This document shows, piece after piece, positions 1 through 64,000 of a DNA stretch of 64,000 nucleotides (position 1 is its first letter; the number at the start of each line of letters is the position of its first letter). The position numbers were made by a program, and so were the translations under genes. The DNA lies in the IMG/VR virus record IMGVR_UViG_3300027763_002499, positions 1-64,000 of that record. One strand, written 5' to 3'. The notes under the pieces were generated by a model. It was not told the DNA's origin and ran no database searches. It was given only the letters and a program-made list of their open reading frames with translations. Origin of the DNA: a virus.

Positions 1-126
1 TAAAGTTCCAGCATCTGCCAGCCGTTGAATTTCATTTACAAGCTGATCAAGCTCTTCTTGTGTGCCATCAAAGTCATCAAATGCGCCGGGTGCAAATTGA
101 ATTTTTATTTTTTCTGGTTCTGTCAT
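1..126 (-). CDS. hypothetical protein, truncated by window edge
   Basis: The N-terminal 42 residues read from an ATG at 126 and run off the left edge. They begin MTEPEKIKIQFAPGAFDDFD and are acidic, with no recognised domain. The gene follows the 137-343 gene at close spacing and probably shares its transcript. Function unknown. Confidence 0.65.
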   Translation of the reverse strand, partial: MTEPEKIKIQFAPGAFDDFDGTQEELDQLVNEIQRLADAGTL

Positions 127-136
127 TTATTTCTTT

Positions 137-343
137 TTAAATTTCTGGGAAATTGAATTTTGTCCACGGCAATATTTGAGCCAAATATTCTTGATCCAAA
201 CAACTTGCCGCATCTGTGTATCCATTATTAATCAAAACCTGTACACAATCTTCAATAATTAATTGGGCAAATTTGTTACGATCCAGTAGACCTGTGGTCA
301 AATCAGTTGCCGCAAAAGAATTTATTAAAATTTTATTGTTCAT
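137..343 (-). CDS. small conserved phage protein, paralogue of 771-974
   Basis: 68 residues. It shares with the 771-974 product the pattern R-x-K/D-x-x-F-A-x-x-I-I-x-E/R-C, so the two are probably paralogues of one short helical phage family. No catalytic motif is visible. The ATG lies 8 nt past a consensus -10 box with no Shine-Dalgarno, so the message is probably leaderless or nearly so. Function unknown. Confidence 0.7.
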   Translation of the reverse strand: MNNKILINSFAATDLTTGLLDRNKFAQLIIEDCVQVLINNGYTDAASCLDQEYLAQILPWTKFNFPEI

Positions 344-351
344 GGTGATGT

Positions 352-380
352 ATTATAAAACATATTTAAAGCATTGTCAA
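352..380 (-). promoter_or_regulatory. sigma70-type promoter, nearly leaderless
   Basis: Reading leftwards: TTGACA (375-380), 17-bp spacer, TATAAT (352-357). It overlaps the stop end of the 377-781 gene and drives the gene starting at 343. Only 8 nt separate the -10 box from the ATG. Confidence 0.75.
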
Positions 381-781
381 GCATCTATTGCTTTTCGGAA
401 GATAATTTCTTGCCGGGCAAAGGCATCCTGTTCCCAAGGTTGATCCAAGTATTTTGTGCGTTTGGTATAACGCCGACCTGCCCAATAATGTGTTCCATTT
501 ACAGTCCGAAGAATGCCACGTGCCATTTGACGCACATGTACCATTTCGTGTGCAAGTGTAAGTCCAATATCTTTAATTGACATGCGTGGCTGTATTACAA
601 TAACATAACTGTCAATGATGTCCATTGGAACTGTCATGCCCATGCCTTCACAGTCGCTTTCCAGTCTAATTAACACTGCCTTACGACTGTTGGTCAATCC
701 CAATTGCTCAATCATTGATGGCAGTATGGCTTCTATAAATTTGCGCTTTCGGGCACTGGCGCCATCAACTTTAAATTCCAT
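377..781 (-). CDS. SprT-like zinc metallopeptidase-fold protein
   Basis: 134 residues with a zincin motif, LAHEMVHVRQMARG, in the middle (H-E-x-x-H at about residues 79-83), as in SprT/Spartan-like and related phage metallopeptidases. A second, longer SprT-like protein lies at 43955-44395. Substrate unknown; proteins of this type usually act on proteins in the cytoplasm. It overlaps the end of the 771-974 gene by 11 nt, so the pair is probably co-translated. Confidence 0.65.
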   Translation of the reverse strand: MEFKVDGASARKRKFIEAILPSMIEQLGLTNSRKAVLIRLESDCEGMGMTVPMDIIDSYVIVIQPRMSIKDIGLTLAHEMVHVRQMARGILRTVNGTHYWAGRRYTKRTKYLDQPWEQDAFARQEIIFRKAIDA

Positions 782-974
782 TATTTTCTACTCCAAATGC
801 CTTGAGAATTTCTTCACCTAAGTTGTAGGTTTGATGGACATCGCCTTGATCAGCAAGCCCAGCACACTCACGTATAATCATGCGGGCAAACGCTTCTTTG
901 TCAAACCTTTGTTCCTGGCCGTTCTTGTCAAAATCTGTAGCATGCCAGGCCATTTCTTTGAGCTTTGGATTCAT
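771..974 (-). CDS. small conserved phage protein, paralogue of 137-343
   Basis: 67 residues with the segment FDKEAFARMIIRECAGL, matching the equivalent part of the 137-343 product. An AGGA ribosome binding site precedes the ATG. Function unknown. The two copies flank the SprT-like gene, suggesting local duplication. Confidence 0.7.
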   Translation of the reverse strand: MNPKLKEMAWHATDFDKNGQEQRFDKEAFARMIIRECAGLADQGDVHQTYNLGEEILKAFGVENNGI

Positions 975-975
975 T

Positions 976-1119
976 TTAAATTCCTGAGTGTAAAGGATTG
1001 CGTCTACGCAGATGTGCTAGTGCGGCTTCCTTGGTTTCAAAACGTCCACTGATAGGCGTTTGGTGTGCGCCACGCACAATGTACCAACCACCCAACAATC
1101 CGTTGTAAATGACTTTCAT
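976..1119 (-). CDS. small basic hypothetical protein (47 aa)
   Basis: A 47-residue frame starting MKVIYNGLLGGWYIVRGA and ending RRRNPLHSGI. The start has a good AAGGA site 6 nt upstream. The stop lies just ahead of the 974 start, so the gene fits the tight packing. The WYIVRG and basic C-terminal stretch give no functional clue. Confidence 0.6.
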   Translation of the reverse strand: MKVIYNGLLGGWYIVRGAHQTPISGRFETKEAALAHLRRRNPLHSGI

Positions 1120-1128
1120 ATCAATTCC

Positions 1129-1212
1129 TTAAATTTTAGTAAGTATCCAAATCTTAACAGCAACGATCACAATGACCACTGCTACTGTTACAAGAATTTC
1201 TAAGCCTGGCAT
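1129..1212 (-). CDS. 27-residue membrane peptide
   Basis: It reads MPGLEILVTVAVVIVIVAVK and then a short tail: one hydrophobic helix with almost no soluble part. Its ATG shares one base with the TGA of the upstream gene (TGATG) and has a GGAG site inside that gene, which supports real translation. Probably an inner-membrane micropeptide. Function unknown. Confidence 0.55.
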   Translation of the reverse strand: MPGLEILVTVAVVIVIVAVKIWILTKI

Positions 1213-1490
1213 CAATTGCTCCAAAATGCTTCGCTGTCAACACGGCAAGCCCAGGGAGTGTCAGCATCGATTTCCACTGGCACACCAGTCATCAAATTAC
1301 GAACTGTAATCTTAGGAGCACGATATGTATCTCGTGCAACAATATTGAGTTGGTCTTCACTCCAACCTGCTTTGTTACAGAGTCGTGTACGAGTTGCCTT
1401 GGCGGCACCAAATGTTTTGTATGCACGGGTTTTGTTAGGACCGTCTGTAACGATTAAACCAGTACCTTTGCTAACGATTACATAGCTCAT
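1212..1490 (-). CDS. hypothetical phage protein (92 aa)
   Basis: The start at 1490 (MSYVIVSKGTGLIVTDG) is chosen because AAGGAG stands 7 nt upstream; a longer frame to 1553 would run into the promoter. The protein is basic (KTRAYKTFGAAKATRTRLCN) with no recognised catalytic motif. It is the first gene of a short early-type unit and is coupled to the downstream micropeptide. Function unknown. Confidence 0.7.
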   Translation of the reverse strand: MSYVIVSKGTGLIVTDGPNKTRAYKTFGAAKATRTRLCNKAGWSEDQLNIVARDTYRAPKITVRNLMTGVPVEIDADTPWACRVDSEAFWSN

Positions 1491-1520
1491 TGTGCTCTCC
1501 TTTTTGCTTAACATGTATGT

Positions 1521-1549
1521 ATTATACAGTAATTTGGACCAGGTGTCTA
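1521..1549 (-). promoter_or_regulatory. sigma70-type promoter
   Basis: Reading leftwards: TAGACA (1544-1549), 17-bp spacer, TATAAT (1521-1526). It is followed by an ACATACATG block also seen after the 1912 and 39086 promoters (ACATACATA at 38301), then a leader with AAGGAG before the 1490 start. Confidence 0.8.
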
Positions 1550-1578
1550 CCAAAATTTGGTTGTTTTTTGTTGTAATT

Positions 1579-1905
1579 TTACAACGAATTCAAAGCTGGT
1601 TGCATAACTGCAATCAGTTCACGCTCACGGGCATGGGCCGCGGTTTTACCACGTACCACTTCCAGCAAGTAAGGTGTAAAGCCTTCACGACCGTATGTAC
1701 GAAGTGCTTCACACAGATTCCAGTTCTTGCTTTCTGTATTAGCACGGCTCAAGTGACGGTTAAAACGTCCACGCACAGAGCTCAATGCTGAGCCATCAAC
1801 TACAGTGATACCAATGTAGCTGTCACCAGTAACTTCGCAAAATAATTCATATATTGCGTGGTTACGATCTGTACGGCGCTTGCGGGTTACTGTTTTGCTG
1901 TTCAT
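1579..1905 (-). CDS. GIY-YIG nuclease-like protein
   Basis: 108 residues. AIYELFCEVTGDSYIGIT near residues 17-34 fits the GIY-YIG core (I-Y about 10 residues before Y-I-G-I-T). It is followed by an R-x3-H segment (RFNRHLSR), an ALRTYGREGF segment and an E (RERE) with a terminal N, the order expected for this nuclease fold. It could be a free-standing homing-type or host-DNA-degrading nuclease. The ATG begins 6 nt after the -10 box with no Shine-Dalgarno, and no other in-frame ATG lies near, so the mRNA should be leaderless. Confidence 0.6.
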   Translation of the reverse strand: MNSKTVTRKRRTDRNHAIYELFCEVTGDSYIGITVVDGSALSSVRGRFNRHLSRANTESKNWNLCEALRTYGREGFTPYLLEVVRGKTAAHARERELIAVMQPALNSL

Positions 1906-1911
1906 GTATGT

Positions 1912-1940
1912 ATTATAGCCGCAAATTGGGCCTGCGTCAA
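1912..1940 (-). promoter_or_regulatory. sigma70-type promoter, leaderless gene
   Basis: TTGACG (1935-1940), 17-bp spacer, TATAAT (1912-1917). The ATG at 1905 starts 6 nt beyond the -10 box, at the expected transcription start. Confidence 0.8.
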
Positions 1941-1952
1941 CCGTTTTCTGCT

Positions 1953-1980
1953 AAAAACCCTGATTTTTTCAGGGTTTTTT
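1953..1980. terminator. intrinsic terminator, both strands
   Basis: A 10-bp stem AAAACCCTGA / TCAGGGTTTT with a 5-nt T loop and A/T runs on both sides. It lies directly behind the 1912-1940 promoter and would insulate it. A near twin, in the same place relative to its promoter, is at 39526-39553. Confidence 0.75.
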
Positions 1981-1996
1981 GACTCTTTTTAAGCAA

Positions 1997-2045
1997 TTTG
2001 TAAGGTTTGTAAGGTTTGTAAGGAAACTGTTGCATAAATGCAACA
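1997..2045. repeat. 3 x 9-bp tandem repeat plus hairpin in the 1941-2129 intergenic region
   Basis: TTTGTAAGG occurs three times without a gap (1997-2023). A 7-bp perfect hairpin TGTTGCA-TAAA-TGCAACA follows (2028-2045). No gene is seen between the divergent genes at 1905 and 2130. The repeats could be a protein-binding array. Confidence 0.6.
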
Positions 2046-2098
2046 AATTTATCAATATTTTTGTTGCAAAAAGGTATAAATTATTGGGAAAATATTGA

Positions 2099-2105
2099 CT
2101 AAATA
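2099..2105 (+). promoter_or_regulatory. candidate late promoter motif CTAAATA
   Basis: CTAAATA lies 25 nt before the ATG at 2130, with an AAGGAG site between. The same heptamer occurs at comparable places upstream of minus-strand genes (17820, 23642, 44430, 45408). It resembles the T4 late promoter TATAAATA. Assignment is by analogy. Confidence 0.4.
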
Positions 2106-2129
2106 AACTCATATTAAGGAGACAATTCA

Positions 2130-2420
2130 ATGAAAACCATTGAAACTACAATTTTTACACGCCCTGACAGTACACCAAAAGTCACATGGTTTAAACTATC
2201 AGAAGAACAACGTGCCGCTAGAAACCATATGAATGTGGCCATTGGTTACACTTTAACAAGTCCAACAACTCAGCTTGAAGTGATTTATTTTAACACAGAA
2301 GAAGCAATGGCTCAATGGAAAGCTAAACCAGAAGCTCAGGCAGTATTAGCCGCACGTGATGCTTATAATGCCGCAAATGGTATTATTGCATCAGCAACAA
2401 CTTCAGTTACTGTTGAATAA
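2130..2420 (+). CDS. small protein of a three-member local family
   Basis: 96 residues. It shares with the products of 3256-3564 and 3580-3894 a layout of an N-terminal T-R-P motif (IFTRPDSTPKVTW), a middle beta-rich stretch, an A-x-x-x-W-K/E-A segment and an Ala/Asn-rich C-terminus (AARDAYNAANGI). No catalytic residues are evident. Its late-type motif and position suggest a small virion or accessory protein; this is inference. Confidence 0.7.
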   Translation: MKTIETTIFTRPDSTPKVTWFKLSEEQRAARNHMNVAIGYTLTSPTTQLEVIYFNTEEAMAQWKAKPEAQAVLAARDAYNAANGIIASATTSVTVE

Positions 2421-2436
2421 ACTTGATTGGTTTTAA

Positions 2437-3174
2437 ATGCAAAAAATTCATGTACTTGGTGTACCTCGCAGTGGATCAAATTATGTGTTTTCAATGATTG
2501 CCAATAGAATTGAACCCAAGACTGCATTATTGTACCCGGATAGATTTGCATTAAACCATCGCCTTTATCATGGGCATTCTGATGAAAAACGCTTAGAACT
2601 AATATCTCAGTCAGTTGACGATGTTGTAGCCAGCACTTCTGCTTTAACTAAATCTCACCCGGGCCATTTATTTTATTTGTCACATAATAATCTAATAGGC
2701 AAATTTAAATCTGCTGATTTTTATAATATTGTAACTGTCAGACGCGATTTAGTACAAAGTTCAATTAGTCATGCCCGCAGTTTTGCAACCAAAGAGTGGT
2801 TTAAATATGATTTAGCAAAAAAGCCACTTATAATTAGCCAAGAACAAATACATAGAAGCATTAATATTATTGTTATTTCAGTATTACAAATATTAATTAA
2901 TAAACTTGATATTAAATACAATGAAATTGTATACTACGAAGACTTAACAGGTAATATGGATTTGGATATTAAAAAATTAGCAGTCGCAAAGTATACCAAA
3001 TTTGGCGAAGCAAAAAAGAACGCATCTGACCCAGAGATTAGTCCTAATAAAAAAGAAACTATTTTAAACTATGACGAATTGGTAGAAACGTGTCTTGAAT
3101 ACTTTGAAAATTTTCGTGATGAACGGTTGACAGTTGTCAATGGCATTGCTGACATCAAGCTTGACATAAAATAA
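2437..3174 (+). CDS. sulfotransferase-like P-loop protein
   Basis: 245 residues. VLGVPRSGSNYVFSMI at residues 6-21 matches the 5'-phosphosulfate loop (PRSGT/S-x-Y/F) of PAPS-dependent sulfotransferases, and the later segment VRRDLVQSSISHARS fits the 3'-phosphate site (R...S). TKSHPGH is the position of the usual catalytic-region K/H. It is a paralogue of the 5983-6714 product, sharing the EIVYYEDLTG segment. It would transfer sulfate from PAPS to an unknown acceptor. It is sandwiched between members of the small-protein family. Assignment rests on motifs only. Confidence 0.7.
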   Translation: MQKIHVLGVPRSGSNYVFSMIANRIEPKTALLYPDRFALNHRLYHGHSDEKRLELISQSVDDVVASTSALTKSHPGHLFYLSHNNLIGKFKSADFYNIVTVRRDLVQSSISHARSFATKEWFKYDLAKKPLIISQEQIHRSINIIVISVLQILINKLDIKYNEIVYYEDLTGNMDLDIKKLAVAKYTKFGEAKKNASDPEISPNKKETILNYDELVETCLEYFENFRDERLTVVNGIADIKLDIK

Positions 3175-3205
3175 CTAAAGTAGACCGATTATTTTGTCAG
3201 TTTTG

Positions 3206-3212
3206 GTAAATA
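3206..3212 (+). promoter_or_regulatory. variant of the CTAAATA motif
   Basis: GTAAATA lies 44 nt upstream of the 3256 start. It differs from the CTAAATA heptamer at one base and may drive the 3256-3894 pair. Confidence 0.25.
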
Positions 3213-3255
3213 AAAACATAGCCTAACGCCAAACAGTTGGGTAAATTTTAAGGAT

Positions 3256-3564
3256 ATGAAAATGATTTTAACTTATAGAAAATTAACTCGTCCGGCTGCT
3301 GTAGCACCTGCTACACCTACTCCATGGACTAAGCTTACAAAAGAACAAAAAGCTGCCGCTAAAAAGATGGGCGGCGTTGCACACAGCTCTATCAAAGCTG
3401 GTGCAAATACAATGATTGAATTTGTTGCTTTTTCAAACGAAGCAACCAAGGCCAAGTGGGAAGCAGATGCGGCAGTTCAGGCTGTTTTAGCCACAGTTAA
3501 CACTCAAAACACGGCCAGTGGTATTAGTGCTACAGGTTGGTCAACATTAAATGTTGCCGCTTAA
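3256..3564 (+). CDS. small protein of a three-member local family
   Basis: 102 residues (MKMILTYRKLTRPAAVAPAT...). It has the T-R-P motif near residue 13, a Pro/Ala-rich linker, FSNEATKAKWEADAAVQAVL and an Ala/Ser-rich end. It is closest to the 2130 and 3580 products, and the three probably arose by tandem duplication with a sulfotransferase inserted between. Function unknown. Confidence 0.7.
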   Translation: MKMILTYRKLTRPAAVAPATPTPWTKLTKEQKAAAKKMGGVAHSSIKAGANTMIEFVAFSNEATKAKWEADAAVQAVLATVNTQNTASGISATGWSTLNVAA

Positions 3565-3579
3565 TTAAAAGTAAATATT

Positions 3580-3894
3580 ATGGCAAGATTAAGAATTACA
3601 ACATACACAAGACCAGCGGTTACTGCGCCAGCAACTCCGGTTGATTGGTGGGACAAAACCAGTGGTGCAACACCAGCAGATAAGAAAACATTGGCCGGTC
3701 CAAGAGCATTGAATCGTGCCGCAACCACCAGTGGAAAAACAGACTACATTGTGTTTGAACTATTTAGAAATAATGCCGCAATGATGTCTTATGATGCAGA
3801 CGCCGCAGTTGTAGCAGTAAAGGCAAAAATTGCCACTTATAATACTGCTCATGCTATTACCAAAACTGAAGTTATTACAAACGTAGCTATGTAA
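3580..3894 (+). CDS. small protein of a three-member local family
   Basis: 104 residues (MARLRITTYTRPAVTAPATP...). It has the same layout as its two neighbours: YTRP motif, Pro/Ala linker, aromatic-rich middle (WWDKTSG), and DADAAVVAVKAKI. It starts 16 nt after the 3256-3564 stop. A terminator follows at once. Function unknown. Confidence 0.7.
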   Translation: MARLRITTYTRPAVTAPATPVDWWDKTSGATPADKKTLAGPRALNRAATTSGKTDYIVFELFRNNAAMMSYDADAAVVAVKAKIATYNTAHAITKTEVITNVAM

Positions 3895-3915
3895 ATAACA
3901 AATGTAAGGTTGAGT

Positions 3916-3939
3916 AAAATGGGCCAATGGCCCATTTTT
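3916..3939. terminator. bidirectional terminator between convergent genes
   Basis: A 10-bp perfect stem AAAATGGGCC / GGCCCATTTT with a 3-nt loop and a T run, between the plus-strand 3580-3894 gene and the minus-strand 3938-4240 gene. Confidence 0.85.
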
Positions 3940-4240
3940 ATCGTCCTAAACCTTGTCGGTAAGCTTCATTTTCACGTCTGCGCTTTTCTTCTTCGTAACG
4001 TTGACGAGCACCACGTTCACATGCCATACGCTCACTTGGATGTGTATATGCCTGGCAGTTTGTGGCAACAATAACAACTTCTTCTCGTACTACAACCGGT
4101 CTATGATGAGGTTGAGCCATTGCTGAACCAACGGCCATGCCAACTATACCACCGGCAATGGCAGGACCTGCATGGCGACTGGCACATCCAGTGGTCACAA
4201 CAGACATGGCTAACATTAAGATTAAAACAAGTTTTTTCAT
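3938..4240 (-). CDS. small lipoprotein with glycine-rich segment
   Basis: 100 residues. A type-II signal peptide ends in the lipobox VTTGC (Cys19). GPAIAGGIVGMAVGSAMA, a glycine-zipper-like stretch, follows, then a charged C-terminus. An AAAAGG site precedes the start. Probably exported and lipid-anchored; it could alter the host envelope during infection. Its role is not known. Confidence 0.65.
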   Translation of the reverse strand: MKKLVLILMLAMSVVTTGCASRHAGPAIAGGIVGMAVGSAMAQPHHRPVVVREEVVIVATNCQAYTHPSERMACERGARQRYEEEKRRRENEAYRQGLGR

Positions 4241-4243
4241 ATT

Positions 4244-5077
4244 TTACCTTTTCTTTTGAAAATTCTCAACTATTCTATAGTTATAATTTAGGTCACCCTT
4301 ATCAACGTGCAATAGATAATCTTCGTACGTTAATTTTTTAGAAAATATATTCTTTTCAAATTTATTTATTGTGATGTCACTGGTATCACGCTTTTCAATT
4401 GCTTGATATATTAAATTGGCAAATATTTCGAGATTTTGATTGGAGAAATGATTGACCCTAGGATCAGACCCACAGCTTCTGACCCACTCAATATAAGAAG
4501 AACAATTTTTAATCTCTGATTCAGAGATGTCATTTAAAGGAAGTGTTACATGCAAGAAGTTTGATGGGGCTTGTTTTGGTAAAGGTATTGCTTTTTCCAA
4601 TGCCCAGCCACCCATCAAAACAACAATAGAGTCTGGAAACAATTCAGCACAATTGCGTATAGCATGCATGTAACATGAATGATTTATGTTGATTAAATCA
4701 AGGTCAACATTTGTAAGGTACCATTTCAAATGTTCTTTGTTTTCTTTTAACCATTTATGTCTGGGTAAATTTTCATCTATTAGGTCAATAAACATTGGAG
4801 CATACAATGATGCAGATTCTGGATATTGTTTTTGAAATTCAAAATGTACACGGCCAGGATTGGACAATGATAAAATAATGACATCACCATTTTTAATTTT
4901 ATTATCGCTGATGTCGTTGTAAAAATTTGACATACAAAACTCAGCACTGCTGGCTCGAACTGCCTTGTTAAAAACAGGTAGATTCATTTTCTTAGACAGC
5001 AAACGTAACCAGCCCAATTTGGCGTCGTGTTGATGTGGTGCAATGTAACTATCACCGTATGACAAAATTCTTTTCAT
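4244..5077 (-). CDS. SGNH/GDSL-like hydrolase-fold protein
   Basis: 277 residues. YGDSYIAP at residues 7-14 gives the block-I GDS, and DPRVNHFSNQ near residue 210 could supply the C-terminal D-x-x-x-x-H of SGNH hydrolases. The middle includes LSLSNPGR. Phages carry many such proteins of unknown substrate, and two further members lie at 61128-62920. They may deacylate glycans or be catalytically altered. The start has no Shine-Dalgarno, and the upstream promoter candidate is weak. Confidence 0.6.
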   Translation of the reverse strand: MKRILSYGDSYIAPHQHDAKLGWLRLLSKKMNLPVFNKAVRASSAEFCMSNFYNDISDNKIKNGDVIILSLSNPGRVHFEFQKQYPESASLYAPMFIDLIDENLPRHKWLKENKEHLKWYLTNVDLDLININHSCYMHAIRNCAELFPDSIVVLMGGWALEKAIPLPKQAPSNFLHVTLPLNDISESEIKNCSSYIEWVRSCGSDPRVNHFSNQNLEIFANLIYQAIEKRDTSDITINKFEKNIFSKKLTYEDYLLHVDKGDLNYNYRIVENFQKKR

Positions 5078-5103
5078 TTATTATATAGTTAGACTATAGT
5101 ATT

Positions 5104-5132
5104 AATGTAACACCTATTAGATTAACTGTCAA
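5104..5132 (-). promoter_or_regulatory. possible sigma70-type promoter
   Basis: TTGACA (5127-5132), 17-bp spacer, TACATT (5104-5109), upstream of the SGNH gene. The -10 box is weaker than at the other sites. Confidence 0.45.
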
Positions 5133-5241
5133 TTGGTAATTTGCTCACTTTGAGCAGAGTCTGGCGTAACCCTGGACCAGGCAGCAGCCGCCTGTTTGAC
5201 GCCATTAACCGTTGACGACAACGTGCCCTAAGGTGGGTTCT

Positions 5242-5388
5242 TTAATGCTGACTGTATGGATTACGATACTTGTCGTAGCCATCCGAGTCGGGATATACGT
5301 AATAGATATCGGGACTATTCACTGGTTCTGCCAGTGGCTCAGCGTTTTGCTGTTGAAGGATTTGGTCCTCCAAATGTGTCTGTTCCAT
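5242..5388 (-). CDS. 48-residue protein overlapping the 5339-5617 gene
   Basis: It reads MEQTHLEDQILQQQNAEPLA, then a Tyr/Asp-rich end (YYVYPDSDGYDKYRNP). A GGAG site stands 8 nt before the ATG. It overlaps the C-terminal 50 bases of the neighbouring gene in another frame. A short acidic protein of unknown role. The rest of the 5078-5338 stretch holds only the weak promoter. Confidence 0.55.
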   Translation of the reverse strand: MEQTHLEDQILQQQNAEPLAEPVNSPDIYYVYPDSDGYDKYRNPYSQH

Positions 5389-5617
5389 ATGGATTTTCTC
5401 CTGTCATTTGTGGGCGGGCAAACCAAAGTTTGAACCAAGCGTCGGTGCCTGGTTCAATTTTGTGCTTTCTCATGTATTCAACTTTTTCAGCCGATGCATT
5501 TGTCAATGGGCTATCGCTACCAGCTACCTTTTTACCAGAGCCTAAGGTAATACCTGCCAGTTGACGTAGACGATCTATGTCAATTGCGCCGGGTTCTTCA
5601 ATGTCACGCATTTTCAT
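5339..5617 (-). CDS. hypothetical protein with IDIxRxxxLAGI motif
   Basis: 92 residues. The N-terminal segment AIDIDRLRQLAGI is shared with the 5617-5940 product (TIDISRIKKLAGI), so the two are related at least over this helix. The rest (GTDAWFKLWFARPQMTGENP) has no known match. Function unknown. Confidence 0.65.
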   Translation of the reverse strand: MKMRDIEEPGAIDIDRLRQLAGITLGSGKKVAGSDSPLTNASAEKVEYMRKHKIEPGTDAWFKLWFARPQMTGENPYGTDTFGGPNPSTAKR

Positions 5618-5940
5618 TATTCTTTTGACTTCATATAATCACGTACAGTATCTAAGTAGTCAACTGCTTTGGTGATTTTTGCTTGCACCCATTCTGGCAA
5701 GTTTTCATCACTGTCTAATATACTACGTAATTCCATGGCGGCATCAGCGGCTGTGGCCAAATCTTGTTGGGCCATTTTGCCTTCTTGATCATACTCGCCT
5801 GGGTCATTTTCCCCTAGCGCAACAGGAGTACCTGCTACCGTAGTAGCATTCATAATACCAGCAAGCTTTTTAATGCGGCTAATGTCAATTGTTTGATCAA
5901 CATTGATGCTGGCCATTGATTCTTTAATTTGTTTTGTCAT
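5617..5940 (-). CDS. hypothetical acidic protein with IDIxRxxxLAGI motif
   Basis: 107 residues, acidic, largely helical. It carries the same short motif near residue 19 as its downstream neighbour, which it touches at one base. The C-terminal half (LRSILDSDENLPEWVQAK) resembles phage structural-assembly or accessory proteins, but no assignment is made. Confidence 0.65.
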   Translation of the reverse strand: MTKQIKESMASINVDQTIDISRIKKLAGIMNATTVAGTPVALGENDPGEYDQEGKMAQQDLATAADAAMELRSILDSDENLPEWVQAKITKAVDYLDTVRDYMKSKE

Positions 5941-5982
5941 AATTTAGGTATTTGCTTGTATGTAGCAATATAAGTATTATTT

Positions 5983-6714
5983 ATGAGAAAACTACAAGTG
6001 CTTGGCATTCCTAGATCAGGAACAACGTATCTTTTTAAAGCAATATATCACCAAATTGCCCAGCCGTTTGATAATATCTTAAACGAAAGTTTCCACCCCA
6101 ACAACAAGCATTACAGGTCTTTTAACAGCGATGAAGTTTCTGGCGCCATTGACAGGGCCTTACAATCATGGTGCAATCCAGACCAATCTGCTGTGACAAA
6201 AACACATCCTGCACATTTGAATTATCTCAAAACAGCAAATCTCTTAGATAAATTTAAATCCATTGAGCCTTATACCATAGCAATAATTAGAAAATCAGTA
6301 GTTGATACAGCCATTAGCAATGCCAGGTCAACGCAAACTGGAGAATGGATTTCCTATAATATACAAGAACCAATATTGATAGATACTGGGCTGTTTGAAA
6401 AGTCTCTAAAGGCATCCAGCAGAAATCTAACGGATCTTGTGGAAAATAAATGGGCCTTGGTCTACGATGAAGTTGTGTACTATGAAGATTTAACAGGTGA
6501 ACCCGAGGTTGATGTTACAAAATTTAAAATTTATGATTCCGTGAACTTTGTCAAAAGATCCAATTTAAAATTGAATGTTAAAAGGTTCCCTGACAAACGT
6601 CTATCAATAACAAACTACAATGAATTAGTTGACATTGCTGTGGACTTTTATGCCAAATTAAATCATCCGCAGATTGAATTTGACGGTGAAGCAGTAAAGG
6701 TAAACCTGGCGTAA
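5983..6714 (+). CDS. sulfotransferase-like P-loop protein
   Basis: 243 residues. VLGIPRSGTTYLFKAI at residues 6-21 is a clear PAPS 5'-phosphosulfate loop, and IIRKSVVDTAISNARS is the 3'-phosphate region. It is homologous over its length to the 2437-3174 product (both have DEVVYYEDLTG or a close variant and LxNYxELV). It is an isolated plus-strand gene between minus-strand operons. A second sulfotransferase implies a second acceptor or a duplicated dose. The acceptor cannot be read from sequence. Confidence 0.7.
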   Translation: MRKLQVLGIPRSGTTYLFKAIYHQIAQPFDNILNESFHPNNKHYRSFNSDEVSGAIDRALQSWCNPDQSAVTKTHPAHLNYLKTANLLDKFKSIEPYTIAIIRKSVVDTAISNARSTQTGEWISYNIQEPILIDTGLFEKSLKASSRNLTDLVENKWALVYDEVVYYEDLTGEPEVDVTKFKIYDSVNFVKRSNLKLNVKRFPDKRLSITNYNELVDIAVDFYAKLNHPQIEFDGEAVKVNLA

Positions 6715-6724
6715 ACCAGGTTTA
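6701..6724 (+). terminator. hairpin across the stop codon
   Basis: A 9-bp stem TAAACCTGG / CCAGGTTTA with a 6-nt loop that contains the TAA stop of the 5983 gene. The downstream T tract is weak, so termination is likely but not certain. Confidence 0.5.
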
Positions 6725-6727
6725 TTG

Positions 6728-6826
6728 TCATTTTCCAGTAGTTGGATACTTGGATAATTCTTTATCTTTGAACTGTTTTAATTCGTAAAAGTATAAGGCC
6801 AATTGTTGTAAAAAATCATAAAACAT
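6728..6826 (-). CDS. 32-residue hypothetical protein
   Basis: It reads MFYDFLQQLALYFYELKQFK and ends YPTTGK. It is an amphipathic aromatic helix. AGGAG precedes the ATG, and the gene overlaps the end of the 6816-6974 gene by 11 nt. Function unknown. Confidence 0.5.
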   Translation of the reverse strand: MFYDFLQQLALYFYELKQFKDKELSKYPTTGK

Positions 6827-6974
6827 AATTAGATCTCCTGTCGTACACTTGCATCCAGTGTTCTACTTCAGCGGCTGAGCTAGGTTGCTTACTTGCAATG
6901 AAACGTTCAATATCACTTTGACGTGGGTTCTTAGGAAATAAACGCTCAATTAAATTGAAAACTTTTAACAACAT
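6816..6974 (-). CDS. 52-residue hypothetical protein
   Basis: It begins MLLKVFNLIERLFPKNPRQS; the C-terminal half (SSAAEVEHWMQVYDRRS) resembles a short helical segment found in several small phage and proteobacterial proteins. Conserved look, unknown role. It lies directly after the phasin-like gene in the same transcript. Confidence 0.55.
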   Translation of the reverse strand: MLLKVFNLIERLFPKNPRQSDIERFIASKQPSSAAEVEHWMQVYDRRSNYVL

Positions 6975-6983
6975 AGCTGACAA

Positions 6984-7199
6984 TTATTTGGTTAAACCAA
7001 ACATGCTAAACGCTGGCTTGGCAAAGGCACCAAATGCTTTTAGGTTTGCTTGGAACTGCTCAGTAGCAGATTCTGCTAAACTGGCGTTGGCCTTGGCTAG
7101 TGCCTGGGCATAATCAGTTGTGGCTGTTGCAACTTGTGCAACCAACTCTTTTGTCAACTGTTGATTTGATTCGATTGTTTTTGTAATTTCTGTAAACAT
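6984..7199 (-). CDS. phasin-like small helical protein
   Basis: 71 residues, almost entirely amphipathic helix, Ala/Lys/Gln-rich, with the pattern NQQLTKELVAQVATATTDYA typical of phasin-type proteins that coat polyhydroxyalkanoate granules or bind membranes. It is about half the length of bacterial phasins. AAGGAG precedes the start, and it has its own promoter with duplicated elements. If it is a true phasin, the host probably makes PHA. The assignment is by composition and pattern only. Confidence 0.45.
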   Translation of the reverse strand: MFTEITKTIESNQQLTKELVAQVATATTDYAQALAKANASLAESATEQFQANLKAFGAFAKPAFSMFGLTK

Positions 7200-7242
7200 G
7201 CTTATTCTCCTTTAATGTTAAGCGAGTATTCTGATAGCCTCT

Positions 7243-7314
7243 TATGAGCACTACCACTAGTAGAAACACTATCAGTGTTTTCACTAGTATAACACTATAT
7301 ATGTTGCGGCGCAA
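7243..7314 (-). promoter_or_regulatory. promoter of phasin-like gene with a direct repeat
   Basis: TTGCGC (7309-7314), 17-bp spacer, TATACT (7286-7291). The -10 region lies in ATAGTGTTATACTAGTG, and a near copy, ATAGTGTTTCTACTAGTG, follows downstream. Two such units around the transcription start look like an operator for a dimeric regulator. Confidence 0.55.
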
Positions 7315-7351
7315 CATCATTCAAACCCGTTTTAACGAGTTTTACAGGAGT

Positions 7352-8365
7352 TTAGTGACCATTCACTAATTTTGCAAATTCACCACTGGCCAAGTTCTTG
7401 CCCTTGCTTTCACATTGAATATCAAACCACTGGCTAAAACCAGCGGCCCAGTCATTAACTGCTGAATTCCAGTAAAAGTCTGAGTGTGCTCTAAGCTTTT
7501 GCTTTTTGTAGCCTAGTGCCAGGAGATTGGCCATGGATGGGAGGACATCTCGGGCATGGCCAACGAGTACATCTTCGCGAGAAACACTGTAATGGCAAGC
7601 AGGACGCACACCACGCCAACTATCGATAACACGTTTAACACGGTCATCACCAGGCTGTATATATTCACCCGAGTTAATCCAATGATGGTGTATGTCAAGT
7701 ACAATTGGGCAGATATCAGCCAGTTGTAAACAGGTTTCAAGATTGTGTGAGTTTTCTTCATTTTCTATAGTTATGCAGTTACGGGCCTCAGGTGACAACC
7801 GATTATATACTCGGCGAATTCCGTCAGGCCCTTGTTGACCGGAAATGTGTACATTGATCTTAAAATCTTGAAAGGTTTGACCATAACCCATCCAGCGAGC
7901 CAGATCAGCATGATATTCAAATTCTAAAATACTGCGCTCTACAATGCCTTCATTGGCACTGGCTAACACACAAAACTGTCCAGGGTGAAAGCTCAGACGT
8001 ACACCCAGTCTACGTGCGGCCTCACCAACTGGAGCAAAGATTCTAGCACAATGGTCCTGTACATCTGCTTGTTTCCAAAAAGGAATCCAGTCTTCATGTG
8101 TGTAGCCTTGTAGCATTTCTGAACCCAGACGTACCATGCGTCTATGTTCTGGTAAGGTGGCCACACGTTCTACCAACAGCAAAGCCGCCCGAGCATTATG
8201 ATTCATAATGTCCCACTGACGCTGTTCAGCTTCCGACTTGTGTTCACGTAACCAGCGCATGGTAGTACTACGTCCGTTTAAGTCTCGATCCACTGCTGAG
8301 GGTTTTAGGCCAGCAACTTCGCTAGGATCATTGATCCACTTGCAACAAAAACCTACTCGACCCAT
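7352..8365 (-). CDS. uvsE: UV-damage endonuclease UvdE/UVDE
   Basis: 337 residues from the ATG at 8365, chosen for the TAGGAG site 6-7 nt upstream. It shows the UVDE blocks in order: RVGFCCKW at the N-terminus, LSFHPGQFCVLAS, INVHISG, ITIENEE, VLDIHHHW and a C-terminal AHSDFYWN. These supply the His/Glu/Asp metal ligands of the TIM barrel. The enzyme nicks DNA 5' of UV photoproducts and would start repair independently of UvrABC, useful to a phage in sunlit water. Full length for the family. Confidence 0.9.
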   Translation of the reverse strand: MGRVGFCCKWINDPSEVAGLKPSAVDRDLNGRSTTMRWLREHKSEAEQRQWDIMNHNARAALLLVERVATLPEHRRMVRLGSEMLQGYTHEDWIPFWKQADVQDHCARIFAPVGEAARRLGVRLSFHPGQFCVLASANEGIVERSILEFEYHADLARWMGYGQTFQDFKINVHISGQQGPDGIRRVYNRLSPEARNCITIENEENSHNLETCLQLADICPIVLDIHHHWINSGEYIQPGDDRVKRVIDSWRGVRPACHYSVSREDVLVGHARDVLPSMANLLALGYKKQKLRAHSDFYWNSAVNDWAAGFSQWFDIQCESKGKNLASGEFAKLVNGH

Positions 8366-8373
8366 AATGGCTC

Positions 8374-8565
8374 CTACCAATGACGTATTACGTTAGCACA
8401 AATAAAGAAACATGTAATTACATGTATTATAACCCAAAATGTCTTTAAGGTCAAGGCAATTCTGGCTTCTTTTCTTGTCAAGATGGGCACATCGGGCCTA
8501 TCCTCATCTGTATGTCCCATTAAATGACCAGTGGCTCTGGCCCAAATTTTTTCTAAACTATTCAT
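8374..8565 (-). CDS. small membrane protein
   Basis: 63 residues. The soluble N-terminus ends in DEDRPDVPILTRKEARIAL, followed by one transmembrane helix (FWVIIHVITCFFICANVI) and a short basic tail. Probably an inner-membrane protein. The start has no obvious Shine-Dalgarno. It ends just before the UvdE gene. Confidence 0.6.
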   Translation of the reverse strand: MNSLEKIWARATGHLMGHTDEDRPDVPILTRKEARIALTLKTFWVIIHVITCFFICANVIRHW

Positions 8566-8792
8566 AAAAATAATGCCACGAAGCAGGGGAAACGAAAATA
8601 GTCAAATATCAAACGTCAAACATCTAGAATCAAACATACGCTTTTTGCTCAGATATACGATCAAACATCACTTTAATTATTTTATATCTGAGCAAAGCTG
8701 GATGAGTTAGTTTTCAAGACTAATTCAGTACTTGTGCATCGCATGAAGCGATACTATTATTTTCGCCTTTGCCCTGGACCAAGTGTGGCGGC
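8566..8792. other. non-coding region with 7-bp repeats and three hairpins
   Basis: No gene is seen here. It contains five consecutive 7-mers (8602-8636: TCAAATA, TCAAACG, TCAAACA, TCTAGAA, TCAAACA). A 14-bp perfect inverted repeat follows (8644-8657 with 8683-8696), then a 9-bp hairpin with one wobble pair (8703-8727) and a 5-bp hairpin (8738-8752). It could be a structured RNA, a protein-binding iteron region or a regulatory element. Confidence 0.6.
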
Positions 8793-9371
8793 TTAGTCTA
8801 GCCCAAGTTCAGACAGCACAAGTGCTACCTGTTCGGGTACTTCAATTTCTGTGCGGACATTGATACCGACCATTTCGTCCTTGATTTTGCGACGTCGACG
8901 ACGTATTGTTTCTAATTCTTTCTTTGCTGTTGCAATAGATTCAGCTGGCACAACGTTAACGTCAAGACTGTAATCACGACCGTAAATGCTAACTCGTTCG
9001 TTGTTGCTGTTGGCTTTTCGACTTTCAATTTCTGCGGCCAGCGCATCCAAGTTAGGACGAACCACAGCTTCACTAAATGCTTTTAAACGGGCCTCTGCAC
9101 TGGCCAACATTGCTTCTTCGGCAAGGTAATCTGTAATACCAACTTCTGCGTTCTTTTTAGCCACTACAGCACGTAAGAACTTGTTTGCGTTAAGCAACCG
9201 ACCAGCTTGTGCATGGTTTGTTTTTACCTTTGCCAGTTGTTCTTCTAAACGTGCAACAACATCTGTTTCAAACAAGCTGATTTTTACAGTTGTTTCTTCT
9301 GTGCCAAGACGTTTGATTTCGTCGGTGATGGTTTGCTGAACCACACTGGCCTTGCGTAGATTGATTTTCAT
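8793..9371 (-). CDS. hypothetical coiled-coil protein
   Basis: 192 residues, mostly helical with long Glu/Lys/Ala runs (LEEQLAKVKTNHAQAGRLLN, KKELETIRRRRRKIKDEM), predicted coiled coil. No catalytic motif. It has its own promoter and an AAGGAA site. A cytoplasmic structural or DNA-associated role is possible, but nothing in the sequence decides it. Confidence 0.7.
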   Translation of the reverse strand: MKINLRKASVVQQTITDEIKRLGTEETTVKISLFETDVVARLEEQLAKVKTNHAQAGRLLNANKFLRAVVAKKNAEVGITDYLAEEAMLASAEARLKAFSEAVVRPNLDALAAEIESRKANSNNERVSIYGRDYSLDVNVVPAESIATAKKELETIRRRRRKIKDEMVGINVRTEIEVPEQVALVLSELGLD

Positions 9372-9404
9372 GGGATTCCTTAGAAGTTTAAGTGTCTATG
9401 TGTT

Positions 9405-9433
9405 AGTATAACACCATCACTCATCATCGTCAA
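9405..9433 (-). promoter_or_regulatory. sigma70-type promoter
   Basis: TTGACG (9428-9433), 17-bp spacer, TATACT (9405-9410). The -35 box lies inside the end of the thioesterase-like gene. Confidence 0.75.
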
Positions 9434-9869
9434 GTACTTCTGGCAATTTTGGTAAGATATATTGAGCAGATATTTTTAACAAGGGCAAGCCCAATGGATC
9501 GTTGGCGTTGACACGGCCCACAATGTCAAATTCCAATCCATTATTGCTGGCAATATCAACTGTGGCAAATATCCAGCGAGGTATATTTGCTGTATGCATA
9601 AGTTTAATATCCAATTGTGCGGCCATAGGATATCTTTTATATTGGTTAAAAACTGTTTCTAATATTGCATGGTCCAACAATGACAAAATGGCTCCGTTGT
9701 GTATGGAGCCAAGTTGATTCTTGTGAAATTGGTTGCTGAACCAGGCAAAACTGCCAGACATTTCATCAATCTTATACCATAATGGCATAATGTTGCCAAT
9801 GAAATCTTGACGCTTTGTTCCCCTATATGTGTACCCAAGAAGTTCAAATGCCCCGGGAGTATATTTCAT
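9417..9869 (-). CDS. hotdog-fold thioesterase-like protein
   Basis: 150 residues. LGSIHNGAILSLLDHAILET near residues 53-72 matches the helix-start pattern (H-x-G-x...-L-x-D) of PaaI-type acyl-CoA thioesterases, and the following segment alternates beta strands as in a hotdog fold. It would hydrolyse or bind an acyl thioester. It is coupled to the end of the tail-fibre gene by an ATGA overlap, unusual company for a metabolic enzyme. Residues are compatible with activity but not proof of it. Confidence 0.5.
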   Translation of the reverse strand: MKYTPGAFELLGYTYRGTKRQDFIGNIMPLWYKIDEMSGSFAWFSNQFHKNQLGSIHNGAILSLLDHAILETVFNQYKRYPMAAQLDIKLMHTANIPRWIFATVDIASNNGLEFDIVGRVNANDPLGLPLLKISAQYILPKLPEVLDDDE

Positions 9870-11710
9870 GACCAGGAAGTTGTGCCGGAGATTTTAACCC
9901 AGATAAACGCATTGCCATCTGTGTAATCAGCATTGCAAATGTATAAATCAACACCATCAATGGAATAATCTCCACGTTTGTTAATGCTTGAACCATTAGG
10001 ACTGCTGGGTTTGTCAACCAAGCGTGTAGGAGTTGTGATAATACCAGTGTCTTCATTATAACTAATGCCACCTGTAGCACTTATTGAATGGCGGGCACGA
10101 GTTTGTGTAAAGTACAAGTTTGTTGTTCCGCCTTCGGGAATGTCAGCAGTACTTGGTTTGCTGGTTAGGTCTGCATAACTACCACTACGAGCAACTGAGG
10201 CTATATTAAGGTCAGGTTGATCGGCCAGGCTGTTATAGCTTCCGTTGAACAGAGTAGGTTTGTCCAGTAAATCATTATAACTACCACTTGTAGCAACTGT
10301 AGCAAAGCCAATGTTGCTTGTTTCTACACCATTTACAGAACTACCTGTAAATACAACATCCTCACCTGTAATTGTACTAGAATTAAAATCACTAACGCTT
10401 AATTTATCGTTAACATCTGCGGTAATTGTTGTTATAATTTCCACAGCATCGGCTATATCTGCAAGCTGTATGTTTACCCAATTTTGTGTTGCAACTTCTA
10501 ACACAGCCAATCTGTAATCAACCAAGGCATCTGAGTAGTATTTTTTACCACCAATTGCTGTACTTTCGGTTATATCATCAGTTGTAAGTCCCGACAGCGC
10601 AGATATAACTCGTGCGTTTGTAAAGTACAAGTTATTGGTGCCTTCTGTTAAGATATCAGTGGTCCTTGTCTCTAAAAACTCAGCAACTCTTTGATTTGTA
10701 TAATATTTGTTAGTGCCTTCGGTAATGTTAGTGGTTGTTGACCAATCTGGCCTGTTTGTTAAGTCGGTGTAGCTACCACTGAATAATTCTGGTCTGTTTG
10801 TTAAGTCGGTGTAGCTACCACTGAATAATTCTGGTTTACTTATTAAGTCTCCATAACGTCCACTGAATGCAACAGCTGACAAGTTTTCCAATGAATAACC
10901 ATAATTGTCCAGCATTGTGCCGCTGAAATCATCAACTGAATTGGTAACATCACCCCCATCTATATTGGTCGGGTCGTAGCTGTTGATAGCATTGTCAACA
11001 TATTCTTTTGTAACAGCTTGTTTGTTTGCTGTGATTTCTGAATTTAAATATACTGCATCAAACGTTGGCGCTAAATCATAGCTGATAACACCAGTTGAAT
11101 TATCATAACTCAGAAAAGATCCAAATGTACTAATTGCGTCACGTACTTTAGCATCTGTGTAATATTTGTTTGAGCCTTCGGCGATGTCTGTTGTAGTTAA
11201 TGTGACACTGCCAGATTTACTGTTAACAGAGGTAACACCGCCAACCACTGTGATTACACCAGTGGTGCTGTTATAAGAACCAGCACCTTCAACAGTTATG
11301 GCACTACGAGCACGACTATCTGTATAAAACTTATTTGTACCTTCGCTTAGATTTGTAGTGGTTTTGGTTGCAAACTGGGTGCTGAATAATGTATTAAAAT
11401 CGGCGGCCGAAACCTTTTGATTTATTTGTGCAATTATACTTGCGGCAAAATTTGGGTCATTTCCAATGGCAGTTGCTAACTCTTTTAATGTATCTAATAT
11501 AGTTGGAGCACCGTTTATAAGTGAGTTAACTGCTGAACTGATAGCCAGATTGACGTAGGTTTTATCTGCTAAATCTCTGTCTGATGTAACAGCATCAAAT
11601 AGTAAGTCGGCAGTGGTCTTTAGTGTTAGCCCAGATTGAAGCAAGATAAGTGAATCTTCTGTTCCAACACTACTGGCTGGGTTTAATTGGGAAATTTTTA
11701 CTATTGACAT
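9866..11710 (-). CDS. tail-fibre-like protein with EGTNKYYT repeats
   Basis: 614 residues, rich in Thr/Ser/Asn/Gly. It carries the repeated motif E-G-T-N-K-Y-Y-T-x-x-R/K-V/A-R and SGSYxDLTxxP units, including two almost identical 14-residue copies. These modules occur in trimeric tail fibres and also in the 14102-17236 product. The N-terminus (ISQLNPASSVGTEDSLILLQ) looks like a virion-attachment region. Probably part of the host-recognition apparatus. It is the last fibre gene of the structural operon. Confidence 0.75.
   Translation of the reverse strand: MSIVKISQLNPASSVGTEDSLILLQSGLTLKTTADLLFDAVTSDRDLADKTYVNLAISSAVNSLINGAPTILDTLKELATAIGNDPNFAASIIAQINQKVSAADFNTLFSTQFATKTTTNLSEGTNKFYTDSRARSAITVEGAGSYNSTTGVITVVGGVTSVNSKSGSVTLTTTDIAEGSNKYYTDAKVRDAISTFGSFLSYDNSTGVISYDLAPTFDAVYLNSEITANKQAVTKEYVDNAINSYDPTNIDGGDVTNSVDDFSGTMLDNYGYSLENLSAVAFSGRYGDLISKPELFSGSYTDLTNRPELFSGSYTDLTNRPDWSTTTNITEGTNKYYTNQRVAEFLETRTTDILTEGTNNLYFTNARVISALSGLTTDDITESTAIGGKKYYSDALVDYRLAVLEVATQNWVNIQLADIADAVEIITTITADVNDKLSVSDFNSSTITGEDVVFTGSSVNGVETSNIGFATVATSGSYNDLLDKPTLFNGSYNSLADQPDLNIASVARSGSYADLTSKPSTADIPEGGTTNLYFTQTRARHSISATGGISYNEDTGIITTPTRLVDKPSSPNGSSINKRGDYSIDGVDLYICNADYTDGNAFIWVKISGTTSWS
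10746..10829. repeat. 2 x 42-bp tandem repeat inside fibre gene
   Basis: Two copies of a 42-bp unit (one base different) encode the 14-residue fibre repeat. A third degenerate copy follows. It is in frame, so unit number could change by recombination without breaking the gene. Confidence 0.85.
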
Positions 11711-11711
11711 T

Positions 11712-12107
11712 TTATGCTATTATCCTTGTTAGAGTCACATGAATTGTATAATTGGTTAATGTACCTGTGTCAACACAATTAATGTTTAACGTTGAACCGT
11801 CGCATGTTAACTCAATGTCTGCTGAAAACTCTTCTTGGAACACATCTTCGATTTCTGTAACTGTAGTATTATTTATTGTGCCTCTTAGCTGTTTAGCAAC
11901 AATATCTCCTGCAACATTTTTTGCAATAACTCGCAAGTCATAGAATTCTATTCCTGCTACTTCTACTGGGTTGCCTTGTTTATCAAGCGCAAAAGAATCA
12001 CTGCTATTACATGTGGCTGTTAGTACAATGTTTCTTGTCTCTGCCCCACCAACACCAATTGAAAATTCGCTTGAGGTAGTACCGGCTGTATTATTAAATG
12101 TTTTCAT
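11712..12107 (-). CDS. hypothetical structural protein
   Basis: 131 residues, beta-rich (NIVLTATCNSSDSFALDKQG, TIHVTLTRIIA). It lies between two fibre-type genes and is tightly packed with both, so it is probably a small virion or fibre-associated protein. No domain recognised. Confidence 0.65.
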   Translation of the reverse strand: MKTFNNTAGTTSSEFSIGVGGAETRNIVLTATCNSSDSFALDKQGNPVEVAGIEFYDLRVIAKNVAGDIVAKQLRGTINNTTVTEIEDVFQEEFSADIELTCDGSTLNINCVDTGTLTNYTIHVTLTRIIA

Positions 12108-14092
12108 TATATGTAAGATACCTCAACTCTGATATTTCCACTAGCTGTGTTGCTTGGGATATTTACAACAACATCTTGTCTTGAACTGGTAATTAAATCT
12201 GAATCAACCACATAAGTTCCTGTCTTGCTTGCACCATGTTGACTGTACTGCCAAACAGTATTAGCACCAACATCAATGGTAAAGTCTGGGGCATTAACTA
12301 AATCTTGTAGTACAGTTACACTTACATTTAAGATTCTTCGATCTTCGCTTACTGTACCAATTGTGGTTGTTGCACCCGGTAAGGCAACAACTTCTTTGAT
12401 TGTTCTAGCATCAACAGCAACACTGCGTTCTCCACCAACTTTGGTCCATTGTTGACCATCATATGTAAATGTAGCCCATTCGCCGTTGCCATCGTCAATT
12501 ACGTAACATTGATCACCGACCAACGAATTTAGTGCGTCTCGGGCAGTCGTGTTGGCCACTACCGCAGTACCGCTTGATCTGATACCTTGTTCAATGTTTA
12601 GTCCTAACGCATAACGTCCGTTTTGACCACTTAATACACCTGCTGTATCTAAGAAATTACCAGCAAAGTCTCTGATAGTTAGCGGGCCACCATCGGCGCG
12701 AATTAGACGCAATGCTGATGTTGTTGTATTTGCAGGCGTTATAGTTGGCAAGCTAGATGTAGAACCTGTACCAGCAAAGTTATTGCCATTGGTATCAGCT
12801 GTGATGTTAACAATAGTAATTGAGCCGCCGGCATTATTTCTAAGTTTAATATCGCTACCGTTGACTACACTGGCAACAATATCTGTGATTTTTGCCGCAT
12901 TAATATCCGAGACCATATCGTTTACGTCTGCAACACTTGGATCTCCATATGCTGCCGCTCCGCTTGTGGTTGTTGTAAAGTTAACAGTTGTTCCATTGAT
13001 ACTTGCGCTAAACGGGGTGTAACCAGCAATAATACCATAAGCACTACCCTGACCAGCAATATCGCTTACTACTTCTTTGGCAGCACCAACCTTGACTGCT
13101 GTAACCTTATGATTAGGTGTTTCTGCATTAATTAATTCTACAGCTTCGGTTACACCATATGTACCTGTGCCACTGGACAATGTTATTTGAATTCTATTAA
13201 TTTCTACTACATCGCCATCAGTTCCTTGAGGGTCTATGCCTGTACCTGTAGTTGATGTAGGAATAGCATAAGCAATTTTCATGTAAATGGGACGACGACT
13301 GTTGTCGTTGGTTGTTAAATCACCTGTACCATCTAAACTAGGATATATGTAATCTCCTACACTGCCAGGAAGTCCTGGCACAAAGTCAATAATACCATTG
13401 GCAGGACGCAGTATGAATTGATCAGGTCCAGGTCCCGGATAAACCACAGTACCAATGAACCTTCCAATATTGTTTGCATTACTTAAAGCAAAATCTTCAT
13501 TCTCAATACAAACAGCGTCACCTTGCTCAAAACCATGATTTTTTGTTTCTAACAAATAATTTGTCAGTGGGTTCATGTATTGGAACCTACTCATCACATT
13601 GGTAAAAAAGTCAGCACTAGCTTCACCTGGCAATGGGTCCAACATAGGGAAACCTAGTTCATTAATTTGGAAGAAGATGACAGGCCCCGGCGTACTGAAT
13701 AAACCAAAACCCGCAGGATCTCTAAATGTATTATAACGTAATCTATCTTCAACAATTGCTACAACTTCTGAATTGGTTTTAGAAATAACGCTGGTAATTT
13801 GTAAAACTTTACCATCACTGGCACCGGCCACAAAATCACCAACCTCAATGTCTTGTGCGTCAAACTTAAAAGGAGTACGTGTTAAATTACTACCATGCAC
13901 TTTTTCCGATACAGTAAAAGAAACTTCCCAGCGATAATATCTAGGATTAAGACCACCACTCCAATAAGGGTCATCGGCGCTGTTGGCATACGGCCAAAGA
14001 CTCAATGGTGTAACCGAATCGGCTGTACCAGAAAGTACTTTGGCGGGCTTGTTTAACCCAATAAAACTAGTTTTCCAAGCATTGATAGTCAT
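12107..14092 (-). CDS. large structural protein, tail/fibre region
   Basis: 661 residues, Gly/Thr/Asn-rich, predicted beta. Near residue 530 it has TARDALNSLVGDQCYVIDDG then EWATFTYDGQQWTKVGG, a module seen in structural proteins of T4-like marine and freshwater phages. An AAAGGT site precedes the start. Probably a baseplate or fibre component; the exact part cannot be named. Confidence 0.65.
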   Translation of the reverse strand: MTINAWKTSFIGLNKPAKVLSGTADSVTPLSLWPYANSADDPYWSGGLNPRYYRWEVSFTVSEKVHGSNLTRTPFKFDAQDIEVGDFVAGASDGKVLQITSVISKTNSEVVAIVEDRLRYNTFRDPAGFGLFSTPGPVIFFQINELGFPMLDPLPGEASADFFTNVMSRFQYMNPLTNYLLETKNHGFEQGDAVCIENEDFALSNANNIGRFIGTVVYPGPGPDQFILRPANGIIDFVPGLPGSVGDYIYPSLDGTGDLTTNDNSRRPIYMKIAYAIPTSTTGTGIDPQGTDGDVVEINRIQITLSSGTGTYGVTEAVELINAETPNHKVTAVKVGAAKEVVSDIAGQGSAYGIIAGYTPFSASINGTTVNFTTTTSGAAAYGDPSVADVNDMVSDINAAKITDIVASVVNGSDIKLRNNAGGSITIVNITADTNGNNFAGTGSTSSLPTITPANTTTSALRLIRADGGPLTIRDFAGNFLDTAGVLSGQNGRYALGLNIEQGIRSSGTAVVANTTARDALNSLVGDQCYVIDDGNGEWATFTYDGQQWTKVGGERSVAVDARTIKEVVALPGATTTIGTVSEDRRILNVSVTVLQDLVNAPDFTIDVGANTVWQYSQHGASKTGTYVVDSDLITSSRQDVVVNIPSNTASGNIRVEVSYI

Positions 14093-14101
14093 TTTTTACC
14101 T

Positions 14102-17100
14102 TTATACACTGCTTAGTAAGAACTGTACCACGCAATGTGTTGTTTGTCCAACTCCGGCACTAGCACCTGTTACAGATTTAGGTAAACCTATAGTCATTGT
14201 ATTAACAGCAGGATCAAATGCACTAAATGCACTTGGACTTCCCGAAGATCCGCCGCCTACTAAGGTTCTACCTGCTGTAAATGTACTTGTTACACTAGTT
14301 AAAACATATGAGTTTGTTGCTCTTTGATAAGAATACACTTGTGTATTTAATGGAGCACATACGCTACCTGTAAATGTAAATGTTACTGTAGCAACCGTTG
14401 ATGTTGCAGTAGCAATAACTGCACTAATACCACCATTCAATACGTTAACACTTGATAAATTACCACTTGCATCATATTCAACTTGAACTGCGGCACGGAA
14501 TACACCAGAACTACCACCACCGCCACCACCGCTTGAACTAATAGTAGTTGGCGCCCAAGCACTACCATTCCAGGCCAGTGCTTGACCTGTTGTAGGTGTT
14601 GTGTCTGTAACATCAGCAAATGAATTTAAGTTACTTTGTCCTAAACGTGTATCAAAACGTGCATTTGTAAAGTATAAGTTAGTACCTTCGCTAACATTAC
14701 TAGTTGATGCATTTAAACTAAATGTACCAGTAGCACTGTTATAGCTCAACCCAGTACCAGCTGCCATTGCATTACGAGCAAGCGAGTCACTGAAGTATTT
14801 GTTTGTTGTACCTTGGTTTAAATTGTCCGTCGTCTTGGCTGCTAATCTATTATCCCAACGAGTGTTAGTAAAATATTGATTTGTTGAACCTTCGCTAACA
14901 TCATCAGTGTTTAAAACAACAATGCCTGTTTTAGCATTAACACTAGATACAGTACCACTACCACCAGCAACAGAACTAGGTGTCCAAGCACTACCTGTCC
15001 AGGTTAATACCTGTCCATTGGTAGGGGCTGATGTAACGGTATCAACGTCTGCCAACGCATTAATGCTCGATGCCGCAATACGTGTGTCGGCACGAGCATC
15101 AGCACGAGTGTTTGTAAAGTATAGATTGCTACCTTCAGTGATATAACTTGTGTTAGCACGATATTTGATTTGACCAGTTGTATCATCATAGCTGATCAGG
15201 CTAGTAATATTACTATCAGCAATAGAACTTAATGCTAATCTTGCTCTAGCATCGGTATAGTATTTGTTTGTACCTTCACTGATATCATTGGTTGTCACAG
15301 CATTTAATGCTGTTGTCATTGTAATGTTACCACTACCGTCAAAACTTGTTAAGCCAGTTACCTTACCACTTAAAGTTAAAGTACGAGCCGTTGTCCATTT
15401 GTTGGCCTTGTTAGCTAAATCGACTTCTAAATCATACCCGGGTTGTGTAGTATTACCAATTCCATAAACTTGTATTGTACCTGATTTATTATTGATTGTA
15501 TAACTGGTTCCTGTGGCACCTGTGGCACCTACGTCGCCTCGGTCGCCCTTGATACCCTGGGCACCTGTGGCACCTGTGGCACCTGTACTACCCTGTGGTC
15601 CAACCACATAACCTGCATTGATTGTTGTGCCGTCAGTTAGCGTAACCTGTAAGTATCCACCACTATCAACAACAACGCCACCGGCAGCTACACTACGACC
15701 AGCTGGGCCTTGGCTACCTTGTGGACCCTGTGGACCAACTATGCTACCTGCATTTAATTGACTAGCATCGTCTAGTGTAATAATTAAATTACCATTATCA
15801 ACTACAGCTTGTGCTACACTGATACCGCGATCACCTTTTGCGCCTTGGGCACCTGTATTACCAGTGGTACCCTGCTGACCTTGTGGTCCAATTACGCTAC
15901 CAGCATCAATTGTTGTGCTGTCTGTTTTTGTAATAATTAATCGACCGCTTCCGTTAACTAAAGCAGAGTTAAATCCAACGCCTGTTTGTCCTGTTTGTCC
16001 TGTTGCACCAGTATCGCCTTTGGCACCCGTGGCACCCGCGGCACCTTGCGGACCAACTACACTACCCACATTAATTGTTGTGTTATCTTGTTTGGTTAAA
16101 ACTAGTTCGCCACTGCCATTAACTGCGGCAGATTTAATACCTGATACATTACCAGCATCAACTACTGTGTTGTCACTTAATGTTAATTGTAAACGACCAC
16201 TTAATGTTACGGTAGCGGCACTGATTGATAAGCCTTGTAGGCCTTGAATACCAGTATCACCCTTATCGCCTTTGGTACCACTGTTATTAACTGGCACCCA
16301 TGATGTACCATTCCAACCTAATATTTGTCCACTAGCAACACCGCTAGTGTCAACATCAGTTAGTGCATTTAAGTTAGTAGTTGGCGCAGGAATTGCACTG
16401 ATACTGTCGTCAACATATTTTTTAGTTGCGGCCTGTAAGTTTTGAGTTGGAGCACCCGACAATGTCAATGCACCAGTCATTGTGCCACCAGATTTTAACA
16501 ATACATCTGTGGCAAAGTTAGGGTTATCAGCAAGTGCCGCAGCCAATTCGTTTAATGTGTTTAGTAACGTTGGGGCACCATCAACAATGTTACTAATTTG
16601 ATTGTTTACATAAGTTTGTGTAGCATATCCATTTGTAGTTAAGTATGAGCTAACATCATTGATGCCAATACCACCAGAGCCGCCGCCAACTGCGCTAATA
16701 ACACCATTGTTGATAGTAATAGTTGAACCATCAACTTTAACACCACCAAGTACACTTGCACTTGCTGTTGGCAATGTGTAGCTACTGCCGCTGCCTTCAA
16801 CTGTTACATTAGCAACACCATCAACTACTTCAACAGCGGCACCACTCACAAAGTTGATGCTAGTAAAGTTTCCTCGGTTTGAAGTATTTTCGTAAATTGA
16901 AATACTGTCAAGACCGCCTGTGATGGTAGCAACGTTATTTTGTATATCTACGCTTGGTCCAACAAAGTTTAAAGTTGTTGCAGTACCGCGTACCGTACCA
17001 TCTTCCTTAACTACTATACTGCCACCAGAGCCACCACCAGAGCCACCACCTATTCCAGACAGACTAATTTTTAGTTTACCAGTGGTATCATCGTATGATG

Positions 17101-17236
17101 TTTGTAGACCAATGTTAATATCATTGCCTACTTCAATTTGTTCAGCTACAATATCTTGGACGTCTTCTTCAGTGAGGCCACCGCCACCACCTATTCCGCC
17201 TTGTAGTTGTCCCCCTGAGGATGCGTTAATCGCCAT
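14102..17236 (-). CDS. giant collagen-like tail fibre
   Basis: 1044 residues. The N-terminus is Gly-rich. At about 320-577 short beta modules (N-G-S-G-x-L-x-x-T...T-T-I-x-A/V-G-x-V-x-G-P-Q-G) alternate with five Gly-x-y collagen-like runs. C-terminal to this are EGTNKYYT/YFT repeats and W-N-G-S-A-W-x-P modules. Collagen-like segments form trimeric rods in phage fibres. This is the main host-recognition fibre candidate; the C-terminal tip (SVTGASAGVGQTTHCVVQFL) would be the receptor end. AGGAG precedes the start. Confidence 0.85.
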   Translation of the reverse strand: MAINASSGGQLQGGIGGGGGLTEEDVQDIVAEQIEVGNDINIGLQTSYDDTTGKLKISLSGIGGGSGGGSGGSIVVKEDGTVRGTATTLNFVGPSVDIQNNVATITGGLDSISIYENTSNRGNFTSINFVSGAAVEVVDGVANVTVEGSGSSYTLPTASASVLGGVKVDGSTITINNGVISAVGGGSGGIGINDVSSYLTTNGYATQTYVNNQISNIVDGAPTLLNTLNELAAALADNPNFATDVLLKSGGTMTGALTLSGAPTQNLQAATKKYVDDSISAIPAPTTNLNALTDVDTSGVASGQILGWNGTSWVPVNNSGTKGDKGDTGIQGLQGLSISAATVTLSGRLQLTLSDNTVVDAGNVSGIKSAAVNGSGELVLTKQDNTTINVGSVVGPQGAAGATGAKGDTGATGQTGQTGVGFNSALVNGSGRLIITKTDSTTIDAGSVIGPQGQQGTTGNTGAQGAKGDRGISVAQAVVDNGNLIITLDDASQLNAGSIVGPQGPQGSQGPAGRSVAAGGVVVDSGGYLQVTLTDGTTINAGYVVGPQGSTGATGATGAQGIKGDRGDVGATGATGTSYTINNKSGTIQVYGIGNTTQPGYDLEVDLANKANKWTTARTLTLSGKVTGLTSFDGSGNITMTTALNAVTTNDISEGTNKYYTDARARLALSSIADSNITSLISYDDTTGQIKYRANTSYITEGSNLYFTNTRADARADTRIAASSINALADVDTVTSAPTNGQVLTWTGSAWTPSSVAGGSGTVSSVNAKTGIVVLNTDDVSEGSTNQYFTNTRWDNRLAAKTTDNLNQGTTNKYFSDSLARNAMAAGTGLSYNSATGTFSLNASTSNVSEGTNLYFTNARFDTRLGQSNLNSFADVTDTTPTTGQALAWNGSAWAPTTISSSGGGGGGSSGVFRAAVQVEYDASGNLSSVNVLNGGISAVIATATSTVATVTFTFTGSVCAPLNTQVYSYQRATNSYVLTSVTSTFTAGRTLVGGGSSGSPSAFSAFDPAVNTMTIGLPKSVTGASAGVGQTTHCVVQFLLSSV

Positions 17237-17260
17237 ATTATAATTCTCCTGTATATTCCG

Positions 17261-17632
17261 TTATAGGCTTAGGACCACTCGTTCGCAAGCACCTAGTCGA
17301 TCTGCTGTTTCATTTAAATAGCTTCTTAAAACTTTGGCTCTTAGGTACACAAAATTTCCAACTATGTTAAATGTTTCAACTTTGGTTTCAATGCTGTTAA
17401 CACTAAAGTATGTTGTACCATTACCCAATCCAATCGGAAACCAATCTGACTCTGCTGGATTGTCACTTAATGATGCTTCAATGACCAAGCGACCTTTAAA
17501 GTTTTTTAGATAAAACGCAACTGTATGCATTCCATCAGCAAAACCATAATATCCGTCGGCGCGAGTTGCTAGACCAGTTTGATCTAACATTGATGGGTTA
17601 CCAATGAGCATGTTTGTTGTCCTCATACTCAT
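17261..17632 (-). CDS. small structural protein ahead of fibre genes
   Basis: 123 residues, beta-rich (GMHTVAFYLKNFKGRLVIEA, SDWFPIG), resembling a sandwich domain of a virion accessory protein. It starts the fibre gene series with an AAGGAA site. No specific family recognised. Confidence 0.65.
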   Translation of the reverse strand: MSMRTTNMLIGNPSMLDQTGLATRADGYYGFADGMHTVAFYLKNFKGRLVIEASLSDNPAESDWFPIGLGNGTTYFSVNSIETKVETFNIVGNFVYLRAKVLRSYLNETADRLGACERVVLSL

Positions 17633-17636
17633 AATA

Positions 17637-17801
17637 TTATTCCTTAATTACTTCTACAACTACATCATCACCAACTAGCTGTTGTACAACTGCTTCTAAA
17701 TTAGATACAGTTTCTTCGCCAGCAAGAGTTCCTACACTTTGGTTATCCTTGTGCAGTTTGCTCAACTTGACTATGATTAGTTCTTCGTGTATTTTTGCCA
17801 T
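17637..17801 (-). CDS. 54-residue hypothetical protein
   Basis: It reads MAKIHEELIIVKLSKLHKDN, with an acidic end (VGDDVVVEVIKE). Its GGAGG ribosome binding site lies in the right arm of a hairpin (see 17804-17830). It precedes the structural operon and may be a small virion or regulatory protein. Confidence 0.65.
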   Translation of the reverse strand: MAKIHEELIIVKLSKLHKDNQSVGTLAGEETVSNLEAVVQQLVGDDVVVEVIKE

Positions 17802-17803
17802 GA

Positions 17804-17830
17804 AAAAAGCCTCCAACTATATTTAGCGGA
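17804..17830 (-). promoter_or_regulatory. hairpin with CTAAATA loop and sequestered ribosome site
   Basis: Leftwards, AAGCCTCC then a loop holding CTAAATA (17820-17826), then GGAGGCTT and a T run. It can be read as a terminator for the Clp-side operon, as a late promoter inside the loop, or as a hairpin covering the GGAGG site of the 17801 start. These readings are not exclusive: transcripts starting inside the loop would lack the left arm. Confidence 0.5.
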
Positions 17831-17855
17831 GGCTTGGATTTTAGAACAGGCTTAT

Positions 17856-18485
17856 TTACACAGGACTTCGTATTCTTTCAAATCTTTCGATGAAATCTCC
17901 ACATTGTAGGCGCATCATAGCGGCATCTTCGGCACTGTAAAGATAAAGATGTAATGGCTGTCCCCATCCATAAATTCTAGGCAGTTTTTCAGCTCCTAGA
18001 ATAGTTTTTAGCAGTCCGGCGGCATGCCAATCGTTTTCATCAAGACCATTAACTGCGCCTTTAAATAACTCAACGCCGTTTTGCCTAAAATTTTCATTGT
18101 AATTAATACGGGCACGAATAGGAAAACGACCATACCATAATGTTTTTCTAATAATGTCATACCCATGCAATAACATTAAATCTTTGGCTGTGTCATTCTC
18201 TGGCTGCCAAATTTCAATAATAGAATGTTCAAATTCATCTAAGACTTTTTCTAGGTCTTCGACGGTGTTTAAGAATATGCTCAGATTTGATTCAGCACGA
18301 ATGCCAGCTTCGGGCATATTTTTACTGAACCAATCTTTAATTAAAGATATATTAACTCTTCGCTTATCCAAATCGTCCCTTTGCATACGATGACCATAGT
18401 ATGCATTTCGTGCAGGTTCAATTTTAATGATAACCTTGATTGGCCATTTTTTCCAAAACAGACGTTGAGTATGTTGTATTTTCAT
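17856..18485 (-). CDS. hypothetical protein
   Basis: 209 residues with mixed alpha/beta character. KWPIKVIIKIEPARNAYYGH, then MPEAGIRAESNLSIFLNT, then a Trp/Tyr-rich end (LPRIYGWGQPLHLYLYSAED). It starts at the stop of the ClpA-like gene (TAATG). It looks like a conserved phage protein of unknown function and is probably late. Confidence 0.65.
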   Translation of the reverse strand: MKIQHTQRLFWKKWPIKVIIKIEPARNAYYGHRMQRDDLDKRRVNISLIKDWFSKNMPEAGIRAESNLSIFLNTVEDLEKVLDEFEHSIIEIWQPENDTAKDLMLLHGYDIIRKTLWYGRFPIRARINYNENFRQNGVELFKGAVNGLDENDWHAAGLLKTILGAEKLPRIYGWGQPLHLYLYSAEDAAMMRLQCGDFIERFERIRSPV

Positions 18486-20701
18486 TATGCAATTACTAAC
18501 TTCTCATCCGCACAAGTAATGTTGTGAATCGTAAATCCATCTTTGATAATACGTTTAGCAATTGGCAAACGAATTTCTTCATTGATCAATCGTTTCATTG
18601 GGCGAGCACCCATTGTCTCGCTGTATCCATGTGTAGACAAATAGTCCAAAGCGGCATTGTCATAGTTAATAGATTGACCTTGTTCAGACAATTGGTCTCT
18701 AATTTGCTTCATAAACTTGTCAGCAATACGATGAATAACTGATCTTTGCAAACGATTGAACTTGACCACAGCATCTAAACGATTGCGGAACTCAGGTGTA
18801 AAGAATCTCTTAACTGCTTCTTCGGTTGCACTATCATTCAACCCGCCACCAAATCCAATTACATTCTTTTCGCTGTCTGTAGCACCCAAGTTTGATGTTA
18901 AAATTACATAGGCATTACGAGCACTTACTTGCTTGTTATCACTGCCTGTAATAATACCATTGTCAAGTAAGCCAAGCAAGACTTGAATAACATTTGGGTG
19001 AGCCTTTTCAATCTCGTCAAACAATAACACACAATTTGGTACACGCTCTAATTCATTGATTAGCTTACCGCTACCAGTTTTACCCTCACCATAGCCAACA
19101 TAACCGGGTGGACTACCAATCAAGCTGGCAATTTTGTGTTGCTCTTGGTATTCACTCATATCAAAGCGCACAACTTCCATGCCCAGGCCTTCTGCCAATT
19201 GGTTAGCAAGTTCTGTTTTACCAGTACCAGTTGGACCAACAAACAAGAAGTTAGCCATTGGGCGATTTACCTCTTTAAGTCCCGACTTGGCAATATAAAC
19301 CATGTTCATGAGTTTTTCAATTGCTTCATCTTGCCCAAATACATTTGTACGCATACGGCTTTCAAGGTCAGCCACAGCAACATTCTTCTGCTCGCCCAAC
19401 TGCTCAATTGGCACACGAGTTAAGTCGCTTACTTCAGTTCTAATATTGTCTTTAGTTACTTCTGTACCGGCTTGAATGTTATTAACACGCAACCTAGACA
19501 TTGCCGCATCAATAATATCAATGGCCTTGTCAGGTAATTTCTTGTCCAGCATATACTTCATTGAGAGGTCAATTGCTAAATCAATTGCTTCTTCGCCAAT
19601 GCTTAGATTGTGATATTTTGCATACACCGGAGCAACTCTACGCAACATTACCTTGGTTTCTTCTACGCTAGGTTCGTTGACGTCAACTCTAGTAAATCGA
19701 CGCAACAATGCGCGATCTTTCTCAAAGTGTTCGCGGAATTCTTCATAAGTTGTACTACCAACACAACGAAGCTTGCCCTTTTCCAGGGATGGCTTTAACA
19801 AGTTAGCAACGTCCATGCTACCTTGCCCACCAGCACCAGCACCCATAATCATGTGGATTTCATCAATGAACAAGATTACGTCATCTCGTTCTTCTAATGC
19901 TTCTAGCACATGTTGCATACGTTCTTCAAAGTCACCGCGATATCTTGTACCAGCAAGTAATTTGCCAATGTCTAAACTATAAATTACTTTCTTTTTAAGT
20001 ACATCAGGAACTTCATTGCGGATAATAGCAACAGCAAGTCCTTCTACAATGGCTGTTTTACCTACACCCGGTTCACCAACCATGATAGCATTATTTTTCT
20101 TTTTACGAGTAAGCGTTTGCGCCAAGCGGAACACTTCCTTTTCACGACCAATTAAAGGATCAATAAGTTGTTTCTCGGCACTCTTGTTTAAGTTGGTTGT
20201 ATATTTGCCTAGAATCTTTTCACTGTCACGTTTTTTGGCTGTTTTACTTTCTTTACTATGTCCATCTTTTAATTTGCTAACATAATTAAGAATAGTTTCT
20301 TTATTAATACCATTTTTTGCCAAGAAGAAGTTAGCATGACTATTTTTTTCACTGGTCATGCTAATAAGCAAATCTAACGGCTCCATATGGCCGCGCCCAG
20401 TGAAGATTGCCTGTGTATATGCGCGATTAAAACAACGTTCCAATGTGGCTGTTTTGCGAGGCTTGGTTACGCCTTCAACACGAATGTCTTCCTGGATTCG
20501 TAACCAATCGTTAATCTCTTCTACCAAAGACATAACATCTACGTCGAGCTCGGTTAAGACATCTCGTATATCCTCTTCTTCAAGCATGACTCTTAAAATA
20601 TGCTCCAATGTAACATATTCATGCTCTCTACTAAGTGCGTCTTGGAACGCACGAGCAATAACTTCGTTGATACGATTGTTATTTTCTTGTTCTTGGGCCA
20701 T
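18485..20701 (-). CDS. clpA: ClpA-type AAA+ unfoldase
   Basis: 738 residues. N-terminal Clp-N repeats (to about 145), AAA+ D1 with Walker A GEPGVGKT at 209-216 and Walker B ILFIDE, no ClpB-type middle domain, D2 with GPTGTGKT at 489-496, and a C-terminal D2-small domain. The D2 loop carries I-G-F at 615-617, the tripeptide with which ClpA/ClpX dock on ClpP. It would unfold substrates for ClpP, with ClpS (45079-45384) as possible adaptor. No ClpP is in this window. It could remodel host proteins or virion assembly intermediates. Full ClpA length. Confidence 0.9.
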   Translation of the reverse strand: MAQEQENNNRINEVIARAFQDALSREHEYVTLEHILRVMLEEEDIRDVLTELDVDVMSLVEEINDWLRIQEDIRVEGVTKPRKTATLERCFNRAYTQAIFTGRGHMEPLDLLISMTSEKNSHANFFLAKNGINKETILNYVSKLKDGHSKESKTAKKRDSEKILGKYTTNLNKSAEKQLIDPLIGREKEVFRLAQTLTRKKKNNAIMVGEPGVGKTAIVEGLAVAIIRNEVPDVLKKKVIYSLDIGKLLAGTRYRGDFEERMQHVLEALEERDDVILFIDEIHMIMGAGAGGQGSMDVANLLKPSLEKGKLRCVGSTTYEEFREHFEKDRALLRRFTRVDVNEPSVEETKVMLRRVAPVYAKYHNLSIGEEAIDLAIDLSMKYMLDKKLPDKAIDIIDAAMSRLRVNNIQAGTEVTKDNIRTEVSDLTRVPIEQLGEQKNVAVADLESRMRTNVFGQDEAIEKLMNMVYIAKSGLKEVNRPMANFLFVGPTGTGKTELANQLAEGLGMEVVRFDMSEYQEQHKIASLIGSPPGYVGYGEGKTGSGKLINELERVPNCVLLFDEIEKAHPNVIQVLLGLLDNGIITGSDNKQVSARNAYVILTSNLGATDSEKNVIGFGGGLNDSATEEAVKRFFTPEFRNRLDAVVKFNRLQRSVIHRIADKFMKQIRDQLSEQGQSINYDNAALDYLSTHGYSETMGARPMKRLINEEIRLPIAKRIIKDGFTIHNITCADEKLVIA

Positions 20702-20753
20702 AATTACCTTTTTAAGTTATGAAAATCTGCCAGCCTAGCATTTAACTATTTTA

Positions 20754-21563
20754 TTAAATTTTATTCAATATGTCAACAATTAGTCTGTTCTTATCTTCAG
20801 GATCGAGTCTTGGTATTTCTACTTCTACTTTAATAAAAGCATTGCCTCTTAGACTGGAGCCACGAATATTTAGCCCACGATTCTTGAGCCTAAGCTGGGT
20901 ACCAGGTTGAGTACCAGGGGGTATTGTAACTTCTATTTCTGATCCGCCAATTTCTTTAACAGTTATTGACCTGCCAAACATTGCTTCTAGGACATTGATT
21001 TTGTATGATGTTACTAAATCGTGATGACTGTTTGCGTTAATCTTCCAAACTGCATGTGGCATAATGTCCAATCTAGCATAAAGGTCACCTGGCGGTCGTT
21101 GTGGAAGCATTTGTGCTCCTCCGCCAGCATAGCGTATCTTAATATCTTTAGATGAACCAGCCGGAAAGGTTACGGTAATTTCTTTAACTGTTCCTTCGGG
21201 TGTTGTAAAATCTACAACTTTTGTAAATCCGTTGTGTGCTTCTTCCAAGGTTGCTTGTATACTAATTGTTATATCCGGATTCTTAACATCTTTTGCTTCC
21301 CAATGGAATCCAAAGTTTCCTGGATTAGCATGTCTGCCCATGTTAAAGAAATTACCAAAGTCTTTGAACCCACTGGCATTATTGAAAGACTCCTGTGAAG
21401 CCTGACCAGATGTAATAGCTTCGTATGCTTCTTTGATTTTTTTGAATTCATTTTCATCACCGCCGCGGTCAGGGTGATGTTTCATCGCTAGCTTCCGATA
21501 TGCTTGTTTAACTTCATCGTCACTTGCGCTACGTGTTAAACCTAAAACCTTGTAATAGTCCAT
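20754..21563 (-). CDS. DnaJ/CbpA-type co-chaperone
   Basis: 269 residues. An N-terminal J domain with the HPD triad at 30-32 is followed by a Gly/Phe-containing linker and two beta C-terminal domains ([34 protein letters not shown]). There is no CxxCxGxG zinc finger, so it resembles CbpA/type-II DnaJ. It should stimulate host DnaK. It lies directly upstream of the ClpA-like gene. No DnaK or GrpE is seen here. Confidence 0.9.
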
Positions 21564-21596
21564 GTTGTTCAGTATGCCGAAGATACTGAGTGAAAG

Positions 21597-21881
21597 TTAT
21601 TTGACAGATTCAAAAATCTGCTTTTGATCCTTATACCACTCTTGCCATGCACTGGTTAATTCAGCACATTTATGGTATTTGGTATAGTTTTTAGTAACAG
21701 TAGTCATTAGCTCGCTTAGTTTGACTTCTTGCTTGCCAATTAGGTCTAGGTTACCGCACTCGGACATAAGTTCCGGTGGAGCCTCGGGAAACTGTCTAGC
21801 AACAGGCACTGAAACTGTCGCACAGCCAGTTAAGACCAATACAGTTGATGCTACAATTATTTTGGTAAAAAGTCTCGCCAT
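21597..21881 (-). CDS. outer-membrane spanin lipoprotein (o-spanin)
   Basis: 94 residues. A signal peptide ends in the lipobox VLTGC (Cys20), followed by a short mature part. It overlaps the 3' end of the i-spanin gene in a shifted frame, as Rz1 does with Rz. Together with the inner-membrane partner it would fuse the inner and outer membranes at lysis, which implies a Gram-negative host. Confidence 0.75.
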   Translation of the reverse strand: MARLFTKIIVASTVLVLTGCATVSVPVARQFPEAPPELMSECGNLDLIGKQEVKLSELMTTVTKNYTKYHKCAELTSAWQEWYKDQKQIFESVK

Positions 21882-22390
21882 GATTTCTTAGCCTTAGGCT
21901 CTGCGGCCTTGTTGATTTCGTTTGTTTTGATTGTGCTGTCTGCGCTTAGTACAACATCTTCAATGTTCTTACCACTAGCGCCAGCATCGTGTGCTTTAAT
22001 AGCGGCAGATGGTATTTTACAGTTTGCATCACTGGATGCTACTTCGCGGTCAATGTATTCTTTAACAACATCGCCTTTTTTCTCTACTATTTGTGTTCTT
22101 GTAACTATCTTGGTAACAACCTTGGTATTGACCTTGGCTGACTCTACTTTGCTTTCGGCAATTTTGTTTTCTAGTTCTGCTACTCTTGCTTTCCACTCGG
22201 TATCTTTAGCAATGCCACCTTCGTACCACACACCAAGTATAGTAAACAATACACCTGCAACTTGTATAGGTAATGAGTATTTGGCCACTACTGGTACCAT
22301 ACGTAATGCCCAACCTGTTAGAAGGGCCAATACACCTACAATTAAGATTAGGTGAAATACAAAATCAGGTAACCAGTTCAGTATCCACAT
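21857..22390 (-). CDS. inner-membrane spanin (i-spanin, Rz-like)
   Basis: 177 residues. N-terminal hydrophobic segments (FVFHLILIVGVLALLTGWAL and a second around 40-60) are followed by a long charged periplasmic coiled coil (ELENKIAESKVESAKVNTKV). It starts right after IF-1 and overlaps the o-spanin gene by 25 nt. The pair completes lysis after the SleB-type hydrolase at 49618-50304. Confidence 0.7.
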   Translation of the reverse strand: MWILNWLPDFVFHLILIVGVLALLTGWALRMVPVVAKYSLPIQVAGVLFTILGVWYEGGIAKDTEWKARVAELENKIAESKVESAKVNTKVVTKIVTRTQIVEKKGDVVKEYIDREVASSDANCKIPSAAIKAHDAGASGKNIEDVVLSADSTIKTNEINKAAEPKAKKSWRDFLPK

Positions 22391-22398
22391 ATTGTAAT

Positions 22399-22620
22399 TT
22401 ATCCTTTGTGACGGAACATGATTCGACCTTTTGTTACATCGTAAGGACTTATTTCTAAGTCTACTAAATCACCAGGAATAATGGTAATTTTGTTCACACG
22501 TAACTTACCAGCCAAGTGCCCTAAAATCGAATGACCTGTTTCCAGTTCAACTTTAAATACTGCATTCGGAAGGGCCTCTACTATCCGCCCTTTCATTAAA
22601 ACGTTTTCTTGTTTTGCCAC
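22399..22620 (-). CDS. infA: translation initiation factor IF-1
   Basis: 73 residues from a GTG start at 22620. The read-through to an ATG at 22662 would add 14 residues not found in IF-1, while the GTG gives the normal length (bacterial IF-1 is about 72). The OB fold is clear: KGRIVEALPNAVFKVELETG, GHLAGKLRVNKI, PGDLVDLEISPYDVTKGRI. It binds the ribosomal A site and assists initiation. The GTG begins 6 nt after the preceding stop, so translation is probably coupled. A phage IF-1 could favour phage mRNAs, including the leaderless ones proposed here. Confidence 0.85.
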   Translation of the reverse strand: MAKQENVLMKGRIVEALPNAVFKVELETGHSILGHLAGKLRVNKITIIPGDLVDLEISPYDVTKGRIMFRHKG

Positions 22621-22625
22621 AACTA

Positions 22626-23105
22626 TTAATATTTTGTTAGATTTTTCATACGCAAATACCAATCTCTACTTTCTGGAGGTAAAGCGTAAATCTTTGGATC
22701 TTGTATTATTTTATAGTTTAAATTCTCAATTGTCAAGTCATCTCGTTGTCCATCCATGGAGACAAACTTCCATTCTTCTGGACCTGTAACATGTTCAATG
22801 TCATTGACGATTTTCATAATCTTATCATTTATGCCAGGGATTCGTTTTAACTCAATATAAACATGGAACTTACCATTATCATCGCTGGCTTCGCTTACTT
22901 CTACATCATCAACATTGACCGGAGACCATTCTAAAAATGCACCCAAATCTTTAGCCGCATCCAAAGATGTGGTTTTAAAAGCAATGACTATTGTGCTTTC
23001 GTCGGTGCCCAATTTTGGTTTATAGCGATCAATTTCAATAAGTTGATCAACTGTGTCGCGAAGTTCCTCTGCGCGAAGATTCTCGTTAAGCTTGAACTTC
23101 TTCAC
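22626..23105 (-). CDS. hypothetical protein
   Basis: 159 residues, acidic, alpha/beta (ESTIVIAFKTTSLDAAKDLG, KFHVYIELKRIPGINDKIMK). It overlaps the upstream gene by 20 nt. It resembles conserved T4-like phage proteins of unknown function and is probably late. Confidence 0.65.
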   Translation of the reverse strand: MKKFKLNENLRAEELRDTVDQLIEIDRYKPKLGTDESTIVIAFKTTSLDAAKDLGAFLEWSPVNVDDVEVSEASDDNGKFHVYIELKRIPGINDKIMKIVNDIEHVTGPEEWKFVSMDGQRDDLTIENLNYKIIQDPKIYALPPESRDWYLRMKNLTKY

Positions 23106-23634
23106 TTGGTAGTTCTCCGTTCATGCTGTTATCTTCTTTTTGTAGACCTTGTTCACCATCTAGTTCTTCATCGTATGCTGATTCAATGCTGTCATAGTCA
23201 ATATCATCAGTGTCTTTGATATCTTCACTAACATCTAACAAGGTTTTAGGAATACGAATGTTAACCAAGTAAACCTTGCGTTTAATTGTTTTTGGTATGC
23301 GTTGTCCATCAACTGTGCTTACAATGTCATCTGGACCGCTTACCTTGCTAAATGTTTCTAACTCATCTTCGCCCATTTTAACCTTGCATCCGTTCTTAAT
23401 TAGGCGCATGGCAGCATCTGGATTTGGCATTAGTTTCTTTGGGTACATTAGTGTAAATTCTACCCAATGACGTTCAGTAAAGGGACCGTCAACAATTTCG
23501 CCTTTAATCCAGTTTTCATAAGAATATACATCTAAGCGGTCAAAAATACGATCGATTTCAACCAAGGTATCGATGACATTGGGACTACGGTGTATAGAGT
23601 CTAGGTTTTGATAGATTGTGTGTTGTTTTAACAT
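23086..23634 (-). CDS. hypothetical protein
   Basis: 182 residues, with an acidic C-terminus (KDTDDIDYDSIESAYDEELD). The N-terminal part (IDTLVEIDRIFDRLDVYSYE, VEFTLMYPKKLMP) is alpha/beta. A CTAAATA motif ends 8 nt before its ATG. Likely a late gene; function unknown. Confidence 0.65.
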   Translation of the reverse strand: MLKQHTIYQNLDSIHRSPNVIDTLVEIDRIFDRLDVYSYENWIKGEIVDGPFTERHWVEFTLMYPKKLMPNPDAAMRLIKNGCKVKMGEDELETFSKVSGPDDIVSTVDGQRIPKTIKRKVYLVNIRIPKTLLDVSEDIKDTDDIDYDSIESAYDEELDGEQGLQKEDNSMNGELPSEEVQA

Positions 23635-23641
23635 ATTAATA

Positions 23642-23648
23642 TATTTAG
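23642..23648 (-). promoter_or_regulatory. candidate late promoter motif CTAAATA
   Basis: CTAAATA reading leftwards, within GCTAAATATA, just upstream of the 23634 start. The same ten bases occur in the 17804-17830 element. Confidence 0.4.
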
Positions 23649-23709
23649 CATATTACTGCCATAAACTAAGCCATCTTGACACTAGGTGTTAAATACTTTT
23701 GGTTCAACG

Positions 23710-23817
23710 ATGAATCAACCCAACTGTTGGGTTGAAAGTCAAATTATTAATCAAGTCGATTTAATGCAATCAGCCCAACAACAATATCAATATTGTAAGG
23801 AGCAAGATGAGAGCTAA
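23710..23817 (+). CDS. possible 35-residue leader ORF of phoH
   Basis: It reads MNQPNCWVESQIINQVDLMQ and a Gln/Tyr-rich end, and overlaps the phoH start by 11 nt. No Shine-Dalgarno is seen. A perfect 8-bp hairpin (CAACCCAA-CTG-TTGGGTTG, 23716-23734) covers its first codons. It may be a translated leader or only untranslated RNA. Confidence 0.3.
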   Translation: MNQPNCWVESQIINQVDLMQSAQQQYQYCKEQDES

Positions 23818-24562
23818 ACAGCAGAAACGTGCCCAACAGGACCGTAAAGCGGCGTTTAATGGTAACGCAGTCATCGATTTAAACCATTTTAGAGAGCATG
23901 AAGACAAACCTTCAAAGTATAAGAAAGTTGAAATTACTCCGCGTAATTTACGTCAAGAAGACTATCTTGCACACTTAGAAAATCACAACAAAAACATGGT
24001 GTTTGCACTTGGCCCAGCTGGTACAGGTAAAACACTCTTGGCCACATTGTGGGCTGTTAAACAGCTAAAAATGGGTGCAATTGATAGGATTGTTGTAACC
24101 CGTCCTGCGGTCAGTGTTGACGAACAACATGGCTTCTTACCTGGTGACTTGATGAGTAAGATGGCTCCCTGGACTCGCCCTGTATTTGATGTATTCCGCG
24201 AATACTGGAATTCTAAACAAATTGAGGGTATGATACAAGAAGGTGTTATTGAAGTTGCACCATTGGCCTATATGCGTGGCCGTACTTTTACTCGTAGCGT
24301 AGTGTTAGCAGACGAAATGCAGAACGCAACTCCAAGCCAAATGAAAATGTTACTGACACGTATTGGTGATGGTAGTAAGTTTATTATTACAGGCGACTTA
24401 GAGCAACATGACCGCGGTTATGAACACAACGGTTTAAAAGACTTTATGGAAAAAATGCTAGATAGTAAAAACGCTAACAGATTAGCAGTAGTGAAGTTTG
24501 AAATGAATCATGTTGAACGTCACCCTGCTGTAGCACAAATACTAGGTATCTATAACAATTAA
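23807..24562 (+). CDS. phoH: PhoH-like ATPase
   Basis: 251 residues. Walker A GPAGTGKT lies near residue 70, followed by RPAVSVDEQHGFLPGDL, the Walker B region VVLADEMQNATPSQMKMLLT and sensor ITGDLEQ, all typical of PhoH. The N-terminus is a short basic extension (AKQQKRAQQDRKAAF). PhoH is common in marine and freshwater phages, and its biochemical role in infection is unsettled. AAGGAG precedes the start. It is the only plus-strand gene in the 7-32 kb stretch and converges with the HAD gene (4-nt overlap). Confidence 0.9.
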   Translation: MRAKQQKRAQQDRKAAFNGNAVIDLNHFREHEDKPSKYKKVEITPRNLRQEDYLAHLENHNKNMVFALGPAGTGKTLLATLWAVKQLKMGAIDRIVVTRPAVSVDEQHGFLPGDLMSKMAPWTRPVFDVFREYWNSKQIEGMIQEGVIEVAPLAYMRGRTFTRSVVLADEMQNATPSQMKMLLTRIGDGSKFIITGDLEQHDRGYEHNGLKDFMEKMLDSKNANRLAVVKFEMNHVERHPAVAQILGIYNN

Positions 24563-25134
24563 CCTGTTATAATCTTATAGGCCTGTGCCCAGTTATCAAT
24601 CCTGGGTACAGGTCCGTGATAAGAACGATTATGTTGATTGTTCATAAGCAATGGGTTTAGTCCATACTTGTAACCTAATTCAGCATTGCTTGGTTTGTCC
24701 TCAATCCAATAGTATCCTGTGTCTTGATAATTTTGAAGCTGAACACCCTTATCTCCATGCAATGGTAATACATAAAGTTCATCAATTACTCCGGGACCAA
24801 ATACTTTTTCAAAATTATCTTTGCGTAGACCATATGTCCAAGGATGTTCACCAGCAGTGGTAATTGTGATAATTTTCCAACCTTCTGCTTTGAAACGAAG
24901 CATATACTCTACGCTGTCTTTCCAAGGTACAAGGCCTCCGAAATCACTGCTTGAATTAAATCTTGCAATAAAATTTGTACCTTCATCTTGACTAACTCCG
25001 TATATTTTACCTACACTGTATTGATCTTCGGTGCCAGGTTTCTTGGTGTAACCTTGTTGCTTCATCCAACTTGTAAAACTTACTTCCCAATCTAACAACA
25101 CGCCATCTACGTCTGTGAGTAAAACTTTTTCCAT
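24559..25134 (-). CDS. HAD-superfamily phosphatase-like protein
   Basis: About 191 residues from the ATG at 25134 (AAGGA upstream). Motif I is LLTDVDGVLLDW (nucleophile Asp plus general acid), motif II the ITITTAG strand, and motif IV YYWIEDKPSN with an acidic ED pair. It may dephosphorylate a nucleotide or sugar phosphate, resembling 5'-nucleotidase-type phage HADs. A second HAD gene is at 44484-45095. Confidence 0.7.
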   Translation of the reverse strand: MEKVLLTDVDGVLLDWEVSFTSWMKQQGYTKKPGTEDQYSVGKIYGVSQDEGTNFIARFNSSSDFGGLVPWKDSVEYMLRFKAEGWKIITITTAGEHPWTYGLRKDNFEKVFGPGVIDELYVLPLHGDKGVQLQNYQDTGYYWIEDKPSNAELGYKYGLNPLLMNNQHNRSYHGPVPRIDNWAQAYKIITG

Positions 25135-25151
25135 TGTAATTTCCTTAATTT

Positions 25152-26084
25152 TCAATTGTTACTTCTTGCCAGGCGTTCTAGTTCTACAAATGTAGCACTA
25201 AGATTAATTTCTGGATCTGCTGCCAAGCCATGATTTACCATGCCTTTGCGAATTAGCAATAGTGCCTGGTCTTGTGTATCCTCATTGGCTCCCCAAAGGT
25301 CTAAGTTGCGATACATGAAGCGGAACATGTCATCATATTCTTCAAGTGTGATTTGTTTGATGATTAAGTTACGTGCTTCACGTAACCTACCTTGACGGAA
25401 TAATTCTACCATGGCAATCTTATAATCACTTTCACTGTCTTCTACTTTTGCGGCTTCAAGTTTTCCACTTGTACTTCGCATTTGTACTGTATTAATTGCT
25501 TTACGCAAATCTGGGTAGCAGGCCTTTACATACATTTGTAAAGTGTCTGCATCAAGTTCAATACCTTCTGTCACAAGAATAGTAGCCAGTCTACGAGTAA
25601 AGTCTGTTTCGTCTAGCGTCTTAAATGAAATAGTCTGCAATCGACTGTGCAACGCTGGAATAATCTTGTTGGGATAGTTGCAAGTTAAAATAAATCGCAC
25701 ACCCTCATGATACTGTTCTAACATGCCACGCAAGATGCCTTGTGCTGGTGGTGTAATGTAATCAGCCTCATCTAGTAGCACCACCTTAAATGGCCCCATG
25801 CTCATTGTACTACAGAAGTTGTTGATCTTGTTACGCAAGAAGTCGACACCGTTATCACGACTTGCGTTAATGTGCAAAAACTCACTAGGGTCAACGCCCA
25901 GTTCGTTTACAAGTACCTTGGCCAATGTTGTCTTGCCAGATCCTGCTTTGCCTGCTAACAACAAATGTGGAATATATTGATCTTTGATCCAAGTCTGCAC
26001 CATGTGCTTCTGTTCGTTGTCAATCCATACATAATCATCTACGCCACTTGGACGATACTTTTCAACCCATAGTTCTTTCATCAT
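25152..26084 (-). CDS. DNA polymerase clamp-loader ATPase (gp44/RFC small-subunit type)
   Basis: 310 residues. WVEKYRPSGVDDYVW at the N-terminus, Walker A AGKAGSGKTT near 43-52, Walker B VVLLDEADYI, sensor-1 FILTCNYPNKIIPALHSR with the SRC-like arginine, and a helical C-terminal collar. It matches T4 gp44 and RFC small subunits. With a gp62-like partner, not in this window, it loads the sliding clamp, which in T4-like phages also supports late transcription. Confidence 0.9.
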   Translation of the reverse strand: MMKELWVEKYRPSGVDDYVWIDNEQKHMVQTWIKDQYIPHLLLAGKAGSGKTTLAKVLVNELGVDPSEFLHINASRDNGVDFLRNKINNFCSTMSMGPFKVVLLDEADYITPPAQGILRGMLEQYHEGVRFILTCNYPNKIIPALHSRLQTISFKTLDETDFTRRLATILVTEGIELDADTLQMYVKACYPDLRKAINTVQMRSTSGKLEAAKVEDSESDYKIAMVELFRQGRLREARNLIIKQITLEEYDDMFRFMYRNLDLWGANEDTQDQALLLIRKGMVNHGLAADPEINLSATFVELERLARSNN

Positions 26085-26347
26085 TATCCACCGTTAGTTA
26101 AAACCCACATAAAAATTTCTTCACCTTCAAGAAGCACCATTTCGTTTGCATATTTTAAACACTTAAATCTAAATTTGCGATCTATTAATTCAATCTCTAC
26201 CTTCTTGGGCGTAAATCTCAATACTTTGGCAACATGGAGGCCACCATCAGATACAGCAACATACTGTCCTTCTTTTAAGATTCTACCCAACAATTCTTTA
26301 TGAGTTGTTGTTGGATCAATGTGTTTTTGAGATTTTATCTTCTGCAT
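26084..26347 (-). CDS. hypothetical protein, leaderless gene
   Basis: 87 residues, beta-rich and basic (EGQYVAVSDGGLHVAKVLRF, KVEIELIDRKFRFKCLKY). The ATG is 5 nt past the -10 box with no Shine-Dalgarno. It overlaps the clamp-loader start by one base, so this unknown gene heads the replication transcript. Confidence 0.7.
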   Translation of the reverse strand: MQKIKSQKHIDPTTTHKELLGRILKEGQYVAVSDGGLHVAKVLRFTPKKVEIELIDRKFRFKCLKYANEMVLLEGEEIFMWVLTNGG

Positions 26348-26352
26348 GCTTT

Positions 26353-26381
26353 ATTGTAGCAGATAGGATGCAGATTGTCAA
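26353..26381 (-). promoter_or_regulatory. sigma70-type promoter, leaderless gene
   Basis: TTGACA (26376-26381), 17-bp spacer, TACAAT (26353-26358). The ATG at 26347 follows after 5 nt. Confidence 0.8.
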
Positions 26382-26406
26382 CGTTATTAGTTTTTAGTTT
26401 AACCAA

Positions 26407-26598
26407 TTACCAACTGTCAAAATCGGTAATGTCAACAGTTGTGTTTTTATTGTCAAACAGATCAAACGATACTTTTACAGTTGGACCTATGCCACTAGTG
26501 CTGGCACTGCTTATTTTGAATGCGTCTACTTCTTTAAAGTGTTCAGCAAGTTGAGCCAACTCGCGGATTTGCTTTTGCGTTAAGATTACATTTGTCAT
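26407..26598 (-). CDS. small hypothetical phage protein
   Basis: 63 residues: an N-terminal helix (QKQIRELAQLAEHFKEVD) then a beta hairpin (PTVKVSFDLFDNKNTTVDIT). AAAAGGAA precedes the start, which overlaps the upstream stop. Function unknown. Confidence 0.65.
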   Translation of the reverse strand: MTNVILTQKQIRELAQLAEHFKEVDAFKISSASTSGIGPTVKVSFDLFDNKNTTVDITDFDSW

Positions 26599-26828
26599 CG
26601 TGTTCCTTTTAGTGTTTCTAGCATAACTTCTTCACTGTGCTCTTGTAACCAATCTTCTTCGGGTGCAAATGTAGAACACTTTTTTAATTGACGCTCCACT
26701 TCCCAAAGAATTTGATAGAGCTTTTGTTTTTGTCCCCACTGGAAGTACCCATCCATGTAAGGGTCGGTGGCTTTATAGCCTATGCGTTGAATGTCCCAAA
26801 TGACATCGTTAATGCTTACGTCTTTCAA
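26595..26828 (-). CDS. small hypothetical protein (TTG start)
   Basis: 77 residues, helical (DVIWDIQRIGYKATDPYMDG, KQKLYQILWEVERQLKKC). It starts with TTG, with GAGG five bases upstream, and no nearer ATG fits. It overlaps both neighbours. Function unknown. Confidence 0.55.
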   Translation of the reverse strand: MKDVSINDVIWDIQRIGYKATDPYMDGYFQWGQKQKLYQILWEVERQLKKCSTFAPEEDWLQEHSEEVMLETLKGTR

Positions 26829-26991
26829 ATAAACCTCGTACTGAGTTAATAAGGTTAAGGAATCTAGCTTTGAATGGATCGTTAATGATCTGTTCTGCTA
26901 GGCTAAGATGTTGTGGACATCGACCTTGCCTCCAGTCGCAAAGAGGAGAATATTCTTGTCTACAGGTTTTACACTTCGTCTGGCTCATCAT
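26809..26991 (-). CDS. small Cys-rich protein
   Basis: 60 residues. CKTCRQEYSPLCDWRQGRC has four cysteines (C-x2-C-x8-C-x6-C) that could bind one zinc, then a helical basic tail. It overlaps the GroES-like gene by 23 nt. Possibly a nucleic-acid or protein adaptor; not assigned. Confidence 0.55.
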   Translation of the reverse strand: MMSQTKCKTCRQEYSPLCDWRQGRCPQHLSLAEQIINDPFKARFLNLINSVRGLFERRKH

Positions 26992-27280
26992 CGCTTGCTA
27001 ATAAGATTTCGTTATTGTCAAGATGGACTAGCTTTAGCTTTTCGCCATTGTGTTCACATTCAAACTGGCGACTCCATCTACCATGTGCTACTAATACATA
27101 TTGACCAGGCTGTACCCAATCAATGTCTTCTCCGACTAATTTAACTTTTGCCCAGCGTGGTCGTACTCCATGGTCTTTACCGTTATCCGACTTTAGCACA
27201 ATACCGCCAGAAGATACACGTTCTCCTAGCCCAAGCAATTCAGCAAGAATTCTTTTTGGTAATGGTTTAATTTTACTCAT
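26969..27280 (-). CDS. GroES-like co-chaperonin
   Basis: 103 residues. It begins IKPLPKRILAELLG, then the mobile-loop tripeptide context SSGGIVLK at 23-30 (GGIVL binds GroEL), a beta barrel (WAKVKLVGEDIDWVQPGQYV) and the closing NNEILLA strand. It is a little longer than GroES, in the manner of T4 gp31. It would cap host GroEL to fold phage proteins such as the capsid. An AAGGAA site precedes the start. Confidence 0.75.
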   Translation of the reverse strand: MSKIKPLPKRILAELLGLGERVSSGGIVLKSDNGKDHGVRPRWAKVKLVGEDIDWVQPGQYVLVAHGRWSRQFECEHNGEKLKLVHLDNNEILLASDDEPDEV

Positions 27281-27659
27281 CTTGTTCCTTTAAGATAACT
27301 TCCATACTTCCATCTGAGTATGTGATTTCAATGGCAGGACCTTCGGGTGTATTGACTTCGGATTCTGACACAATTGTCACTGGTTCATTTACTGGAGTAA
27401 GGTCTTCGACAACAGGAGCATTTTTTACAGGAGCAATGTTTTCATCTGCTTTTAAACTAACACTTTGTTTCTCGTTAGATTTAATTACAGATGTAGCTCT
27501 GGAAATGGTCTGGCTTGGAATTTTAACATTTCCCTTGGCATCTATAATGTCTCCACGTGCATTCATTGAGATGTTGCTTACTGCTCTTACATTTCCGTTT
27601 TGTTCAACAAACGCGGCCATGTTAAATTCTCGTCCTCGATGTGTTTTATATCTGCTCAT
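27273..27659 (-). CDS. hypothetical protein with low-complexity middle
   Basis: 128 residues. N-terminal RYKTHRGREFNMAAFVEQNG, then a Ser/Val/Pro/Glu-rich linker and a C-terminal beta hairpin (GPAIEITYSDGSMEVILKEQ). It looks like a conserved phage protein lying before the co-chaperonin. Function unknown. Confidence 0.65.
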   Translation of the reverse strand: MSRYKTHRGREFNMAAFVEQNGNVRAVSNISMNARGDIIDAKGNVKIPSQTISRATSVIKSNEKQSVSLKADENIAPVKNAPVVEDLTPVNEPVTIVSESEVNTPEGPAIEITYSDGSMEVILKEQDE

Positions 27660-28126
27660 CTGATAAATTCCTCTATTCCTAAGTTATACTTAATTGGATT
27701 AATCTGGTGTAGTCCTACCAAATAAAGTAAAAAGGAACTAACAGAGCTTCCTCGACCTACACCCCACACAATTTTATTGTCTTTCATTACTTGAACCATG
27801 TAAATCATAAAACGCAACATATGAGTTAAGTTACGCTCTTGAAATAACTGTAGTTCTAATACAACACGCTCAGCTTCTTCCACTGTTGAAATCTTCTCAG
27901 CAAAGAATAAATCTAAATCTAAGTTTTGATAATGCTCGGGCATGGACCATTGCGTTACTGCTTCTTCTGGTGCAAGATCAATGCCAGGTGTGAATCTAAT
28001 GTCAAGACCTAGTTCTTTACATCCGCAGTCATACAATGACATAACCTCAGGGCTGACAAGTACTGGGCCGCTCTTGTCTTGATAAAGCAATTCAATAAGA
28101 TCCGAATCGGTCAATTTTACACTCAT
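27656..28126 (-). CDS. DnaE (Pol III alpha) palm-domain fragment, free-standing
   Basis: 156 residues. The C-terminal third aligns with the start of the DnaE palm: RVVLELQLFQERN..., then IVWGVGRGSSVSSFLLYLVG, then I-x-P-I-K-Y-N-L-x-x-E-x-F. The protein ends immediately before the place where DnaE has its P-D-x-D-x-D catalytic motif. So it cannot itself be a polymerase. It starts at the stop of the 28353 gene (TAATGA). It may be an exapted binding module or the remnant of a split gene. Confidence 0.65.
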   Translation of the reverse strand: MSVKLTDSDLIELLYQDKSGPVLVSPEVMSLYDCGCKELGLDIRFTPGIDLAPEEAVTQWSMPEHYQNLDLDLFFAEKISTVEEAERVVLELQLFQERNLTHMLRFMIYMVQVMKDNKIVWGVGRGSSVSSFLLYLVGLHQINPIKYNLGIEEFIR

Positions 28127-28353
28127 TAGTTAATAATACTATCTTTAAAAGGATCACTGTCTTTGTCAGAATCCATTTTTCTCTTATAACCCAATTCCCA
28201 CATAGCATGTTTAATAGCTTCCATATGGGCATACATTTGATTCATAACTTCCTGGCTGGCACCAGCTGAATAGGCCGCATTATACTTTTTAGTAATTTCT
28301 GCTTGTTTAGTCATTAGTTCATCAAATGTCATTGTATAGTATGGTGCAAACAT
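28126..28353 (-). CDS. small hypothetical helical protein
   Basis: 75 residues from ATG at 28353 (AAGG 6 nt upstream; an in-frame TTG two codons earlier is less likely). TMTFDELMTKQAEITKKYNA and EVMNQMYAHMEAIKHAMWEL form two helices. Function unknown. Confidence 0.65.
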   Translation of the reverse strand: MFAPYYTMTFDELMTKQAEITKKYNAAYSAGASQEVMNQMYAHMEAIKHAMWELGYKRKMDSDKDSDPFKDSIIN

Positions 28354-28361
28354 AGTCAACC

Positions 28362-28700
28362 TTAAAATGGCATAGAAGGTGAAAAGCTACTGCCACACCC
28401 ACATGTTGTTTGAGCATTTGGATTATCAATTACAAAGCGACTGCCTGTAATATCATCTTTAAAATCAATGACTGCTGAGGATAGATATTGCATACTCATT
28501 GAATCAACTAGAATCTTAACACCATCTTGTTCTAATTCAAAATCATCTTCGTTTTTTTCTTCGTCAAATGTAAAGCCGTACTCCATACCGCTACATCCAC
28601 CACCTTGTACAAAGATACGTAATGGTAAGCTTGCATTGCCCTCATCAATGGCAATTTCTCTAACTCTGTTGATTGCTGAATCTGTAATTTTAATTTGCAT
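28362..28700 (-). CDS. A-type Fe-S carrier (IscA/ErpA family)
   Basis: 112 residues. It has the three conserved cysteines of the family: [14 protein letters not shown] (Cys36) and TTCGCGSSF (Cys100, Cys102). [19 protein letters not shown] precedes the tail, as in IscA/ErpA. It carries Fe-S clusters to target apoproteins. The phage encodes several radical SAM enzymes at 54.8-59.4 kb that need [4Fe-4S] clusters, a plausible reason to carry it. Confidence 0.9.
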
Positions 28701-28701
28701 A

Positions 28702-28908
28702 TTATGACCTTAGAATAATTTCAATTATCTCTTCTTTTTTCTTACGACTGTTAAACACAATAGAGTGCTGATGTCCGTAAGCAATTACTTCTTTTTTAGT
28801 TAGCTGACTGAGGTACTCAGCATTGTGCATTGGCCTTACGACTAAAGTATCACTGGTGATAGCTTTATCGTTGTCAATTTGCTTGCCTAAAAAAGATTTA
28901 ATTGACAT
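28702..28908 (-). CDS. small protein with SAP-like helix pair
   Basis: 68 residues. The C-terminal [20 protein letters not shown] then [10 protein letters not shown] has the spacing of a SAP or Rho-N type helix-extended-loop-helix, so it may bind nucleic acid. It overlaps its neighbour's end. Not certain. Confidence 0.5.
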
Positions 28909-29167
28909 TTATATGTTCCCCATATATTAATTTAGCAAAAATAGCATCATGCTCTTGCTCGAACAACATATAAGGCTTAGATTCTTGGTTAGGTCCTGCT
29001 TCAAACGCCCAGCCGCTCCAACCATGTGACTTTTCAACACAATCATCAATCATGAGCCCGGGAATTCCATCACCCTCTAGCTGTATAGCCCATACCTGGC
29101 TTGGTTTATCAGAGTCAAGTACAGAAAACACTTGATAGAAGCTGGATAATGGCACGTTCTTGATCAC
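28898..29167 (-). CDS. hypothetical protein (GTG start)
   Basis: 89 residues from a GTG at 29167 that overlaps the QueD-like stop as GTGA, with GAGGA upstream; an earlier GTG at 29188 lacks this support. It contains PSQVWAIQLEGDGIPGLMID and GWSGWAFEAG. Function unknown. Confidence 0.6.
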   Translation of the reverse strand: MIKNVPLSSFYQVFSVLDSDKPSQVWAIQLEGDGIPGLMIDDCVEKSHGWSGWAFEAGPNQESKPYMLFEQEHDAIFAKLIYGEHINVN

Positions 29168-29667
29168 GCAAACAAGTCCTCGTTCCACTCGCGATGGCCT
29201 TCGCGGAAAGCCATATTACTTTGTGTTTCTCTAACTTCAACCCGATAGCACCACAAGCGAGCCGCTTCACCTGGTCCCCACATCTCAGGAATATAAACTC
29301 CGTTAACATATTTGTACAACATGTCACTGAGACCTTCACAGCCTAATTTAGGAAGCACAACTACTTTTGCCATCTTCTTTTCTACTAACAAATTGTATGT
29401 TTCCATTTCCGGATCATCTTGCGCTACAATAAGTGTATGATCAAACTGGTCTTCTAACGTCTTTTTAAGTTCTTTAAGTCCTCCATAGTCTGCCGCCCAG
29501 TTACGAACGTCCAGATCATTGGTTCCGAAATAGAACTTCATGCTAAATGAATAGCCGTGGATTAGATTGCAATGGCTATCTGCTCTCCACTGTCGGTAAG
29601 CGCATGGAAATGCGTCATGGTACTCTTTTGTACTTGTGTATTTGTATACAACTGGTTGTAATGCCAT
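29164..29667 (-). CDS. QueD / 6-pyruvoyl-tetrahydropterin synthase-like protein
   Basis: 167 residues of T-fold type. SHCNLIHGYSF holds the active-site Cys33 and His37, FDHTLIV is the conserved D-H pair and VEVRET the late Glu. The family usually reads HGH, where both His bind zinc; here it is HGY, so one metal ligand is replaced. QueD makes 6-carboxy-tetrahydropterin for preQ0. Here no QueC, QueE or FolE is seen, so any role in 7-deazaguanine synthesis needs genes elsewhere or in the host. Confidence 0.75.
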   Translation of the reverse strand: MALQPVVYKYTSTKEYHDAFPCAYRQWRADSHCNLIHGYSFSMKFYFGTNDLDVRNWAADYGGLKELKKTLEDQFDHTLIVAQDDPEMETYNLLVEKKMAKVVVLPKLGCEGLSDMLYKYVNGVYIPEMWGPGEAARLWCYRVEVRETQSNMAFREGHREWNEDLFA

Positions 29668-29685
29668 CTTATTCTCCTATGTTAA

Positions 29686-29694
29686 ATTATAGCA
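29686..29694 (-). promoter_or_regulatory. extended -10 promoter (TGCTATAAT)
   Basis: TGC precedes a perfect TATAAT upstream of the QueD-like gene; there is no good -35 box. AGGAG follows before the 29667 ATG. Confidence 0.5.
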
Positions 29695-29751
29695 TAGGCT
29701 TGCAGAATTTGTATAGCGGGATGAATGCCAGAAAGGCCGCTGTCATATTTA

Positions 29752-30336
29752 TTAACGATTTCTTAGTTCGTTAATACCTAATGCTTTAAATGCTCGCTGA
29801 ACGCCAACCAACTGACTCCAACAATCCCAAAGTGCGTGGTGAGCGGCTCCCTGTGGTCGTTCAAGTCCTGGTACAAGTGCATATAAAGTTCGTGCATCAC
29901 GGGCTTGCCAGTAGTTCCAAGCAACTCCACGTTTTAATTCTCTACTAAAGTGTTCAAGTATGTTCAAGTCAAATCCAGTGCCATTGGCCCATATTGCATC
30001 AATGCCTCCACACCACTTGTGAAAGTCTCGCAAAACATCTTGTATACTGTGCCTATCATCTTCAGCAAATGCTTCTGCTCTAACTTCTTCGTTTTGGTTA
30101 CCCCACCATGCTAATGTGGCATCATCAATAACATGATCTAATCCTTCAAAACTTTCAAAGCTAACACGACGATAAAATGTATCCATAGTCTCCATTGGAT
30201 TATCTGTGTCATCTGCAAAAGGGTTAAAACGAATTGCGCCAATAGTAAGCATTAAACTATTTGGCTTTGTACCAAGTGTCTCCAAGTCAACCATAACGTG
30301 ATTGCCCGGCGCTCGGATGTTCATTTCATTTGCCAT
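29752..30336 (-). CDS. 3'-5' exonuclease, DexA/DnaQ-like
   Basis: 194 residues. Exo I is VMVDLETLG, Exo II ANGTGFDLNILEHF and Exo III HHALWDCWSQ with the H-x4-5-D of DEDDh enzymes. The following helix pattern fits T4 DexA. It could degrade host DNA or trim ends. It overlaps the end of the upstream AbrB-like gene by 11 nt. Confidence 0.8.
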   Translation of the reverse strand: MANEMNIRAPGNHVMVDLETLGTKPNSLMLTIGAIRFNPFADDTDNPMETMDTFYRRVSFESFEGLDHVIDDATLAWWGNQNEEVRAEAFAEDDRHSIQDVLRDFHKWCGGIDAIWANGTGFDLNILEHFSRELKRGVAWNYWQARDARTLYALVPGLERPQGAAHHALWDCWSQLVGVQRAFKALGINELRNR

Positions 30337-30505
30337 TGGTAACTTCCAGTTTCTTTAATGACCAAGTGCCATTTTTGTTGTCAATCCACTCTAAGGTATC
30401 ACCTTCTGCCCATCCTGTTTCTTTAAGAAAATCTTCTGGAAATGGCAATATAAGCTCTTCCGGATTATCCGGATTCTCTTCAACAGTGATGGTCCACGAT
30501 TTCAT
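30326..30505 (-). CDS. AbrB/MazE-fold-like small protein
   Basis: 59 residues. ILPFPEDFLKETGWAEGDTL followed by an edge strand (NGTWSLKK) has the shape of a swapped-hairpin AbrB/MazE domain (P-x-x-x-L-x-x-x-G-W/L-x-x-G-D-x-L). No toxin partner adjoins it, so a regulator or a conserved phage protein is more likely. It overlaps both neighbours. Confidence 0.6.
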   Translation of the reverse strand: MKSWTITVEENPDNPEELILPFPEDFLKETGWAEGDTLEWIDNKNGTWSLKKLEVTNGK

Positions 30506-30723
30506 TTTATGTTGTTTCCGTTAAAGTCTTTTGTTGCAAGCATGTCGGGAATTTGAGTAGACATAGCTTCTAGTTCAAATCGATTAGGATAGTGTCGCAT
30601 TATCCAACGAGCTCGTTCTCGAATTTGTCCTGGCACCCGAGGAGTAACCTGCGGAATAAGTAAATCTTCAATAAGACGCATGCCTTCAAGCATAGCGCGA
30701 TAGCGTTCATCTGGCATTGTCAT
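30502..30723 (-). CDS. BPSL0761-like small protein
   Basis: 73 residues. TMPDERYRAMLEGMRLIEDL and REARWIMRHYP-type (here RERARWIMRHYPNRFELE) match the conserved small proteobacterial BPSL0761 family of unknown function. Starts with an ATGA overlap. Such proteins are mostly from beta- and gammaproteobacteria, which weakly hints at the host. Confidence 0.6.
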   Translation of the reverse strand: MTMPDERYRAMLEGMRLIEDLLIPQVTPRVPGQIRERARWIMRHYPNRFELEAMSTQIPDMLATKDFNGNNIK

Positions 30724-30893
30724 TGTTCAATCCTCGTTTCAGGCACATCTGGCCTACTTATACAAAATTCACATTTTGGGTCATTACATGTTGACTCCAA
30801 CCACTTATTGCAAGATTTACAGTAATAGGCATCATACTTTTCTGAATATGATTTCTTTTCATTGCACCTACAGTAATTTGTATTCAAGTCCAC
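30720..30893 (-). CDS. small zinc-ribbon-like protein (GTG start)
   Basis: 57 residues. Seven cysteines: YCRC, YYCKSC, TCNDPKCEFC. They could form one or two zinc knuckles. It starts with GTG inside the end of the preceding gene and ends as ATGA with the next. Position inside a tight operon supports it. Function unknown, perhaps nucleic-acid binding. Confidence 0.55.
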   Translation of the reverse strand: MDLNTNYCRCNEKKSYSEKYDAYYCKSCNKWLESTCNDPKCEFCISRPDVPETRIEQ

Positions 30894-31723
30894 AGCGAAT
30901 CTCTTGCCTTAATAAGTCGAATCATCATAGCTTCATCTTCTTTTTCATAAGCGGCTTCAATTTTTTGTAGCAACTTATGAGCCTTGTCACTCATCTTTTT
31001 AAGTTCAGGTGTTTTGTCACTGCTAAAACTCAACTTGCCACCATTGGCAATGCGACTTGCTTCGCAATACTCAGTCCAACCACTAGCATCATACGGATCT
31101 GGACGATTACGATATGTAACAGTCCACCATGTGTATAGCTCTTTAATCTCTTGAGCACGAACTGCCTGTAGCGTGGGCTTACCATATTCGGGATGATCAG
31201 GCTCCAGCCAATCGCTGTTGGTTAAAGTCATTGCCCAATCGAGATGATCTAAACCTGCTTGAGGGCAACGCCATGTTCTCCAACGGAACCAGCCACTGGC
31301 CCAAAATGGAGGATTATACTTGGCACGAGCTTGTTCGTCGCCCCAAGCAATATGACTCCATGCAGTTTCTATCTCAACAAAGTCCACAAGCTCATTGAAT
31401 AAGCAAGGTAAAAAGCGGTTCCCTACGTCTTGCCACTGGCCAGGTTTAATATCTCGGGGATGAGCGGTAAGACCATGAGTGCGACTAACCCAACGGTTGT
31501 TAATGTAGTACTTGATATCATAAATTTTCCTTACAGGCCATGTTACAAAATCCTGGATATGTCCAAGTCCCTCTTCTGCCAACCAGTAGCGGAAGTTGTG
31601 CTTCATCTGTGCCCGAGTAGTCCAGTCATCCCATTCTTCAGCTGTGCCTGCACTTAATTTCTTAGTGCCGCGAAGCCAATCTGCAAAAGGACTGCATGAC
31701 CAGTAATGTGTGTGATGTGCCAT
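30884..31723 (-). CDS. Trp-rich hypothetical phage protein
   Basis: 279 residues with about 20 Trp (HHTHYWSCSPFADWLRG, WSHIAWGDEQAR, FRWRTWRCP). The C-terminal third is a charged helix. This family is seen in large phages but has no known role. It sits between dCMP deaminase and small unknown genes. Confidence 0.7.
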   Translation of the reverse strand: MAHHTHYWSCSPFADWLRGTKKLSAGTAEEWDDWTTRAQMKHNFRYWLAEEGLGHIQDFVTWPVRKIYDIKYYINNRWVSRTHGLTAHPRDIKPGQWQDVGNRFLPCLFNELVDFVEIETAWSHIAWGDEQARAKYNPPFWASGWFRWRTWRCPQAGLDHLDWAMTLTNSDWLEPDHPEYGKPTLQAVRAQEIKELYTWWTVTYRNRPDPYDASGWTEYCEASRIANGGKLSFSSDKTPELKKMSDKAHKLLQKIEAAYEKEDEAMMIRLIKARDSLWT

Positions 31724-32188
31724 TTATTCTTCTACCTTGTTAATTGTAATTCCTGCTTGCTTTAAAAATACAATGCCGGCTTCACTTCTATAATTATCCC
31801 GATAAAACACCTGTTTAATACCACTTTGGTATATCAATTTAGCACATTCAATACAAGGTGCATGGGTAACAAAGATTACTGCATTTTCAGATGACTCTGG
31901 ACTACGTGCTACCTTTGCAATGGCATTTGCTTCTGCATGAAGAACTTCAGGTTTGGTTACCAGTTCTCCTGTCTTGACTAGTATAGAACCAACACCATAC
32001 TCGGGCTGGATTTCAGTTACTTCATCTTCACAGTTGTTGTCCCAACCACTGGGCATTCCATTATAACCAATGCTAATGATCCTGTCATCTTTAACTACAA
32101 TAGCACCCACTTGCAGTCGTCTAGCTGTGCTGAGACGGGCATAAGTACCTGCCACTTCCATGTGTGCTTTGATGTATTTGGGTTTCAT
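31724..32188 (-). CDS. dCMP deaminase
   Basis: 154 residues. Zinc site H84-A-E86 (HAEANAI) and PCIECAK with Cys112 and Cys115. GYNGMPSGWDN matches the T4-type dCMP deaminase substrate loop. It converts dCMP to dUMP for dTMP synthesis. The ATG at 32188 lies 6 nt past the -10 box, a leaderless arrangement. Confidence 0.9.
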   Translation of the reverse strand: MKPKYIKAHMEVAGTYARLSTARRLQVGAIVVKDDRIISIGYNGMPSGWDNNCEDEVTEIQPEYGVGSILVKTGELVTKPEVLHAEANAIAKVARSPESSENAVIFVTHAPCIECAKLIYQSGIKQVFYRDNYRSEAGIVFLKQAGITINKVEE

Positions 32189-32194
32189 ACGATA

Positions 32195-32223
32195 AGTATA
32201 ACACTAGTTCTGACTAATGTCAA
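32195..32223 (-). promoter_or_regulatory. sigma70-type promoter, leaderless gene
   Basis: TTGACA (32218-32223), 17-bp spacer, TATACT (32195-32200), driving dCMP deaminase. Six bases separate the -10 box from the ATG. Confidence 0.85.
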
Positions 32224-32242
32224 CGGTAAAAGGGAATTTTGA

Positions 32243-32809
32243 ATGATTGTTTATATCCACGGCGCTAGTGCTACAGGTGAAAGTTTCAATTACATTCGCC
32301 AAAACATCAAAATTAAGGACCTTGTACTAGAATACTCGAGTTCAAGTGGTTTTGAAAACAATTTAATTAAAATGGAAAAGTCCATTGAATCATGTGACAA
32401 GATATTTTTTATTGCACATAGTTTAGGTGGAATATATGCGCTTCATTTGGCAAATCGTTTTGCAGGTGAAGTATTGGGTGGTGTTACTCTTAGTACACCA
32501 TATGGCGGCTGTATTCAAGCCGATTATGCAAAATACTTCCTGCCATTTAGCAGACTCATGCGTGACATTGGCACAATGAGTCGCCCAATGAGTGATGTAG
32601 CAAAAATTCCAGCCCCTAACAATTGGACCAACATTGTCACCACTGTAGGCAAGAGTCCTTGGATACTTGAACCAAACGATGGTGTTGTTACAATTGATAG
32701 TATGCGGGCCAGGCAAGACATAGAACTAATTGAAATGTCACTAAACCATTACGAAGTTGTGTTGAGCAATGATGTAATTAAAATAATCAAAGACCGAATA
32801 AAAAATTAA
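32243..32809 (+). CDS. alpha/beta-hydrolase, lipase-like
   Basis: 188 residues. IYIHGASATG-type oxyanion loop at the N-terminus (VYIHGASATG), nucleophile elbow FIAHSLGGIY (Ser near residue 60), Asp in EPNDGVVT and His in LNHYEVVL. So a full Ser-Asp-His triad is visible. Small for the family. Substrate unknown: an ester or lipid of the host. It is a lone plus-strand gene with AAGGG upstream, divergent from dCMP deaminase. Confidence 0.75.
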   Translation: MIVYIHGASATGESFNYIRQNIKIKDLVLEYSSSSGFENNLIKMEKSIESCDKIFFIAHSLGGIYALHLANRFAGEVLGGVTLSTPYGGCIQADYAKYFLPFSRLMRDIGTMSRPMSDVAKIPAPNNWTNIVTTVGKSPWILEPNDGVVTIDSMRARQDIELIEMSLNHYEVVLSNDVIKIIKDRIKN

Positions 32810-33135
32810 ACAATCACTGACTTTTCTTTGGCATACTTGAACAGATTTGTGCCCTTCTCTCTGACCGAATCTGCTACCACTTGTGGAGAGTCTGTCCACA
32901 TCTCACGCATGTCTTCGTACGTGAAATCATCTTCTGTATCATATGCCCATACTTCAGGAAAGCGTTGGTGATTAGCCTTGGCTCGCATGATCATCATGTT
33001 AACACGTTGACCTGCATGATCTTTTGGTTTCTTACCTGACAATATTGCTAACATGTCTTCCCCTTTAAGATCATCCCAAGGAATAAGGGTGTCAACTCCC
33101 AGTGTATCAAATAACACAATCCATTGTTTAGCCAC
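32806..33135 (-). CDS. hypothetical protein (GTG start)
   Basis: 109 residues. GTG at 33135 is preferred because AAAAGG stands 8 nt upstream. The product has FDTLGVDTLIPWDDLKGED and FPEVWAYDTEDDFTYEDM. Not recognised. It overlaps the upstream gene. Confidence 0.6.
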   Translation of the reverse strand: MAKQWIVLFDTLGVDTLIPWDDLKGEDMLAILSGKKPKDHAGQRVNMMIMRAKANHQRFPEVWAYDTEDDFTYEDMREMWTDSPQVVADSVREKGTNLFKYAKEKSVIV

Positions 33136-33322
33136 GGATTTCACCTTTTAAAATTCTAAGAGCCCTTTCTAGATTCTCTACTGTTGGTTCAACCATTCTC
33201 ATGAGTGTATTTTCTGTAGACTCATCAAACACAGACAATGAAACTTTGTCATTTGACTTGTCTTGGATCAACAATAAAGCTTTGCGATCTAATTCGGTTA
33301 TCTTAAAAACAGTGTAAATCAT
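33128..33322 (-). CDS. small hypothetical protein
   Basis: 64 residues: beta strands (TVFKITELDRKALLLIQ) and a helix (TVENLERALRILKGE). ATGA overlap with the previous gene. Function unknown. Confidence 0.6.
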   Translation of the reverse strand: MIYTVFKITELDRKALLLIQDKSNDKVSLSVFDESTENTLMRMVEPTVENLERALRILKGEIRG

Positions 33323-33633
33323 TTTAATAATACCTCATCATCTTTTACAAGAATACCCTTTGCTCCAGGAAACCTTTTACCAAAGTTTTCATTTAATTCA
33401 TCAAATGTGTTACCTTGACAAACAAATTCATTGTTTGTTGCGTTATATGCAAATTGAATGCCATTGTGTTCTTCAATCTTGAGAAAAATAAACTTATTCC
33501 TTAAGTCTTCAATCTGTGCTTCAACTTCGTCTTGCATCTTTTTAAAATGCCAATTTGTCCAGAATATAAATATCCTCAGCAATAGAATGGAACCTAAAAA
33601 AATCAGTAGAATGTTGTCAGTATTATTAAGCAT
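33319..33633 (-). CDS. small membrane-anchored protein
   Basis: 104 residues from ATG at 33633 (AAGG upstream; overlaps the 33626 stop). One N-terminal transmembrane helix (NILLIFLGSILLLRIFIFW), then a charged coiled segment (HFKKMQDEVEAQIEDLRNKF) and a beta/helix domain (FVCQGNTFDELNENFGKRF). Anchored in the inner membrane with a cytoplasmic domain. Unknown role. Confidence 0.65.
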   Translation of the reverse strand: MLNNTDNILLIFLGSILLLRIFIFWTNWHFKKMQDEVEAQIEDLRNKFIFLKIEEHNGIQFAYNATNNEFVCQGNTFDELNENFGKRFPGAKGILVKDDEVLLK

Positions 33634-33937
33634 CTGGTGATGCCTTAATGTCCTTAATGTCATTAATGTCCTTAATGTTAATAACGTTATCTACTCGAAA
33701 ACTCCTCCACTGTTGTTTGTCAGTACAAAAAACGCTCATGACTTCCAGCTTGGGTTCTTTCTTTTTCTTACCCTCAACAATTGCCACCTGAGGTAATAAC
33801 GCAGGTTGCAAAGTACAAGGCATGGTACGCAATTCGCCATCAACCTTGGTAAAGGTAACCTCTACAATTCCTGCATTGAGTTGTTCACTAAGAACTTGCC
33901 TACGCTGTTCTATAGTTTCTTTATCAAACCAAATCAT
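33626..33937 (-). CDS. DUF2693-like phage protein
   Basis: 103 residues. VTFTKVDGELRTMPCTLQP and QQWRSFRVDNV fit DUF2693, a small beta domain of T4-like phages that may bind DNA or protein. The C-terminus is a I-K/N-D-I-K/N repeat (KDINDIKDIK), coded by a 9-bp DNA repeat. GAGGA precedes the start. Confidence 0.7.
   Translation of the reverse strand: MIWFDKETIEQRRQVLSEQLNAGIVEVTFTKVDGELRTMPCTLQPALLPQVAIVEGKKKKEPKLEVMSVFCTDKQQWRSFRVDNVINIKDINDIKDIKASPDA
33644..33679. repeat. 4 x 9-bp tandem repeat at gene end
   Basis: CTTAATGTC repeated four times (one or two variant bases), in frame with the end of the 33626-33937 gene. Copy-number slippage would lengthen or shorten its C-terminal tail by three residues at a time. 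Confidence 0.85.
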
Positions 33938-33950
33938 TTAGTCCTCACTA

Positions 33951-34562
33951 TTAATTAAAAACATCATTAACAAATTGTCTATTGGAGTCGATTGATTCAT
34001 AGTCTTTCATTGCAGAATCTGTTACTCTAAATGCCCAGCTAGTTCCTGTTTTAGTTTTTTCAAAATAACCCGGACAATTTGCAAATCCTTTAACAGTGAC
34101 CCAAGGAAGTGAATTAGCATACTTTGGGTTGGATATTAAAATTGTTCTAGCCTCTTCATATGATTTTTTAATCTGAGATTGAATACAATCATCTGTGAAC
34201 TGGCAAACTTTTGCTTTAACTATAAAGCCAGGTTCACCGTTTTTAAAGTATACTCTATATTGCTGTTGAAATTTTTTGCAGACATTAGATTGCTCATATG
34301 GTGTATTACAAATTTCTTCATATGTCATAGAACCTACTGTGTGTGGAGCATCTGAATCTATGTTTCTTGTTTTAACTTCAACATCAACACCACTGATGTT
34401 AATATCGCATCCAGCACCCTTATTAACAGGATAACCATTTGAATTTAACACTTCCTCTACATAGCATCCAATGTTGCCGTGACTGCCGTTTCCATCTGCT
34501 TGCTTTGGTACTGGCATTCCAATTAGCATTTCATCAATTTTTAATTTTTTAACAACAATCAT
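33951..34562 (-). CDS. putative PD-(D/E)XK nuclease-like protein
   Basis: 203 residues. GAGCDINISGVDVEVKTRNI around residues 50-70 fits the nuclease pattern D...(D/E)-x-K (Asp, then Val-Glu-Val-Lys), as in MutH-like and restriction endonucleases. The rest holds no second motif I can name. It may be a DNA endonuclease; this is a motif-level call. It overlaps the 34559 gene by 4 nt. Confidence 0.45.
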   Translation of the reverse strand: MIVVKKLKIDEMLIGMPVPKQADGNGSHGNIGCYVEEVLNSNGYPVNKGAGCDINISGVDVEVKTRNIDSDAPHTVGSMTYEEICNTPYEQSNVCKKFQQQYRVYFKNGEPGFIVKAKVCQFTDDCIQSQIKKSYEEARTILISNPKYANSLPWVTVKGFANCPGYFEKTKTGTSWAFRVTDSAMKDYESIDSNRQFVNDVFN

Positions 34563-34882
34563 TTCTGTTCCTTTACAATGTTATATAGTACGTCAAATTC
34601 CTTCTTGGCTTCTGCAAGGTTTGGATATTGCTTACAAAGCTCTTTGATAGCTTCTTCCTCTGCCCTCATCTTTTCAAACCAAACAATCATCTCTCTTAGC
34701 TTAGGTCCAACATTGATGTTAGCACTACCCTGTGGAATTGTTTGTGCGCTTCCATTAGCATCAACAACTTTATATTGTCTGCTGTTTGCGTCCCAATAAA
34801 GAGCACCACTAGCATATGGACCATTGTTAAAGGTTGATACTTCTAAGATGCCTGGATCAATACTATTGATATAATCTATCAT
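34559..34882 (-). CDS. hypothetical protein, leaderless gene
   Basis: 107 residues. Beta N-terminus with a W-D-A-N-S-R-x-Y motif (ALYWDANSRQYKVVDANGSA), then a helical end with AEEEAIKELCKQYPNLAEAK. The beta motif resembles short modules in virion-associated proteins. The ATG is 5 nt past its -10 box. Confidence 0.65.
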   Translation of the reverse strand: MIDYINSIDPGILEVSTFNNGPYASGALYWDANSRQYKVVDANGSAQTIPQGSANINVGPKLREMIVWFEKMRAEEEAIKELCKQYPNLAEAKKEFDVLYNIVKEQK

Positions 34883-34887
34883 AATCT

Positions 34888-34916
34888 ATTATACACTACT
34901 TTGTTTAGATTTTCAA
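34888..34916 (-). promoter_or_regulatory. sigma70-type promoter, leaderless gene
   Basis: TTGAAA (34911-34916), 17-bp spacer, TATAAT (34888-34893). The ATG at 34882 follows after 5 nt. The -35 box lies in the end of the next upstream gene. Confidence 0.75.
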
Positions 34917-35465
34917 GTGTTTGAAATACTCAAAATGCTTTTCAAGTGTCCATGTTTCAGGATTAACCAGTGTACCATCATGAGTTTGGTAACTTGCCGA
35001 AAACACATTTGAGTAACGCTTGAATGGCAACCACATGTCTGGGGTATGGCTAGCCCAACCTGCATCCTTTAGAGCCATGTGTTTGGCACGACTCAACTTC
35101 ACAGTTGGTACATTAAGAGCTTGTTCAACTGTAATAATACTTGCTAACAACAAGTCACGAATACGGGCCGCCGGAATTAAATGCTCAAAGTCAGTTTCAT
35201 TGTCTGCACCAATCTCAACATAGTGAGCATCCATACCATCGCGTTCTTCGATACAGTACTTGTGGTACCTACGCAAATAGTAATCAATGTCGTTGCGAAT
35301 TTCACGCAACAATTGTTGATTATTCTTAACCATGAGGTATTCGTTAACTAAACGCTCAATATGTTTGGTGCAATGTTCTGCTACTGTTTTATAGGTAGCA
35401 GGACTACGTTTTGTCTTGCCGTAAACTGGAGCCGTAAAGTTTTCAAGAGATTCTTTTAAGTTCAT
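34905..35465 (-). CDS. hypothetical protein, partner of ParB-like gene
   Basis: 186 residues, mainly helical, with LIPAARIRDLLLASIITVEQ and AKHMALKDAGWASHTPDMWL. It overlaps the ParB-like gene by 4 nt (ATGA), so the two probably work together. Function unknown. Confidence 0.65.
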   Translation of the reverse strand: MNLKESLENFTAPVYGKTKRSPATYKTVAEHCTKHIERLVNEYLMVKNNQQLLREIRNDIDYYLRRYHKYCIEERDGMDAHYVEIGADNETDFEHLIPAARIRDLLLASIITVEQALNVPTVKLSRAKHMALKDAGWASHTPDMWLPFKRYSNVFSASYQTHDGTLVNPETWTLEKHFEYFKHLKI

Positions 35466-36505
35466 AACCCCTCCGGAATCAATCCGTCAACAATATTACC
35501 TTCCTCGATACCAATCTTAGAACCTTCGCCATGGTATGGCAAATCAAGTTTACCACCATTACGAATATGCATTTCCCTTAGGAAGTTGCTCATTGCTTCC
35601 GGGGCACTCCAACTGGCACCAGGCCGAACGTGTGTCCATTGTAGTTTAGCACGACTGTGAACAAGCGCAGAGCTCTTAAAGGTTTTCTTAACACTGTCAA
35701 GTAAAGTTTTCATCCAACCAATAGGTAAAGATGCGGCCTCGGCTTTAGAAAGCTTGTACAATTCCAACAGGCCAATGTAAACACCTTGATCAATTTCTTC
35801 TTGCAAGGGAAACGCATCTTTGATAGTTGTAAGAATCTCTAACAACACTTTACCTTTCTCGTCAACTTCAATGCCCTTTTGTGCATACTTAAAGTGACTA
35901 AAGAAGTAGTCGTTCTCACCCCGTAGATTGTCACTTGCACGACTGCTCTTGTCTTGTAAGTCGATGCCTGCTACATCAAATTGATCTTGCATAGTTTTAG
36001 CGGCAACAACCTTTTTATCACGACTACCATTTTTATAACGTACTAGAGCATTACGGTGAAGGTCGCCTGGGGTTAGACGCTTAACTCCAGTGTCATTTAA
36101 TAATTCAAACGCATAACTTGCAAAGTTTGGATCTGTAGTGTCAACAATGGCACACGGCACTTGGGTGTAACCTAGTAATGCGGCCGACAAAGTGCGGTGT
36201 TGTGCATCATACAAATAAATCTTGCCATTGATGCGACATGCAGAACCTGGGCTACATACCCTTGGGTCCCACTTTTTCATAATGTTCATAACGTGTTTAT
36301 GAATAACATCACGCTGAACTTCATAGTCAATCCACAGGTCTTCAATCTCAACCATGGTGCTATGTGGGAATAAATGGACCAAAGCTTTGGCACGATTACG
36401 CCATGCTTCTAAGTCCTTGTCGGTAACTTCGTAATGTGCTTTGAGTTGACGTTCAACTTCAGCAACCACATCGGTAAATTTGCGTGTAAGACGCTTAACT
36501 GCCAT
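35462..36505 (-). CDS. ParB-like nuclease-domain protein
   Basis: 347 residues. Residues about 55-130 follow the ParB/Srx-like fold: LWIDYEVQRDV, INGKIYLYDAQHRTLSA (the conserved G-x-R/H-R-x-x-A type helix) and VPCAIVDT. The large C-terminal part is not recognised. Such phage proteins are often annotated as ParB-like nucleases or DNA-binding proteins. A promoter with a roughly 50-nt leader and AAGGAG precedes it. Confidence 0.7.
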   Translation of the reverse strand: MAVKRLTRKFTDVVAEVERQLKAHYEVTDKDLEAWRNRAKALVHLFPHSTMVEIEDLWIDYEVQRDVIHKHVMNIMKKWDPRVCSPGSACRINGKIYLYDAQHRTLSAALLGYTQVPCAIVDTTDPNFASYAFELLNDTGVKRLTPGDLHRNALVRYKNGSRDKKVVAAKTMQDQFDVAGIDLQDKSSRASDNLRGENDYFFSHFKYAQKGIEVDEKGKVLLEILTTIKDAFPLQEEIDQGVYIGLLELYKLSKAEAASLPIGWMKTLLDSVKKTFKSSALVHSRAKLQWTHVRPGASWSAPEAMSNFLREMHIRNGGKLDLPYHGEGSKIGIEEGNIVDGLIPEGL

Positions 36506-36554
36506 TTGCTTTCTCCTTCATTACCCGACACAATGCGGGATTAGTAAAGTATAT

Positions 36555-36583
36555 ATTGTATTAAAAAATACTTAGTTTGTCAA
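36555..36583 (-). promoter_or_regulatory. sigma70-type promoter
   Basis: TTGACA (36578-36583), 17-bp spacer, TACAAT (36555-36560). The leader contains a small CCCGCATTGTGTCGGG hairpin before the AAGGAG site of the ParB-like gene. Confidence 0.8.
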
Positions 36584-36591
36584 TTATTATT

Positions 36592-37032
36592 TTACCAACT
36601 TGCTTGATAATAAAATTCCCAACTATTCCAGTCTCGGGTGAACAGGTCTTGTAGCTTAGATTGGGTCTCTCTTAGATCTTGCCAGTACCAGTCATCAACA
36701 TCAGTACCACCAAAAAAGAAACCTGCATGTGGTGGTAATAGATCACGTGCCAGACTTGGATCATCTAGAACCAAATCAATCACATCAAGAAGCTTTTCAA
36801 GTTGTTCAAGGCTTACTTCAGTCTCCTGGCATTCGTCCCGACCATTTTGTACATTATCTACAAACCATTTGTGGATTGCATTGGCTTTGCGCCAGTACAT
36901 GGCTTCAATAATCACTTCCTTGATTCGCATGTGTTCAGGAAGCTCTGGCATGACCTGTTTGAGATTGTCAGCAAGAGTTTGATCGGTATGCCACAAGAAG
37001 CGTCGAGCATTCAAGTACATGTCCAGTCCCAT
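36592..37032 (-). CDS. conserved phage protein (MGLDMYL type)
   Basis: 146 residues from the ATG at 37032, which has GGAG upstream. The N-terminus MGLDMYLNARRFLW and the Trp/Tyr-rich C-terminus (DDWYWQDLRE, SWEFYYQASW) mark a family common in phages, with unknown function. The start site lies inside the end of a micropeptide gene's transcript. Confidence 0.7.
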   Translation of the reverse strand: MGLDMYLNARRFLWHTDQTLADNLKQVMPELPEHMRIKEVIIEAMYWRKANAIHKWFVDNVQNGRDECQETEVSLEQLEKLLDVIDLVLDDPSLARDLLPPHAGFFFGGTDVDDWYWQDLRETQSKLQDLFTRDWNSWEFYYQASW

Positions 37033-37033
37033 C

Positions 37034-37126
37034 TTAATCTCCAAATGCTAGAATACAGAATACCAAAAACAATGCCCACCAGGGATGGCCAATAGCCGCT
37101 AGAATAATTACACCAACCCAGGCCAT
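37034..37126 (-). CDS. 30-residue membrane peptide
   Basis: It reads MAWVGVIILAAIGHPWWALF plus a short end: a single hydrophobic segment. Its ATG directly follows the upstream TAA and its stop lies next to the following start. Probably translated by coupling. Function unknown. Confidence 0.5.
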   Translation of the reverse strand: MAWVGVIILAAIGHPWWALFLVFCILAFGD

Positions 37127-37300
37127 TTATACAGCACCAAGGTAAGGACTGTAAATTTCCTCATCTACGGTAACTACCGGCATTACCCAAGATTGCATCA
37201 CTGCATCCAATGCCGCAAAATCATATTGTGGCAACTTAGGACGAACTTTGCTGTTTGCACGAGCGGTGTGTTCTGTGTTTTTTTCGCGATTAGTTTTCAT
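37127..37300 (-). CDS. small hypothetical protein (57 aa)
   Basis: It reads MKTNREKNTEHTARANSKVR and ends VDEEIYSPYLGAV. AAGGAA precedes the ATG. Basic N-terminal half, hydrophobic C-terminal half. Unknown. Confidence 0.6.
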   Translation of the reverse strand: MKTNREKNTEHTARANSKVRPKLPQYDFAALDAVMQSWVMPVVTVDEEIYSPYLGAV

Positions 37301-37309
37301 GATGTTTCC

Positions 37310-37504
37310 TTATAGTGACTTAATGTGTTTAATAACTTCTTTTGCTTCTCTATACTCAGAATCTTCTAGCATTTGATTTTCATTTATTTCTGCTATCATT
37401 TTCCTGGCTATCATTTCTAAATTTAATTTAGATAATGGTCCATTGAGATTGTATGCCTGTATCCAACGAATCTTATATCCTTTAAGAGGATCGTTGTTTT
37501 CCAT
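37310..37504 (-). CDS. small hypothetical protein
   Basis: 64 residues from ATG at 37504 (AAGG upstream). GYKIRWIQAYNLNGPLSKLN and a helical end. It abuts the 37506-37682 gene. Unknown. Confidence 0.6.
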   Translation of the reverse strand: MENNDPLKGYKIRWIQAYNLNGPLSKLNLEMIARKMIAEINENQMLEDSEYREAKEVIKHIKSL

Positions 37505-37505
37505 G

Positions 37506-37682
37506 TTACACCTTTTCACCTTCCTGCTTTAGGAATTGCTCATTACGACGTTGAGCAACACCTGCAATACTAGCAATGGCTCGAAAAATTTCTGCCTCTT
37601 GCTTGGTTGTCAAAGATTCAGTTTTAAGTCGGTTAATACCAAACTCAATGCGAGCAATGAGTTCTCGATTTGATACAGTCAT
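37506..37682 (-). CDS. small helical hypothetical protein (58 aa)
   Basis: It reads MTVSNRELIARIEFGINRLK and KQEAEIFRAIASIAG. Two helices. It begins as ATGA with the stop of the HTH gene. Unknown. Confidence 0.6.
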   Translation of the reverse strand: MTVSNRELIARIEFGINRLKTESLTTKQEAEIFRAIASIAGVAQRRNEQFLKQEGEKV

Positions 37683-37819
37683 GCATCAACCCCTTGACTT
37701 TCAATCCAACCCAATACCAATTCAATTGGACACTCAAGCTCACTTGCAATCTGCTTCGGGCTCATGCCATCAATATACAGTTGCTCAATGTCCCAGGCCA
37801 AATCTTTCATCGTGCTCAT
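37679..37819 (-). CDS. small HTH protein
   Basis: 46 residues from the ATG at 37819 (AAGGAA upstream). IEQLYIDGMSPKQIASELEC then VLGWIESQGV is a helix-turn-helix of the homeodomain-like resolvase/insertion-element type. Likely a DNA-binding early regulator. Confidence 0.65.
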   Translation of the reverse strand: MSTMKDLAWDIEQLYIDGMSPKQIASELECPIELVLGWIESQGVDA

Positions 37820-38268
37820 ACTGTTTCCTTTTCTTCTTGGGCAATAGCATCTGTTAACGCTGTCAATGTCCGGCTCAATGGATGAGTGTTTTCGTATGTA
37901 GTACCGCAATACCAAACACCATCTTTGATAATGTAGTAATACTCTGCACCACAGTTGTCGCATTGTTCCAGAAACTCTGTGAATGTGTGTGCTACTTTAA
38001 ACTCTGCACCTGTTTCGCCACGGTCACGGCCGTAAAAAACAGTAATGTCTTCTGCTGGCTTTTCAAACGAGTGCTCAACACCGTCAGGAATCTCAATGTT
38101 GTTGCACAGACTTGACATGTCACCAAGTGCTACCAGGTGGTTTGCTTTAGAGCTGTCGTAGCTGTTTTCCAAGATTTTACCATTGTGAGCCAAATAGCCG
38201 TCCCAGTGACAGTAAACACTTTTGACTTTGTCACCGTGCATGACACCAATTCTTGAACGTGTACCCAT
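37816..38268 (-). CDS. conserved phage protein (TRSRIGV...HWDGY type)
   Basis: 150 residues. It starts MGTRSRIGVMHGDKVKSVYC and HWDGYLAHNGKIL, a hallmark of a family widespread in phages. Later CDNCGAEYYYIIKDGVWYCG has four cysteines. Function unknown. First gene of a transcript with a consensus promoter. Confidence 0.7.
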   Translation of the reverse strand: MGTRSRIGVMHGDKVKSVYCHWDGYLAHNGKILENSYDSSKANHLVALGDMSSLCNNIEIPDGVEHSFEKPAEDITVFYGRDRGETGAEFKVAHTFTEFLEQCDNCGAEYYYIIKDGVWYCGTTYENTHPLSRTLTALTDAIAQEEKETV

Positions 38269-38300
38269 TTTAAACTCCTGTTTTGTTTGTGTATGTATGT

Positions 38301-38342
38301 ATTATAGCACTGAACCAATAACCCGTCAACCACCCGGGTTAT
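38301..38342 (-). promoter_or_regulatory. sigma70-type promoter fused to a hairpin
   Basis: TTGACG (38324-38329), 17-bp spacer, TATAAT (38301-38306), then a leader with AGGAG. The -35 box lies inside an inverted repeat AATAACCCG / CGGGTTATT (38316-38342) that could end the upstream transcript. The same fusion occurs at 39086-39128. Confidence 0.75.
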
Positions 38343-38354
38343 TTTGTGTTGGTT

Positions 38355-38648
38355 TTAAGCAACAACTTCCAGCATGTTAGCAGGCACTTTCCACAAACCA
38401 CTGGTAAAAGAACCTGGTTTATTTTCGCGAATTGTAACATACTTGATGGCAATCTTTTCCACAGTACCAACCACAGGCTGACCGCGTTTGGTGCTGTTGA
38501 ATTTTACCTTGGAGCCCAAAGTCAGACTACGTTTGGTCTGGTCCATTAATCGAGCTCGGGCAAACTTGACAGCATCGATGATGCTGGTCAGTTCATCGTT
38601 TGTACAGTTGCCAGTGATGATGGCACGGTTGATTTCTTTGATATCCAT
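38355..38648 (-). CDS. small hypothetical protein with SH3-like part
   Basis: 97 residues. An N-terminal helix, then LGSKVKFNSTKRGQPVVGTV and EKIAIKYVTIRE, a KOW/SH3-like barrel seen in several phage proteins. It shares its AAGGAGACTCAA leader with the next gene. Function unknown. Confidence 0.65.
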   Translation of the reverse strand: MDIKEINRAIITGNCTNDELTSIIDAVKFARARLMDQTKRSLTLGSKVKFNSTKRGQPVVGTVEKIAIKYVTIRENKPGSFTSGLWKVPANMLEVVA

Positions 38649-38662
38649 TTGAGTCTCCTTGG

Positions 38663-38806
38663 TTAAGCTTGATACATTTCTTGGGCCAATTGTTCAGCGT
38701 ATTCCTGTGCTTCCTCATAGTCATCTGTGCCAGTGAGCACTACATCACCATTGATGGTAACAGTATAAACGTTGAACAAAAAGTCAAATTCTAATTCATA
38801 ATCCAT
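38663..38806 (-). CDS. small acidic hypothetical protein (47 aa)
   Basis: It reads MDYELEFDFLFNVYTVTING and a Glu-rich helix (DDYEEAQEYAEQLAQE). AAGGAG site. Acidic small early-type phage protein, possibly an inhibitor or decoy; not assigned. Confidence 0.65.
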   Translation of the reverse strand: MDYELEFDFLFNVYTVTINGDVVLTGTDDYEEAQEYAEQLAQEMYQA

Positions 38807-38821
38807 TTGAGTCTCCTTGAT

Positions 38822-39055
38822 TTAACAGTAAAAATCTTCGCCACGATCGTAAGCACCAATCGCTTCGTAAACCACTTCACGAACCGCGGTGTCCATTGCT
38901 TCGCCAAACTTTTCGTAATCTGAGTCAGCCAAGTCACGCAGGTTTTGTTGAACCAAGGCCCAGGGGCTTTTGCGATGTGCATGGTATTCGATAATACCTT
39001 AATGGCTTGGATTACCAGCTTCGCTAAACATACCAAAACTTTGAACAACTTGCAT
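38822..39055 (-). pseudogene. 78-codon frame with in-frame TAA (readthrough or broken gene)
   Basis: The ATG at 39055, with AAGGAG upstream, reads MQVVQSFGMFSEAGNPSH then TAA at 38999-39001. The same frame continues without further stops for 58 codons (GIIEYHAHRKSPWALVQQNL ... ending in a normal stop at 38822-38824), acidic and well composed. Three explanations: nonsense mutation, sequencing or assembly error, or programmed readthrough. Confidence 0.55.
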
Positions 39056-39085
39056 GCCCGACTCCTTTTTACTGAACATGTATGT

Positions 39086-39128
39086 ATTATACGGTATTTT
39101 GAATAACCCGTCAACTCAACGGGTTATT
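39086..39128 (-). promoter_or_regulatory. sigma70-type promoter fused to a hairpin
   Basis: TTGACG (39109-39114), 17-bp spacer, TATAAT (39086-39091), followed by ACATACATG and AAGGAG. A perfect 10-bp inverted repeat AATAACCCGT / ACGGGTTATT (39102-39128) overlaps the -35 box. Confidence 0.75.
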
Positions 39129-39139
39129 ATTTGTTGTTT

Positions 39140-39454
39140 TTAAACAACGTATGAAGTGCCAGTAATCACATTGTAAACACGGGTACCAGCACCAAATTCT
39201 GCACGGGCTTCGAGCTTTTCTTCATCGCTTGGACCACGATAGTTGGCACGATAATTTTCCAAAAACTTACGAGTTTCTTGTGCTCGGGCTTCGTTGCTGT
39301 TAGCAACAACCAAACTATCAACCAAACCTGCTTTTTGGAATTCTTCTAACATGTCGTTAAAAGGAACTTGATCATTGCTGTTCCAACGCACTACTGGACC
39401 TGTAGCATCATTAGTTTCGTCAATGTAAAATTTGTCTGCGTATTTGTGGCTCAT
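39140..39454 (-). CDS. hypothetical early-type protein
   Basis: 104 residues from the ATG at 39454 (AAGGAG upstream). It has LVVANSNEARAQETRKFLEN, helical, and ends in GTRVYNVITGTSYVV. Consensus promoter directly upstream. Function unknown. Confidence 0.65.
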   Translation of the reverse strand: MSHKYADKFYIDETNDATGPVVRWNSNDQVPFNDMLEEFQKAGLVDSLVVANSNEARAQETRKFLENYRANYRGPSDEEKLEARAEFGAGTRVYNVITGTSYVV

Positions 39455-39485
39455 CTTTTGCTCCTTATTACCTAACATACTTTGT

Positions 39486-39514
39486 ATTATAGATAGATCT
39501 GGACCAAGAGTCAA
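39486..39514 (-). promoter_or_regulatory. sigma70-type promoter
   Basis: TTGACT (39509-39514), 17-bp spacer, TATAAT (39486-39491), followed by a leader with AAGGAG. A terminator stands directly behind it. Confidence 0.8.
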
Positions 39515-39525
39515 CCACTTTTGTG

Positions 39526-39553
39526 AAAAACCCTACAAAAAGTAGGGTTTTTT
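39526..39553. terminator. intrinsic terminator
   Basis: A 9-bp stem AAACCCTAC / GTAGGGTTT with an A loop and A/T runs on both sides, between the 39587-39871 gene and the next promoter. Confidence 0.8.
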
Positions 39554-39586
39554 GGGATAAATTTGTTGTTTTTTTACAAAAAAGTG

Positions 39587-39871
39587 TTAATTTTGGGCTT
39601 TTTTCTTCTTTTGTAAGTCCTGCATTTTTAAAACGGGTTTTTTTGGTGCAGATTTTGCTTTTTTTACTGTAAATTCTGCCCGCATATAATAAGATATCAT
39701 CTTCTTACGAATATTGTGAACTACATCTACACTATCATCATCAATGACCCACTGGTAAGGACAATGTGACCATTTCATTGTTTTTTCAAATGTATAAAAT
39801 AACTTACGATGCTCGGGATTATTTGCATCAAAGATGTAAGCTGGTCTAATAGCAGTAAAAGACTTAATCAT
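39587..39871 (-). CDS. hypothetical basic protein
   Basis: 94 residues. FDANNPEHRKLFYTFEKTMK and a strongly Lys-rich tail (KKAKSAPKKPVLKMQDLQKK), so nucleic-acid contact is possible. AAAGGAA precedes the start. Function unknown. Confidence 0.65.
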   Translation of the reverse strand: MIKSFTAIRPAYIFDANNPEHRKLFYTFEKTMKWSHCPYQWVIDDDSVDVVHNIRKKMISYYMRAEFTVKKAKSAPKKPVLKMQDLQKKKKAQN

Positions 39872-39883
39872 AAATTTCCTTTG

Positions 39884-40279
39884 TTAACGGCGCATCGTGC
39901 TAATGTCACGAGCTTCTTCATCACTAAAAATAGGCACAGCATTAGACTTGTGCATGGTACCGATACCCTTTACCTTTGTACCAGTATATTGCTTAATTGG
40001 AGTATTTGTGCTTGTACCTGCTTCACCAGTATTGCGTGAAGGAATATGACTAGAAGTTGATCTACCAGGCGGCGCACTCAAGGTATAGGAGAGTGGTGCC
40101 GCTGACATGGCCCGTCTGCGTTTCCGTTCTTCCTGTTCAATGCCCCAACGCTTTTGTAACTCGCGCCATTCTTGGTCCAACTGGCGGGCTTTTTGGGCCT
40201 CAGCGGCATTGCGAAACTTACGCTTGCCTTTCTGTTTGCCTGTTGTACTAAGCCATGGGCCTTCTAAATGCATACTCAT
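39884..40279 (-). CDS. conserved phage protein (MHLEGPWLSTTGK type)
   Basis: 131 residues from the ATG at 40279 (GGAGG upstream). SMHLEGPWLSTTGKQKGKRK is a signature of a widespread phage family. A basic helical part (KARQLDQEWRELQKRWGIEQ) and a disordered Ser/Thr/Pro-rich tail follow. Function unknown. Confidence 0.7.
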   Translation of the reverse strand: MSMHLEGPWLSTTGKQKGKRKFRNAAEAQKARQLDQEWRELQKRWGIEQEERKRRRAMSAAPLSYTLSAPPGRSTSSHIPSRNTGEAGTSTNTPIKQYTGTKVKGIGTMHKSNAVPIFSDEEARDISTMRR

Positions 40280-40296
40280 AATAGGTACCTCCAAGA

Positions 40297-40497
40297 TCAA
40301 TTATAACTGTTATAGTCTGGAAAGTCAAAGAATTTTTCTAGAAAATGGCCAATGTTGCCATAAATTATAGCTTCTAGATATTCTTGGTCCTCTGTACTTA
40401 GGTTCACATCATTTTCAATGGCTTCGTGCATTTGCAGTAGCCAATGATTAATCATGTCCATGTGTACACTAGATTTTTCAAGCTTTTTCTTGATCAT
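40297..40497 (-). CDS. small helical protein, leaderless gene
   Basis: 66 residues from the ATG at 40497, 6 nt past the -10 box. MIKKKLEKSSVHMDMINHWL, then an acidic/aromatic end. A longer frame upstream would run through the promoter and is rejected. Function unknown. Confidence 0.65.
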   Translation of the reverse strand: MIKKKLEKSSVHMDMINHWLLQMHEAIENDVNLSTEDQEYLEAIIYGNIGHFLEKFFDFPDYNSYN

Positions 40498-40503
40498 GTG
40501 TTT

Positions 40504-40532
40504 ATTATAATGTATAATGAAGCAATTGTCAA
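40504..40532 (-). promoter_or_regulatory. sigma70-type promoter, leaderless gene
   Basis: TTGACA (40527-40532), 17-bp spacer, TATAAT (40504-40509). ATG at 40497 after 6 nt. No Shine-Dalgarno in between. Confidence 0.85.
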
Positions 40533-40571
40533 ATTTTTTTTGATAAGTAAACTTATACAACCTTTCAAGTT

Positions 40572-41129
40572 ATGATTGCATTAAACGCATACCCTGCACT
40601 ATTACTCAACGCCGATTTTCAACCGGTCCATATGCATCCATTAAGTACTATAAATTGGCAAGACGCTATTAAATCAGTCTTTTCTGATCGAGTGAATGTA
40701 GTTGCAGAATACGATGTTGAAATTCATAGTGCTACGCAAAGTTGGCGCTTGCCCAGTGTTGTGGCTCTCAAAGACTATGTCAAAAGAGACCAAACTCCTA
40801 CATTCAGCAGATACAATGTTTATCTACGTGACCAGTTTACTTGCCAATATTGTGGAGGAGAGTTTGAAGCTCGTCATTTGACATTTGACCATGTTATCCC
40901 AAGAGCACATGGTGGTATAAGTTCATGGCAAAACGTTGTTGCGGCTTGCAGTCCTTGCAATCACAAAAAAGGATCAAAGTTGCCAAATGAAGCCAAGATG
41001 TTCCCGATCAACAAACCTGTACCTCCTACTGCATGGGACTTGTACGCTAGGGGAAAACGTAGGCCTCAAAGTAATCTACACGAATCTTGGAGAGATTATC
41101 TATATTGGGATAGTGCTTTAGAAGCATAA
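40572..41129 (+). CDS. HNH endonuclease
   Basis: 185 residues. CQYCGGEFEARHLTFDHVIP then HGGISSWQNVVAACSPCNHK is a classic HNH: two CxxC pairs for structural zinc, D-H, N and H. The N-terminal 90 residues (LNADFQPVHMHPLSTINWQD) are typical of the free-standing HNH family of marine and freshwater phages. It may be a homing-type or packaging-related nuclease. Isolated on the plus strand. Confidence 0.85.
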   Translation: MIALNAYPALLLNADFQPVHMHPLSTINWQDAIKSVFSDRVNVVAEYDVEIHSATQSWRLPSVVALKDYVKRDQTPTFSRYNVYLRDQFTCQYCGGEFEARHLTFDHVIPRAHGGISSWQNVVAACSPCNHKKGSKLPNEAKMFPINKPVPPTAWDLYARGKRRPQSNLHESWRDYLYWDSALEA

Positions 41130-41131
41130 AG

Positions 41132-41158
41132 AAAAGGCTGTCAATCCGACAGCTTTTT
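41132..41158. terminator. bidirectional terminator between convergent genes
   Basis: AAAAGGCTGTC / GACAGCTTTTT, an 11-bp stem with one G-T wobble and a 5-nt loop, followed by a T run on the plus strand. It includes the stop of the 41141 gene. Confidence 0.8.
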
Positions 41159-41482
41159 CATCATCAAAGACTCGGCTTCGTCTTTTCTTCTTTCAGCTTG
41201 CGCTTCGGCCAACATTGGGACTGCTTGTCTTATAACCGTTAGCATGAATTCTTCACCAGCTTCCCTCATATGACTAAACTCGGGCTTTGAGCTAACATAA
41301 CAGTATTCACTGTCATTAAGCATTTCCTTTAATGCACCCATGATTAGAATTGAGATTTGTTTTTCCTTAGGTGTCATGTGATTAATGGCAATAGCAGGTT
41401 TTACCGGACTAGCCACTCCGAAACAGATTTTCCTCCAAGTTGCCCTGAAGCTGTTGATAATTTTTTCCATCGTGAGTTGCAT
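41141..41482 (-). CDS. hypothetical helical protein, start uncertain
   Basis: Up to 113 residues; the better conserved-looking part begins at MTPKEKQISILIMGALKEML (start 41377, 78 residues), because the longer form overlaps the upstream gene by 82 nt. Helical, with a charged tail. Function unknown. Confidence 0.55.
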   Translation of the reverse strand: MQLTMEKIINSFRATWRKICFGVASPVKPAIAINHMTPKEKQISILIMGALKEMLNDSEYCYVSSKPEFSHMREAGEEFMLTVIRQAVPMLAEAQAERRKDEAESLMMKKLSD

Positions 41483-42006
41483 ACGCTGTTATCTCTAACA
41501 ATTACTCTACCAAGCAATACTACCAAAGCCCATTCCTTTCTTTCCCATCGAGGAAGATAAGGTTCAATTGGCTTGCCTGTATTTTTATATTCTTCACTGA
41601 GTATTTCTCTCATTAATGGATGTTTGGTTTGTGGGTTAATAGTATGATATACAGCATCTGGTGGTGGTACTGTACCGTCGGGAATACGGTCAGCTTCATA
41701 CCAATGTCTGAATCCTTCACTTAACCATTCTACCATTACCTGTTTTTCCCAGAGTAATCTGTTGGCACTATCCCTCAAGTGTTTGTTGTGCCACTCACCC
41801 GGTGAACCGTGTGTGATAATGGCCACTGATGTATTGTCTCCGCCAACAACGCCAATGATATCGCTAGGATCTACATCAAATGGTGCCCTGTCAGCTGGTA
41901 TTACTTTACCATCGTGTAACACGACTGTTAAACCAGCACGATCTTCACCTACAGGATTTCCATCCCACCATTCAAACATTTCAGAATAACCACTTGGTGC
42001 GCTCAT
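41401..42006 (-). CDS. free-standing peptidase-G2/IMC-like domain protein
   Basis: 201 residues. NPVGEDRAGLTVVLHDGKVI, DIIGVVGGDNTS, YLPRWERKEWALVVLLGRVI and the closing SRWKKLS match the C-terminal intramolecular chaperone/autoprotease module (peptidase G2) of tail-spike and fibre proteins. Here it is a separate gene far from the fibres. It could act in trans on a fibre or be itself a short virion protein. The catalytic Ser/Asn/Asp arrangement cannot be confirmed by eye. Confidence 0.65.
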   Translation of the reverse strand: MSAPSGYSEMFEWWDGNPVGEDRAGLTVVLHDGKVIPADRAPFDVDPSDIIGVVGGDNTSVAIITHGSPGEWHNKHLRDSANRLLWEKQVMVEWLSEGFRHWYEADRIPDGTVPPPDAVYHTINPQTKHPLMREILSEEYKNTGKPIEPYLPRWERKEWALVVLLGRVIVRDNSVCNSRWKKLSTASGQLGGKSVSEWLVR

Positions 42007-42560
42007 TTAGTTTCCAATTTTACGTTTAGTTCTTTTAAGACTTCCCTATATAAAGGTTCGCCTGCGGCAACTTGTTCCTTCCAAGTTTTGCCAGCGCCAG
42101 AATCTGCCGGATCGCTAATGTATTTCCATACTTCAATATCAATGCCTAGTTTATTTGCAGCCTTGGCCACACTGTAGGCCTCCATATCAACTACATCACA
42201 CTCAACACGAAGTTTGTTGGGTTCTGTAATAAAGATGTCACCTGATGCACAAGTCTTGCCTACGCCTGGCATGATAATCATACTTTCTGGATCATTAAAG
42301 TGAATGCCAGGTTGCATACCAAGTGCCATCAAGTTTACATCATGTTGCCATACAGTATTGATACGATGAACACCTGTGCCAAGTGTAATGCCACCAGCAG
42401 TGCCCATGTTAATAATACGCTTAGGATGATACAAGTGGCATAGGCGCATTGTGTTAATTGCGGCATTTACTTTACCTACGCCAATGCAATGTACATTAGA
42501 ATATTCTTTAAAAAGATTTGGCGCTTCGTCTGTGAGTGCAAATACAATTAGATCAGTCAT
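42003..42560 (-). CDS. MTA/SAH nucleosidase-like protein
   Basis: 185 residues, PNP/UDP phosphorylase fold. INMGTAGGI near residue 50 and the base-binding segment VVDMEAYSVAKAANKLGI, then ISDPAD. These fit nucleosidases (M-E of the ribose site, D-P-A-D as the adenine site). It would split adenine off MTA, SAH or 5'-deoxyadenosine. It overlaps the APT gene by 8 nt, so adenine could go straight to AMP. Confidence 0.75.
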   Translation of the reverse strand: MTDLIVFALTDEAPNLFKEYSNVHCIGVGKVNAAINTMRLCHLYHPKRIINMGTAGGITLGTGVHRINTVWQHDVNLMALGMQPGIHFNDPESMIIMPGVGKTCASGDIFITEPNKLRVECDVVDMEAYSVAKAANKLGIDIEVWKYISDPADSGAGKTWKEQVAAGEPLYREVLKELNVKLETK

Positions 42561-43110
42561 TTATTAATCCAAAAACACGAACACCTTTTTCTTCTAACAA
42601 CCGTTGTCCTGGTAAGAATGAGAGGTTAACCAATACGGCCACGTTCATTGAAGTATATGGGATAGCTAGGTTATTATGCAATAATTTACAAATTGCTTCT
42701 GCTGTGCCGCCCGTTGCAAGTACATCATCAATGATTAATATTGGGCGATTGCCAATGTTAGTGGTTGTTGAAAGTTCCAGGGTATCGGTACCATACTCAA
42801 GATTATAAGTTTGGCTCCACACGGCACCAGGAAGTTTACCTGGCTTCCTTACCACATGCAAAGGTAGTTTACAATGATTTGCAGTTGGAGCACCCCAAAT
42901 AAAGCCACGAGCATCAGCGGCAAAAATATCTTGTACATTGCAATCTTCAGCAACTGCTTTAAACCATTGTACACTTTGATCAAATGCAATTGGGTGCTGA
43001 CAAAGTCCAACTGTATTAAGATAATTAACTCCTGGCTTGGGCCAGTTAGAATATATTGGTATATGTTTGCGTACAGAGTCTGATGTTGTTGAAGTAAGAT
43101 GTGTTAGCAT
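42553..43110 (-). CDS. adenine phosphoribosyltransferase-like protein
   Basis: 185 residues of type-I PRTase fold. FAADARGFIWGAPTA, the flexible-loop sequence VRKPGKLPG, EYGTDTLELS and the PRPP site ILIIDDVLATGGTAE all match APT. It makes AMP from adenine and PRPP. Coupled with the nucleosidase at 42003-42560. Confidence 0.85.
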   Translation of the reverse strand: MLTHLTSTTSDSVRKHIPIYSNWPKPGVNYLNTVGLCQHPIAFDQSVQWFKAVAEDCNVQDIFAADARGFIWGAPTANHCKLPLHVVRKPGKLPGAVWSQTYNLEYGTDTLELSTTTNIGNRPILIIDDVLATGGTAEAICKLLHNNLAIPYTSMNVAVLVNLSFLPGQRLLEEKGVRVFGLIND

Positions 43111-43150
43111 ACAACTAATTAGTATCTATACTTCCAGCATGTAAGATCAA

Positions 43151-43165
43151 AATCCTGCTAGGATT
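43151..43165 (-). terminator. small intrinsic terminator
   Basis: AATCCT-AGC-AGGATT, a 6-bp stem followed leftwards by TTGAT, right after the 43171-43866 gene. Short and weak. Confidence 0.45.
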
Positions 43166-43170
43166 ATAAA

Positions 43171-43866
43171 TTACAAAATCTTTACTCTGGTCAGTCTGGT
43201 TTCTTTTGTACCAAACTGATCATTACCATGTGCTTTAACAACACCAACAATGGGGAATTCTTCAGGTGAGTCGGGCCACATATCAACCATCATGCTACTG
43301 GACCAAAAATACATGTTAGTACCATCTGTGGCACGAACAACACTCCCTGGAAATGCTCGGCCCATATATTTTGCCACCACACGAACTTTTAGGTTAAGCT
43401 TTTGGCCGATTTCGCCTTGATGGATACTGGTACGTGCAACAAGGTCTAGCTCTTCCTTTTTGCGTTCTTTAACCAACTCCCTGCGATACCTGCTGGGCAT
43501 ACAAGCAAGATAAGCCAAACCCATACGAACATTAACTTTTTCTTCAGTGATCAAATTTAAAATCTTTTGATCAAACTCTGATATCTTGCCTGTAATGGCA
43601 TCCATGGCAATATATTGAAAGTGTTCGTTTAACTGCTGGGCTAACGCACGGTCTTCATCTGTAATATTGACCATGCCAAGTTTAACTTGGTCCGCAATAA
43701 TATCTCTGTTTGGCCTCAACTTAACATTGCCAGTTTCTTGATCAAGCTCAGCAAACTTAATGTATTGTCCGCCATTGATCCGATCAGCTAGAGCAACCAA
43801 GGACCAGGCATCAATGAGGGGAAGTACACCTTCTTTGAGGAACTTTGTCTTTTCTTGATTATCCAT
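43171..43866 (-). CDS. hypothetical protein
   Basis: 231 residues. The N-terminal helices (LPLIDAWSLVALADRINGGQ) and a C-terminal beta part (RVVAKYMGRAFPGSVVRATD, TRLTRVKIL) might be an OB or similar fold. It has its own promoter. Function unknown. Confidence 0.65.
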   Translation of the reverse strand: MDNQEKTKFLKEGVLPLIDAWSLVALADRINGGQYIKFAELDQETGNVKLRPNRDIIADQVKLGMVNITDEDRALAQQLNEHFQYIAMDAITGKISEFDQKILNLITEEKVNVRMGLAYLACMPSRYRRELVKERKKEELDLVARTSIHQGEIGQKLNLKVRVVAKYMGRAFPGSVVRATDGTNMYFWSSSMMVDMWPDSPEEFPIVGVVKAHGNDQFGTKETRLTRVKIL

Positions 43867-43903
43867 TGTTGATAACTTTCAAATTGAAACGTTGATGTTT
43901 GCT

Positions 43904-43932
43904 ATTATACCACAAACAAACAGAAAAGTCAA
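43904..43932 (-). promoter_or_regulatory. sigma70-type promoter
   Basis: TTGACT (43927-43932), 17-bp spacer, TATAAT (43904-43909), about 38 nt upstream of the 43866 start, which lacks a clear Shine-Dalgarno. Confidence 0.75.
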
Positions 43933-43954
43933 TGGTTAATATGTTGTATACAAT

Positions 43955-44395
43955 TTACATAGAAATACACAATCTGATTCCTCTACTGCGAAGCTTTTCT
44001 TCCCAGGCAAAAAATGTTGTGTATCCGTGGGTCATAACGCCGTGATATTCCCATTCCCATTGATGGACCATTTCATGGGCCACTACAGAAATAAACTTTT
44101 TAAAATTGGGCCAGTGTTTTTGCAACCTTATGGCTTTTGTGTAATAAGGTCCCCAACGACTGCCGCGTTGTAGGCCTTCGCACTCTCCCCAGATTTGTCT
44201 ATGCTTATAATCCCTGACTATAATTTTAGGGATTGTAAGAGCATTACTAAAAACGGAAGAATTGATAGAATGATAGACTGTTTTGGCAAGATTTTCGGTA
44301 GCGACAAATGGACATTTTATGCCCATATTATTGGCCACCCCTACTAATTGATGTAGTTGGTATCGTGGAGACTGTTTTAGTTCTAAAACTACCAT
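43955..44395 (-). CDS. SprT-like metallopeptidase-fold protein
   Basis: 146 residues. VVAHEMVHQWEWEYHGVMTH gives H-E-x-x-H plus a later His, the SprT/WLM arrangement. It has a full-length SprT-like domain. A second zincin is at 377-781. May cut DNA-protein crosslinks like SPRTN, or other proteins. GGAG upstream of the start; a CTAAATA motif lies 35 nt away. Confidence 0.65.
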   Translation of the reverse strand: MVVLELKQSPRYQLHQLVGVANNMGIKCPFVATENLAKTVYHSINSSVFSNALTIPKIIVRDYKHRQIWGECEGLQRGSRWGPYYTKAIRLQKHWPNFKKFISVVAHEMVHQWEWEYHGVMTHGYTTFFAWEEKLRSRGIRLCISM

Positions 44396-44429
44396 GTATA
44401 CTCCTGCCTGTACAGATAACTGTACTAGC

Positions 44430-44436
44430 TATTTAG
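44430..44436 (-). promoter_or_regulatory. candidate late promoter motif CTAAATA
   Basis: CTAAATA reading leftwards, 35 nt before the 44395 start. Shares GACTAAATA with the 2099 site. Confidence 0.35.
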
Positions 44437-44483
44437 TCATACATCTGGTGTTATAAACTACAGTTATAGGAAGCAATTAAAGC

Positions 44484-45095
44484 TTACTTTAAATACCGTT
44501 GTAGTGCTTGTTCTATATCAGTCCAATTGTTAAACTTTCGGATGCGAATATCTGAAAATTCATGGTTCCATGGCTGATTCATTAAAAATGTAGCATGCCC
44601 TGCCTGAGCACTGGCTATGGCTGTTGATTCAAGAGCAGTGATACAAATACTATAATCATAGCCTTTTAAAATTGGATAAAAATTTTCATCTTTGTGCATC
44701 ACATAGACATCGTTGAAAATACCAGGAAAAAGTAGTTCAAGATTTGCTCTGCGTAATATTGCCCTATGCATGTCTTTGCTTGCTCTACTGAAAGCAATGA
44801 TATGCCAACCTCGACTTTTAATTTTAGACAGTGCTGTATCTGCTCCTAGACATGGAAGGGTAGCACCCCATTGCCAAGAATATTCGGTAAATTCTTTAAG
44901 CCATAAATCAGCGTGTTCATCACTAACGCCTAGCCAGGATCCAAGTTTTTCCCTGTCAGATATTTTTTCTGAGGAAACTTTACTTAAACGATCTAGTCCT
45001 GCTAGCCATTTTACAAATGCAGTAAGCGTATCAAGACACGTATCGTCTATGTCGATGATTAACTTTGGTGGTAGTTCATCAGACGAGTTCAACAC
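44484..45095 (-). CDS. HAD-like protein (GTG start)
   Basis: 203 residues starting at a GTG that overlaps clpS by 17 nt. Motif I LIIDIDDTCLDTL and the motif-II-like HIIAFSRAS are clear. The late acidic motif is not: where the 24559 paralogue has IEDKP, this one has ICITALESTA, so a metal ligand seems lost. It may bind rather than hydrolyse phosphates. Confidence 0.6.
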   Translation of the reverse strand: MLNSSDELPPKLIIDIDDTCLDTLTAFVKWLAGLDRLSKVSSEKISDREKLGSWLGVSDEHADLWLKEFTEYSWQWGATLPCLGADTALSKIKSRGWHIIAFSRASKDMHRAILRRANLELLFPGIFNDVYVMHKDENFYPILKGYDYSICITALESTAIASAQAGHATFLMNQPWNHEFSDIRIRKFNNWTDIEQALQRYLK

Positions 45096-45384
45096 TAACC
45101 CCTAATGGGTGACCATTTGTTCTAGCAACCTGTGTAGACTCAAGTGCTTTTTGTTCAGCAACTTCGTAGCTATAAATTCCAGCAGTGCCTTTTCCTTTTT
45201 CATGTACTTCAAGCATGATTTTAACAGAAGCATCATGGCTGTGGTGAAAAATTGCTTTTAGCAATTCAATTACAAATTCCATAGGCGTAGCGTTGTCGTT
45301 TAAAATAACAACACGGTAACGTTCGGGCTCTTTTACTCCTACTATGTTTTCTGTTTTCTTAATTGTGTCTACTGCTGTGCTCAT
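45079..45384 (-). CDS. clpS: ClpS-type N-recognin adaptor
   Basis: 101 residues. The core YRVVILNDNATPMEFVIELL, AIFHHSHDASVKIMLEVHEK and YSYEVAEQKALES cover the ClpS signature (D-x-x-T-P-M-x-F-V, H-x3-A). The hydrophobic pocket for N-degrons is thus present. It normally feeds N-end-rule substrates to ClpA; the phage also has a ClpA-type unfoldase at 18485-20701. A CTAAATA motif lies upstream. Confidence 0.9.
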   Translation of the reverse strand: MSTAVDTIKKTENIVGVKEPERYRVVILNDNATPMEFVIELLKAIFHHSHDASVKIMLEVHEKGKGTAGIYSYEVAEQKALESTQVARTNGHPLGVSVELV

Positions 45385-45407
45385 TTTAAAAATCCATATT
45401 CTATTTT

Positions 45408-45437
45408 TATTTAGTAAGGTAGCAGGTGCTACCTTAC
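45408..45437 (-). terminator. hairpin between hsp20 and clpS with CTAAATA
   Basis: An 11-bp perfect stem GTAAGGTAGCA / TGCTACCTTAC around a 2-nt centre (45414-45437). Leftwards it is followed by CTAAATA (45408-45414), the proposed late promoter motif for clpS. So it can end hsp20 transcription and precede a new start. Confidence 0.6.
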
Positions 45438-45443
45438 ATTATC

Positions 45444-45875
45444 TTATTCCTTTATTAAAGGAATTTTTTTAGGTTGTAGTTGGTCTGGAATTTGTTGTTC
45501 CAAATCAATGACTAACATACCGTCTTTGAGACTTGCTGTTTTTACTTCAACATGGTCAGCTAATACAAATTCTTGTTTAAAATTTCGTTTAGCAATACCA
45601 CGGTAAACAAAAGTAGTATCAGCAGATTCCTCTTCTGATTTCTTACCTTCTACAACAAGGATATTTTCTTGTTGAGTAACATCAATATCAGCTTCACTAA
45701 AGCCTGCGACGGCCATAGTGATGCGAGTAGCAGTGTCACTGATCTTCTCAACATTGATTGGTGGGTAAGTACTTTTACCTTGGGGGCTTGTAGCCATTAA
45801 GCGTTCGAGTTCATTAAAAATGTTATCGAAGCCGATACCAAAGTGGTGTGATGGGAATAGTCGCAGATTTGACAT
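45444..45875 (-). CDS. small heat-shock protein Hsp20 (IbpA type)
   Basis: 143 residues with an alpha-crystallin domain: INVEKISDTATRITMAVAGF, ENILVVEGKKS, RGIAKRNFKQEFVLADHVEV, LKDGMLVIDL. It starts SNLRLFPSHHFGIGFDNIFN, like IbpA. A holdase that keeps misfolded proteins soluble. It has its own promoter with a long leader. Confidence 0.9.
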   Translation of the reverse strand: MSNLRLFPSHHFGIGFDNIFNELERLMATSPQGKSTYPPINVEKISDTATRITMAVAGFSEADIDVTQQENILVVEGKKSEEESADTTFVYRGIAKRNFKQEFVLADHVEVKTASLKDGMLVIDLEQQIPDQLQPKKIPLIKE

Positions 45876-45908
45876 GATATAGTCTCCTTTATTAAGCGAG
45901 TTTTAATT

Positions 45909-45995
45909 TGACAACCCCTCTTGGGCCTTGTCTTGTAATGCTAACCCTCATGGCATTAGCATTACAATTGTATTTATCATTGACATGAAAGTCAA
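45909..45995 (-). promoter_or_regulatory. hsp20 promoter with palindrome and structured leader
   Basis: TTGACT (45990-45995), 17-bp spacer, TACAAT (45967-45972). A perfect 10-bp inverted repeat GTAATGCTAA / TTAGCATTAC with an 11-nt centre (45935-45965) covers the transcription start and may be an operator. The next bases (GACAAGGCCC...GGGGTTGTC) can form a second hairpin in the roughly 85-nt leader. Confidence 0.65.
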
Positions 45996-45998
45996 GTA

Positions 45999-46274
45999 TT
46001 AAAATAACCTTTTTCTTGTACCTTCTCTTGCTGGTCTGCGTCCTTCAAGTTCATCTTTTTCAACCTGACGCAACCAGCGTCTACGGGCTTGATTTTCATC
46101 TTTTAATCTACGCACACATGGTTTTACATACTCCATGCGTTCGCGGACTTCTTCTAATAGGCCGCTTTCCTGAATTTTGTTCTTAAATTTTCTTAGAGCT
46201 TTGTCAACATTGCCATCCTTGACTTCTACTCTTGCTCCACCCTTTCTTGTGGAACTTGGCTTGTCTCTACTCAT
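45999..46274 (-). CDS. rpsU: ribosomal protein bS21
   Basis: 91 residues. [36 protein letters not shown], and a basic C-terminus match bS21, with about 20 residues more than the E. coli protein. bS21 sits next to the anti-Shine-Dalgarno in the 30S subunit and affects mRNA selection. Phage bS21 is known from large phages. It starts as an ATGA with clpX. Confidence 0.85.
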
Positions 46275-47506
46275 CTTGCAATGACTTCTTTATTTTTATA
46301 GATCATAACAGGCAAGTGGTCCTCCACTGCTTTTTCGTTGATTATGACTTTACTTAATCCTTCATGTGATAATTCGGGTAGATTAAACTGTGTTTTTAAC
46401 AGAATATTCTCAACAATGCTCCTGATTCCACGAGCGCCTGTTTTTTTAATAAAACCAAGTTTGGCTATGGCTTTTCTTGCTTCGGGTGTAAATTCTAGAG
46501 ATACCTTATCCATTTCAAATATAGCACAATATTCTTTTTCAATGCTATCTTCTGGTTCAGTCATAATTCTAACCAAGTCTTCAATCGACAATTCATTGAG
46601 AGTTGTTATTACTGGTATACGTCCCATGAACTCGGGAATCATACCAAACTTAACAAAATCGTCGGGTTCAACAGCAGACAACCACGAATCAACATTTTGT
46701 TTTGCTGATTCTACTGTAGCATTAAAACCAATTTTTACCCCACCGGTCACACGCTTTTTTACTTCTTCTTCGAGACCAACAAATGCGCCGCCAAGGATAA
46801 ACAGTATATCTTTTGTATTAACAATGTTTGCTTCACTGCCCGGGTGTTTACGTCCACCGTTAACTGGTACACGACACTCGGTACCTTCTATTAATTTTAA
46901 CAATGCTTGTTGTACACCTTCGCCTGATACGTCACGAGTAATACTTGCGCTTTCACTCTTACGACCTTTCTTGTCAATTTCGTCAATGTAGATAATACCT
47001 TTTTCAGCTTTCTTAATGTCACCATCGGCACTTTGAACAAGACGATGAATAATACTTTCAACGTCGTCACCTACATAACCACTTTCAGTTAGTGTGGTAG
47101 CATCAGCAACAGCAAACGGAACATTAAGGCGCTCTGCTAATTTTTTAGCAAGCAATGTCTTACCACTACCCGTTGGCCCAATCAATAGTACATTACTTTT
47201 CTTAATAAGATTGCCAAAGATGTTATAGTGCAATCTTTTGTAATGATTTCTAACTGCGACGCTCAGTGCAATCTTTGCTGAGTCTTGGCCAACAACAAAT
47301 CTATCAAGATATGATTTAATTTCACTAGGGGTAGTTGTATCGTTAAACTCAATGTTTTTATTTTTATCTTTGTCTGAATCCAATGCTTCAAGGCAAAGAT
47401 TAATACACTCGTTGCAAATGTATGCCTTGTCCCCAGCAATTAGTGCTTGGACTTCGTCCCTATGCTTATTGCAAAAACTGCAATAGAGTGATATTGACTT
47501 ATCCAC
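46271..47506 (-). CDS. clpX: ClpX unfoldase
   Basis: 411 residues from a GTG at 47506; a TTG one codon earlier is also possible. A four-cysteine zinc domain (CSFC...CNEC) dimerises and binds adaptors. Walker A GPTGSGKT, Walker [10 protein letters not shown], the RKH-like and [18 protein letters not shown] segments are intact. The loop VKIGFNATV supplies the I-G-F that docks on ClpP. Full-length and apparently functional. Operon with bS21. Confidence 0.95.
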
Positions 47507-47921
47507 CAAAAGCTGCCTCTAATAATACAGGTAAGTTATCCAAGTCATCAAAGCAAGGAACGTCGATTGCATTGAGCAAAGCAACAAACTCGTCGTTACC
47601 ATCCTTCACATAAAATACAACAGGATTATCTAATTTGCAAAGTCCTAATGCCATGCGTATTTCTTGTTCAGTACAACTTGATGTATCAACAATGATTAAA
47701 TTACAATTATCAACCACATGCCAATACCAGACCCAAGCCTTTGGGTCTTTTGAACCTGATTCATTTACATAAAATGTAATTTGATTCTGAACTACCTTTT
47801 CAATTGTAGTTAGGGCTTTGTCTTGCCATTTTTTATCACTACCTATTAGACATATTGCAATGCCTCCACCAGGCATATACAATGTTGGTGGACTAACAAC
47901 ATAAACATTAGAATCGTTCAA
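47499..47921 (-). CDS. hypothetical protein, perhaps 2-deoxyribosyltransferase-like
   Basis: 140 residues. [20 protein letters not shown] resembles the N-terminal IFLAGP/W-Q-x-x segment of nucleoside 2-deoxyribosyltransferase-like proteins, and [20 protein letters not shown] the later D...E-x-x-x. The match is weak. It lies upstream of clpX with overlap. Confidence 0.4.
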
Positions 47922-47930
47922 AATACTTCC

Positions 47931-49280
47931 TTAATCTGATTTCTTTGGAAACACTGCTTGGAACCAGCCGCGACTGCGTTGCTGTTTAGCTAGTTCTTCT
48001 GCACTTGTCTTATATATTTTATCAATTTTACTTTCTGTTTGTTGCTCGGATTTGGTAGGAGCAGTCCATGCTTCTCCGGGAGTACCTGGTGGTGCAAATG
48101 TATTGTCTGGGGTTAGATAATCTCCCGGACGTTCTAAAGCATCATTGTCATTGACTGTGGATGTTTCAATATCTTTGTCAAATGCTTCAGACTTGGCACT
48201 ATCAACGGCTTCATTATATTCTTCAATCTCTTCTTCTGTTGAAGGATATGCTTTTATAGTATCTAATTCTTCAGCAGGTTCCTCTACAGATTGTACTACT
48301 GCTTCATTGGGTGCCTTAGTTGATGTATAGTTAGATGGGAATGGCCATAGCTTAGTATCGGGGATAAAGGGCTCAGGTACAGTTTTCTTTTCAATTGTCT
48401 CTTCTACAGTTTCATTATACGTTTCTGGTACAGGAGGTGGTGCAACAGTAGCTGGCAAACTTTCGCTTGGGCTTAACGGGCTGTTGCCCTCCTCTTCTCG
48501 TTGTTGGCGGAACCATTGGAAGCTGTACTGACTTGCTAACAATAAGATGACTGCTAATGGATCAAATACTGACACTATAATAATAATCACCCATGTCACT
48601 GCTTTTTCTAACACATTGGCGTCAGGATTGTCACCATAGACAAATGCCGCAATGTATTTGATAGGTCCTACTTCTGCTTCAACCTTGCGTACTTCAGCCG
48701 CAATAGGCGCTCGTTCTTCTCGTAGTCCTGCAATTGTTTTCTGCTCGGCTGTAATTTCAGCAAGAAGTCTAGTTCTTTCCTTTGCTTGGGATTTGCGTAT
48801 AGCAACGGCCTTATCCGCACCCGTTTCTGAAGTCGAGCGGCCCATGACTTGGTCCACTGCCTCATCGAGCTGTTTAAGTGCTTTGCGATTTGCATCTATG
48901 TTGTCCTGTGAAGTTTTAATTTTTTCATCATATACGGCAATTCTACTTTGTACATCGCCGCTTACCAAACTTTGATCACTGTGTGCTTTGCTCAGAAAAC
49001 CAAAGATACCCATGCTGGTAATAATCATTAGAATGGCCACTGCCATGCTCATGTATGCCTTAATAAAGAATGGGGCACGGGACCAGTTTAGTTTTAGCCA
49101 AATGGTAGCAATCAGTTTACTGATTTCAAGTGCTACACCCATAACAATAATAGGAATGACTGCGGCAGCAAAAATGCTTACTAAGCCTGCAACCGAATAG
49201 TATACGGCCACAACTGATATGCTAAGGCCGCTTATTAGTGCCAAGTAGGCAACTATTCTGTCAGATGTTTCAACTTTCAT
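47931..49280 (-). CDS. membrane protein with coiled coil
   Basis: 449 residues. Three N-terminal transmembrane segments (IVAYLALISGLSISVVAVYY, IFAAAVIPIIVMGVALEI, IKAYMSMAVAILMIITSMGI), a periplasmic or cytoplasmic coiled coil (about 105-205), a fourth helix (VTWVIIIIVSVFDPLAVILL), and a long Glu/Pro-rich tail. Similar proteins occur in T4-like marine phages, some reported as virion-associated. Role unknown. Confidence 0.7.
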   Translation of the reverse strand: MKVETSDRIVAYLALISGLSISVVAVYYSVAGLVSIFAAAVIPIIVMGVALEISKLIATIWLKLNWSRAPFFIKAYMSMAVAILMIITSMGIFGFLSKAHSDQSLVSGDVQSRIAVYDEKIKTSQDNIDANRKALKQLDEAVDQVMGRSTSETGADKAVAIRKSQAKERTRLLAEITAEQKTIAGLREERAPIAAEVRKVEAEVGPIKYIAAFVYGDNPDANVLEKAVTWVIIIIVSVFDPLAVILLLASQYSFQWFRQQREEEGNSPLSPSESLPATVAPPPVPETYNETVEETIEKKTVPEPFIPDTKLWPFPSNYTSTKAPNEAVVQSVEEPAEELDTIKAYPSTEEEIEEYNEAVDSAKSEAFDKDIETSTVNDNDALERPGDYLTPDNTFAPPGTPGEAWTAPTKSEQQTESKIDKIYKTSAEELAKQQRSRGWFQAVFPKKSD

Positions 49281-49621
49281 TCGTCCTCTTCCTCATACGG
49301 GGCCTGGAAGCTTGTGGCCAAACCCTGGTCTACTAATGCTTCATTAAGGTTAACCTTGGGTTCACCTGCTTCGTCGGCAATATATGCCCAACCTAGGACT
49401 CGGCCTAGTTTTGCTCGTTTTGTAATAATTGGTTCAATAACCAAACCATCTTTGCACAATTCAGTTAAGACAATTCGAACTTCGGTGTCTTTTCCTGAGC
49501 TTGCTACACCAAATAGTCTAATTTTTTGTTTGGTAAAAACATTGAAGCCAAGATCAAGTTCTACGTCTAGTGTGTCTGCACCGCGTACTTCAAGTAATCT
49601 AGCTGGATATAATCTTCTCAT
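49277..49621 (-). CDS. staphylococcal-nuclease-like (SNase) protein
   Basis: 114 residues. ARLLEVRGADTLDVELDLGF, QKIRLFGV and LGRVLGWAYI match the OB-fold SNase (the D-x-L-D/D metal segment, Arg35-like and Arg87-like). The P-E of the second block is not obvious, so activity is uncertain. It may cut DNA/RNA. It overlaps both neighbours. Confidence 0.6.
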   Translation of the reverse strand: MRRLYPARLLEVRGADTLDVELDLGFNVFTKQKIRLFGVASSGKDTEVRIVLTELCKDGLVIEPIITKRAKLGRVLGWAYIADEAGEPKVNLNEALVDQGLATSFQAPYEEEDE

Positions 49622-50304
49622 TTTTCCTCTTTTGATTTTACTCTATAAAAAACATGGTTGCCAATTCGTTGAACCGAATCTTTGACTCGTTTCCATGCTG
49701 GTTGCCAGTTAATATATGTAGCATGGAAGTGGGTGGCTCCGTTAGTCGGATCCTCTATCTTGTCTGATTCATTGAGTACCACAAGAGCAACACCAACTGC
49801 CTGACTCCAAAGGAAGCCACTTGGCGATATAGTGTTTTTGTTGCACACCCACGAAAACTGACAGTTGCCTGCTTCACGCTGTTTAACTACTCCACATACA
49901 GTTTTTGCATAGCCTTCGTCTAATCTATTTAACGTAACTTTAGCAACTGCAACTTGTCCAGCAAGGCCTTCACCTCGACTTTCATAGTATACATTTTCTG
50001 CTAAACAGCGAACCTGTTTATCTGAAAGTGCTTCTTTTACTCCACCAATGTTATTAATATTAGTTTGTATTAAATTAAGAACGTCTTGCTCCCAGTGTTT
50101 GTTTTCGTGCAATACTATTTGTTTATCAAACCATTCGTGTATTGAGACAAGACTTATGTCTTGAGATTTTGAATTGTTTTTAACTTCTGCAGATGCTGTT
50201 GTAATAGACAACGCAAATGTCAGAGTCATTAAAAATACCGTTATTAGCAAACGTAAGGCCGCTTGCTTATACATGCCCGTGAAAAACTTAAGGGTCATGT
50301 GCAT
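49618..50304 (-). CDS. SleB-type cell-wall hydrolase (endolysin candidate)
   Basis: 228 residues. A signal peptide or anchor (RLLITVFLMTLTFALSITTASA), then Hydrolase_2: CLAENVYYESRGEGLAGQVA, VTLNR, VCGVVKQREAGNCQFSW. The catalytic Glu is in YYESRGE. It would cleave peptidoglycan in the periplasm, reached by Sec export rather than a holin. AAGGAGGTG precedes the start. Confidence 0.8.
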   Translation of the reverse strand: MHMTLKFFTGMYKQAALRLLITVFLMTLTFALSITTASAEVKNNSKSQDISLVSIHEWFDKQIVLHENKHWEQDVLNLIQTNINNIGGVKEALSDKQVRCLAENVYYESRGEGLAGQVAVAKVTLNRLDEGYAKTVCGVVKQREAGNCQFSWVCNKNTISPSGFLWSQAVGVALVVLNESDKIEDPTNGATHFHATYINWQPAWKRVKDSVQRIGNHVFYRVKSKEEK

Positions 50305-50336
50305 GTTACACCTCCTTTCATAAGGATTACCTCCAG

Positions 50337-50855
50337 TCAGGCCTTTGACAATAAAATATCATCTAAGACTTCACCTGGGTTACTGTATCCATAATCAACC
50401 TGGGTGTAGGTTATATTATGCTTCGCCAGTAACGCCGCAATCCGTCGATCGACCTCAATGCTTGCATCAAGGTTATGCACACGGCCGCGATCATCGAACC
50501 ACGGGCCGCGCCCTAGAAATGCCACGTGATTATCGTAACGCTTCCAGAGTTCTACTACTACCCGCTCCCACTCTGCAGGATAATCTGCTGGAGCATAGAT
50601 AGCACTCAATAATACCGGGCTGTCGGTTATTACATAATCAACTTGTCCCGCAAGCCTGTGTATTCTTTGTACTTGACGACCGAATACATAAGCTTGATTT
50701 TCCAGCGCACAATGCCTGCCTTCCCAAACTAGGTCTTTAGCAACTTCCGTTACTAATTCTACATTCCACCCACGGCGTTTTGCTTCATGATACAAGCCTG
50801 ACGCTAAGGTGCTTTTACCTGCTCCTGGGCCAGCAATAACATTGATAACTTTCAT
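50337..50855 (-). CDS. P-loop nucleotide-binding protein (NadR/AAA_28-like)
   Basis: 172 residues. Walker A GPGAGKST at residues 8-15, a Walker-B-like VDYVITDSP, then a G-R-G-P-W segment. Fits small phage kinases of the NadR/AAA_28 type (ATP-dependent kinase or ligand-binding ATPase). Substrate unknown. Leaderless: the ATG is 6 nt past the -10 box. Confidence 0.7.
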   Translation of the reverse strand: MKVINVIAGPGAGKSTLASGLYHEAKRRGWNVELVTEVAKDLVWEGRHCALENQAYVFGRQVQRIHRLAGQVDYVITDSPVLLSAIYAPADYPAEWERVVVELWKRYDNHVAFLGRGPWFDDRGRVHNLDASIEVDRRIAALLAKHNITYTQVDYGYSNPGEVLDDILLSKA

Positions 50856-50861
50856 CTTATT

Positions 50862-50890
50862 ATTGTAGCAAAATACTTATTGAAAGTCAA
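50862..50890 (-). promoter_or_regulatory. sigma70-type promoter, leaderless gene
   Basis: TTGACT (50885-50890), 17-bp spacer, TACAAT (50862-50867). The ATG at 50855 follows after 6 nt. Confidence 0.8.
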
Positions 50891-50894
50891 AGAA

Positions 50895-50917
50895 ATAGGG
50901 CACTCAATGTGCCCTAT
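50895..50917 (-). terminator. intrinsic terminator
   Basis: A 9-bp stem ATAGGGCAC / GTGCCCTAT with a 5-nt loop and TTTCTTT on its left side. It ends the 50975-51334 unit four bases before the -35 box of the next promoter. Confidence 0.8.
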
Positions 50918-50974
50918 CTAGCGGTGCCGTATTTGGCGATTCTTAATTTTTTAAAAATTAATTTGCCATTAACA

Positions 50975-51334
50975 TTATACTTTATCCCAATACATACGGT
51001 TATTTTGTTGATAAAAGAGGTCTTTCTTGAGTGCTATCATGTCATCGGGGGAAATTCTATACTGGTGGCCAATACCATTGTGATAAATTGAAATTCTAAC
51101 GTAAGCGCACGGAACTCTAGGTTCGGGTGTATGCCATTTAAGTTGAACAAGCCAGTGCTGGTTGGATATGTCTTTAACAAAGCCTTCTCCGGCATAATAT
51201 GTTTCGAGCATTTCTTGTAACACTGGTGTAGGCAGATTAAATGTTTGTGCGTATTGCTCGCTTACCATAATGGTAAGGTCAGATGTGCCTTTGTCTTTAA
51301 ACACATAAAGCTTGAATGTTTTTGAAAAATTCAT
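50975..51334 (-). CDS. hypothetical protein
   Basis: 119 residues, alpha/beta (DLTIMVSEQYAQTFNLPTPV, YVRISIYHNGIGHQYRIS). It follows the VCBS lipoprotein gene at once. Function unknown. Confidence 0.6.
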   Translation of the reverse strand: MNFSKTFKLYVFKDKGTSDLTIMVSEQYAQTFNLPTPVLQEMLETYYAGEGFVKDISNQHWLVQLKWHTPEPRVPCAYVRISIYHNGIGHQYRISPDDMIALKKDLFYQQNNRMYWDKV

Positions 51335-51338
51335 TTGT

Positions 51339-52481
51339 TTACTGCTTTACAAAAATAATATTACCAAAGTCTGACATGATAGACCCGTTACGCTCAATGA
51401 TCCAATCTATCCACGTTGAATATCCATTTCTAGAATCTATAAAATTAGGATTTGAATATGCAATGGAACTGGTTTTATCTGCCAACGAAAATTTCTGAAT
51501 CCACACTCCCTTGTATAGGTCGCTTGCACCTTCAGAGCTTCCACCTGTTCTTAGAACATATATAGAATTTGTATTTTTAGAATATACAAAATCTAATACA
51601 ATCCTGGCTCCATCAACTGGGGGTATTACCATAGAAGGTGTACCAGTAAATTTATTATTACCGGGGTTTAGTTCAATCGCTGTTGGTTCAGCATAACCCC
51701 ATTCAATTGCACCATACACCAAATCAAATTTACCATCGTTGTTTACGTCAATGGCTTCAACTTGAAATACTGTTTTTTGTGTTGGTGGAAATGCATATTC
51801 ACTTGAGCGAACAAACTTGCCAGTCTTGTCATTTATATAAACAACCAGGCCATTGAATGTAGTAACAACAACATCAGGGTAGCCGTCGCCATTGAAATCG
51901 TTTGCACTGCCACCGTGATAAAAACCTGTGTCAGATTCCGATGCTGTAAGATAATCTGTCTTGTATCTACCATTGGATTGGCTTAACACAATACGATTGC
52001 GTTCTCCGGGAAAAGGCATAGTATCATATCCATGACAAACAATTACAAAGTCTAACACACCATCTTGGTTGTAATCTGCTGGTAGAACTTTCCTAGGATG
52101 GATACACATTGGAACAGATTCATCAACTATGGGATTTGTGGTCCACGATCCATTAACCTGTTTCCACATTGTTAATATTGCAGGAGGAGCATTGTTAGCA
52201 GTGTGACGATCCAAATAATAATTTAAGCTAGTGGTTATTAAACCTTGAGTATCATCATTATATTTGAAAAAGGAACGAGCATTAATTTGTTTATTTAATT
52301 GTAGTAGGTCTACATAAAATCCGGGATTCTTTGAGTTTTCGTAAGAACTTAAACTATATGTAACCTTTGCCGCGGGTGGTACTGGATCAACAACAGGAGT
52401 AACAGCCGCTTGTCCACCACCCCCGCCGCAGGCCACCAGTAGTGTTGCAAATAAACTAGCTAAAATTAGACGAAGTTTCAT
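51339..52481 (-). CDS. VCBS/FG-GAP-repeat lipoprotein
   Basis: 380 residues from the ATG at 52481. A signal peptide with lipobox LLVAC (Cys18), then a beta-propeller with repeats bearing D-x-N-x-D-G-x-x-D calcium loops: DYNQDGVLDFVIV, DFNGDGYPDVVVT, DVNNDGKFDLVYG. Exported, lipid-anchored, Ca-binding surface protein. Its own strong promoter suggests expression independent of neighbours, as for a moron; superinfection exclusion or host adhesion is possible. Confidence 0.75.
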   Translation of the reverse strand: MKLRLILASLFATLLVACGGGGGQAAVTPVVDPVPPAAKVTYSLSSYENSKNPGFYVDLLQLNKQINARSFFKYNDDTQGLITTSLNYYLDRHTANNAPPAILTMWKQVNGSWTTNPIVDESVPMCIHPRKVLPADYNQDGVLDFVIVCHGYDTMPFPGERNRIVLSQSNGRYKTDYLTASESDTGFYHGGSANDFNGDGYPDVVVTTFNGLVVYINDKTGKFVRSSEYAFPPTQKTVFQVEAIDVNNDGKFDLVYGAIEWGYAEPTAIELNPGNNKFTGTPSMVIPPVDGARIVLDFVYSKNTNSIYVLRTGGSSEGASDLYKGVWIQKFSLADKTSSIAYSNPNFIDSRNGYSTWIDWIIERNGSIMSDFGNIIFVKQ

Positions 52482-52512
52482 AAAATCCCCAAATTGGTTT
52501 AATATAAAGGTT

Positions 52513-52541
52513 ATTATACTCAAATTTATGAAACTTGTCAA
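52513..52541 (-). promoter_or_regulatory. sigma70-type promoter
   Basis: TTGACA (52536-52541), 17-bp spacer, TATAAT (52513-52518), with a leader holding GGGGA before the 52481 ATG. It is one of the two closest matches to consensus in the window. Confidence 0.85.
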
Positions 52542-52543
52542 GT

Positions 52544-53350
52544 TTATTTACAAATGGCCCTCTTTGCGTTGGTCAAAGCACCAAAATCCACGGCCCACTC
52601 TGATCCAACAGCTAGTTCCTTGGCACCTGTTGGATATTCATATTTTACCCCGGCTTCCTTTTGTATTTGTGCAATTGGAGAACGGAATTTAGTAAGGTCA
52701 TTGCCTAGATTAACATATGGTTTGGTATGTGGGAATTTCCATCCAGCCATTTCCTTAGTAGCATTGTTAATTACAATTTTATAATAACCGTGTGGGACAA
52801 TAACCTTACCCGGACCTATAAATTCATCGCCTGATCCATAGAATGCACCTACATAAATTGTATAAGGTTGATTATGTTGTACAGCCCAACCACGAATACT
52901 AGTTTCTAACAATTTCCAAATACCACGATTTAGACTGCCGTGTTGTGGATACATGTTGGTCATTAGGAAACTTTCGTACTCTACTTGTTCACTCCAAGAT
53001 AAGTCACCATCTGGAGCGGCATGGCCCTTGTCATAGCCTGTACCAGCATAGTCATCTGGCTTTGCACCGTTGGGAACTGATTTGTCTGCTACAAAGGCAT
53101 TTGTGCGTGGCCAGCAACCTAATGCATTTTTTGGAAGTAGCGTATAACTTACATACGCTGGAATTTTAACAGGTGCATCATAAGCAACCAAATATGCTTC
53201 ACGGCAAATTGGTTTTGCATCTCTGGTTGTTTCAGCAAAACCATATGGGGCATGAACTTTACATGCGGCAAGTGGCAATGGCGCACGTTGTTCCCATGCA
53301 TGTGATATGTTAGCAAAAAATACAAGTGCTAAGACGAGTAATCGTTTCAT
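52544..53350 (-). CDS. secreted DNA/RNA non-specific endonuclease
   Basis: 268 residues from the ATG at 53350 (AAAGGA upstream). Signal peptide MKRLLVLALVFFANISHA, then the endonuclease G/NucA domain with YDKGHAAPDGDLSW (the D-R/K-G-H motif, catalytic His) and MTNMYPQHGSLNRGIWKLLE (Asn and Glu metal site). It would act in the periplasm or outside the cell. Its stop is followed by the VCBS lipoprotein promoter. Confidence 0.85.
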   Translation of the reverse strand: MKRLLVLALVFFANISHAWEQRAPLPLAACKVHAPYGFAETTRDAKPICREAYLVAYDAPVKIPAYVSYTLLPKNALGCWPRTNAFVADKSVPNGAKPDDYAGTGYDKGHAAPDGDLSWSEQVEYESFLMTNMYPQHGSLNRGIWKLLETSIRGWAVQHNQPYTIYVGAFYGSGDEFIGPGKVIVPHGYYKIVINNATKEMAGWKFPHTKPYVNLGNDLTKFRSPIAQIQKEAGVKYEYPTGAKELAVGSEWAVDFGALTNAKRAICK

Positions 53351-53376
53351 TGGAAAATCCTTTAAAACGATACTTA

Positions 53377-54834
53377 TCAATATACTGGTATATTATGTAG
53401 ATTTTGAAATTTCAGTGCATCATCCCAGGTGTTTACCAAGGGCTCACCTTTGATGTTAAGGCTTGTATTCATTAATACAGGACAACCGCTTTTTCTGTTC
53501 CACTCTTCCAATAATGTTCTAAAAGTTATATTGTCATCTTTTGATACAGTTTGCACCCTACTTGTTCCATCTACATGACAAACTCCAGGCAGTTCACCGC
53601 TGGTACACTTTGCTACAAACTGCATATAAGGACTAGAGGACACAGGCATGTCAAAGTATGCACCAGCATGTTCTTTTAGTACTGCTGGTGCAAATGGTCT
53701 AAACTGTTCTCGCTTTTTAATAGCGTTCATTCTAGACTTGGCTTTGGGTCCACGCGGGTCACATAGTAGACTACGATTGCCTAACGCTCTTGGTCCAAAC
53801 TCTGCTCTGCCATTTGCTACTGCTACTACTTCTCCTGCCTGTAGACGTTTGACCACAGCATCAATGTCAAGTTCACGTTCAATATCTGTGCCAAGATAAG
53901 GATGCTTCCATGTCAAGTGCTCTTTGGTATGTACGGCAACTGCTCCAATAGCACTACCAGCATCACCAGGGTTAGGCATGATCCAAATGTTGTCAAAGAC
54001 TTGACTGCGAGCAAGCCTAGCATTGGCAACACAATTTAATGCCACTCCCCCCATGAACACAAGATTTTTGCTCTTGATATTCATGCTCATACCAATTACA
54101 GTTTCTATCAGGTAATCTTCAACTATGCTCTGAACACATGCGGCAATATCAAACTTATTGGTGTTTAATGGTGCAGTCCACCAACGACATCCGCGATGTA
54201 AGTTATGTCTTAGTTTAAAATCTGGTGCTTCAATATATTCAAAGAATTCATTCTTAATATGGTTTTTAAGAACTAGGTCAACAGAACCATATGCTGCCAT
54301 GCCCATAAGAATGTATTCTTCTTCGTTGGGCTTTAGGCCAACATAATCAGTAAATGCTGTGTAAAACAATCCAATGCTATTGGGATAACGCTGTCGCCAT
54401 TTACACTTTAATTTATTTGCCTGACCTTCCCAGATGCTAACAGTATCCCATTCACCAATGGCATCAACTACAAGTACTGCGGCATCACTGTATCCGCTTG
54501 TGTAGTATCCAGCTGCCGCATGACTATGATGGTGTCCAACAACCTCCATTGGCAAATTATCCAACCCAACAAGTTTGAGTTGATCTTGAGGATTTACAAT
54601 CCAAGGTCTTTGTCCCGAGTAAAGTCTACGCAAATTCTTAGACCAAGGCTTTTCAAACCATACAATTTGAGTTGGTTCGCCGTACTCACGCATTTCACGC
54701 ACCATGTTAACATCTAACATAGTATCGTTTTTCTTTCTGCTATAGCGTTCGCTGTGCCCTGCCCAGAGTATTTTATCTCCATCAATCAGTGCCATACTGG
54801 CATCATGATTCTGGGCAGTGATACCCAGAATCAT
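53377..54834 (-). CDS. carbamoyltransferase (NodU/TobZ/CmcH family)
   Basis: 485 residues. ILGITAQNHDASMALIDGD and the metal motif HHHSHAAAGYY in the Kae1-like N-terminal half, FMGGVALNCVAN and the C-terminal RAEFGPRALGNRSLL (carbamoyl-adenylate transfer). It makes carbamoyl-AMP and transfers the carbamoyl group to a hydroxyl. In phages, homologues carbamoylate 5-hydroxymethylcytosine; other members modify sugars or antibiotics. It is last in transcription of the modification cluster. Confidence 0.9.
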   Translation of the reverse strand: MILGITAQNHDASMALIDGDKILWAGHSERYSRKKNDTMLDVNMVREMREYGEPTQIVWFEKPWSKNLRRLYSGQRPWIVNPQDQLKLVGLDNLPMEVVGHHHSHAAAGYYTSGYSDAAVLVVDAIGEWDTVSIWEGQANKLKCKWRQRYPNSIGLFYTAFTDYVGLKPNEEEYILMGMAAYGSVDLVLKNHIKNEFFEYIEAPDFKLRHNLHRGCRWWTAPLNTNKFDIAACVQSIVEDYLIETVIGMSMNIKSKNLVFMGGVALNCVANARLARSQVFDNIWIMPNPGDAGSAIGAVAVHTKEHLTWKHPYLGTDIERELDIDAVVKRLQAGEVVAVANGRAEFGPRALGNRSLLCDPRGPKAKSRMNAIKKREQFRPFAPAVLKEHAGAYFDMPVSSSPYMQFVAKCTSGELPGVCHVDGTSRVQTVSKDDNITFRTLLEEWNRKSGCPVLMNTSLNIKGEPLVNTWDDALKFQNLHNIPVY

Positions 54835-56904
54835 TTAAATACCCTTCCACTTACTAACTGGAATGTCGCCGCCACAGTGGCAACGCAAACTATTACAGAT
54901 AACCGGGCGAGAAAAACTGTCCCAATTAATTTTATCAAATTCTTTTACAGAGCCAACAACACCGCCTACATCACAATTTCCACGTTTGATATGTCCATTT
55001 TGATGAATGAATAAACTTTCAGCACCAATGTTGCACAAGTAATCATAGAAGTTTGTCTGTCCTTTGTTGATTAGACCCTGAGGACTTGTTATGTTTTCAG
55101 TGGTGTTATCTTCAAAGGTTGCTTGGACAGGAGTTGCATGGAAATCTCTATATATTGGATTGGTTATTCTAATCAAATCAGCAGATGATCGACTTGGTGT
55201 TTCTTTAAATGTTTTAAAAAATTCAAGTTGTTCTTCGCTGTAATTAATTTTAGCCAACTTGGTCCTGCTTGCACCATACTGGTCGTCGATATAAACAATT
55301 TCAATTTTAGCAGTAGTTTTCTTTTTAAGTTTTTCAATGAACTCTATAGATTTATCCCAATGCAACGGATCCATCATAATACGAGCCGCAACTTGAGTTT
55401 CTAAACTGGCAATTTTAATTTTTTCCAACCATTCATCTGCTGTACCATTGGGAAACTCTTGTGCTGGATGAAAGCTACATGCCGCATAAGTCAGATATTT
55501 AAAATTATCTTTAATAAATCTTGGAGTACGCACAAGATTTGTAGTCATACCACCGGTACCACCAAGAGTGTGAATACGCTCAATCATCTCCGGGAAGAAA
55601 GGACTTAGCGTAGGTTCTCCACCGCTCAATGAAAATGTCAAATGCCGGTTCTTGCCATATTGTTCAAATAACCTGTCAAGGAAAGGAGAAACAACATCCC
55701 AGTTAAACAAATGGTTTTTTCCATCGTGTAATACTGGTGGGCAATACCTACAAGCATAATTACAAATGTCATTTAAGATCCAGGTAATGATTGCTTTGTC
55801 TTCATTCTTAATTTCAATGATCTTTTTAGCCTGGACTGGGATTGGAAACTTCCACTGCGGAATACGTGCTCTTGGAGTTTTAAATGCTGAATGCATTTGT
55901 ATGTTGTCAACAATCTGTACATCTTGGATGCTTTTAAATCTACTTAGGTCTTTCTTCAAGCCATGTGATGCAGAATATAATGTATCTCGTTGTTCACCTA
56001 GCATGTGCCCAATGCCCATATACCCATGGCGATTGTCTGGATGAGACCATTTGTGTCCTTGTATGCCATCAATGTTTAATGCTTTGAATTTTTTATATTC
56101 ATTTGTAAGTGTATATGGATCATAATCGTCATATACAAGATACGCGGCCATTTCATTAGACCATGTTTCCTGACGATAAAAGGCATTTTCGTCAACAGCT
56201 CGTTGGTCATTATCAGCAATAATGTGACTCATGTTTTTACCAAGAGTATTATAGCCTAGTACCAAGTCGCCAAATCTAAGCCTGTGTAAAAAGCTGGCTG
56301 CATCCTCTTCGGTAATTTCAAAATCAATCCTTGGATTGAAACTGATCAAAATATTGGCAGCAGAATAACTAGGTTCCTTTTTGCCTGATCCTCTTTTTTT
56401 AATAAACATTTCAGCAGTGTGAATAGCATCGTTCAACTGAATGAATGTACTGTGAAAATCCTCATTGAAGGTAATACCTGGCCAACACTTGGCTTCTGGG
56501 CTGTCTGCTGAAATGCGTTTATAAGCATCATCCCACCATTTTTGTGATAGCTTTTCGCTTAGACGTTCACCATAAATCTCATATTCCTCGTGGAGGTAAT
56601 TTAGTGCATCTTGATCGTGTTCTCGAAACATTGTCAATGGGCGGTCATAAAAAAGATTAATTTTTCTAACAATATTACTCAAACGCTCATCAAGATCCAA
56701 TCCTTGATAGGCCGCACTCCTTGTAAACTTAATGCGCTTTTCTCGAAAACTTTTCTCTCCGTAACGCATGTCTTCCATGAGCTTGACCCATTTCTTGGCA
56801 AGATTGGTATTGTACAGCTTATAGTATATGTCAAAAGGTTCCCACGTTGTTGTATCAACAAGCGTGAGCCGTACGTTTTTGTCGTTTAGATATTTTCCGC
56901 TCAT
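54835..56904 (-). CDS. radical SAM enzyme with large N-terminal extension
   Basis: 689 residues. The radical SAM motif CNYACRYC (Cys381, 385, 388) is followed by FSLSGGEPTLSPF, then a Cys-rich C-terminal SPASM-like part (GNCDVGG, CNSLRCHCGGD). The first 370 residues (LNDKNVRLTLVDTTTWEPFD ...) are unlike any domain I know. A [4Fe-4S] enzyme that makes a 5'-deoxyadenosyl radical. Substrate unknown; peptide or nucleoside are both possible. Confidence 0.85.
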   Translation of the reverse strand: MSGKYLNDKNVRLTLVDTTTWEPFDIYYKLYNTNLAKKWVKLMEDMRYGEKSFREKRIKFTRSAAYQGLDLDERLSNIVRKINLFYDRPLTMFREHDQDALNYLHEEYEIYGERLSEKLSQKWWDDAYKRISADSPEAKCWPGITFNEDFHSTFIQLNDAIHTAEMFIKKRGSGKKEPSYSAANILISFNPRIDFEITEEDAASFLHRLRFGDLVLGYNTLGKNMSHIIADNDQRAVDENAFYRQETWSNEMAAYLVYDDYDPYTLTNEYKKFKALNIDGIQGHKWSHPDNRHGYMGIGHMLGEQRDTLYSASHGLKKDLSRFKSIQDVQIVDNIQMHSAFKTPRARIPQWKFPIPVQAKKIIEIKNEDKAIITWILNDICNYACRYCPPVLHDGKNHLFNWDVVSPFLDRLFEQYGKNRHLTFSLSGGEPTLSPFFPEMIERIHTLGGTGGMTTNLVRTPRFIKDNFKYLTYAACSFHPAQEFPNGTADEWLEKIKIASLETQVAARIMMDPLHWDKSIEFIEKLKKKTTAKIEIVYIDDQYGASRTKLAKINYSEEQLEFFKTFKETPSRSSADLIRITNPIYRDFHATPVQATFEDNTTENITSPQGLINKGQTNFYDYLCNIGAESLFIHQNGHIKRGNCDVGGVVGSVKEFDKINWDSFSRPVICNSLRCHCGGDIPVSKWKGI

Positions 56905-56924
56905 AAAGTCCTCAAATAATGTTT

Positions 56925-58157
56925 TTATATATCAAGTAATCTGGCATGCGTTGTGCCATGTAATTCATCTAGCCCGTTTACATAATCCAACATTTGTGGA
57001 TATAAATGGCTCCAATCTTCGCTATTCATAAATGATATTAGGCCTGTAAATCTAGAAACAAGTTTGTTATCAGGATGTTTATCTATATATTCTTGTAACT
57101 TCTTGGTAATTTTTTCTTTTTTGTCTGCAGGCAATGATTTAGAACACAGGTATGGTGGCCAGTGCAAAATGCCCAAGAAGAAAATGCCACCTTTATTGTC
57201 ACGTTTAATCTTTTCCAAATCTAAACTCATCATCCAATCTGCAAACTCTGGCAACCAGTTAATGTTTAAGGCCTGCACTGTACACAGTACCTTGACATGA
57301 ATGTTTTCTGGCAATTCACAGTAGGCCTTAAAGTTCTTTTCAATGGTTGCCCAATCGGCCGGATGACGAATATATGAGTTAACCCAATCGTATCCATCAA
57401 TACTGAGCATGAGTTCTACTTTTTCAAAGTGTTCCCACAGCTCGACAATTTCAGGACTATAAATTGTACAGTTGGTGTGATATCGCAATTCAATGTTCTT
57501 AGACAGTCCACTTTCAACCAAGCGTTTGATTAGTGTTTTGTGTTCTTTAATATAAAGAGGCTCGCCACCGCCAAATATAATATGTTTGATGTCTTTGGCA
57601 TGTGTAAAGAAATCATCCCAGAATTCTTCATTTTTATACCATTCAAACTTTTCACTGGCAAATGTTTCAATCTTATGCTTCCAATCATATCGAGCATCAG
57701 TTTGTAAACTATTGCTGAGTGTTTCTGCATCCTTGATCCACTTGCTGGAATCTTTGGGCCCACACATGACACATTGTAAATTGCAAGTATTACCTAGTCG
57801 TAGGTCCAAGGTTATAATGTCATGATTAACTGTGCCATTTTTGTTGGTGCCAGCAACTAAATTGTCAAGATATGTTGTGTCTAACTGTTGATACCAATAA
57901 TGGTTTTCATTTTGTCTATGACTTTTAATACCATTTGCTTCTTCTTTGTAGCAGGCTTCGCAAGCAGGAAACTTACGACCGCCAAGCATGGCCAGTCTGG
58001 CTTCTGTAAAATGATTACTGTTCCATATCTTGGTCCAATTGCTTGTATTTAAATTTAGACCACTGGTCTTGGCCACACAGCATAACAATGCTGAACCGTC
58101 GTTATAAGTTGCCGCATGTATCCATGGGAGAATACAAAATGTATCAGATTTTACCAT
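56925..58157 (-). CDS. radical SAM enzyme, N-terminal twitch/SPASM type
   Basis: 410 residues. An N-terminal Cys-rich auxiliary-cluster part (FCILPWIHAATYNDGSALLC, CEACYKEE), then CNLQCVMC (Cys125, 129, 132), FGGGEPLYI and LMLSIDGYD. Same architecture as the 58144-59448 product and clearly homologous to it. Likely acts on a shared or related substrate. Confidence 0.85.
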   Translation of the reverse strand: MVKSDTFCILPWIHAATYNDGSALLCCVAKTSGLNLNTSNWTKIWNSNHFTEARLAMLGGRKFPACEACYKEEANGIKSHRQNENHYWYQQLDTTYLDNLVAGTNKNGTVNHDIITLDLRLGNTCNLQCVMCGPKDSSKWIKDAETLSNSLQTDARYDWKHKIETFASEKFEWYKNEEFWDDFFTHAKDIKHIIFGGGEPLYIKEHKTLIKRLVESGLSKNIELRYHTNCTIYSPEIVELWEHFEKVELMLSIDGYDWVNSYIRHPADWATIEKNFKAYCELPENIHVKVLCTVQALNINWLPEFADWMMSLDLEKIKRDNKGGIFFLGILHWPPYLCSKSLPADKKEKITKKLQEYIDKHPDNKLVSRFTGLISFMNSEDWSHLYPQMLDYVNGLDELHGTTHARLLDI

Positions 58158-59448
58158 TAATGAAATCCACTATTCTCGAGTCAAGAACTGTATAGTCCTG
58201 TTTCCTTGCACTATCCAGGCTCTTGGTGTAAACTTGTAATCGTGCAAGTTGTTCTTGCCAATCTTCTGCTCTTGTTTGCTGTAGTAATCCTATTATACCA
58301 TTAACGCTGTTCTTTGTCAAGTCATGAACATTCCATGGCATCTTTTTATCTCTATAATCTGTTAACATTTTTAGAGCAGTGGCTCGCAGACTATCTGGTA
58401 GTATGTTCACATTCAAATGATGTGGATGTATGTTGATTAATAAATCAACAAATATCTTCTTACTGTATTTCTTGTTAAGTTCGTCAACCCAGGTCAGTGT
58501 CTCGACTAAATTAAATACATTGTAAACTTGTACCGTTGGAGTAACGCCTAGCTTAATGTTAGGTAATGCGGCTAGTTTTTCAACATTGACTTTGAGCTGG
58601 CTCCATTTGCTAGGAGGACGAATGTATTCGTTGACAGCACCAATGCCATCAAGACTTGCGTTAATGTTAATTTCATCAAATTGGCTAATCAAGTCTGTAA
58701 ACTTTTGATTTACGTTTGTACAGTTGGTATTAAAGAATAACAGTATATCCTTTCTGCCTTGATCAATACACTCCTGCATAAACTTAAAGTTATGCTCAAT
58801 CAATGTAGGCTCTCCGCCTGTCATGTAAACTTTTTTAAGATCTGGAATTAATTTTATAACCTGGTCCCAAAGCAAATCGCTTTCAAACCATTCCTGGTTC
58901 TTCATTACAGCTTCGGGGAACTTGCCAAATGTCTTGCCCCAAACCTTACTATACTCGCTGTCTGCAATTACAATGTCCTTGTGTTCTTTAGCAATCTGAC
59001 TAGAGTTCCAGGGATTGCACATGCGGCATTTTAAATTGCATAGATTGCCTAATCGCAGGTCTAGATATACAATATCCTTGTTTACTACGCCTCCGTTCAT
59101 CTTGGCAAATCTTACTCGTTGTTGTAGTTCCTCTTCTCCGAGACGCCAAGCCCATTCATTGTTGGCATGCATGCGATTGCTTTCACGACCTGATTCCTCT
59201 TGTAGGTAGCATGTACTGCAACCCTCAACCCGATCACCTTGTATCATAGCAGTACGAATGTCTCGCATGTCTTTGCCATTCCATGCGTGTTCTATAAACT
59301 GGTCCTGGATTGTAAAAAATTTACCATCTTCTTTTTTGAGTTTGTTAGCAGAACCCTTTACCATACAGCAATAACGAACTGTGGTATCGGTATTCACCAT
59401 CATACTAACAAACGGGATGGCACAAAATGTATTTGAAATTGGTTTCAT
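58144..59448 (-). CDS. radical SAM enzyme, N-terminal twitch/SPASM type
   Basis: 434 residues. TFCAIPFVSMMVNTDTTVRY then CSTCYLQEESGRESNR (N-terminal cluster Cys), radical SAM CNLKCRMC (Cys137, 141, 144), YMTGGEPTLIEHN, and NINASLDGIGAVNEYIRPPS. Overlaps the next gene by 14 nt. The paired genes may be an enzyme duo or two specificities. Confidence 0.85.
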   Translation of the reverse strand: MKPISNTFCAIPFVSMMVNTDTTVRYCCMVKGSANKLKKEDGKFFTIQDQFIEHAWNGKDMRDIRTAMIQGDRVEGCSTCYLQEESGRESNRMHANNEWAWRLGEEELQQRVRFAKMNGGVVNKDIVYLDLRLGNLCNLKCRMCNPWNSSQIAKEHKDIVIADSEYSKVWGKTFGKFPEAVMKNQEWFESDLLWDQVIKLIPDLKKVYMTGGEPTLIEHNFKFMQECIDQGRKDILLFFNTNCTNVNQKFTDLISQFDEININASLDGIGAVNEYIRPPSKWSQLKVNVEKLAALPNIKLGVTPTVQVYNVFNLVETLTWVDELNKKYSKKIFVDLLINIHPHHLNVNILPDSLRATALKMLTDYRDKKMPWNVHDLTKNSVNGIIGLLQQTRAEDWQEQLARLQVYTKSLDSARKQDYTVLDSRIVDFINGKI

Positions 59449-59490
59449 TAAACTAAGATTTAACTTTAATAGCTTTACTTAGTGGTTTTA

Positions 59491-59512
59491 GACTGGGCAG
59501 ATCTGCCCAGTC
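59491..59512 (-). terminator. perfect palindrome between 59515 and 59448 genes
   Basis: An 11-bp inverted repeat without spacer, GACTGGGCAGA / TCTGCCCAGTC. It follows the stop of the 498-residue gene. The leftward T tract is poor, so it could attenuate rather than stop transcription, or bind a protein. Confidence 0.5.
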
Positions 59513-59514
59513 TT

Positions 59515-61011
59515 TCAAGATGTGCGAGATTCTTCTTGAGTAACTTGGTCTCGCCAAGTGTAATTTAGTACCTTGCTTGCAATTGTGTTGTTATTAAAAT
59601 CAACCAATTCCATCTTGTAAACATCATCATAGTTAAACAGATCGAGCATGATACTTTCGGTACTATCGCTGGAATCCCAATCGCTTCTTATTATTTGAGC
59701 CACTGGGATTTTACCAATGCTGGTAAACTTACTTTCTGGATCAACATTTCTTTCTCGTAACCAAGGAAACATTTTGTTGTTTAAATTATTAATAACTTGC
59801 GTTTGTAAATCACGGCTATGTTCTTTTAAGAACATTACATTACATTCACCGCTAAGGTAACGTAAACCACTTATATTCTCATCGTGGATCTCGCCATCTT
59901 TGTCGTGATAGGCTTCAATTGGTGTTTTTCCAAGTTGGCAATAGTGTAAAAATACATCACCAAAAAATTCATATTGTGTAAAATTGTCAAAGTCGCTTTC
60001 AACGAATTTGTAACGCCTGACTGGCATTGCAGGGAAAAAAACATAAGAACTCCAGAATCCTTGTCCAATTTTGTTTTGTCTGCAACCTTCTATTTCATGA
60101 CATAGGTTATTGAGTTGTCTAATTGCAAACATCACGGGCAATGTTGCATTGGCAAAATACTTGGCTGGATTCCATACTTGCCCTATCAATAGCTCAAAGT
60201 GATGATGAATCTCATTAAGAATCTGTTGATCCAGTGTTACAGGATCAAAGAATTGTGTAATGTTATATAACGGGCGTTTTTCTTCATCACTACCGTCAAA
60301 GTATTCATTGATTGTGTTTACATACTTGTTTAATTCACTGCACAATGCTGGTATATTTCTTGCAACAGGACTGTTATCTGGGTACTGCCAATTTTGCAAC
60401 ATAAAATTCTTTTCAAATGTAGCATTGTCATCTGCCAAATAGTCATTGTGACAGCATCTTGCCCATTTTTGTGCAATAAAAGATGTATTAATTCTAAACC
60501 TTACTTTTTTTGTTTGGTTGTTGGCAACTGACCTGAAAGTCAATTGAAATTCATTGTAATTGGTATTCTTATATGCATTGCCGATTTTTTCTACGGTAGA
60601 ACCATCTGTGGTAATTTCTGAACTAAACAATCTGGCCTGGCGCACCTGTTCAACATGGTCATAGTCTGCCAACCAAAGAAAGTTGTTTACATGGCATTGA
60701 GATTCTAGGTCATCAAAAAATTCCCGGCTGTCAGCAATAAAGAAAGACTTGTATATACTGTTACAATATGCCCAAAATTCGTCAAATTTCTCCCTGCTGT
60801 TGAAATAATGAATTAGGTTATCAACTTTGCCGTTGGGACTTGCCAACGCTTCTTTAATAAAGTTGATTTCACTTTCAGCATCGCATAAAAAAATTAAACG
60901 AGTATTTGAGGCCTTTTGCAAGGTTGCAAAAGCCAACAGTCCGGGTAAAGATATACCATAGACATAATAGTTTTCAACATAGGTTTCGGGATTTGTAAAT
61001 TGTGTCAGCAT
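59515..61011 (-). CDS. unknown 498-residue protein of the modification cluster
   Basis: The N-terminus (YYVYGISLPGLLAFATLQKA, TRLIFLCDAESEINFIKEAL) suggests a Rossmann-like part. The middle has FDPVTLDQQILNEIHHHFEL and ARNIPALCSELNKYVNTINE. The C-terminus includes GECNVMFLKEHS. No motif I can name. It lies between radical SAM and SGNH genes, so it may be the substrate-binding or scaffold partner. Confidence 0.7.
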   Translation of the reverse strand: MLTQFTNPETYVENYYVYGISLPGLLAFATLQKASNTRLIFLCDAESEINFIKEALASPNGKVDNLIHYFNSREKFDEFWAYCNSIYKSFFIADSREFFDDLESQCHVNNFLWLADYDHVEQVRQARLFSSEITTDGSTVEKIGNAYKNTNYNEFQLTFRSVANNQTKKVRFRINTSFIAQKWARCCHNDYLADDNATFEKNFMLQNWQYPDNSPVARNIPALCSELNKYVNTINEYFDGSDEEKRPLYNITQFFDPVTLDQQILNEIHHHFELLIGQVWNPAKYFANATLPVMFAIRQLNNLCHEIEGCRQNKIGQGFWSSYVFFPAMPVRRYKFVESDFDNFTQYEFFGDVFLHYCQLGKTPIEAYHDKDGEIHDENISGLRYLSGECNVMFLKEHSRDLQTQVINNLNNKMFPWLRERNVDPESKFTSIGKIPVAQIIRSDWDSSDSTESIMLDLFNYDDVYKMELVDFNNNTIASKVLNYTWRDQVTQEESRTS

Positions 61012-61014
61012 AGA

Positions 61015-61116
61015 TTAATAGATAAATGGGTCACGCTTTTTCAGCTCTTTGAGTCGTTTTCTGTAGCGAATTTCGCCTTTGATTTTTTCAATAATATTTT
61101 TAATAAAATTCCACAT
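61015..61116 (-). CDS. 33-residue basic peptide ending KRDPFIY
   Basis: It reads MWNFIKNIIEKIKGEIRYRK and ends KKRDPFIY. Strongly basic, amphipathic. AGGAAG stands 7 nt upstream. Small basic proteins ending in D-P-F-I-Y seem common in T4-like marine phages. Lying inside the modification cluster, it could be a leader, a peptide substrate or an unrelated gene. Confidence 0.6.
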   Translation of the reverse strand: MWNFIKNIIEKIKGEIRYRKRLKELKKRDPFIY

Positions 61117-61127
61117 TGTGTTTCTTC

Positions 61128-62018
61128 CTATAGTGAATATTTGGAGACAAAGTAATTATACACATTGTCGGCTGCTATATCGTGTATATATTCCATGACA
61201 TGGCCGCCGATCCTGGCCACTGCCTTGTTTGCATCTTGTTTTTTTGCAATATCTTCTAAGTCTATTAGGTAGCCAATATCTAATTCTTTGTAAAGCTGTT
61301 GTATTGCCCAATTTATTGATGATGGCGGTTCTCTAGATCCTGCCAATTCAACTAACCAATCTGGGGCCATTTCGGTGACTGATCTTACAAAATACAGTTC
61401 AATCCCTTTGCTTTGGCAAAATGTTTTTAGCAATAAATTAGAAAGCAACCACTTGTGTAACCGCACATCTTCATGTTCGTGCATTATCGCAGTTTTGCGT
61501 ATAGCATCAATTTGTGTACCAGTGCGAGCAGGTTCATTGCTTAACAAAATAGAAGACCAATAATTAACTGTTTCGTTAAAGTATTGAATCCTATTGACAC
61601 TGGTAGTTCCAATTAAGAAAATTACTCGTTTGCCTTGTGTTCGCCCGTGTTTTGTTTCGTTTAAGTATTGGTCAATAATTTCTCTGTTGATCCATTCTTG
61701 GCTTGCACCACCGCATGCATAATTATGTACAGTACATTTCACACCAGGGTGGTTAGAAAGTCTCATTGCAATTTTAGCAGGATAGGCCCTGTTACGGTTT
61801 TCGTTCATTAGACTATCTTGTTGTTCCCGGGTAAGTTTGGTATTATTTTTACGTTGAAACCACGCCTTTACCATATTCTGTCTATTTACTTTGTTGTCAA
61901 TTCCTCGCCACTCATTGAACGTTATATCTTCATGACCAACATTGGTGTAAAATAAATCATCAGACAGCTCTTCGCCAGCTGTAAAGCTATCACCACATGC
62001 AAAAATTACTATTTCCAT
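61128..62018 (-). CDS. SGNH-like protein, tandem copy 1
   Basis: 296 residues. FACGDSFTAGEELSDD gives the GDS block (Ser11). NYACGGASQEWINREI supplies block II/III G and N, and a late GGHVMEYIHDIAAD the His. So an SGNH hydrolase fold is likely, perhaps an esterase or acetyltransferase. It is a duplicate of 62033-62920. Confidence 0.7.
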   Translation of the reverse strand: MEIVIFACGDSFTAGEELSDDLFYTNVGHEDITFNEWRGIDNKVNRQNMVKAWFQRKNNTKLTREQQDSLMNENRNRAYPAKIAMRLSNHPGVKCTVHNYACGGASQEWINREIIDQYLNETKHGRTQGKRVIFLIGTTSVNRIQYFNETVNYWSSILLSNEPARTGTQIDAIRKTAIMHEHEDVRLHKWLLSNLLLKTFCQSKGIELYFVRSVTEMAPDWLVELAGSREPPSSINWAIQQLYKELDIGYLIDLEDIAKKQDANKAVARIGGHVMEYIHDIAADNVYNYFVSKYSL

Positions 62019-62032
62019 TTAATTCTCTTGCT

Positions 62033-62920
62033 CTATAATGAATACTTAGCAACAAACTCGTTGAAGATTTTATCAGCAGCCATATCATGTATGTATTCTA
62101 CAAAGTGGCCGCCGGGTTTGACAATATGAGCATTTTCATCTTGTTCTTTGGCAATGTCTTCTAAGTTTATTATATAATTAATGTCTAGTTCATCAAACAG
62201 AGATACAATAGACTGTCCAATAAAAGATTGTTTCTCGCCAATTGCAATAGGGTTGACCAAGTTTTCAGGACCAAATACTGACCTTACAAAATATAAATCA
62301 ATGCCTTTACTCTGACAAAATGTTTTTAGTAGTAGATTACAAAGCAACCACTTGTGTAAACGTGCATCTTCATGTTCGTGCATTATTGCAGTTTTACGTA
62401 TATCATTAATTTGAGGTGTGATGCTATCTGTTATGTGCAACATAATAGAAGACCAATAGTTAACCGACTTACTGGTACTAAAATATTGAATCCTATTAAC
62501 ATAGGTAATGCCAACTAGAAAAATTACTTTTCTGCCCTGTGTTCTTCCGTGTTTTGTTTCATGCAGGTACTTGTCGATAATTTCCCTGTTTATCCATTCT
62601 TGTCCTGCGCCGCCTGCGGCATAATTGTGTAACACACATTGACCATTCAATTTTTCAGATAGTTTTGTATATAATTTAGCAGGATAAGCCCTTCTTAAAT
62701 TCTCTGCTTCTAGATTATATTTCTGCTCTGCGGTTAGTTTGTGATTATTTTTATGCTGGTGAATTGCTTGTATACGTAACGTATTACTTTTTTGACTTTC
62801 AGGATCTATCCATTCTTGATGTGTAAGATTACCAAGTCCCGAATCGGGGTAAAACATATCATCGGCCAACTCATCACCAGCAGTAAAACTATCGCCACAA
62901 GCAAAAACTACCAGTTCCAT
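62033..62920 (-). CDS. SGNH-like protein, tandem copy 2
   Basis: 295 residues with FACGDSFTAGDELADD, NYAAGGAGQEWINREI and GGHFVEYIHDMAAD. About half the residues match copy 1, and whole stretches (ETKHGRTQG, MHEHED, RLHKWLL) are unchanged, so the duplication is fairly recent or both are under strong constraint. Confidence 0.7.
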   Translation of the reverse strand: MELVVFACGDSFTAGDELADDMFYPDSGLGNLTHQEWIDPESQKSNTLRIQAIHQHKNNHKLTAEQKYNLEAENLRRAYPAKLYTKLSEKLNGQCVLHNYAAGGAGQEWINREIIDKYLHETKHGRTQGRKVIFLVGITYVNRIQYFSTSKSVNYWSSIMLHITDSITPQINDIRKTAIMHEHEDARLHKWLLCNLLLKTFCQSKGIDLYFVRSVFGPENLVNPIAIGEKQSFIGQSIVSLFDELDINYIINLEDIAKEQDENAHIVKPGGHFVEYIHDMAADKIFNEFVAKYSL

Positions 62921-62923
62921 GAT

Positions 62924-63661
62924 TTACATTATTGCTTTTAAACTATCTAATACAATTTGATTGAATGGATCGCGGGCACCGCCATGACTGATCATGTGAA
63001 TTCTAGGTGTGTCACTGTTGTTCCAGACTGAGTGCAGGTTTCCAATATCTACCAAGCAGGCATTGCCTTCATTTTTAAAAGGAACATAACCCTTGCCTTC
63101 CATTTTAAAATTACAACCCGCTGGATTGTTCAATGCTACATTAATTGGCAACAAGAAGTGTTCATTTCGATCCTTATGTGGCTGAATGTAACCGTGTGGA
63201 TCTAACCACATGTAACGTAGTCTGTGATATCTGTGATTTGGAAACACATCGAGGAAGTATCTTGTTGTTTCGGGACAACGTTCGGTTATCTCGCCGCACC
63301 AATGATAATTGATATCATCAATGGTTTTACCTTTGTTATCTTCATATGCTTCCCAATGTCCAGTTCTGTCCCAGGCCTCACCATGCAAACAAATACTCTT
63401 CCATCCTTTATTTGCATATTCTGGGTTTTCATTTGGATGTGTTCTGTGCATCTGGAAAAGATCTTCCATGGCAAATGCTTCACGCAACATGTCTGCAAAC
63501 GGTGCACCTGGAAGAATCAGTGGCAAGTAAGGCCACCCACTTTTCATAATGATCCAATCAACCAATTCATGTTCATGCTCAAACTTTGGTAATTCTACTT
63601 TTTTAAAATCCATGGTCCATGGACTATCATTGAAAAATTCTACAATTGCTTTTGGTATCAT
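62924..63661 (-). CDS. Asp/Asn beta-hydroxylase-like 2OG/Fe(II) oxygenase
   Basis: 245 residues from the ATG at 63661, which overlaps the upstream TGA as ATGA. Metal motif HGYIQPHKDRNEHFLLPINV (H-x-D) then LVDIGNLHSVWNNSD (second His) and TPRIHMISHG (2OG-binding Arg) fit the aspartyl/asparaginyl beta-hydroxylase family. It would hydroxylate a side chain, or a nucleoside, with O2 and 2-oxoglutarate. Confidence 0.75.
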   Translation of the reverse strand: MIPKAIVEFFNDSPWTMDFKKVELPKFEHEHELVDWIIMKSGWPYLPLILPGAPFADMLREAFAMEDLFQMHRTHPNENPEYANKGWKSICLHGEAWDRTGHWEAYEDNKGKTIDDINYHWCGEITERCPETTRYFLDVFPNHRYHRLRYMWLDPHGYIQPHKDRNEHFLLPINVALNNPAGCNFKMEGKGYVPFKNEGNACLVDIGNLHSVWNNSDTPRIHMISHGGARDPFNQIVLDSLKAIM

Positions 63662-64000
63662 TTTATTACATTTCCTAGGTGTGTCCAACCAGATATGCCA
63701 GAGCTTGTTGTTCCACATACTTGTATGCTGGTATTATTTAATCGTAGTTCCTGTGAAAAAGAATCATACACTGACTTTAACCACGCTGGTTTAAAGTGGC
63801 GTAGGCTTGCCTCAGTGTAGAAACTATTACTGAACCAAATTAAATTATTGCCTGGATGTTGACGCATATCAGCAATCAATTCACTGCGATCGTAATACAG
63901 GTTAGTCTTTAAGAATCTATGCTCAAGTGCTCTGTATCTGTTCCATATGTCTAACCAGGCGGATTCTCCGCCAAATACTGCAATGGTTTTTTCCCACTCA
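63658..64000 (-). CDS. unknown protein, truncated by window edge
   Basis: The C-terminal 113 residues, open at the right edge. It includes KTIAVFGGESAWLDIWNRYR and NNLIWFSNSFYTEASLRHFK. Possibly a methyltransferase- or FkbM-like protein by feel of the sequence, but no motif is diagnostic. It heads or extends the modification cluster. Confidence 0.6.
   Translation of the reverse strand, partial: EWEKTIAVFGGESAWLDIWNRYRALEHRFLKTNLYYDRSELIADMRQHPGNNLIWFSNSFYTEASLRHFKPAWLKSVYDSFSQELRLNNTSIQVCGTTSSGISGWTHLGNVIK

Follow-up and report, generated by a model that had tools for sequence, protein, structure and literature searches.

The two sulfotransferase-like genes ST1 and ST2 of an uncultured tailed phage are best read, with fair though not high confidence, as diverged paralogues within a phage subfamily of PAPS-dependent, Stf0-like sulfotransferases, which would be carried as accessory cargo in two genomic slots, with ST1 having been inserted into an older array of small-protein genes. 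Both genes lie in the window, i.e., the whole 64-kb stretch of DNA that was analysed, which constitutes the first part of a longer record (G000, 90.5 kb) from an uncultured virus. The tail-fibre genes at 9.9-17.2 kb, together with a phage clamp loader, identify this virus as a tailed phage. Between positions 2130 and 6714 its minus-strand genes are interrupted by five plus-strand ORFs, of which four follow one another (those of the small protein T1, ST1, and the small proteins T2 and T3) and the fifth, ST2, stands apart.

Sequence and predicted fold of the sulfotransferase-like proteins

ST1 (2437-3174, plus strand, 245 aa) and ST2 (5983-6714, plus strand, 243 aa) are 34% identical over 229 aa (E=1e-42) and carry the loop sequences VPRSGSNY and IPRSGTTY, respectively. 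This confirms the claim of a preliminary description that two paralogues with a PRSGT/S loop occur on the plus strand amid minus-strand genes. In terms of sequence families, Pfam Sulfotransfer_3 (PF13469) is the sole recurring match, being recovered by six of the eight homologues, including ST1, with every score under the curated cut-off of 27 bits (best 20 bits). The Stf0 family, PF09037, was matched by none of the eight members at an E-value limit of 10, and searches of PDB and NCBIfam sequences with these proteins gave no meaningful match. Membership in PF09037 or PF13469, as defined by the curated models, was hence rejected, the former being unmatched and the latter sub-threshold.

An AlphaFold model built from the eight-sequence alignment (pLDDT 86, pTM 0.85) was compared with 350,542 PDB chains using Foldseek. 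The trehalose 2-sulfotransferase Stf0 of Mycobacterium smegmatis (1tex) ranked first with E=2.8e-4, albeit with a TM-score of only ~0.5; shikimate and adenylate kinases came close behind, and SULT and heparan 3-O-sulfotransferases were also present in the list. Stf0 resembles ST1 and ST2 in its size of ~245 aa, the arginine in its PSB loop, the +9 spacing of the 3'PB arginine and serine, and the presence of an acid after the first helix, but it shares merely 13-16% identity with them.

The sulfotransferase fold is described as a PSB strand-loop-helix unit with a basic residue that is Lys or, as in Stf0, Arg, a serine in the 3'PB helix and a small β-sheet (PMC11625862), and the Arg-Ser spacing distinguishes Stf0 (R143/S152, +9) from AST IV (R132/S140, +8) (PMC10638397). 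In an alignment of nine homologues, the counterparts of R11, R102 and S111 of ST1 are invariant. R11 belongs to the PSB loop (PRSGSNY in ST1), which the model places between a strand at residues 3-8 and a helix at residues 14-22, while R102 and S111, with a spacing of +9, are associated with a strand at 96-101 and a helix at 105-118. Position 35 is occupied by D or E in all nine (D35 in ST1), and this acid is presumably the counterpart of the catalytic glutamate of Stf0. Further, a YED motif (within YYEDL in ST1) is conserved among the homologues.

These features also bear on the alternative, which we regard as improbable, that ST1 and ST2 are not sulfotransferases but NTP-utilizing enzymes, such as P-loop kinases. 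The shikimate and adenylate kinases among the fold matches and the sub-threshold sulfotransferase sequence matches could be cited in its favor; however, the loop (PRSGSN) lacks the Walker A lysine of the GxxxxGKS/T pattern, the R...S helix is conserved at the Stf0 spacing along with the YED motif, and Stf0 is the top fold match. The fold, the motif spacing and the weak but recurring Pfam match support the earlier assignment of both large proteins as sulfotransferases, and, on the predicted structure and conserved motifs, ST1 and ST2 are likely to be PAPS-dependent enzymes of the Stf0-like type.

ST1, ST2 and their homologues constitute a new subfamily; phage sulfotransferases as such are already known. 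Sulfotransfer_3, which includes sulfotransferases from the metagenomic genomes of OM43 phages and from the Synechococcus phage S-SRM01 (PMC10580990), likewise comprises phage-borne accessory genes, but the present homologues fall below its cut-off and have no tblastn match among 50,697 phage records.

Two variable slots and an older small-protein array

Seven loci with homologues emerged when 2.9 million viral contigs were scanned by pattern. The neighborhood of the window recurs in G001 (105 kb) and G002 (14.6 kb), and G003, G004 and G005 are distant; the contigs L042 and L044, both of which are fragments, were retrieved by means of a flanking metallopeptidase-like gene. No cultured relative was recovered by tblastn or megablast among the above-mentioned phage records, with one search giving chance-level matches only. 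Plasmids gave no match, and a pattern scan of bacterial genomes detected no relative.

Comparison of these loci reveals two variable sites. The first houses the small-protein genes, with T1 (2130-2420, plus strand, 96 aa) preceding ST1 by 16 bases, and T2 (3256-3564, plus strand, 102 aa) and T3 (3580-3894, plus strand, 104 aa) following it, the nearer after 81 bases. One flank of this site is formed by the gene for a GIY-YIG nuclease (1579-1905, minus strand), or genes near it, across the loci; on the other side in the window is a lipoprotein-like gene (3938-4240, minus strand) that is a conserved neighbor in G001 and G002. The number of small-protein copies at the site ranges from three in the window through two each in G001, L042 and L044 to one in G002. 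The second slot, flanked by a small conserved gene (phrog_32745; 5617-5940, minus strand), is occupied by ST2 in the window with no adjoining small-protein gene, by two overlapping sulfotransferase genes in G001, by one in G002 and by a GNAT acetyltransferase in L042. Neither L042 nor L044, both fragmentary, yielded a sulfotransferase.

A tree groups ST1 with the tandem pair of G001 (support 0.999), although the slots differ. Additionally, T1 is orthologous to copy b of G001 at 65% identity, and T3 to the single copy of G002 at 54% and to copy a of G001 at 40%; since no sulfotransferase separates the T1 and T3 orthologues in G001, ST1 is most simply explained as an insertion into an older tandem array of small-protein genes. 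The G+C content is 32% for ST1, 37% for ST2 and 39% for the window. All of this fits exchangeable genes, and the sulfotransferase genes are, as judged from the relatives, interchangeable accessory cargo at two variable sites beside conserved genes.

The preliminary description had also noted three related small proteins with a T-R-P motif around one of the sulfotransferases, and this holds: they are homologous, with a single gene before ST1 and two after it. T1 and T2 (E=4e-12) and T2 and T3 (E=5e-7) are directly related, and T1 and T3, which show no significant direct similarity (E=1.4), are linked via T2 and the above-noted orthologues. A profile of the three recovers T1, T2 and T3 and nothing else across the 90.5-kb record. 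The T-R-P motif is invariant in the copies from the window, G001 and G002, and only R-P is retained throughout the farther homologues. The AlphaFold model of T2 (pLDDT 88) has a β-α-β-β-α-β arrangement and its PDB matches are mostly dimeric α/β-barrel ABM proteins, such as SnoaB (3kg0) and IsdG, with TM-scores of 0.6-0.7, but at ~8% identity. The small proteins are thus predicted to be ABM-like dimeric α/β barrels. They have no match in Pfam, including ABM and NIPSNAP, or in PHROG, including any PHROG of known structural function, and no catalytic residues were identified. The clear viral fold matches of T2 are three uncharacterized proteins of uncultured Caudovirales (BFVD A0A6J5TDP7, A0A6J5TBT2 and A0A6J5TA28), which are alike in size and fold (TM 0.74-0.78) but share only ~20% identity.

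An ACTAAATA element at 2098-2105 on the plus strand, ~31 nt before the start of T1, is a possible promoter; it recurs ~30-40 nt ahead of three genes in the window and also precedes small-protein genes in L042 and L044 and copy b of G001. Between T3 and the oppositely oriented lipoprotein-like gene, a near-palindrome around TGGGCCAATGGCCCA (3916-3938) is a possible bidirectional terminator. The T4 late promoter sequence TATAAATA is depleted (one in the window against ~9 expected) and therefore unusable for timing expression. As ST1 lies inside the array and no promoter of its own is visible there, it is probably co-transcribed with the small-protein genes.

This probable co-transcription, along with the co-occurrence of both families in G000, G001 and G002, is what could be adduced for the earlier proposal that the T-R-P proteins are the substrates of sulfation or sulfated virion parts. 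The proposal nonetheless finds no support in the wider comparison, and we consider it highly unlikely. The array predates the insertion of ST1, the number of its copies is independent of the enzymes, and the small-protein family occurs on contigs with no detected sulfotransferase (the fragments L042 and L044) and in unrelated phages (L088 and L111); conversely, no small protein is present in the marine sulfotransferase carriers G003-G005, which are also fragments. Moreover, the widest alignment of the small proteins has no invariant Tyr, Ser or Thr, and the predicted ABM-like fold is no recognizable virion fold. The distribution of the family speaks against a role as dedicated sulfotransferase substrates. 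The distant homologues in L088 and L111, which keep R-P, are situated near genes named by eye as holo-ACP-synthase-like and desaturases, in neighborhoods that look metabolic, not structural. Solute-binding receptor genes also occur near the small-protein genes, including one of the DctP family in L042 (5471-6436; Pfam E=1.6e-53) and two recognized by eye in L088 (5609-6550) and L044 (5344-5892).

Possible PAPS supply and other genes of the phage

In G004 and G005 a gene for a small APS-kinase-like P-loop protein directly follows the sulfotransferase, and in G003 it comes shortly after a tandem sulfotransferase pair. Against a Pfam APS_kinase cut-off of 21.1 bits, the G004 kinase scores 30.4 and that of G003 35.9, with generic AAA models scoring slightly higher in G004. 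The kinase is followed by a nucleotidyltransferase with a weak match to CTP_transf_like. In G001 the kinase and nucleotidyltransferase domains are fused, in the same domain order as in animal PAPS synthase, and adjoin a third, divergent sulfotransferase-like gene at ~100.3-101.0 kb with an Arg-Ser spacing of 9; here the APS_kinase match is borderline (19.1 bits alone and 21.7 with neighbors, against the same cut-off). Searches of the 90.5-kb record, itself a fragment, detected no APS kinase.

The location of a homologue beside an APS-kinase-like gene in three related genomes hints at a phage-encoded supply of PAPS. The presence of the kinase alone says little, as more than 500 viral stretches contain an APS-kinase-like gene, and of the 80 best loci just one has a member of this sulfotransferase family within the fetched flanks; a specific linkage of the two was rejected on this account. 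The pairing of an APS_kinase-like gene with a nucleotidyltransferase gene is itself widespread in viral contigs, in varied contexts (L124-L203). It is nevertheless conceivable, although at low probability, that some of these phages carry a full sulfation module, comprising a nucleotidyltransferase that perhaps makes APS, an APS-kinase-like enzyme that would make PAPS, and one or more sulfotransferases.

The phage encodes several other conspicuous groups of genes. Around ten SPASM-like radical SAM genes form a long run, located at 54835-59448 of the window and at 1048-11405 of L038 (~65.0-75.4 kb of G000); Pfam Radical_SAM was confirmed for two of those in the window and the rest were recognized by eye. 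Near this cluster, Pfam identifies a carbamoyltransferase (53377-54834), an aspartyl/asparaginyl β-hydroxylase (62924-63718) and a DNA/RNA non-specific endonuclease (52544-53380). By eye, ClpA-like (18485-20701), ClpS-like (45079-45384) and ClpX-like (46271-47509) genes are present in this one phage, with no ClpP noticed, as are DnaJ-like (20754-21563) and small heat-shock-like (45444-45875) genes. An N-terminal GDS(Y/F) motif, by eye like that of SGNH hydrolases, is present in three further proteins (4244-5077, 61128-62018 and 62033-62920), and those of them that were searched had no Pfam or PHROG match.

Predicted reaction, acceptor and significance

The paralogy, the resemblance in fold, the invariant motifs and the variability of the slots are computational results, from which the catalysis, its acceptor and a surface effect are inferred. 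The proposed reaction would take place inside the infected cell, in its cytoplasm. PAPS would be bound at the strand-loop-helix bearing P-R-x-G-S/T and at the R...S helix, and, with the conserved acidic residue that follows the first helix as the probable base, the sulfuryl group would be passed to a hydroxyl, most likely that of a carbohydrate or another small acceptor. The sulfated molecule is hence most likely a glycan or a small hydroxylated molecule, and the product would alter a surface glycan of the host or of the virion. Such surface tailoring by the putative sulfotransferases is possible given that 3-15 kb separate their genes from those for the tail fibres.

A more specific version, in which the target of ST1 and ST2 is a virion protein, such as that of a tail fibre, or a glycan attached to such a protein, could appeal to this proximity and to the linkage of the second slot to the tail-fibre genes, which is kept in G001. 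However, proximity is the whole of this link, and the homologues in G003-G005 belong to clusters of radical-SAM genes, and no tail gene was recognized there within the fetched flanks, so that we judge this version unlikely. Similarly, sulfotransferase-based nucleotide modification in phages has been suggested by one paper (PMC10829341), and ST1 and ST2 might by analogy attach sulfate to the DNA or nucleotides of the phage; yet no base-hypermodification cluster was seen beside the sulfotransferase genes, among the genes examined, and the closest fold is that of a sugar sulfotransferase, which leaves such a role very improbable.

Sulfotransferase genes have been reported from phages before, with their role stated to be unclear (PMC10580990). 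Against this background, the Stf0-like subfamily described here, with its clear PAPS-site motifs, tandem copies and exchange in and out of defined sites, offers concrete proteins for asking what phages sulfate, and the possible PAPS-making partner in near relatives adds to its value in this regard. If a full sulfation module of the kind considered above does exist, some of the phage 'cysC' genes that are now read as belonging to sulfur assimilation would instead feed the sulfation of a product during infection.

Follow-up and report, generated by a model that had tools for sequence, protein, structure and literature searches.

We tentatively read the gene cluster at the right-hand end of the window, the whole 64,000-nt stretch of viral DNA analysed here, as belonging to one operon that encodes a phage tailoring pathway and would decorate a surface polymer, likeliest a glycan on tail fibres or the host envelope, and we give this reading a probability of roughly 45%. 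A surface glycan or fibre is favoured because tail-fibre, glycosyltransferase-like and polysaccharide-export genes are linked to clusters of this kind. Phages with many radical SAM genes were noted in 2010, 2017 and 2020, without an assigned function in the available parts of these accounts (PMC2853527, PMC5332604, PMC7029224), and our literature search found no earlier report of the RAD domain described below, of its fusions or of a link between the microprotein and carbamoyltransferases. The conserved gene set, the fusions and the tail-fibre neighbourhood together give multi-radical-SAM phages a testable pathway with defined subunits.

Extent and content of the operon

The operon spans ~22 kb, with 17 close-packed genes, all on the minus strand, plus one microprotein gene, and reaches position 75404 of a 90,548-bp viral record, the window edge at 64,000 splitting it. 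A sequence-only reading of the window had described eight full genes and one edge-cut gene on one strand as a single tailoring cluster; all of them lie where it placed them, and the shared strand, the tight packing and the co-occurrence of the families in other phages bear this view out. Its inventory was incomplete, however: to the right of 64000 the operon continues to about twice the length, its radical SAM genes number ten (nine N_Twi_rSAM and one fusion) instead of three, and the 33-aa gene at 61015-61116 had been overlooked. Across the 15 gene pairs compared with the relative G001, pN/pS was 0.06-0.31, and the frames are therefore coding rather than chance. The part within the window comprises the following features.

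53377-54834, minus strand: NodU/TobZ-type O-carbamoyltransferase, 485 aa, the operon's last enzyme (PF16861, PF02543)
54835-56904, minus strand: fusion of a RAD domain (residues ~1-340) and a radical SAM domain, 689 aa (PF04055, hhalign)
56925-58157, minus strand: N_Twi_rSAM no. 9, 410 aa (NF033640, 370 bits)
58144-59448, minus strand: N_Twi_rSAM no. 8, 434 aa (NF033640, 352 bits)
59515-61011, minus strand: 498-aa protein, Rossmann (residues ~5-116) and RAD (residues ~150-490) domains (hhalign, AlphaFold)
61015-61116, minus strand: microprotein, 33 aa, MWNFIKNIIEKIKGEIRYRKRLKELKKRDPFIY, ending KKRDPFIY (conservation, pN/pS)
61128-62018, minus strand: SGNH-like protein b, 296 aa (GDS at residue 9)
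62033-62920, minus strand: SGNH-like protein a, 295 aa, paralog of b (GDS at residue 9)
62924-63718, minus strand: 2OG-Fe(II) oxygenase of the aspartyl/asparaginyl beta-hydroxylase type, 264 aa (PF05118, HKD)
63658-64000 (whole gene 63658-65043 of the record), minus strand: C-terminal part of a 461-aa protein (fold model)

The motifs named earlier were all recovered, namely CxxxCxxC with GGEP in three radical SAM proteins, HxD at residues 181-183 of the 2OG protein and the two GDS motifs. The 2OG protein scored 45.5 bits on PF05118 (cut-off 22.6), has HKD as its HxD metal site and is 93% identical in G001 (pN/pS 0.07). The SGNH label kept its GDS motif and found little from Pfam, as on PF13472 (cut-off 32.9) protein b reached 14.9 bits (E 0.038) and protein a gave no match; both may still work as SGNH/GDSL hydrolases because the motif is present despite the sub-cut-off PF13472 result. 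The relative of protein a in G001 (58%) is the sole SGNH gene of that phage's cluster. Within the cluster no sugar-nucleotide gene was found. Fibre-like genes of the same record lie ~36 kb from the cluster, and the window also holds an IscA-like gene and, at 29164-29667, a QueD-like gene.

Radical SAM enzymes and the RAD domain

Nine of the radical SAM proteins scored 258-370 bits on NF033640 N_Twi_rSAM (curated cut-off 170), and a motif listing placed CxxxCxxC and the N-terminal auxiliary-cluster cysteines in all nine. What distinguishes them within that family is their occurrence as divergent paralogs in one operon: the best paralog of each is 26-37% identical, and distant phages hold a separate ortholog for each, with 58% identity for no. 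9 and 59% for no. 8 in one such phage (L071). The N_Twi auxiliary domain matches BtrN, an aminocyclitol dehydrogenase; our search found no biochemically characterised member of NF033640. Bacterial loci with a lone N_Twi gene have housekeeping neighbours that are uninformative on function, and multi-N_Twi loci carry slightly more GDSL, 2OG and sugar-type genes than these, but the counts are too low to support a firm conclusion. The tenth, the 689-aa protein, passes PF04055 only (31.8 bits, cut-off 29.5; CxxxCxxC at 381, GGEP at 428) and falls below the N_Twi_rSAM cut-off (16.4 bits); its two halves are separate genes in two relatives (G002/G003).

A RAD domain is common to the 498-aa protein, a 314-aa protein and the N-terminal half of the 689-aa protein, which hhalign matched to the 314-aa family at 97.6% and to the 498-aa family at 90.9%. 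Seven RAD residues (N235, H269, N301, H305, Y357, G361 and D372) are invariant. The sequence-only reading had listed the 498-residue protein as unknown; it has no family match, but its domains are shared with the 461-aa, 314-aa and 689-aa neighbours, its Rossmann domain resembling the C-terminal domain of the 461-aa protein (hhalign E 4.7e-8). The AlphaFold model of the 498-aa protein (pLDDT 89.8, pTM 0.90) gave zero matches at E<=0.001 in a PDB fold search, and its matches in BFVD were ten uncharacterised phage proteins; RAD is thus, as modelled, a confidently predicted fold without a PDB match. Profiles of the 498 and 461 families drew nothing significant from the PDB, and tblastn of the 498-aa, 689-aa, RAD and 461 sequences matched none of 50,697 phage records.

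The 461-aa protein (pLDDT 78.7, pTM 0.58) has an N-terminal half resembling GT-A folds, including LH3, COLGALT1, mimivirus R699 and ADP-glucose pyrophosphorylase (E 6e-5 to 1e-3), with no obvious DxD motif, and a Rossmann/methyltransferase-like C-terminal half. Fusions connect all three families, as RAD-radical SAM (689 aa), 461-radical SAM (813 aa, L068) and 461-RAD (764-766 aa, G002/G003). A pattern scan of GTDB genomes did not find RAD; a profile search found it in one Bacteriovoracaceae contig and two MAGs, among which phage DNA is possible, and RAD is therefore not strictly viral, though nearly confined to viruses; the 461 family is likewise almost confined to phages. A fold match had pointed to Agrobacterium phage Atu_ph07, which has no RAD by profile. 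That RAD and N_Twi are always paired was rejected, as four relatives carry N_Twi with no detectable RAD, although divergent RAD proteins may escape detection in these four.

The carbamoyltransferase and the DPFIY microprotein

The carbamoyltransferase assignment was upheld by PF16861 (E 7.5e-56) and PF02543 (E 2.1e-49), both above cut-off, and its closest solved chains are decarbamoylnovobiocin carbamoyltransferase, GdmN and TobZ; on the NodU nodulation equivalog NF041651 it reached only 138.7 bits of the required 1000. The TobZ, GdmN and novobiocin O-carbamoyltransferases have antibiotic substrates, whereas the cluster enzyme is paired with the microprotein and phage genes. The microprotein is conserved in G001 (pN/pS 0.11 between the window's record, G000, and G001) and in eight other clusters. 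Members of its family occupy 76 of the 80 viral loci matched by the pattern KKxDPFIY, adjoining carbamoyltransferases, and the DNA fetched for these 76 loci contained a carbamoyltransferase in 49 and N_Twi in 13. The family is mostly absent from clusters without a carbamoyltransferase; tblastn against the 50,697 phage records gave no matches, of which the low-complexity filter may hide some. The microprotein is a member of a widespread phage family tied to NodU-type carbamoyltransferases and tracks these rather than the radical SAM genes. Phage carbamoyltransferases thereby gain a concrete candidate partner, which accompanies them in dozens of contigs from uncultured phages.

A small conserved gene inside the cluster, ending in DPFIY, under constraint and close to ten radical SAM enzymes, could also be a RiPP-like precursor from which these enzymes, together with the carbamoyltransferase, would make a small peptide product, and it was the sole fitting candidate. 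RiPPs usually combine a conserved leader with a variable core. We consider this quite improbable, given that the C-terminus is constant and that the gene follows the carbamoyltransferase and not the radical SAM genes in the counts above. Pfam and NCBIfam scans found no RRE (PqqD-like) domain in the cluster proteins.

Phage carbamoyltransferases with the same Pfam domains carbamoylate 5-hydroxymethylcytosine (PMC8670742), which, like the QueD-like gene, speaks for hypermodification of a DNA base such as carbamoylated 5-hydroxymethylcytosine. The known enzymes co-occur with a thymidylate-synthase homologue, a pairing confined to contigs with modified DNA (PMC8670742), whereas PF00303 and PF00145 had no hit in any of eight related records, of which one measures 244 kb and several are fragments (controls of the thymidylate-synthase search were positive in 9/14; a Tet/JBP search, without a positive control, was given no weight). 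Because these records hold no hydroxymethylase-type gene, DNA modification by the cluster is unlikely, and the modified base, which had been offered earlier as a possible product, is disfavoured; as an account of the whole cluster we regard it as very improbable.

Neighbourhoods in other phages and the proposed pathway

Whether homologues co-occur in other phages had been proposed as a check on the cluster, and they do: radical SAM, RAD, 461, 2OG, carbamoyltransferase and SGNH genes occur jointly and repeatedly in many uncultured phages, the radical SAM, RAD, 2OG and 461 genes are together again in five contigs (L068-L071 and L073), and relatives keep the island between shared flanking genes. 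N_Twi clusters lie directly downstream of tail-fibre-like genes and three small glycosyltransferase-like genes in five contigs (L099, L100, L102, L103, L107) and beside tail-fibre-like and glycosyltransferase-like genes in L069. By sequence reading, RAD/N_Twi genes are adjoined by a KDO-type synthase and a CMP-KDO-type synthetase (L031/L034), by a sugar nucleotidyltransferase, a sulfotransferase and a kinase (L028/L030) and, with Pfam support, by ABC-2 export genes in the Bacteriovoracaceae contig.

In the proposed pathway, each N_Twi radical SAM enzyme would carry out its own type of C-H modification, either on the polymer or on the sugar donors for it, with RAD proteins as putative docking or substrate-binding subunits; the 461-type protein, with its GT-A-like and Rossmann domains, would transfer or prepare a sugar, the 2OG enzyme would hydroxylate, the carbamoyltransferase would cap a hydroxyl, the DPFIY microprotein serving either as its partner or as the acceptor, and the SGNH proteins would attach acyl groups or cleave them off. 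The likely benefit would be changed receptor binding, protection from the host or from competing phages, or superinfection exclusion. The glycan reading is supported by the solved carbamoyltransferase relatives, which act on sugar or antibiotic hydroxyls, by the match of the N_Twi auxiliary domain to BtrN, by the sugar- and fibre-type neighbourhoods above together with those of Vibrio phage K566 and the pelagimyophages described below, and by the operon structure, intact motifs, domain fusions and recurrence across phages; against it, the tail-fibre neighbours belong to other phages, the cluster of this record has no sugar-nucleotide gene, the GT-A-like domain shows no obvious DxD motif, and several relatives keep radical SAM genes with RAD undetected.

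Peptides or proteins are the substrates of most characterised SPASM/twitch radical SAM enzymes, and Asp/Asn hydroxylases, too, usually have polypeptide substrates. Together with the tail-fibre-like genes that six contigs carry next to N_Twi clusters or directly upstream of them and the collagen hydroxylysine glycosyltransferases among the structural relatives of the 461 N-terminal domain, this leaves a minority chance, worth keeping in view, that the side chains of virion proteins (tail fibre or other structural) themselves undergo C-H chemistry, hydroxylation and carbamoylation, with no glycan; the sugar-type neighbours of several clusters and the lack of RRE-type domains in Pfam and NCBIfam scans argue against it. 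It is unlikely that the cluster consists instead of auxiliary metabolic genes that change a metabolite or cofactor of the infected host: the IscA-like gene of the window and the IscU/IscA-like genes carried by relatives suggest Fe-S cluster supply, and Fe-S supply genes are likewise reported in the available part of an account of marine phages rich in radical SAM genes (PMC5332604), but such carriers could just mature the phage's own enzymes, and proteins of the RAD and 461 families hardly occur outside phages. It is a rather doubtful further proposal that a RAD family with a fold unseen in the PDB passes one substrate along ~ten specialised radical SAM enzymes, and that the carbamoyltransferase has a DPFIY microprotein of its own, which it either requires or modifies; if true, both the chemistry and the biological role of this RAD/radical SAM/microprotein machine would be new.

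Among known phages, two parallels are marine and T4-like and carry many radical SAM genes: pelagimyophages, whose host-recognition clusters differ in their radical SAM cassettes (PMC7029224), and TARA_ERS488813_N000010, in which 12 such genes were reported (PMC5332604); the former are described with a tail-fibre neighbourhood and the latter with Fe-S assembly genes, and the available parts of both descriptions, on which this distinction rests, do not name N_Twi, RAD, 461-type proteins or the microprotein linkage. Neither N_Twi nor RAD was found in HTVC008M or P-SSM2. The T4-related Campylobacter phages CP220/CPt10 encode 11-12 radical SAM proteins, five in an exchangeable module (PMC2853527); those of CP220, unlike the cluster's, are not N_Twi (<=30.9 bits) and come with no RAD match. 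In the isolate Vibrio phage K566, where RAD, 461, carbamoyltransferase and microprotein were not found, N_Twi genes lie amid glycosyltransferase-like genes.

Extent and gene order of the probable tailoring operon

The full record of this uncultured virus measures 90,548 bp, of which the window covers bases 1-64000. The eight complete genes on the minus strand at 53377-63718, plus one cut gene, lie where the sequence-only reading had located them, and the operon continues past the window edge up to record coordinate 75404, spanning 22,028 bp with intergenic gaps of −61 to +116 nt. From strand and spacing, we infer that the cluster genes form one transcript.

Operon genes in transcription order (record coordinates)
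74142-75404, minus, radical SAM 1 (first)
72489-74084, minus, radical SAM 2
71122-72492, minus, radical SAM 3
69777-71132, minus, radical SAM 4
68561-69790, minus, radical SAM 5
67234-68583, minus, radical SAM 6
65978-67234, minus, radical SAM 7
65047-65991, minus, 314-aa protein
63658-65043, minus, 461-aa protein
62924-63718, minus, 2OG oxygenase
61015-61116, minus, 33-aa microprotein

The 2OG oxygenase gene is followed by two SGNH-like genes, the microprotein gene, the 498-aa protein gene, radical SAM 8 and 9, a 689-aa fusion of RAD (a domain named here) with radical SAM and, last, the carbamoyltransferase gene. A secreted-type DNA/RNA non-specific endonuclease gene (52544-53380, minus strand; PF01223) overlaps the carbamoyltransferase gene end by 4 nt and thus possibly belongs to the same transcript.

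Shared domains and the radical SAM set

The 498-aa protein, called unknown in the sequence-only reading, is now accounted for in part, its domains being recognisable and common to neighbouring genes. Profile comparison placed RAD in three proteins, at about residues 150-490 of the 498-aa protein, in the 314-aa protein and in the N-terminal half of the 689-aa protein, with hhalign probabilities of 91-98% and invariant residues N235, H269, F272, N301, H305, Y357, G361 and D372 (498-aa numbering). Residues 1-116 of this protein match the C-terminal domain of the 461-aa protein (E 4.7e-8), and 764-766-aa proteins of relatives resemble a 461-type protein and RAD in a single chain (E 1.5e-7); RAD-radical SAM, 461-radical SAM and 461-RAD fusions link the cluster parts. 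The AlphaFold model of the 498-aa protein (pLDDT 89.8, pTM 0.90), searched at full length with the Rossmann part and RAD together, had no Foldseek match in the PDB at E ≤ 0.001 and matched ten uncharacterised phage proteins. The 461-aa model was weaker (pLDDT 78.7, pTM 0.58), with a GT-A-like N-terminal half (LH3, COLGALT1, mimivirus R699 and ADP-glucose pyrophosphorylase) and a methyltransferase-like C-terminal half by model comparison. No earlier report of RAD, the 461-type protein or their fusions was found in the open-access papers searched.

Nine cluster proteins scored 258-370 bits against N_Twi_rSAM (N_Twi; NF033640, cut-off 170), and all ten radical SAM proteins kept CxxxCxxC and GGEP. 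The nearest N_Twi paralogs within the genome share 26-37% identity, whereas each enzyme has a reciprocal best match of 40-63% identity in a distant phage; the nine are thus old and separately maintained enzymes rather than recent copies. Across 15 gene pairs between the window phage and its relative G001, pN/pS was 0.06-0.31. An IscA-type Fe-S carrier gene (28362-28700, minus strand) and IscU/IscA-like genes in relatives G001-G003 were read from sequence, as if the radical SAM enzymes of the phage received their Fe-S clusters from the phage itself. Many radical SAM genes have been reported in Campylobacter phages, with no function given (PMC2853527); the enzymes of Campylobacter phage CP220 are a different set from those of the window phage. 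Two further reports likewise give no function for the many radical SAM genes of a marine T4-like genome (PMC5332604) or for those of pelagimyophage host-recognition clusters (PMC7029224).

Recurrence in other phages and candidate products

G001 is syntenic with the cluster (most genes 63-93% amino-acid identity), and relatives G002/G003, at roughly 35-47%, have kept the radical SAM genes together with RAD and 461-RAD fusions. The gene order N_Twi-RAD-2OG-461, or one near it, recurs in contigs L068, L070, L071 and L073. N_Twi exceeded the cut-off in 18 of 24 RAD-bearing virus records, but RAD was not detectable in the four N_Twi-bearing relatives among 12 found via the clamp loader, a gene unrelated to the cluster; the association is thus frequent, not obligatory. 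Three fetched clamp-loader relatives hold the same N_Twi orthologs between the same flanking genes, two of them with SGNH and carbamoyltransferase genes. In short contigs L008-L012, which lack N_Twi, a single RAD gene adjoins a nuclease gene and T4-type structural/packaging genes, in an order taken from the sequence itself, and RAD may also function outside the cluster.

In contigs L099, L100, L102, L103 and L107/L113, N_Twi clusters come after a tail-fibre-like protein and a trio of small glycosyltransferase-like genes. The first label derives from weak PHROG matches to families of tail fibres and virion structural proteins; the second was assigned by reading of the sequence, as Pfam gave no match. 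L069 carries the same set on the opposite strand beside RAD-2OG-461. Sugar-type genes, by reading, adjoin cluster homologues in L028-L031 and L034; sugar-type neighbours also lie near the N_Twi genes of Vibrio phage K566, and in the Bacteriovoracaceae contig L101, ABC-2 polysaccharide export genes lie near N_Twi and RAD genes and a carbamoyltransferase-radical SAM fusion of 934 aa. The best-fitting reading is a pathway that tailors a surface glycan or fibre, its chemistry being predicted throughout; direct modification of proteins by the cluster is the main rival, while DNA modification, the modified base proposed in the sequence-only reading, is disfavoured (PMC8670742).

Contigs L099, L100, L102, L103, L107 and L113 are phage-like by reading of genes, though filed under bacterial MAGs of Rickettsiales, Verrucomicrobia, Betaproteobacteria and Pelagibacter. 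A QueD-like gene (29164-29667, minus strand) is 94% identical in contigs L065/L068. Downstream of the cluster lies a gene (51339-52541, minus strand) for an FG-GAP repeat protein whose N-terminus is lipoprotein-like and which may act in exclusion or be a target at the surface; homologues lie near RAD genes in G001, G002, G003, L026 and L014, and none was seen in the fetched parts of contigs G038/G039. Upstream, two long SBBP beta-propeller-repeat proteins with a Gly-rich domain (L003:5483-7621 and 8444-10540; record about 85483-90540) are fibre- or adhesin-like; the first of them has PF21722. Far from the cluster, the sequence also reads as encoding two sulfotransferase-like proteins (2437-3174 and 5983-6714) and another SGNH-like one, the third (4244-5077), with homologues in other clusters.

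The microprotein and the carbamoyltransferase

The 33-aa ORF has an AGGAAG resembling a ribosome site, and its conservation extends to G001 plus eight further clusters. The pattern KKxDPFIY, of which no mention was found in the open-access papers searched, occurs at at least 80 loci in IMG/VR viral contigs and ends a short ORF in 76 of the 80 listed; among the matches listed, the proteins are mostly of 27-51 aa with a C-terminal KKRDPFIY(K). The search pattern itself sets the motif positions, but E at −10 and K at −14, outside the motif, are also conserved.

In each of 47 listed loci that have a carbamoyltransferase, the two genes share a strand, and they are immediate neighbours in 28, a closeness matched by none of 2000 random placements. 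Across 23 tabulated loci, the microprotein occurred in 8/9 whose fetched DNA includes a carbamoyltransferase versus 2/14 whose fetched DNA does not; a one-sided Fisher test, calculated by hand, gave p of about 7e-4. No earlier report of this pair was found in the open-access papers searched. The microprotein is a possible RiPP precursor, but its distribution fits that role poorly. In many listed loci the fetched DNA lacks a radical SAM gene; among the matches listed, this widespread phage family is tied to NodU-type carbamoyltransferases, often with SGNH genes too.
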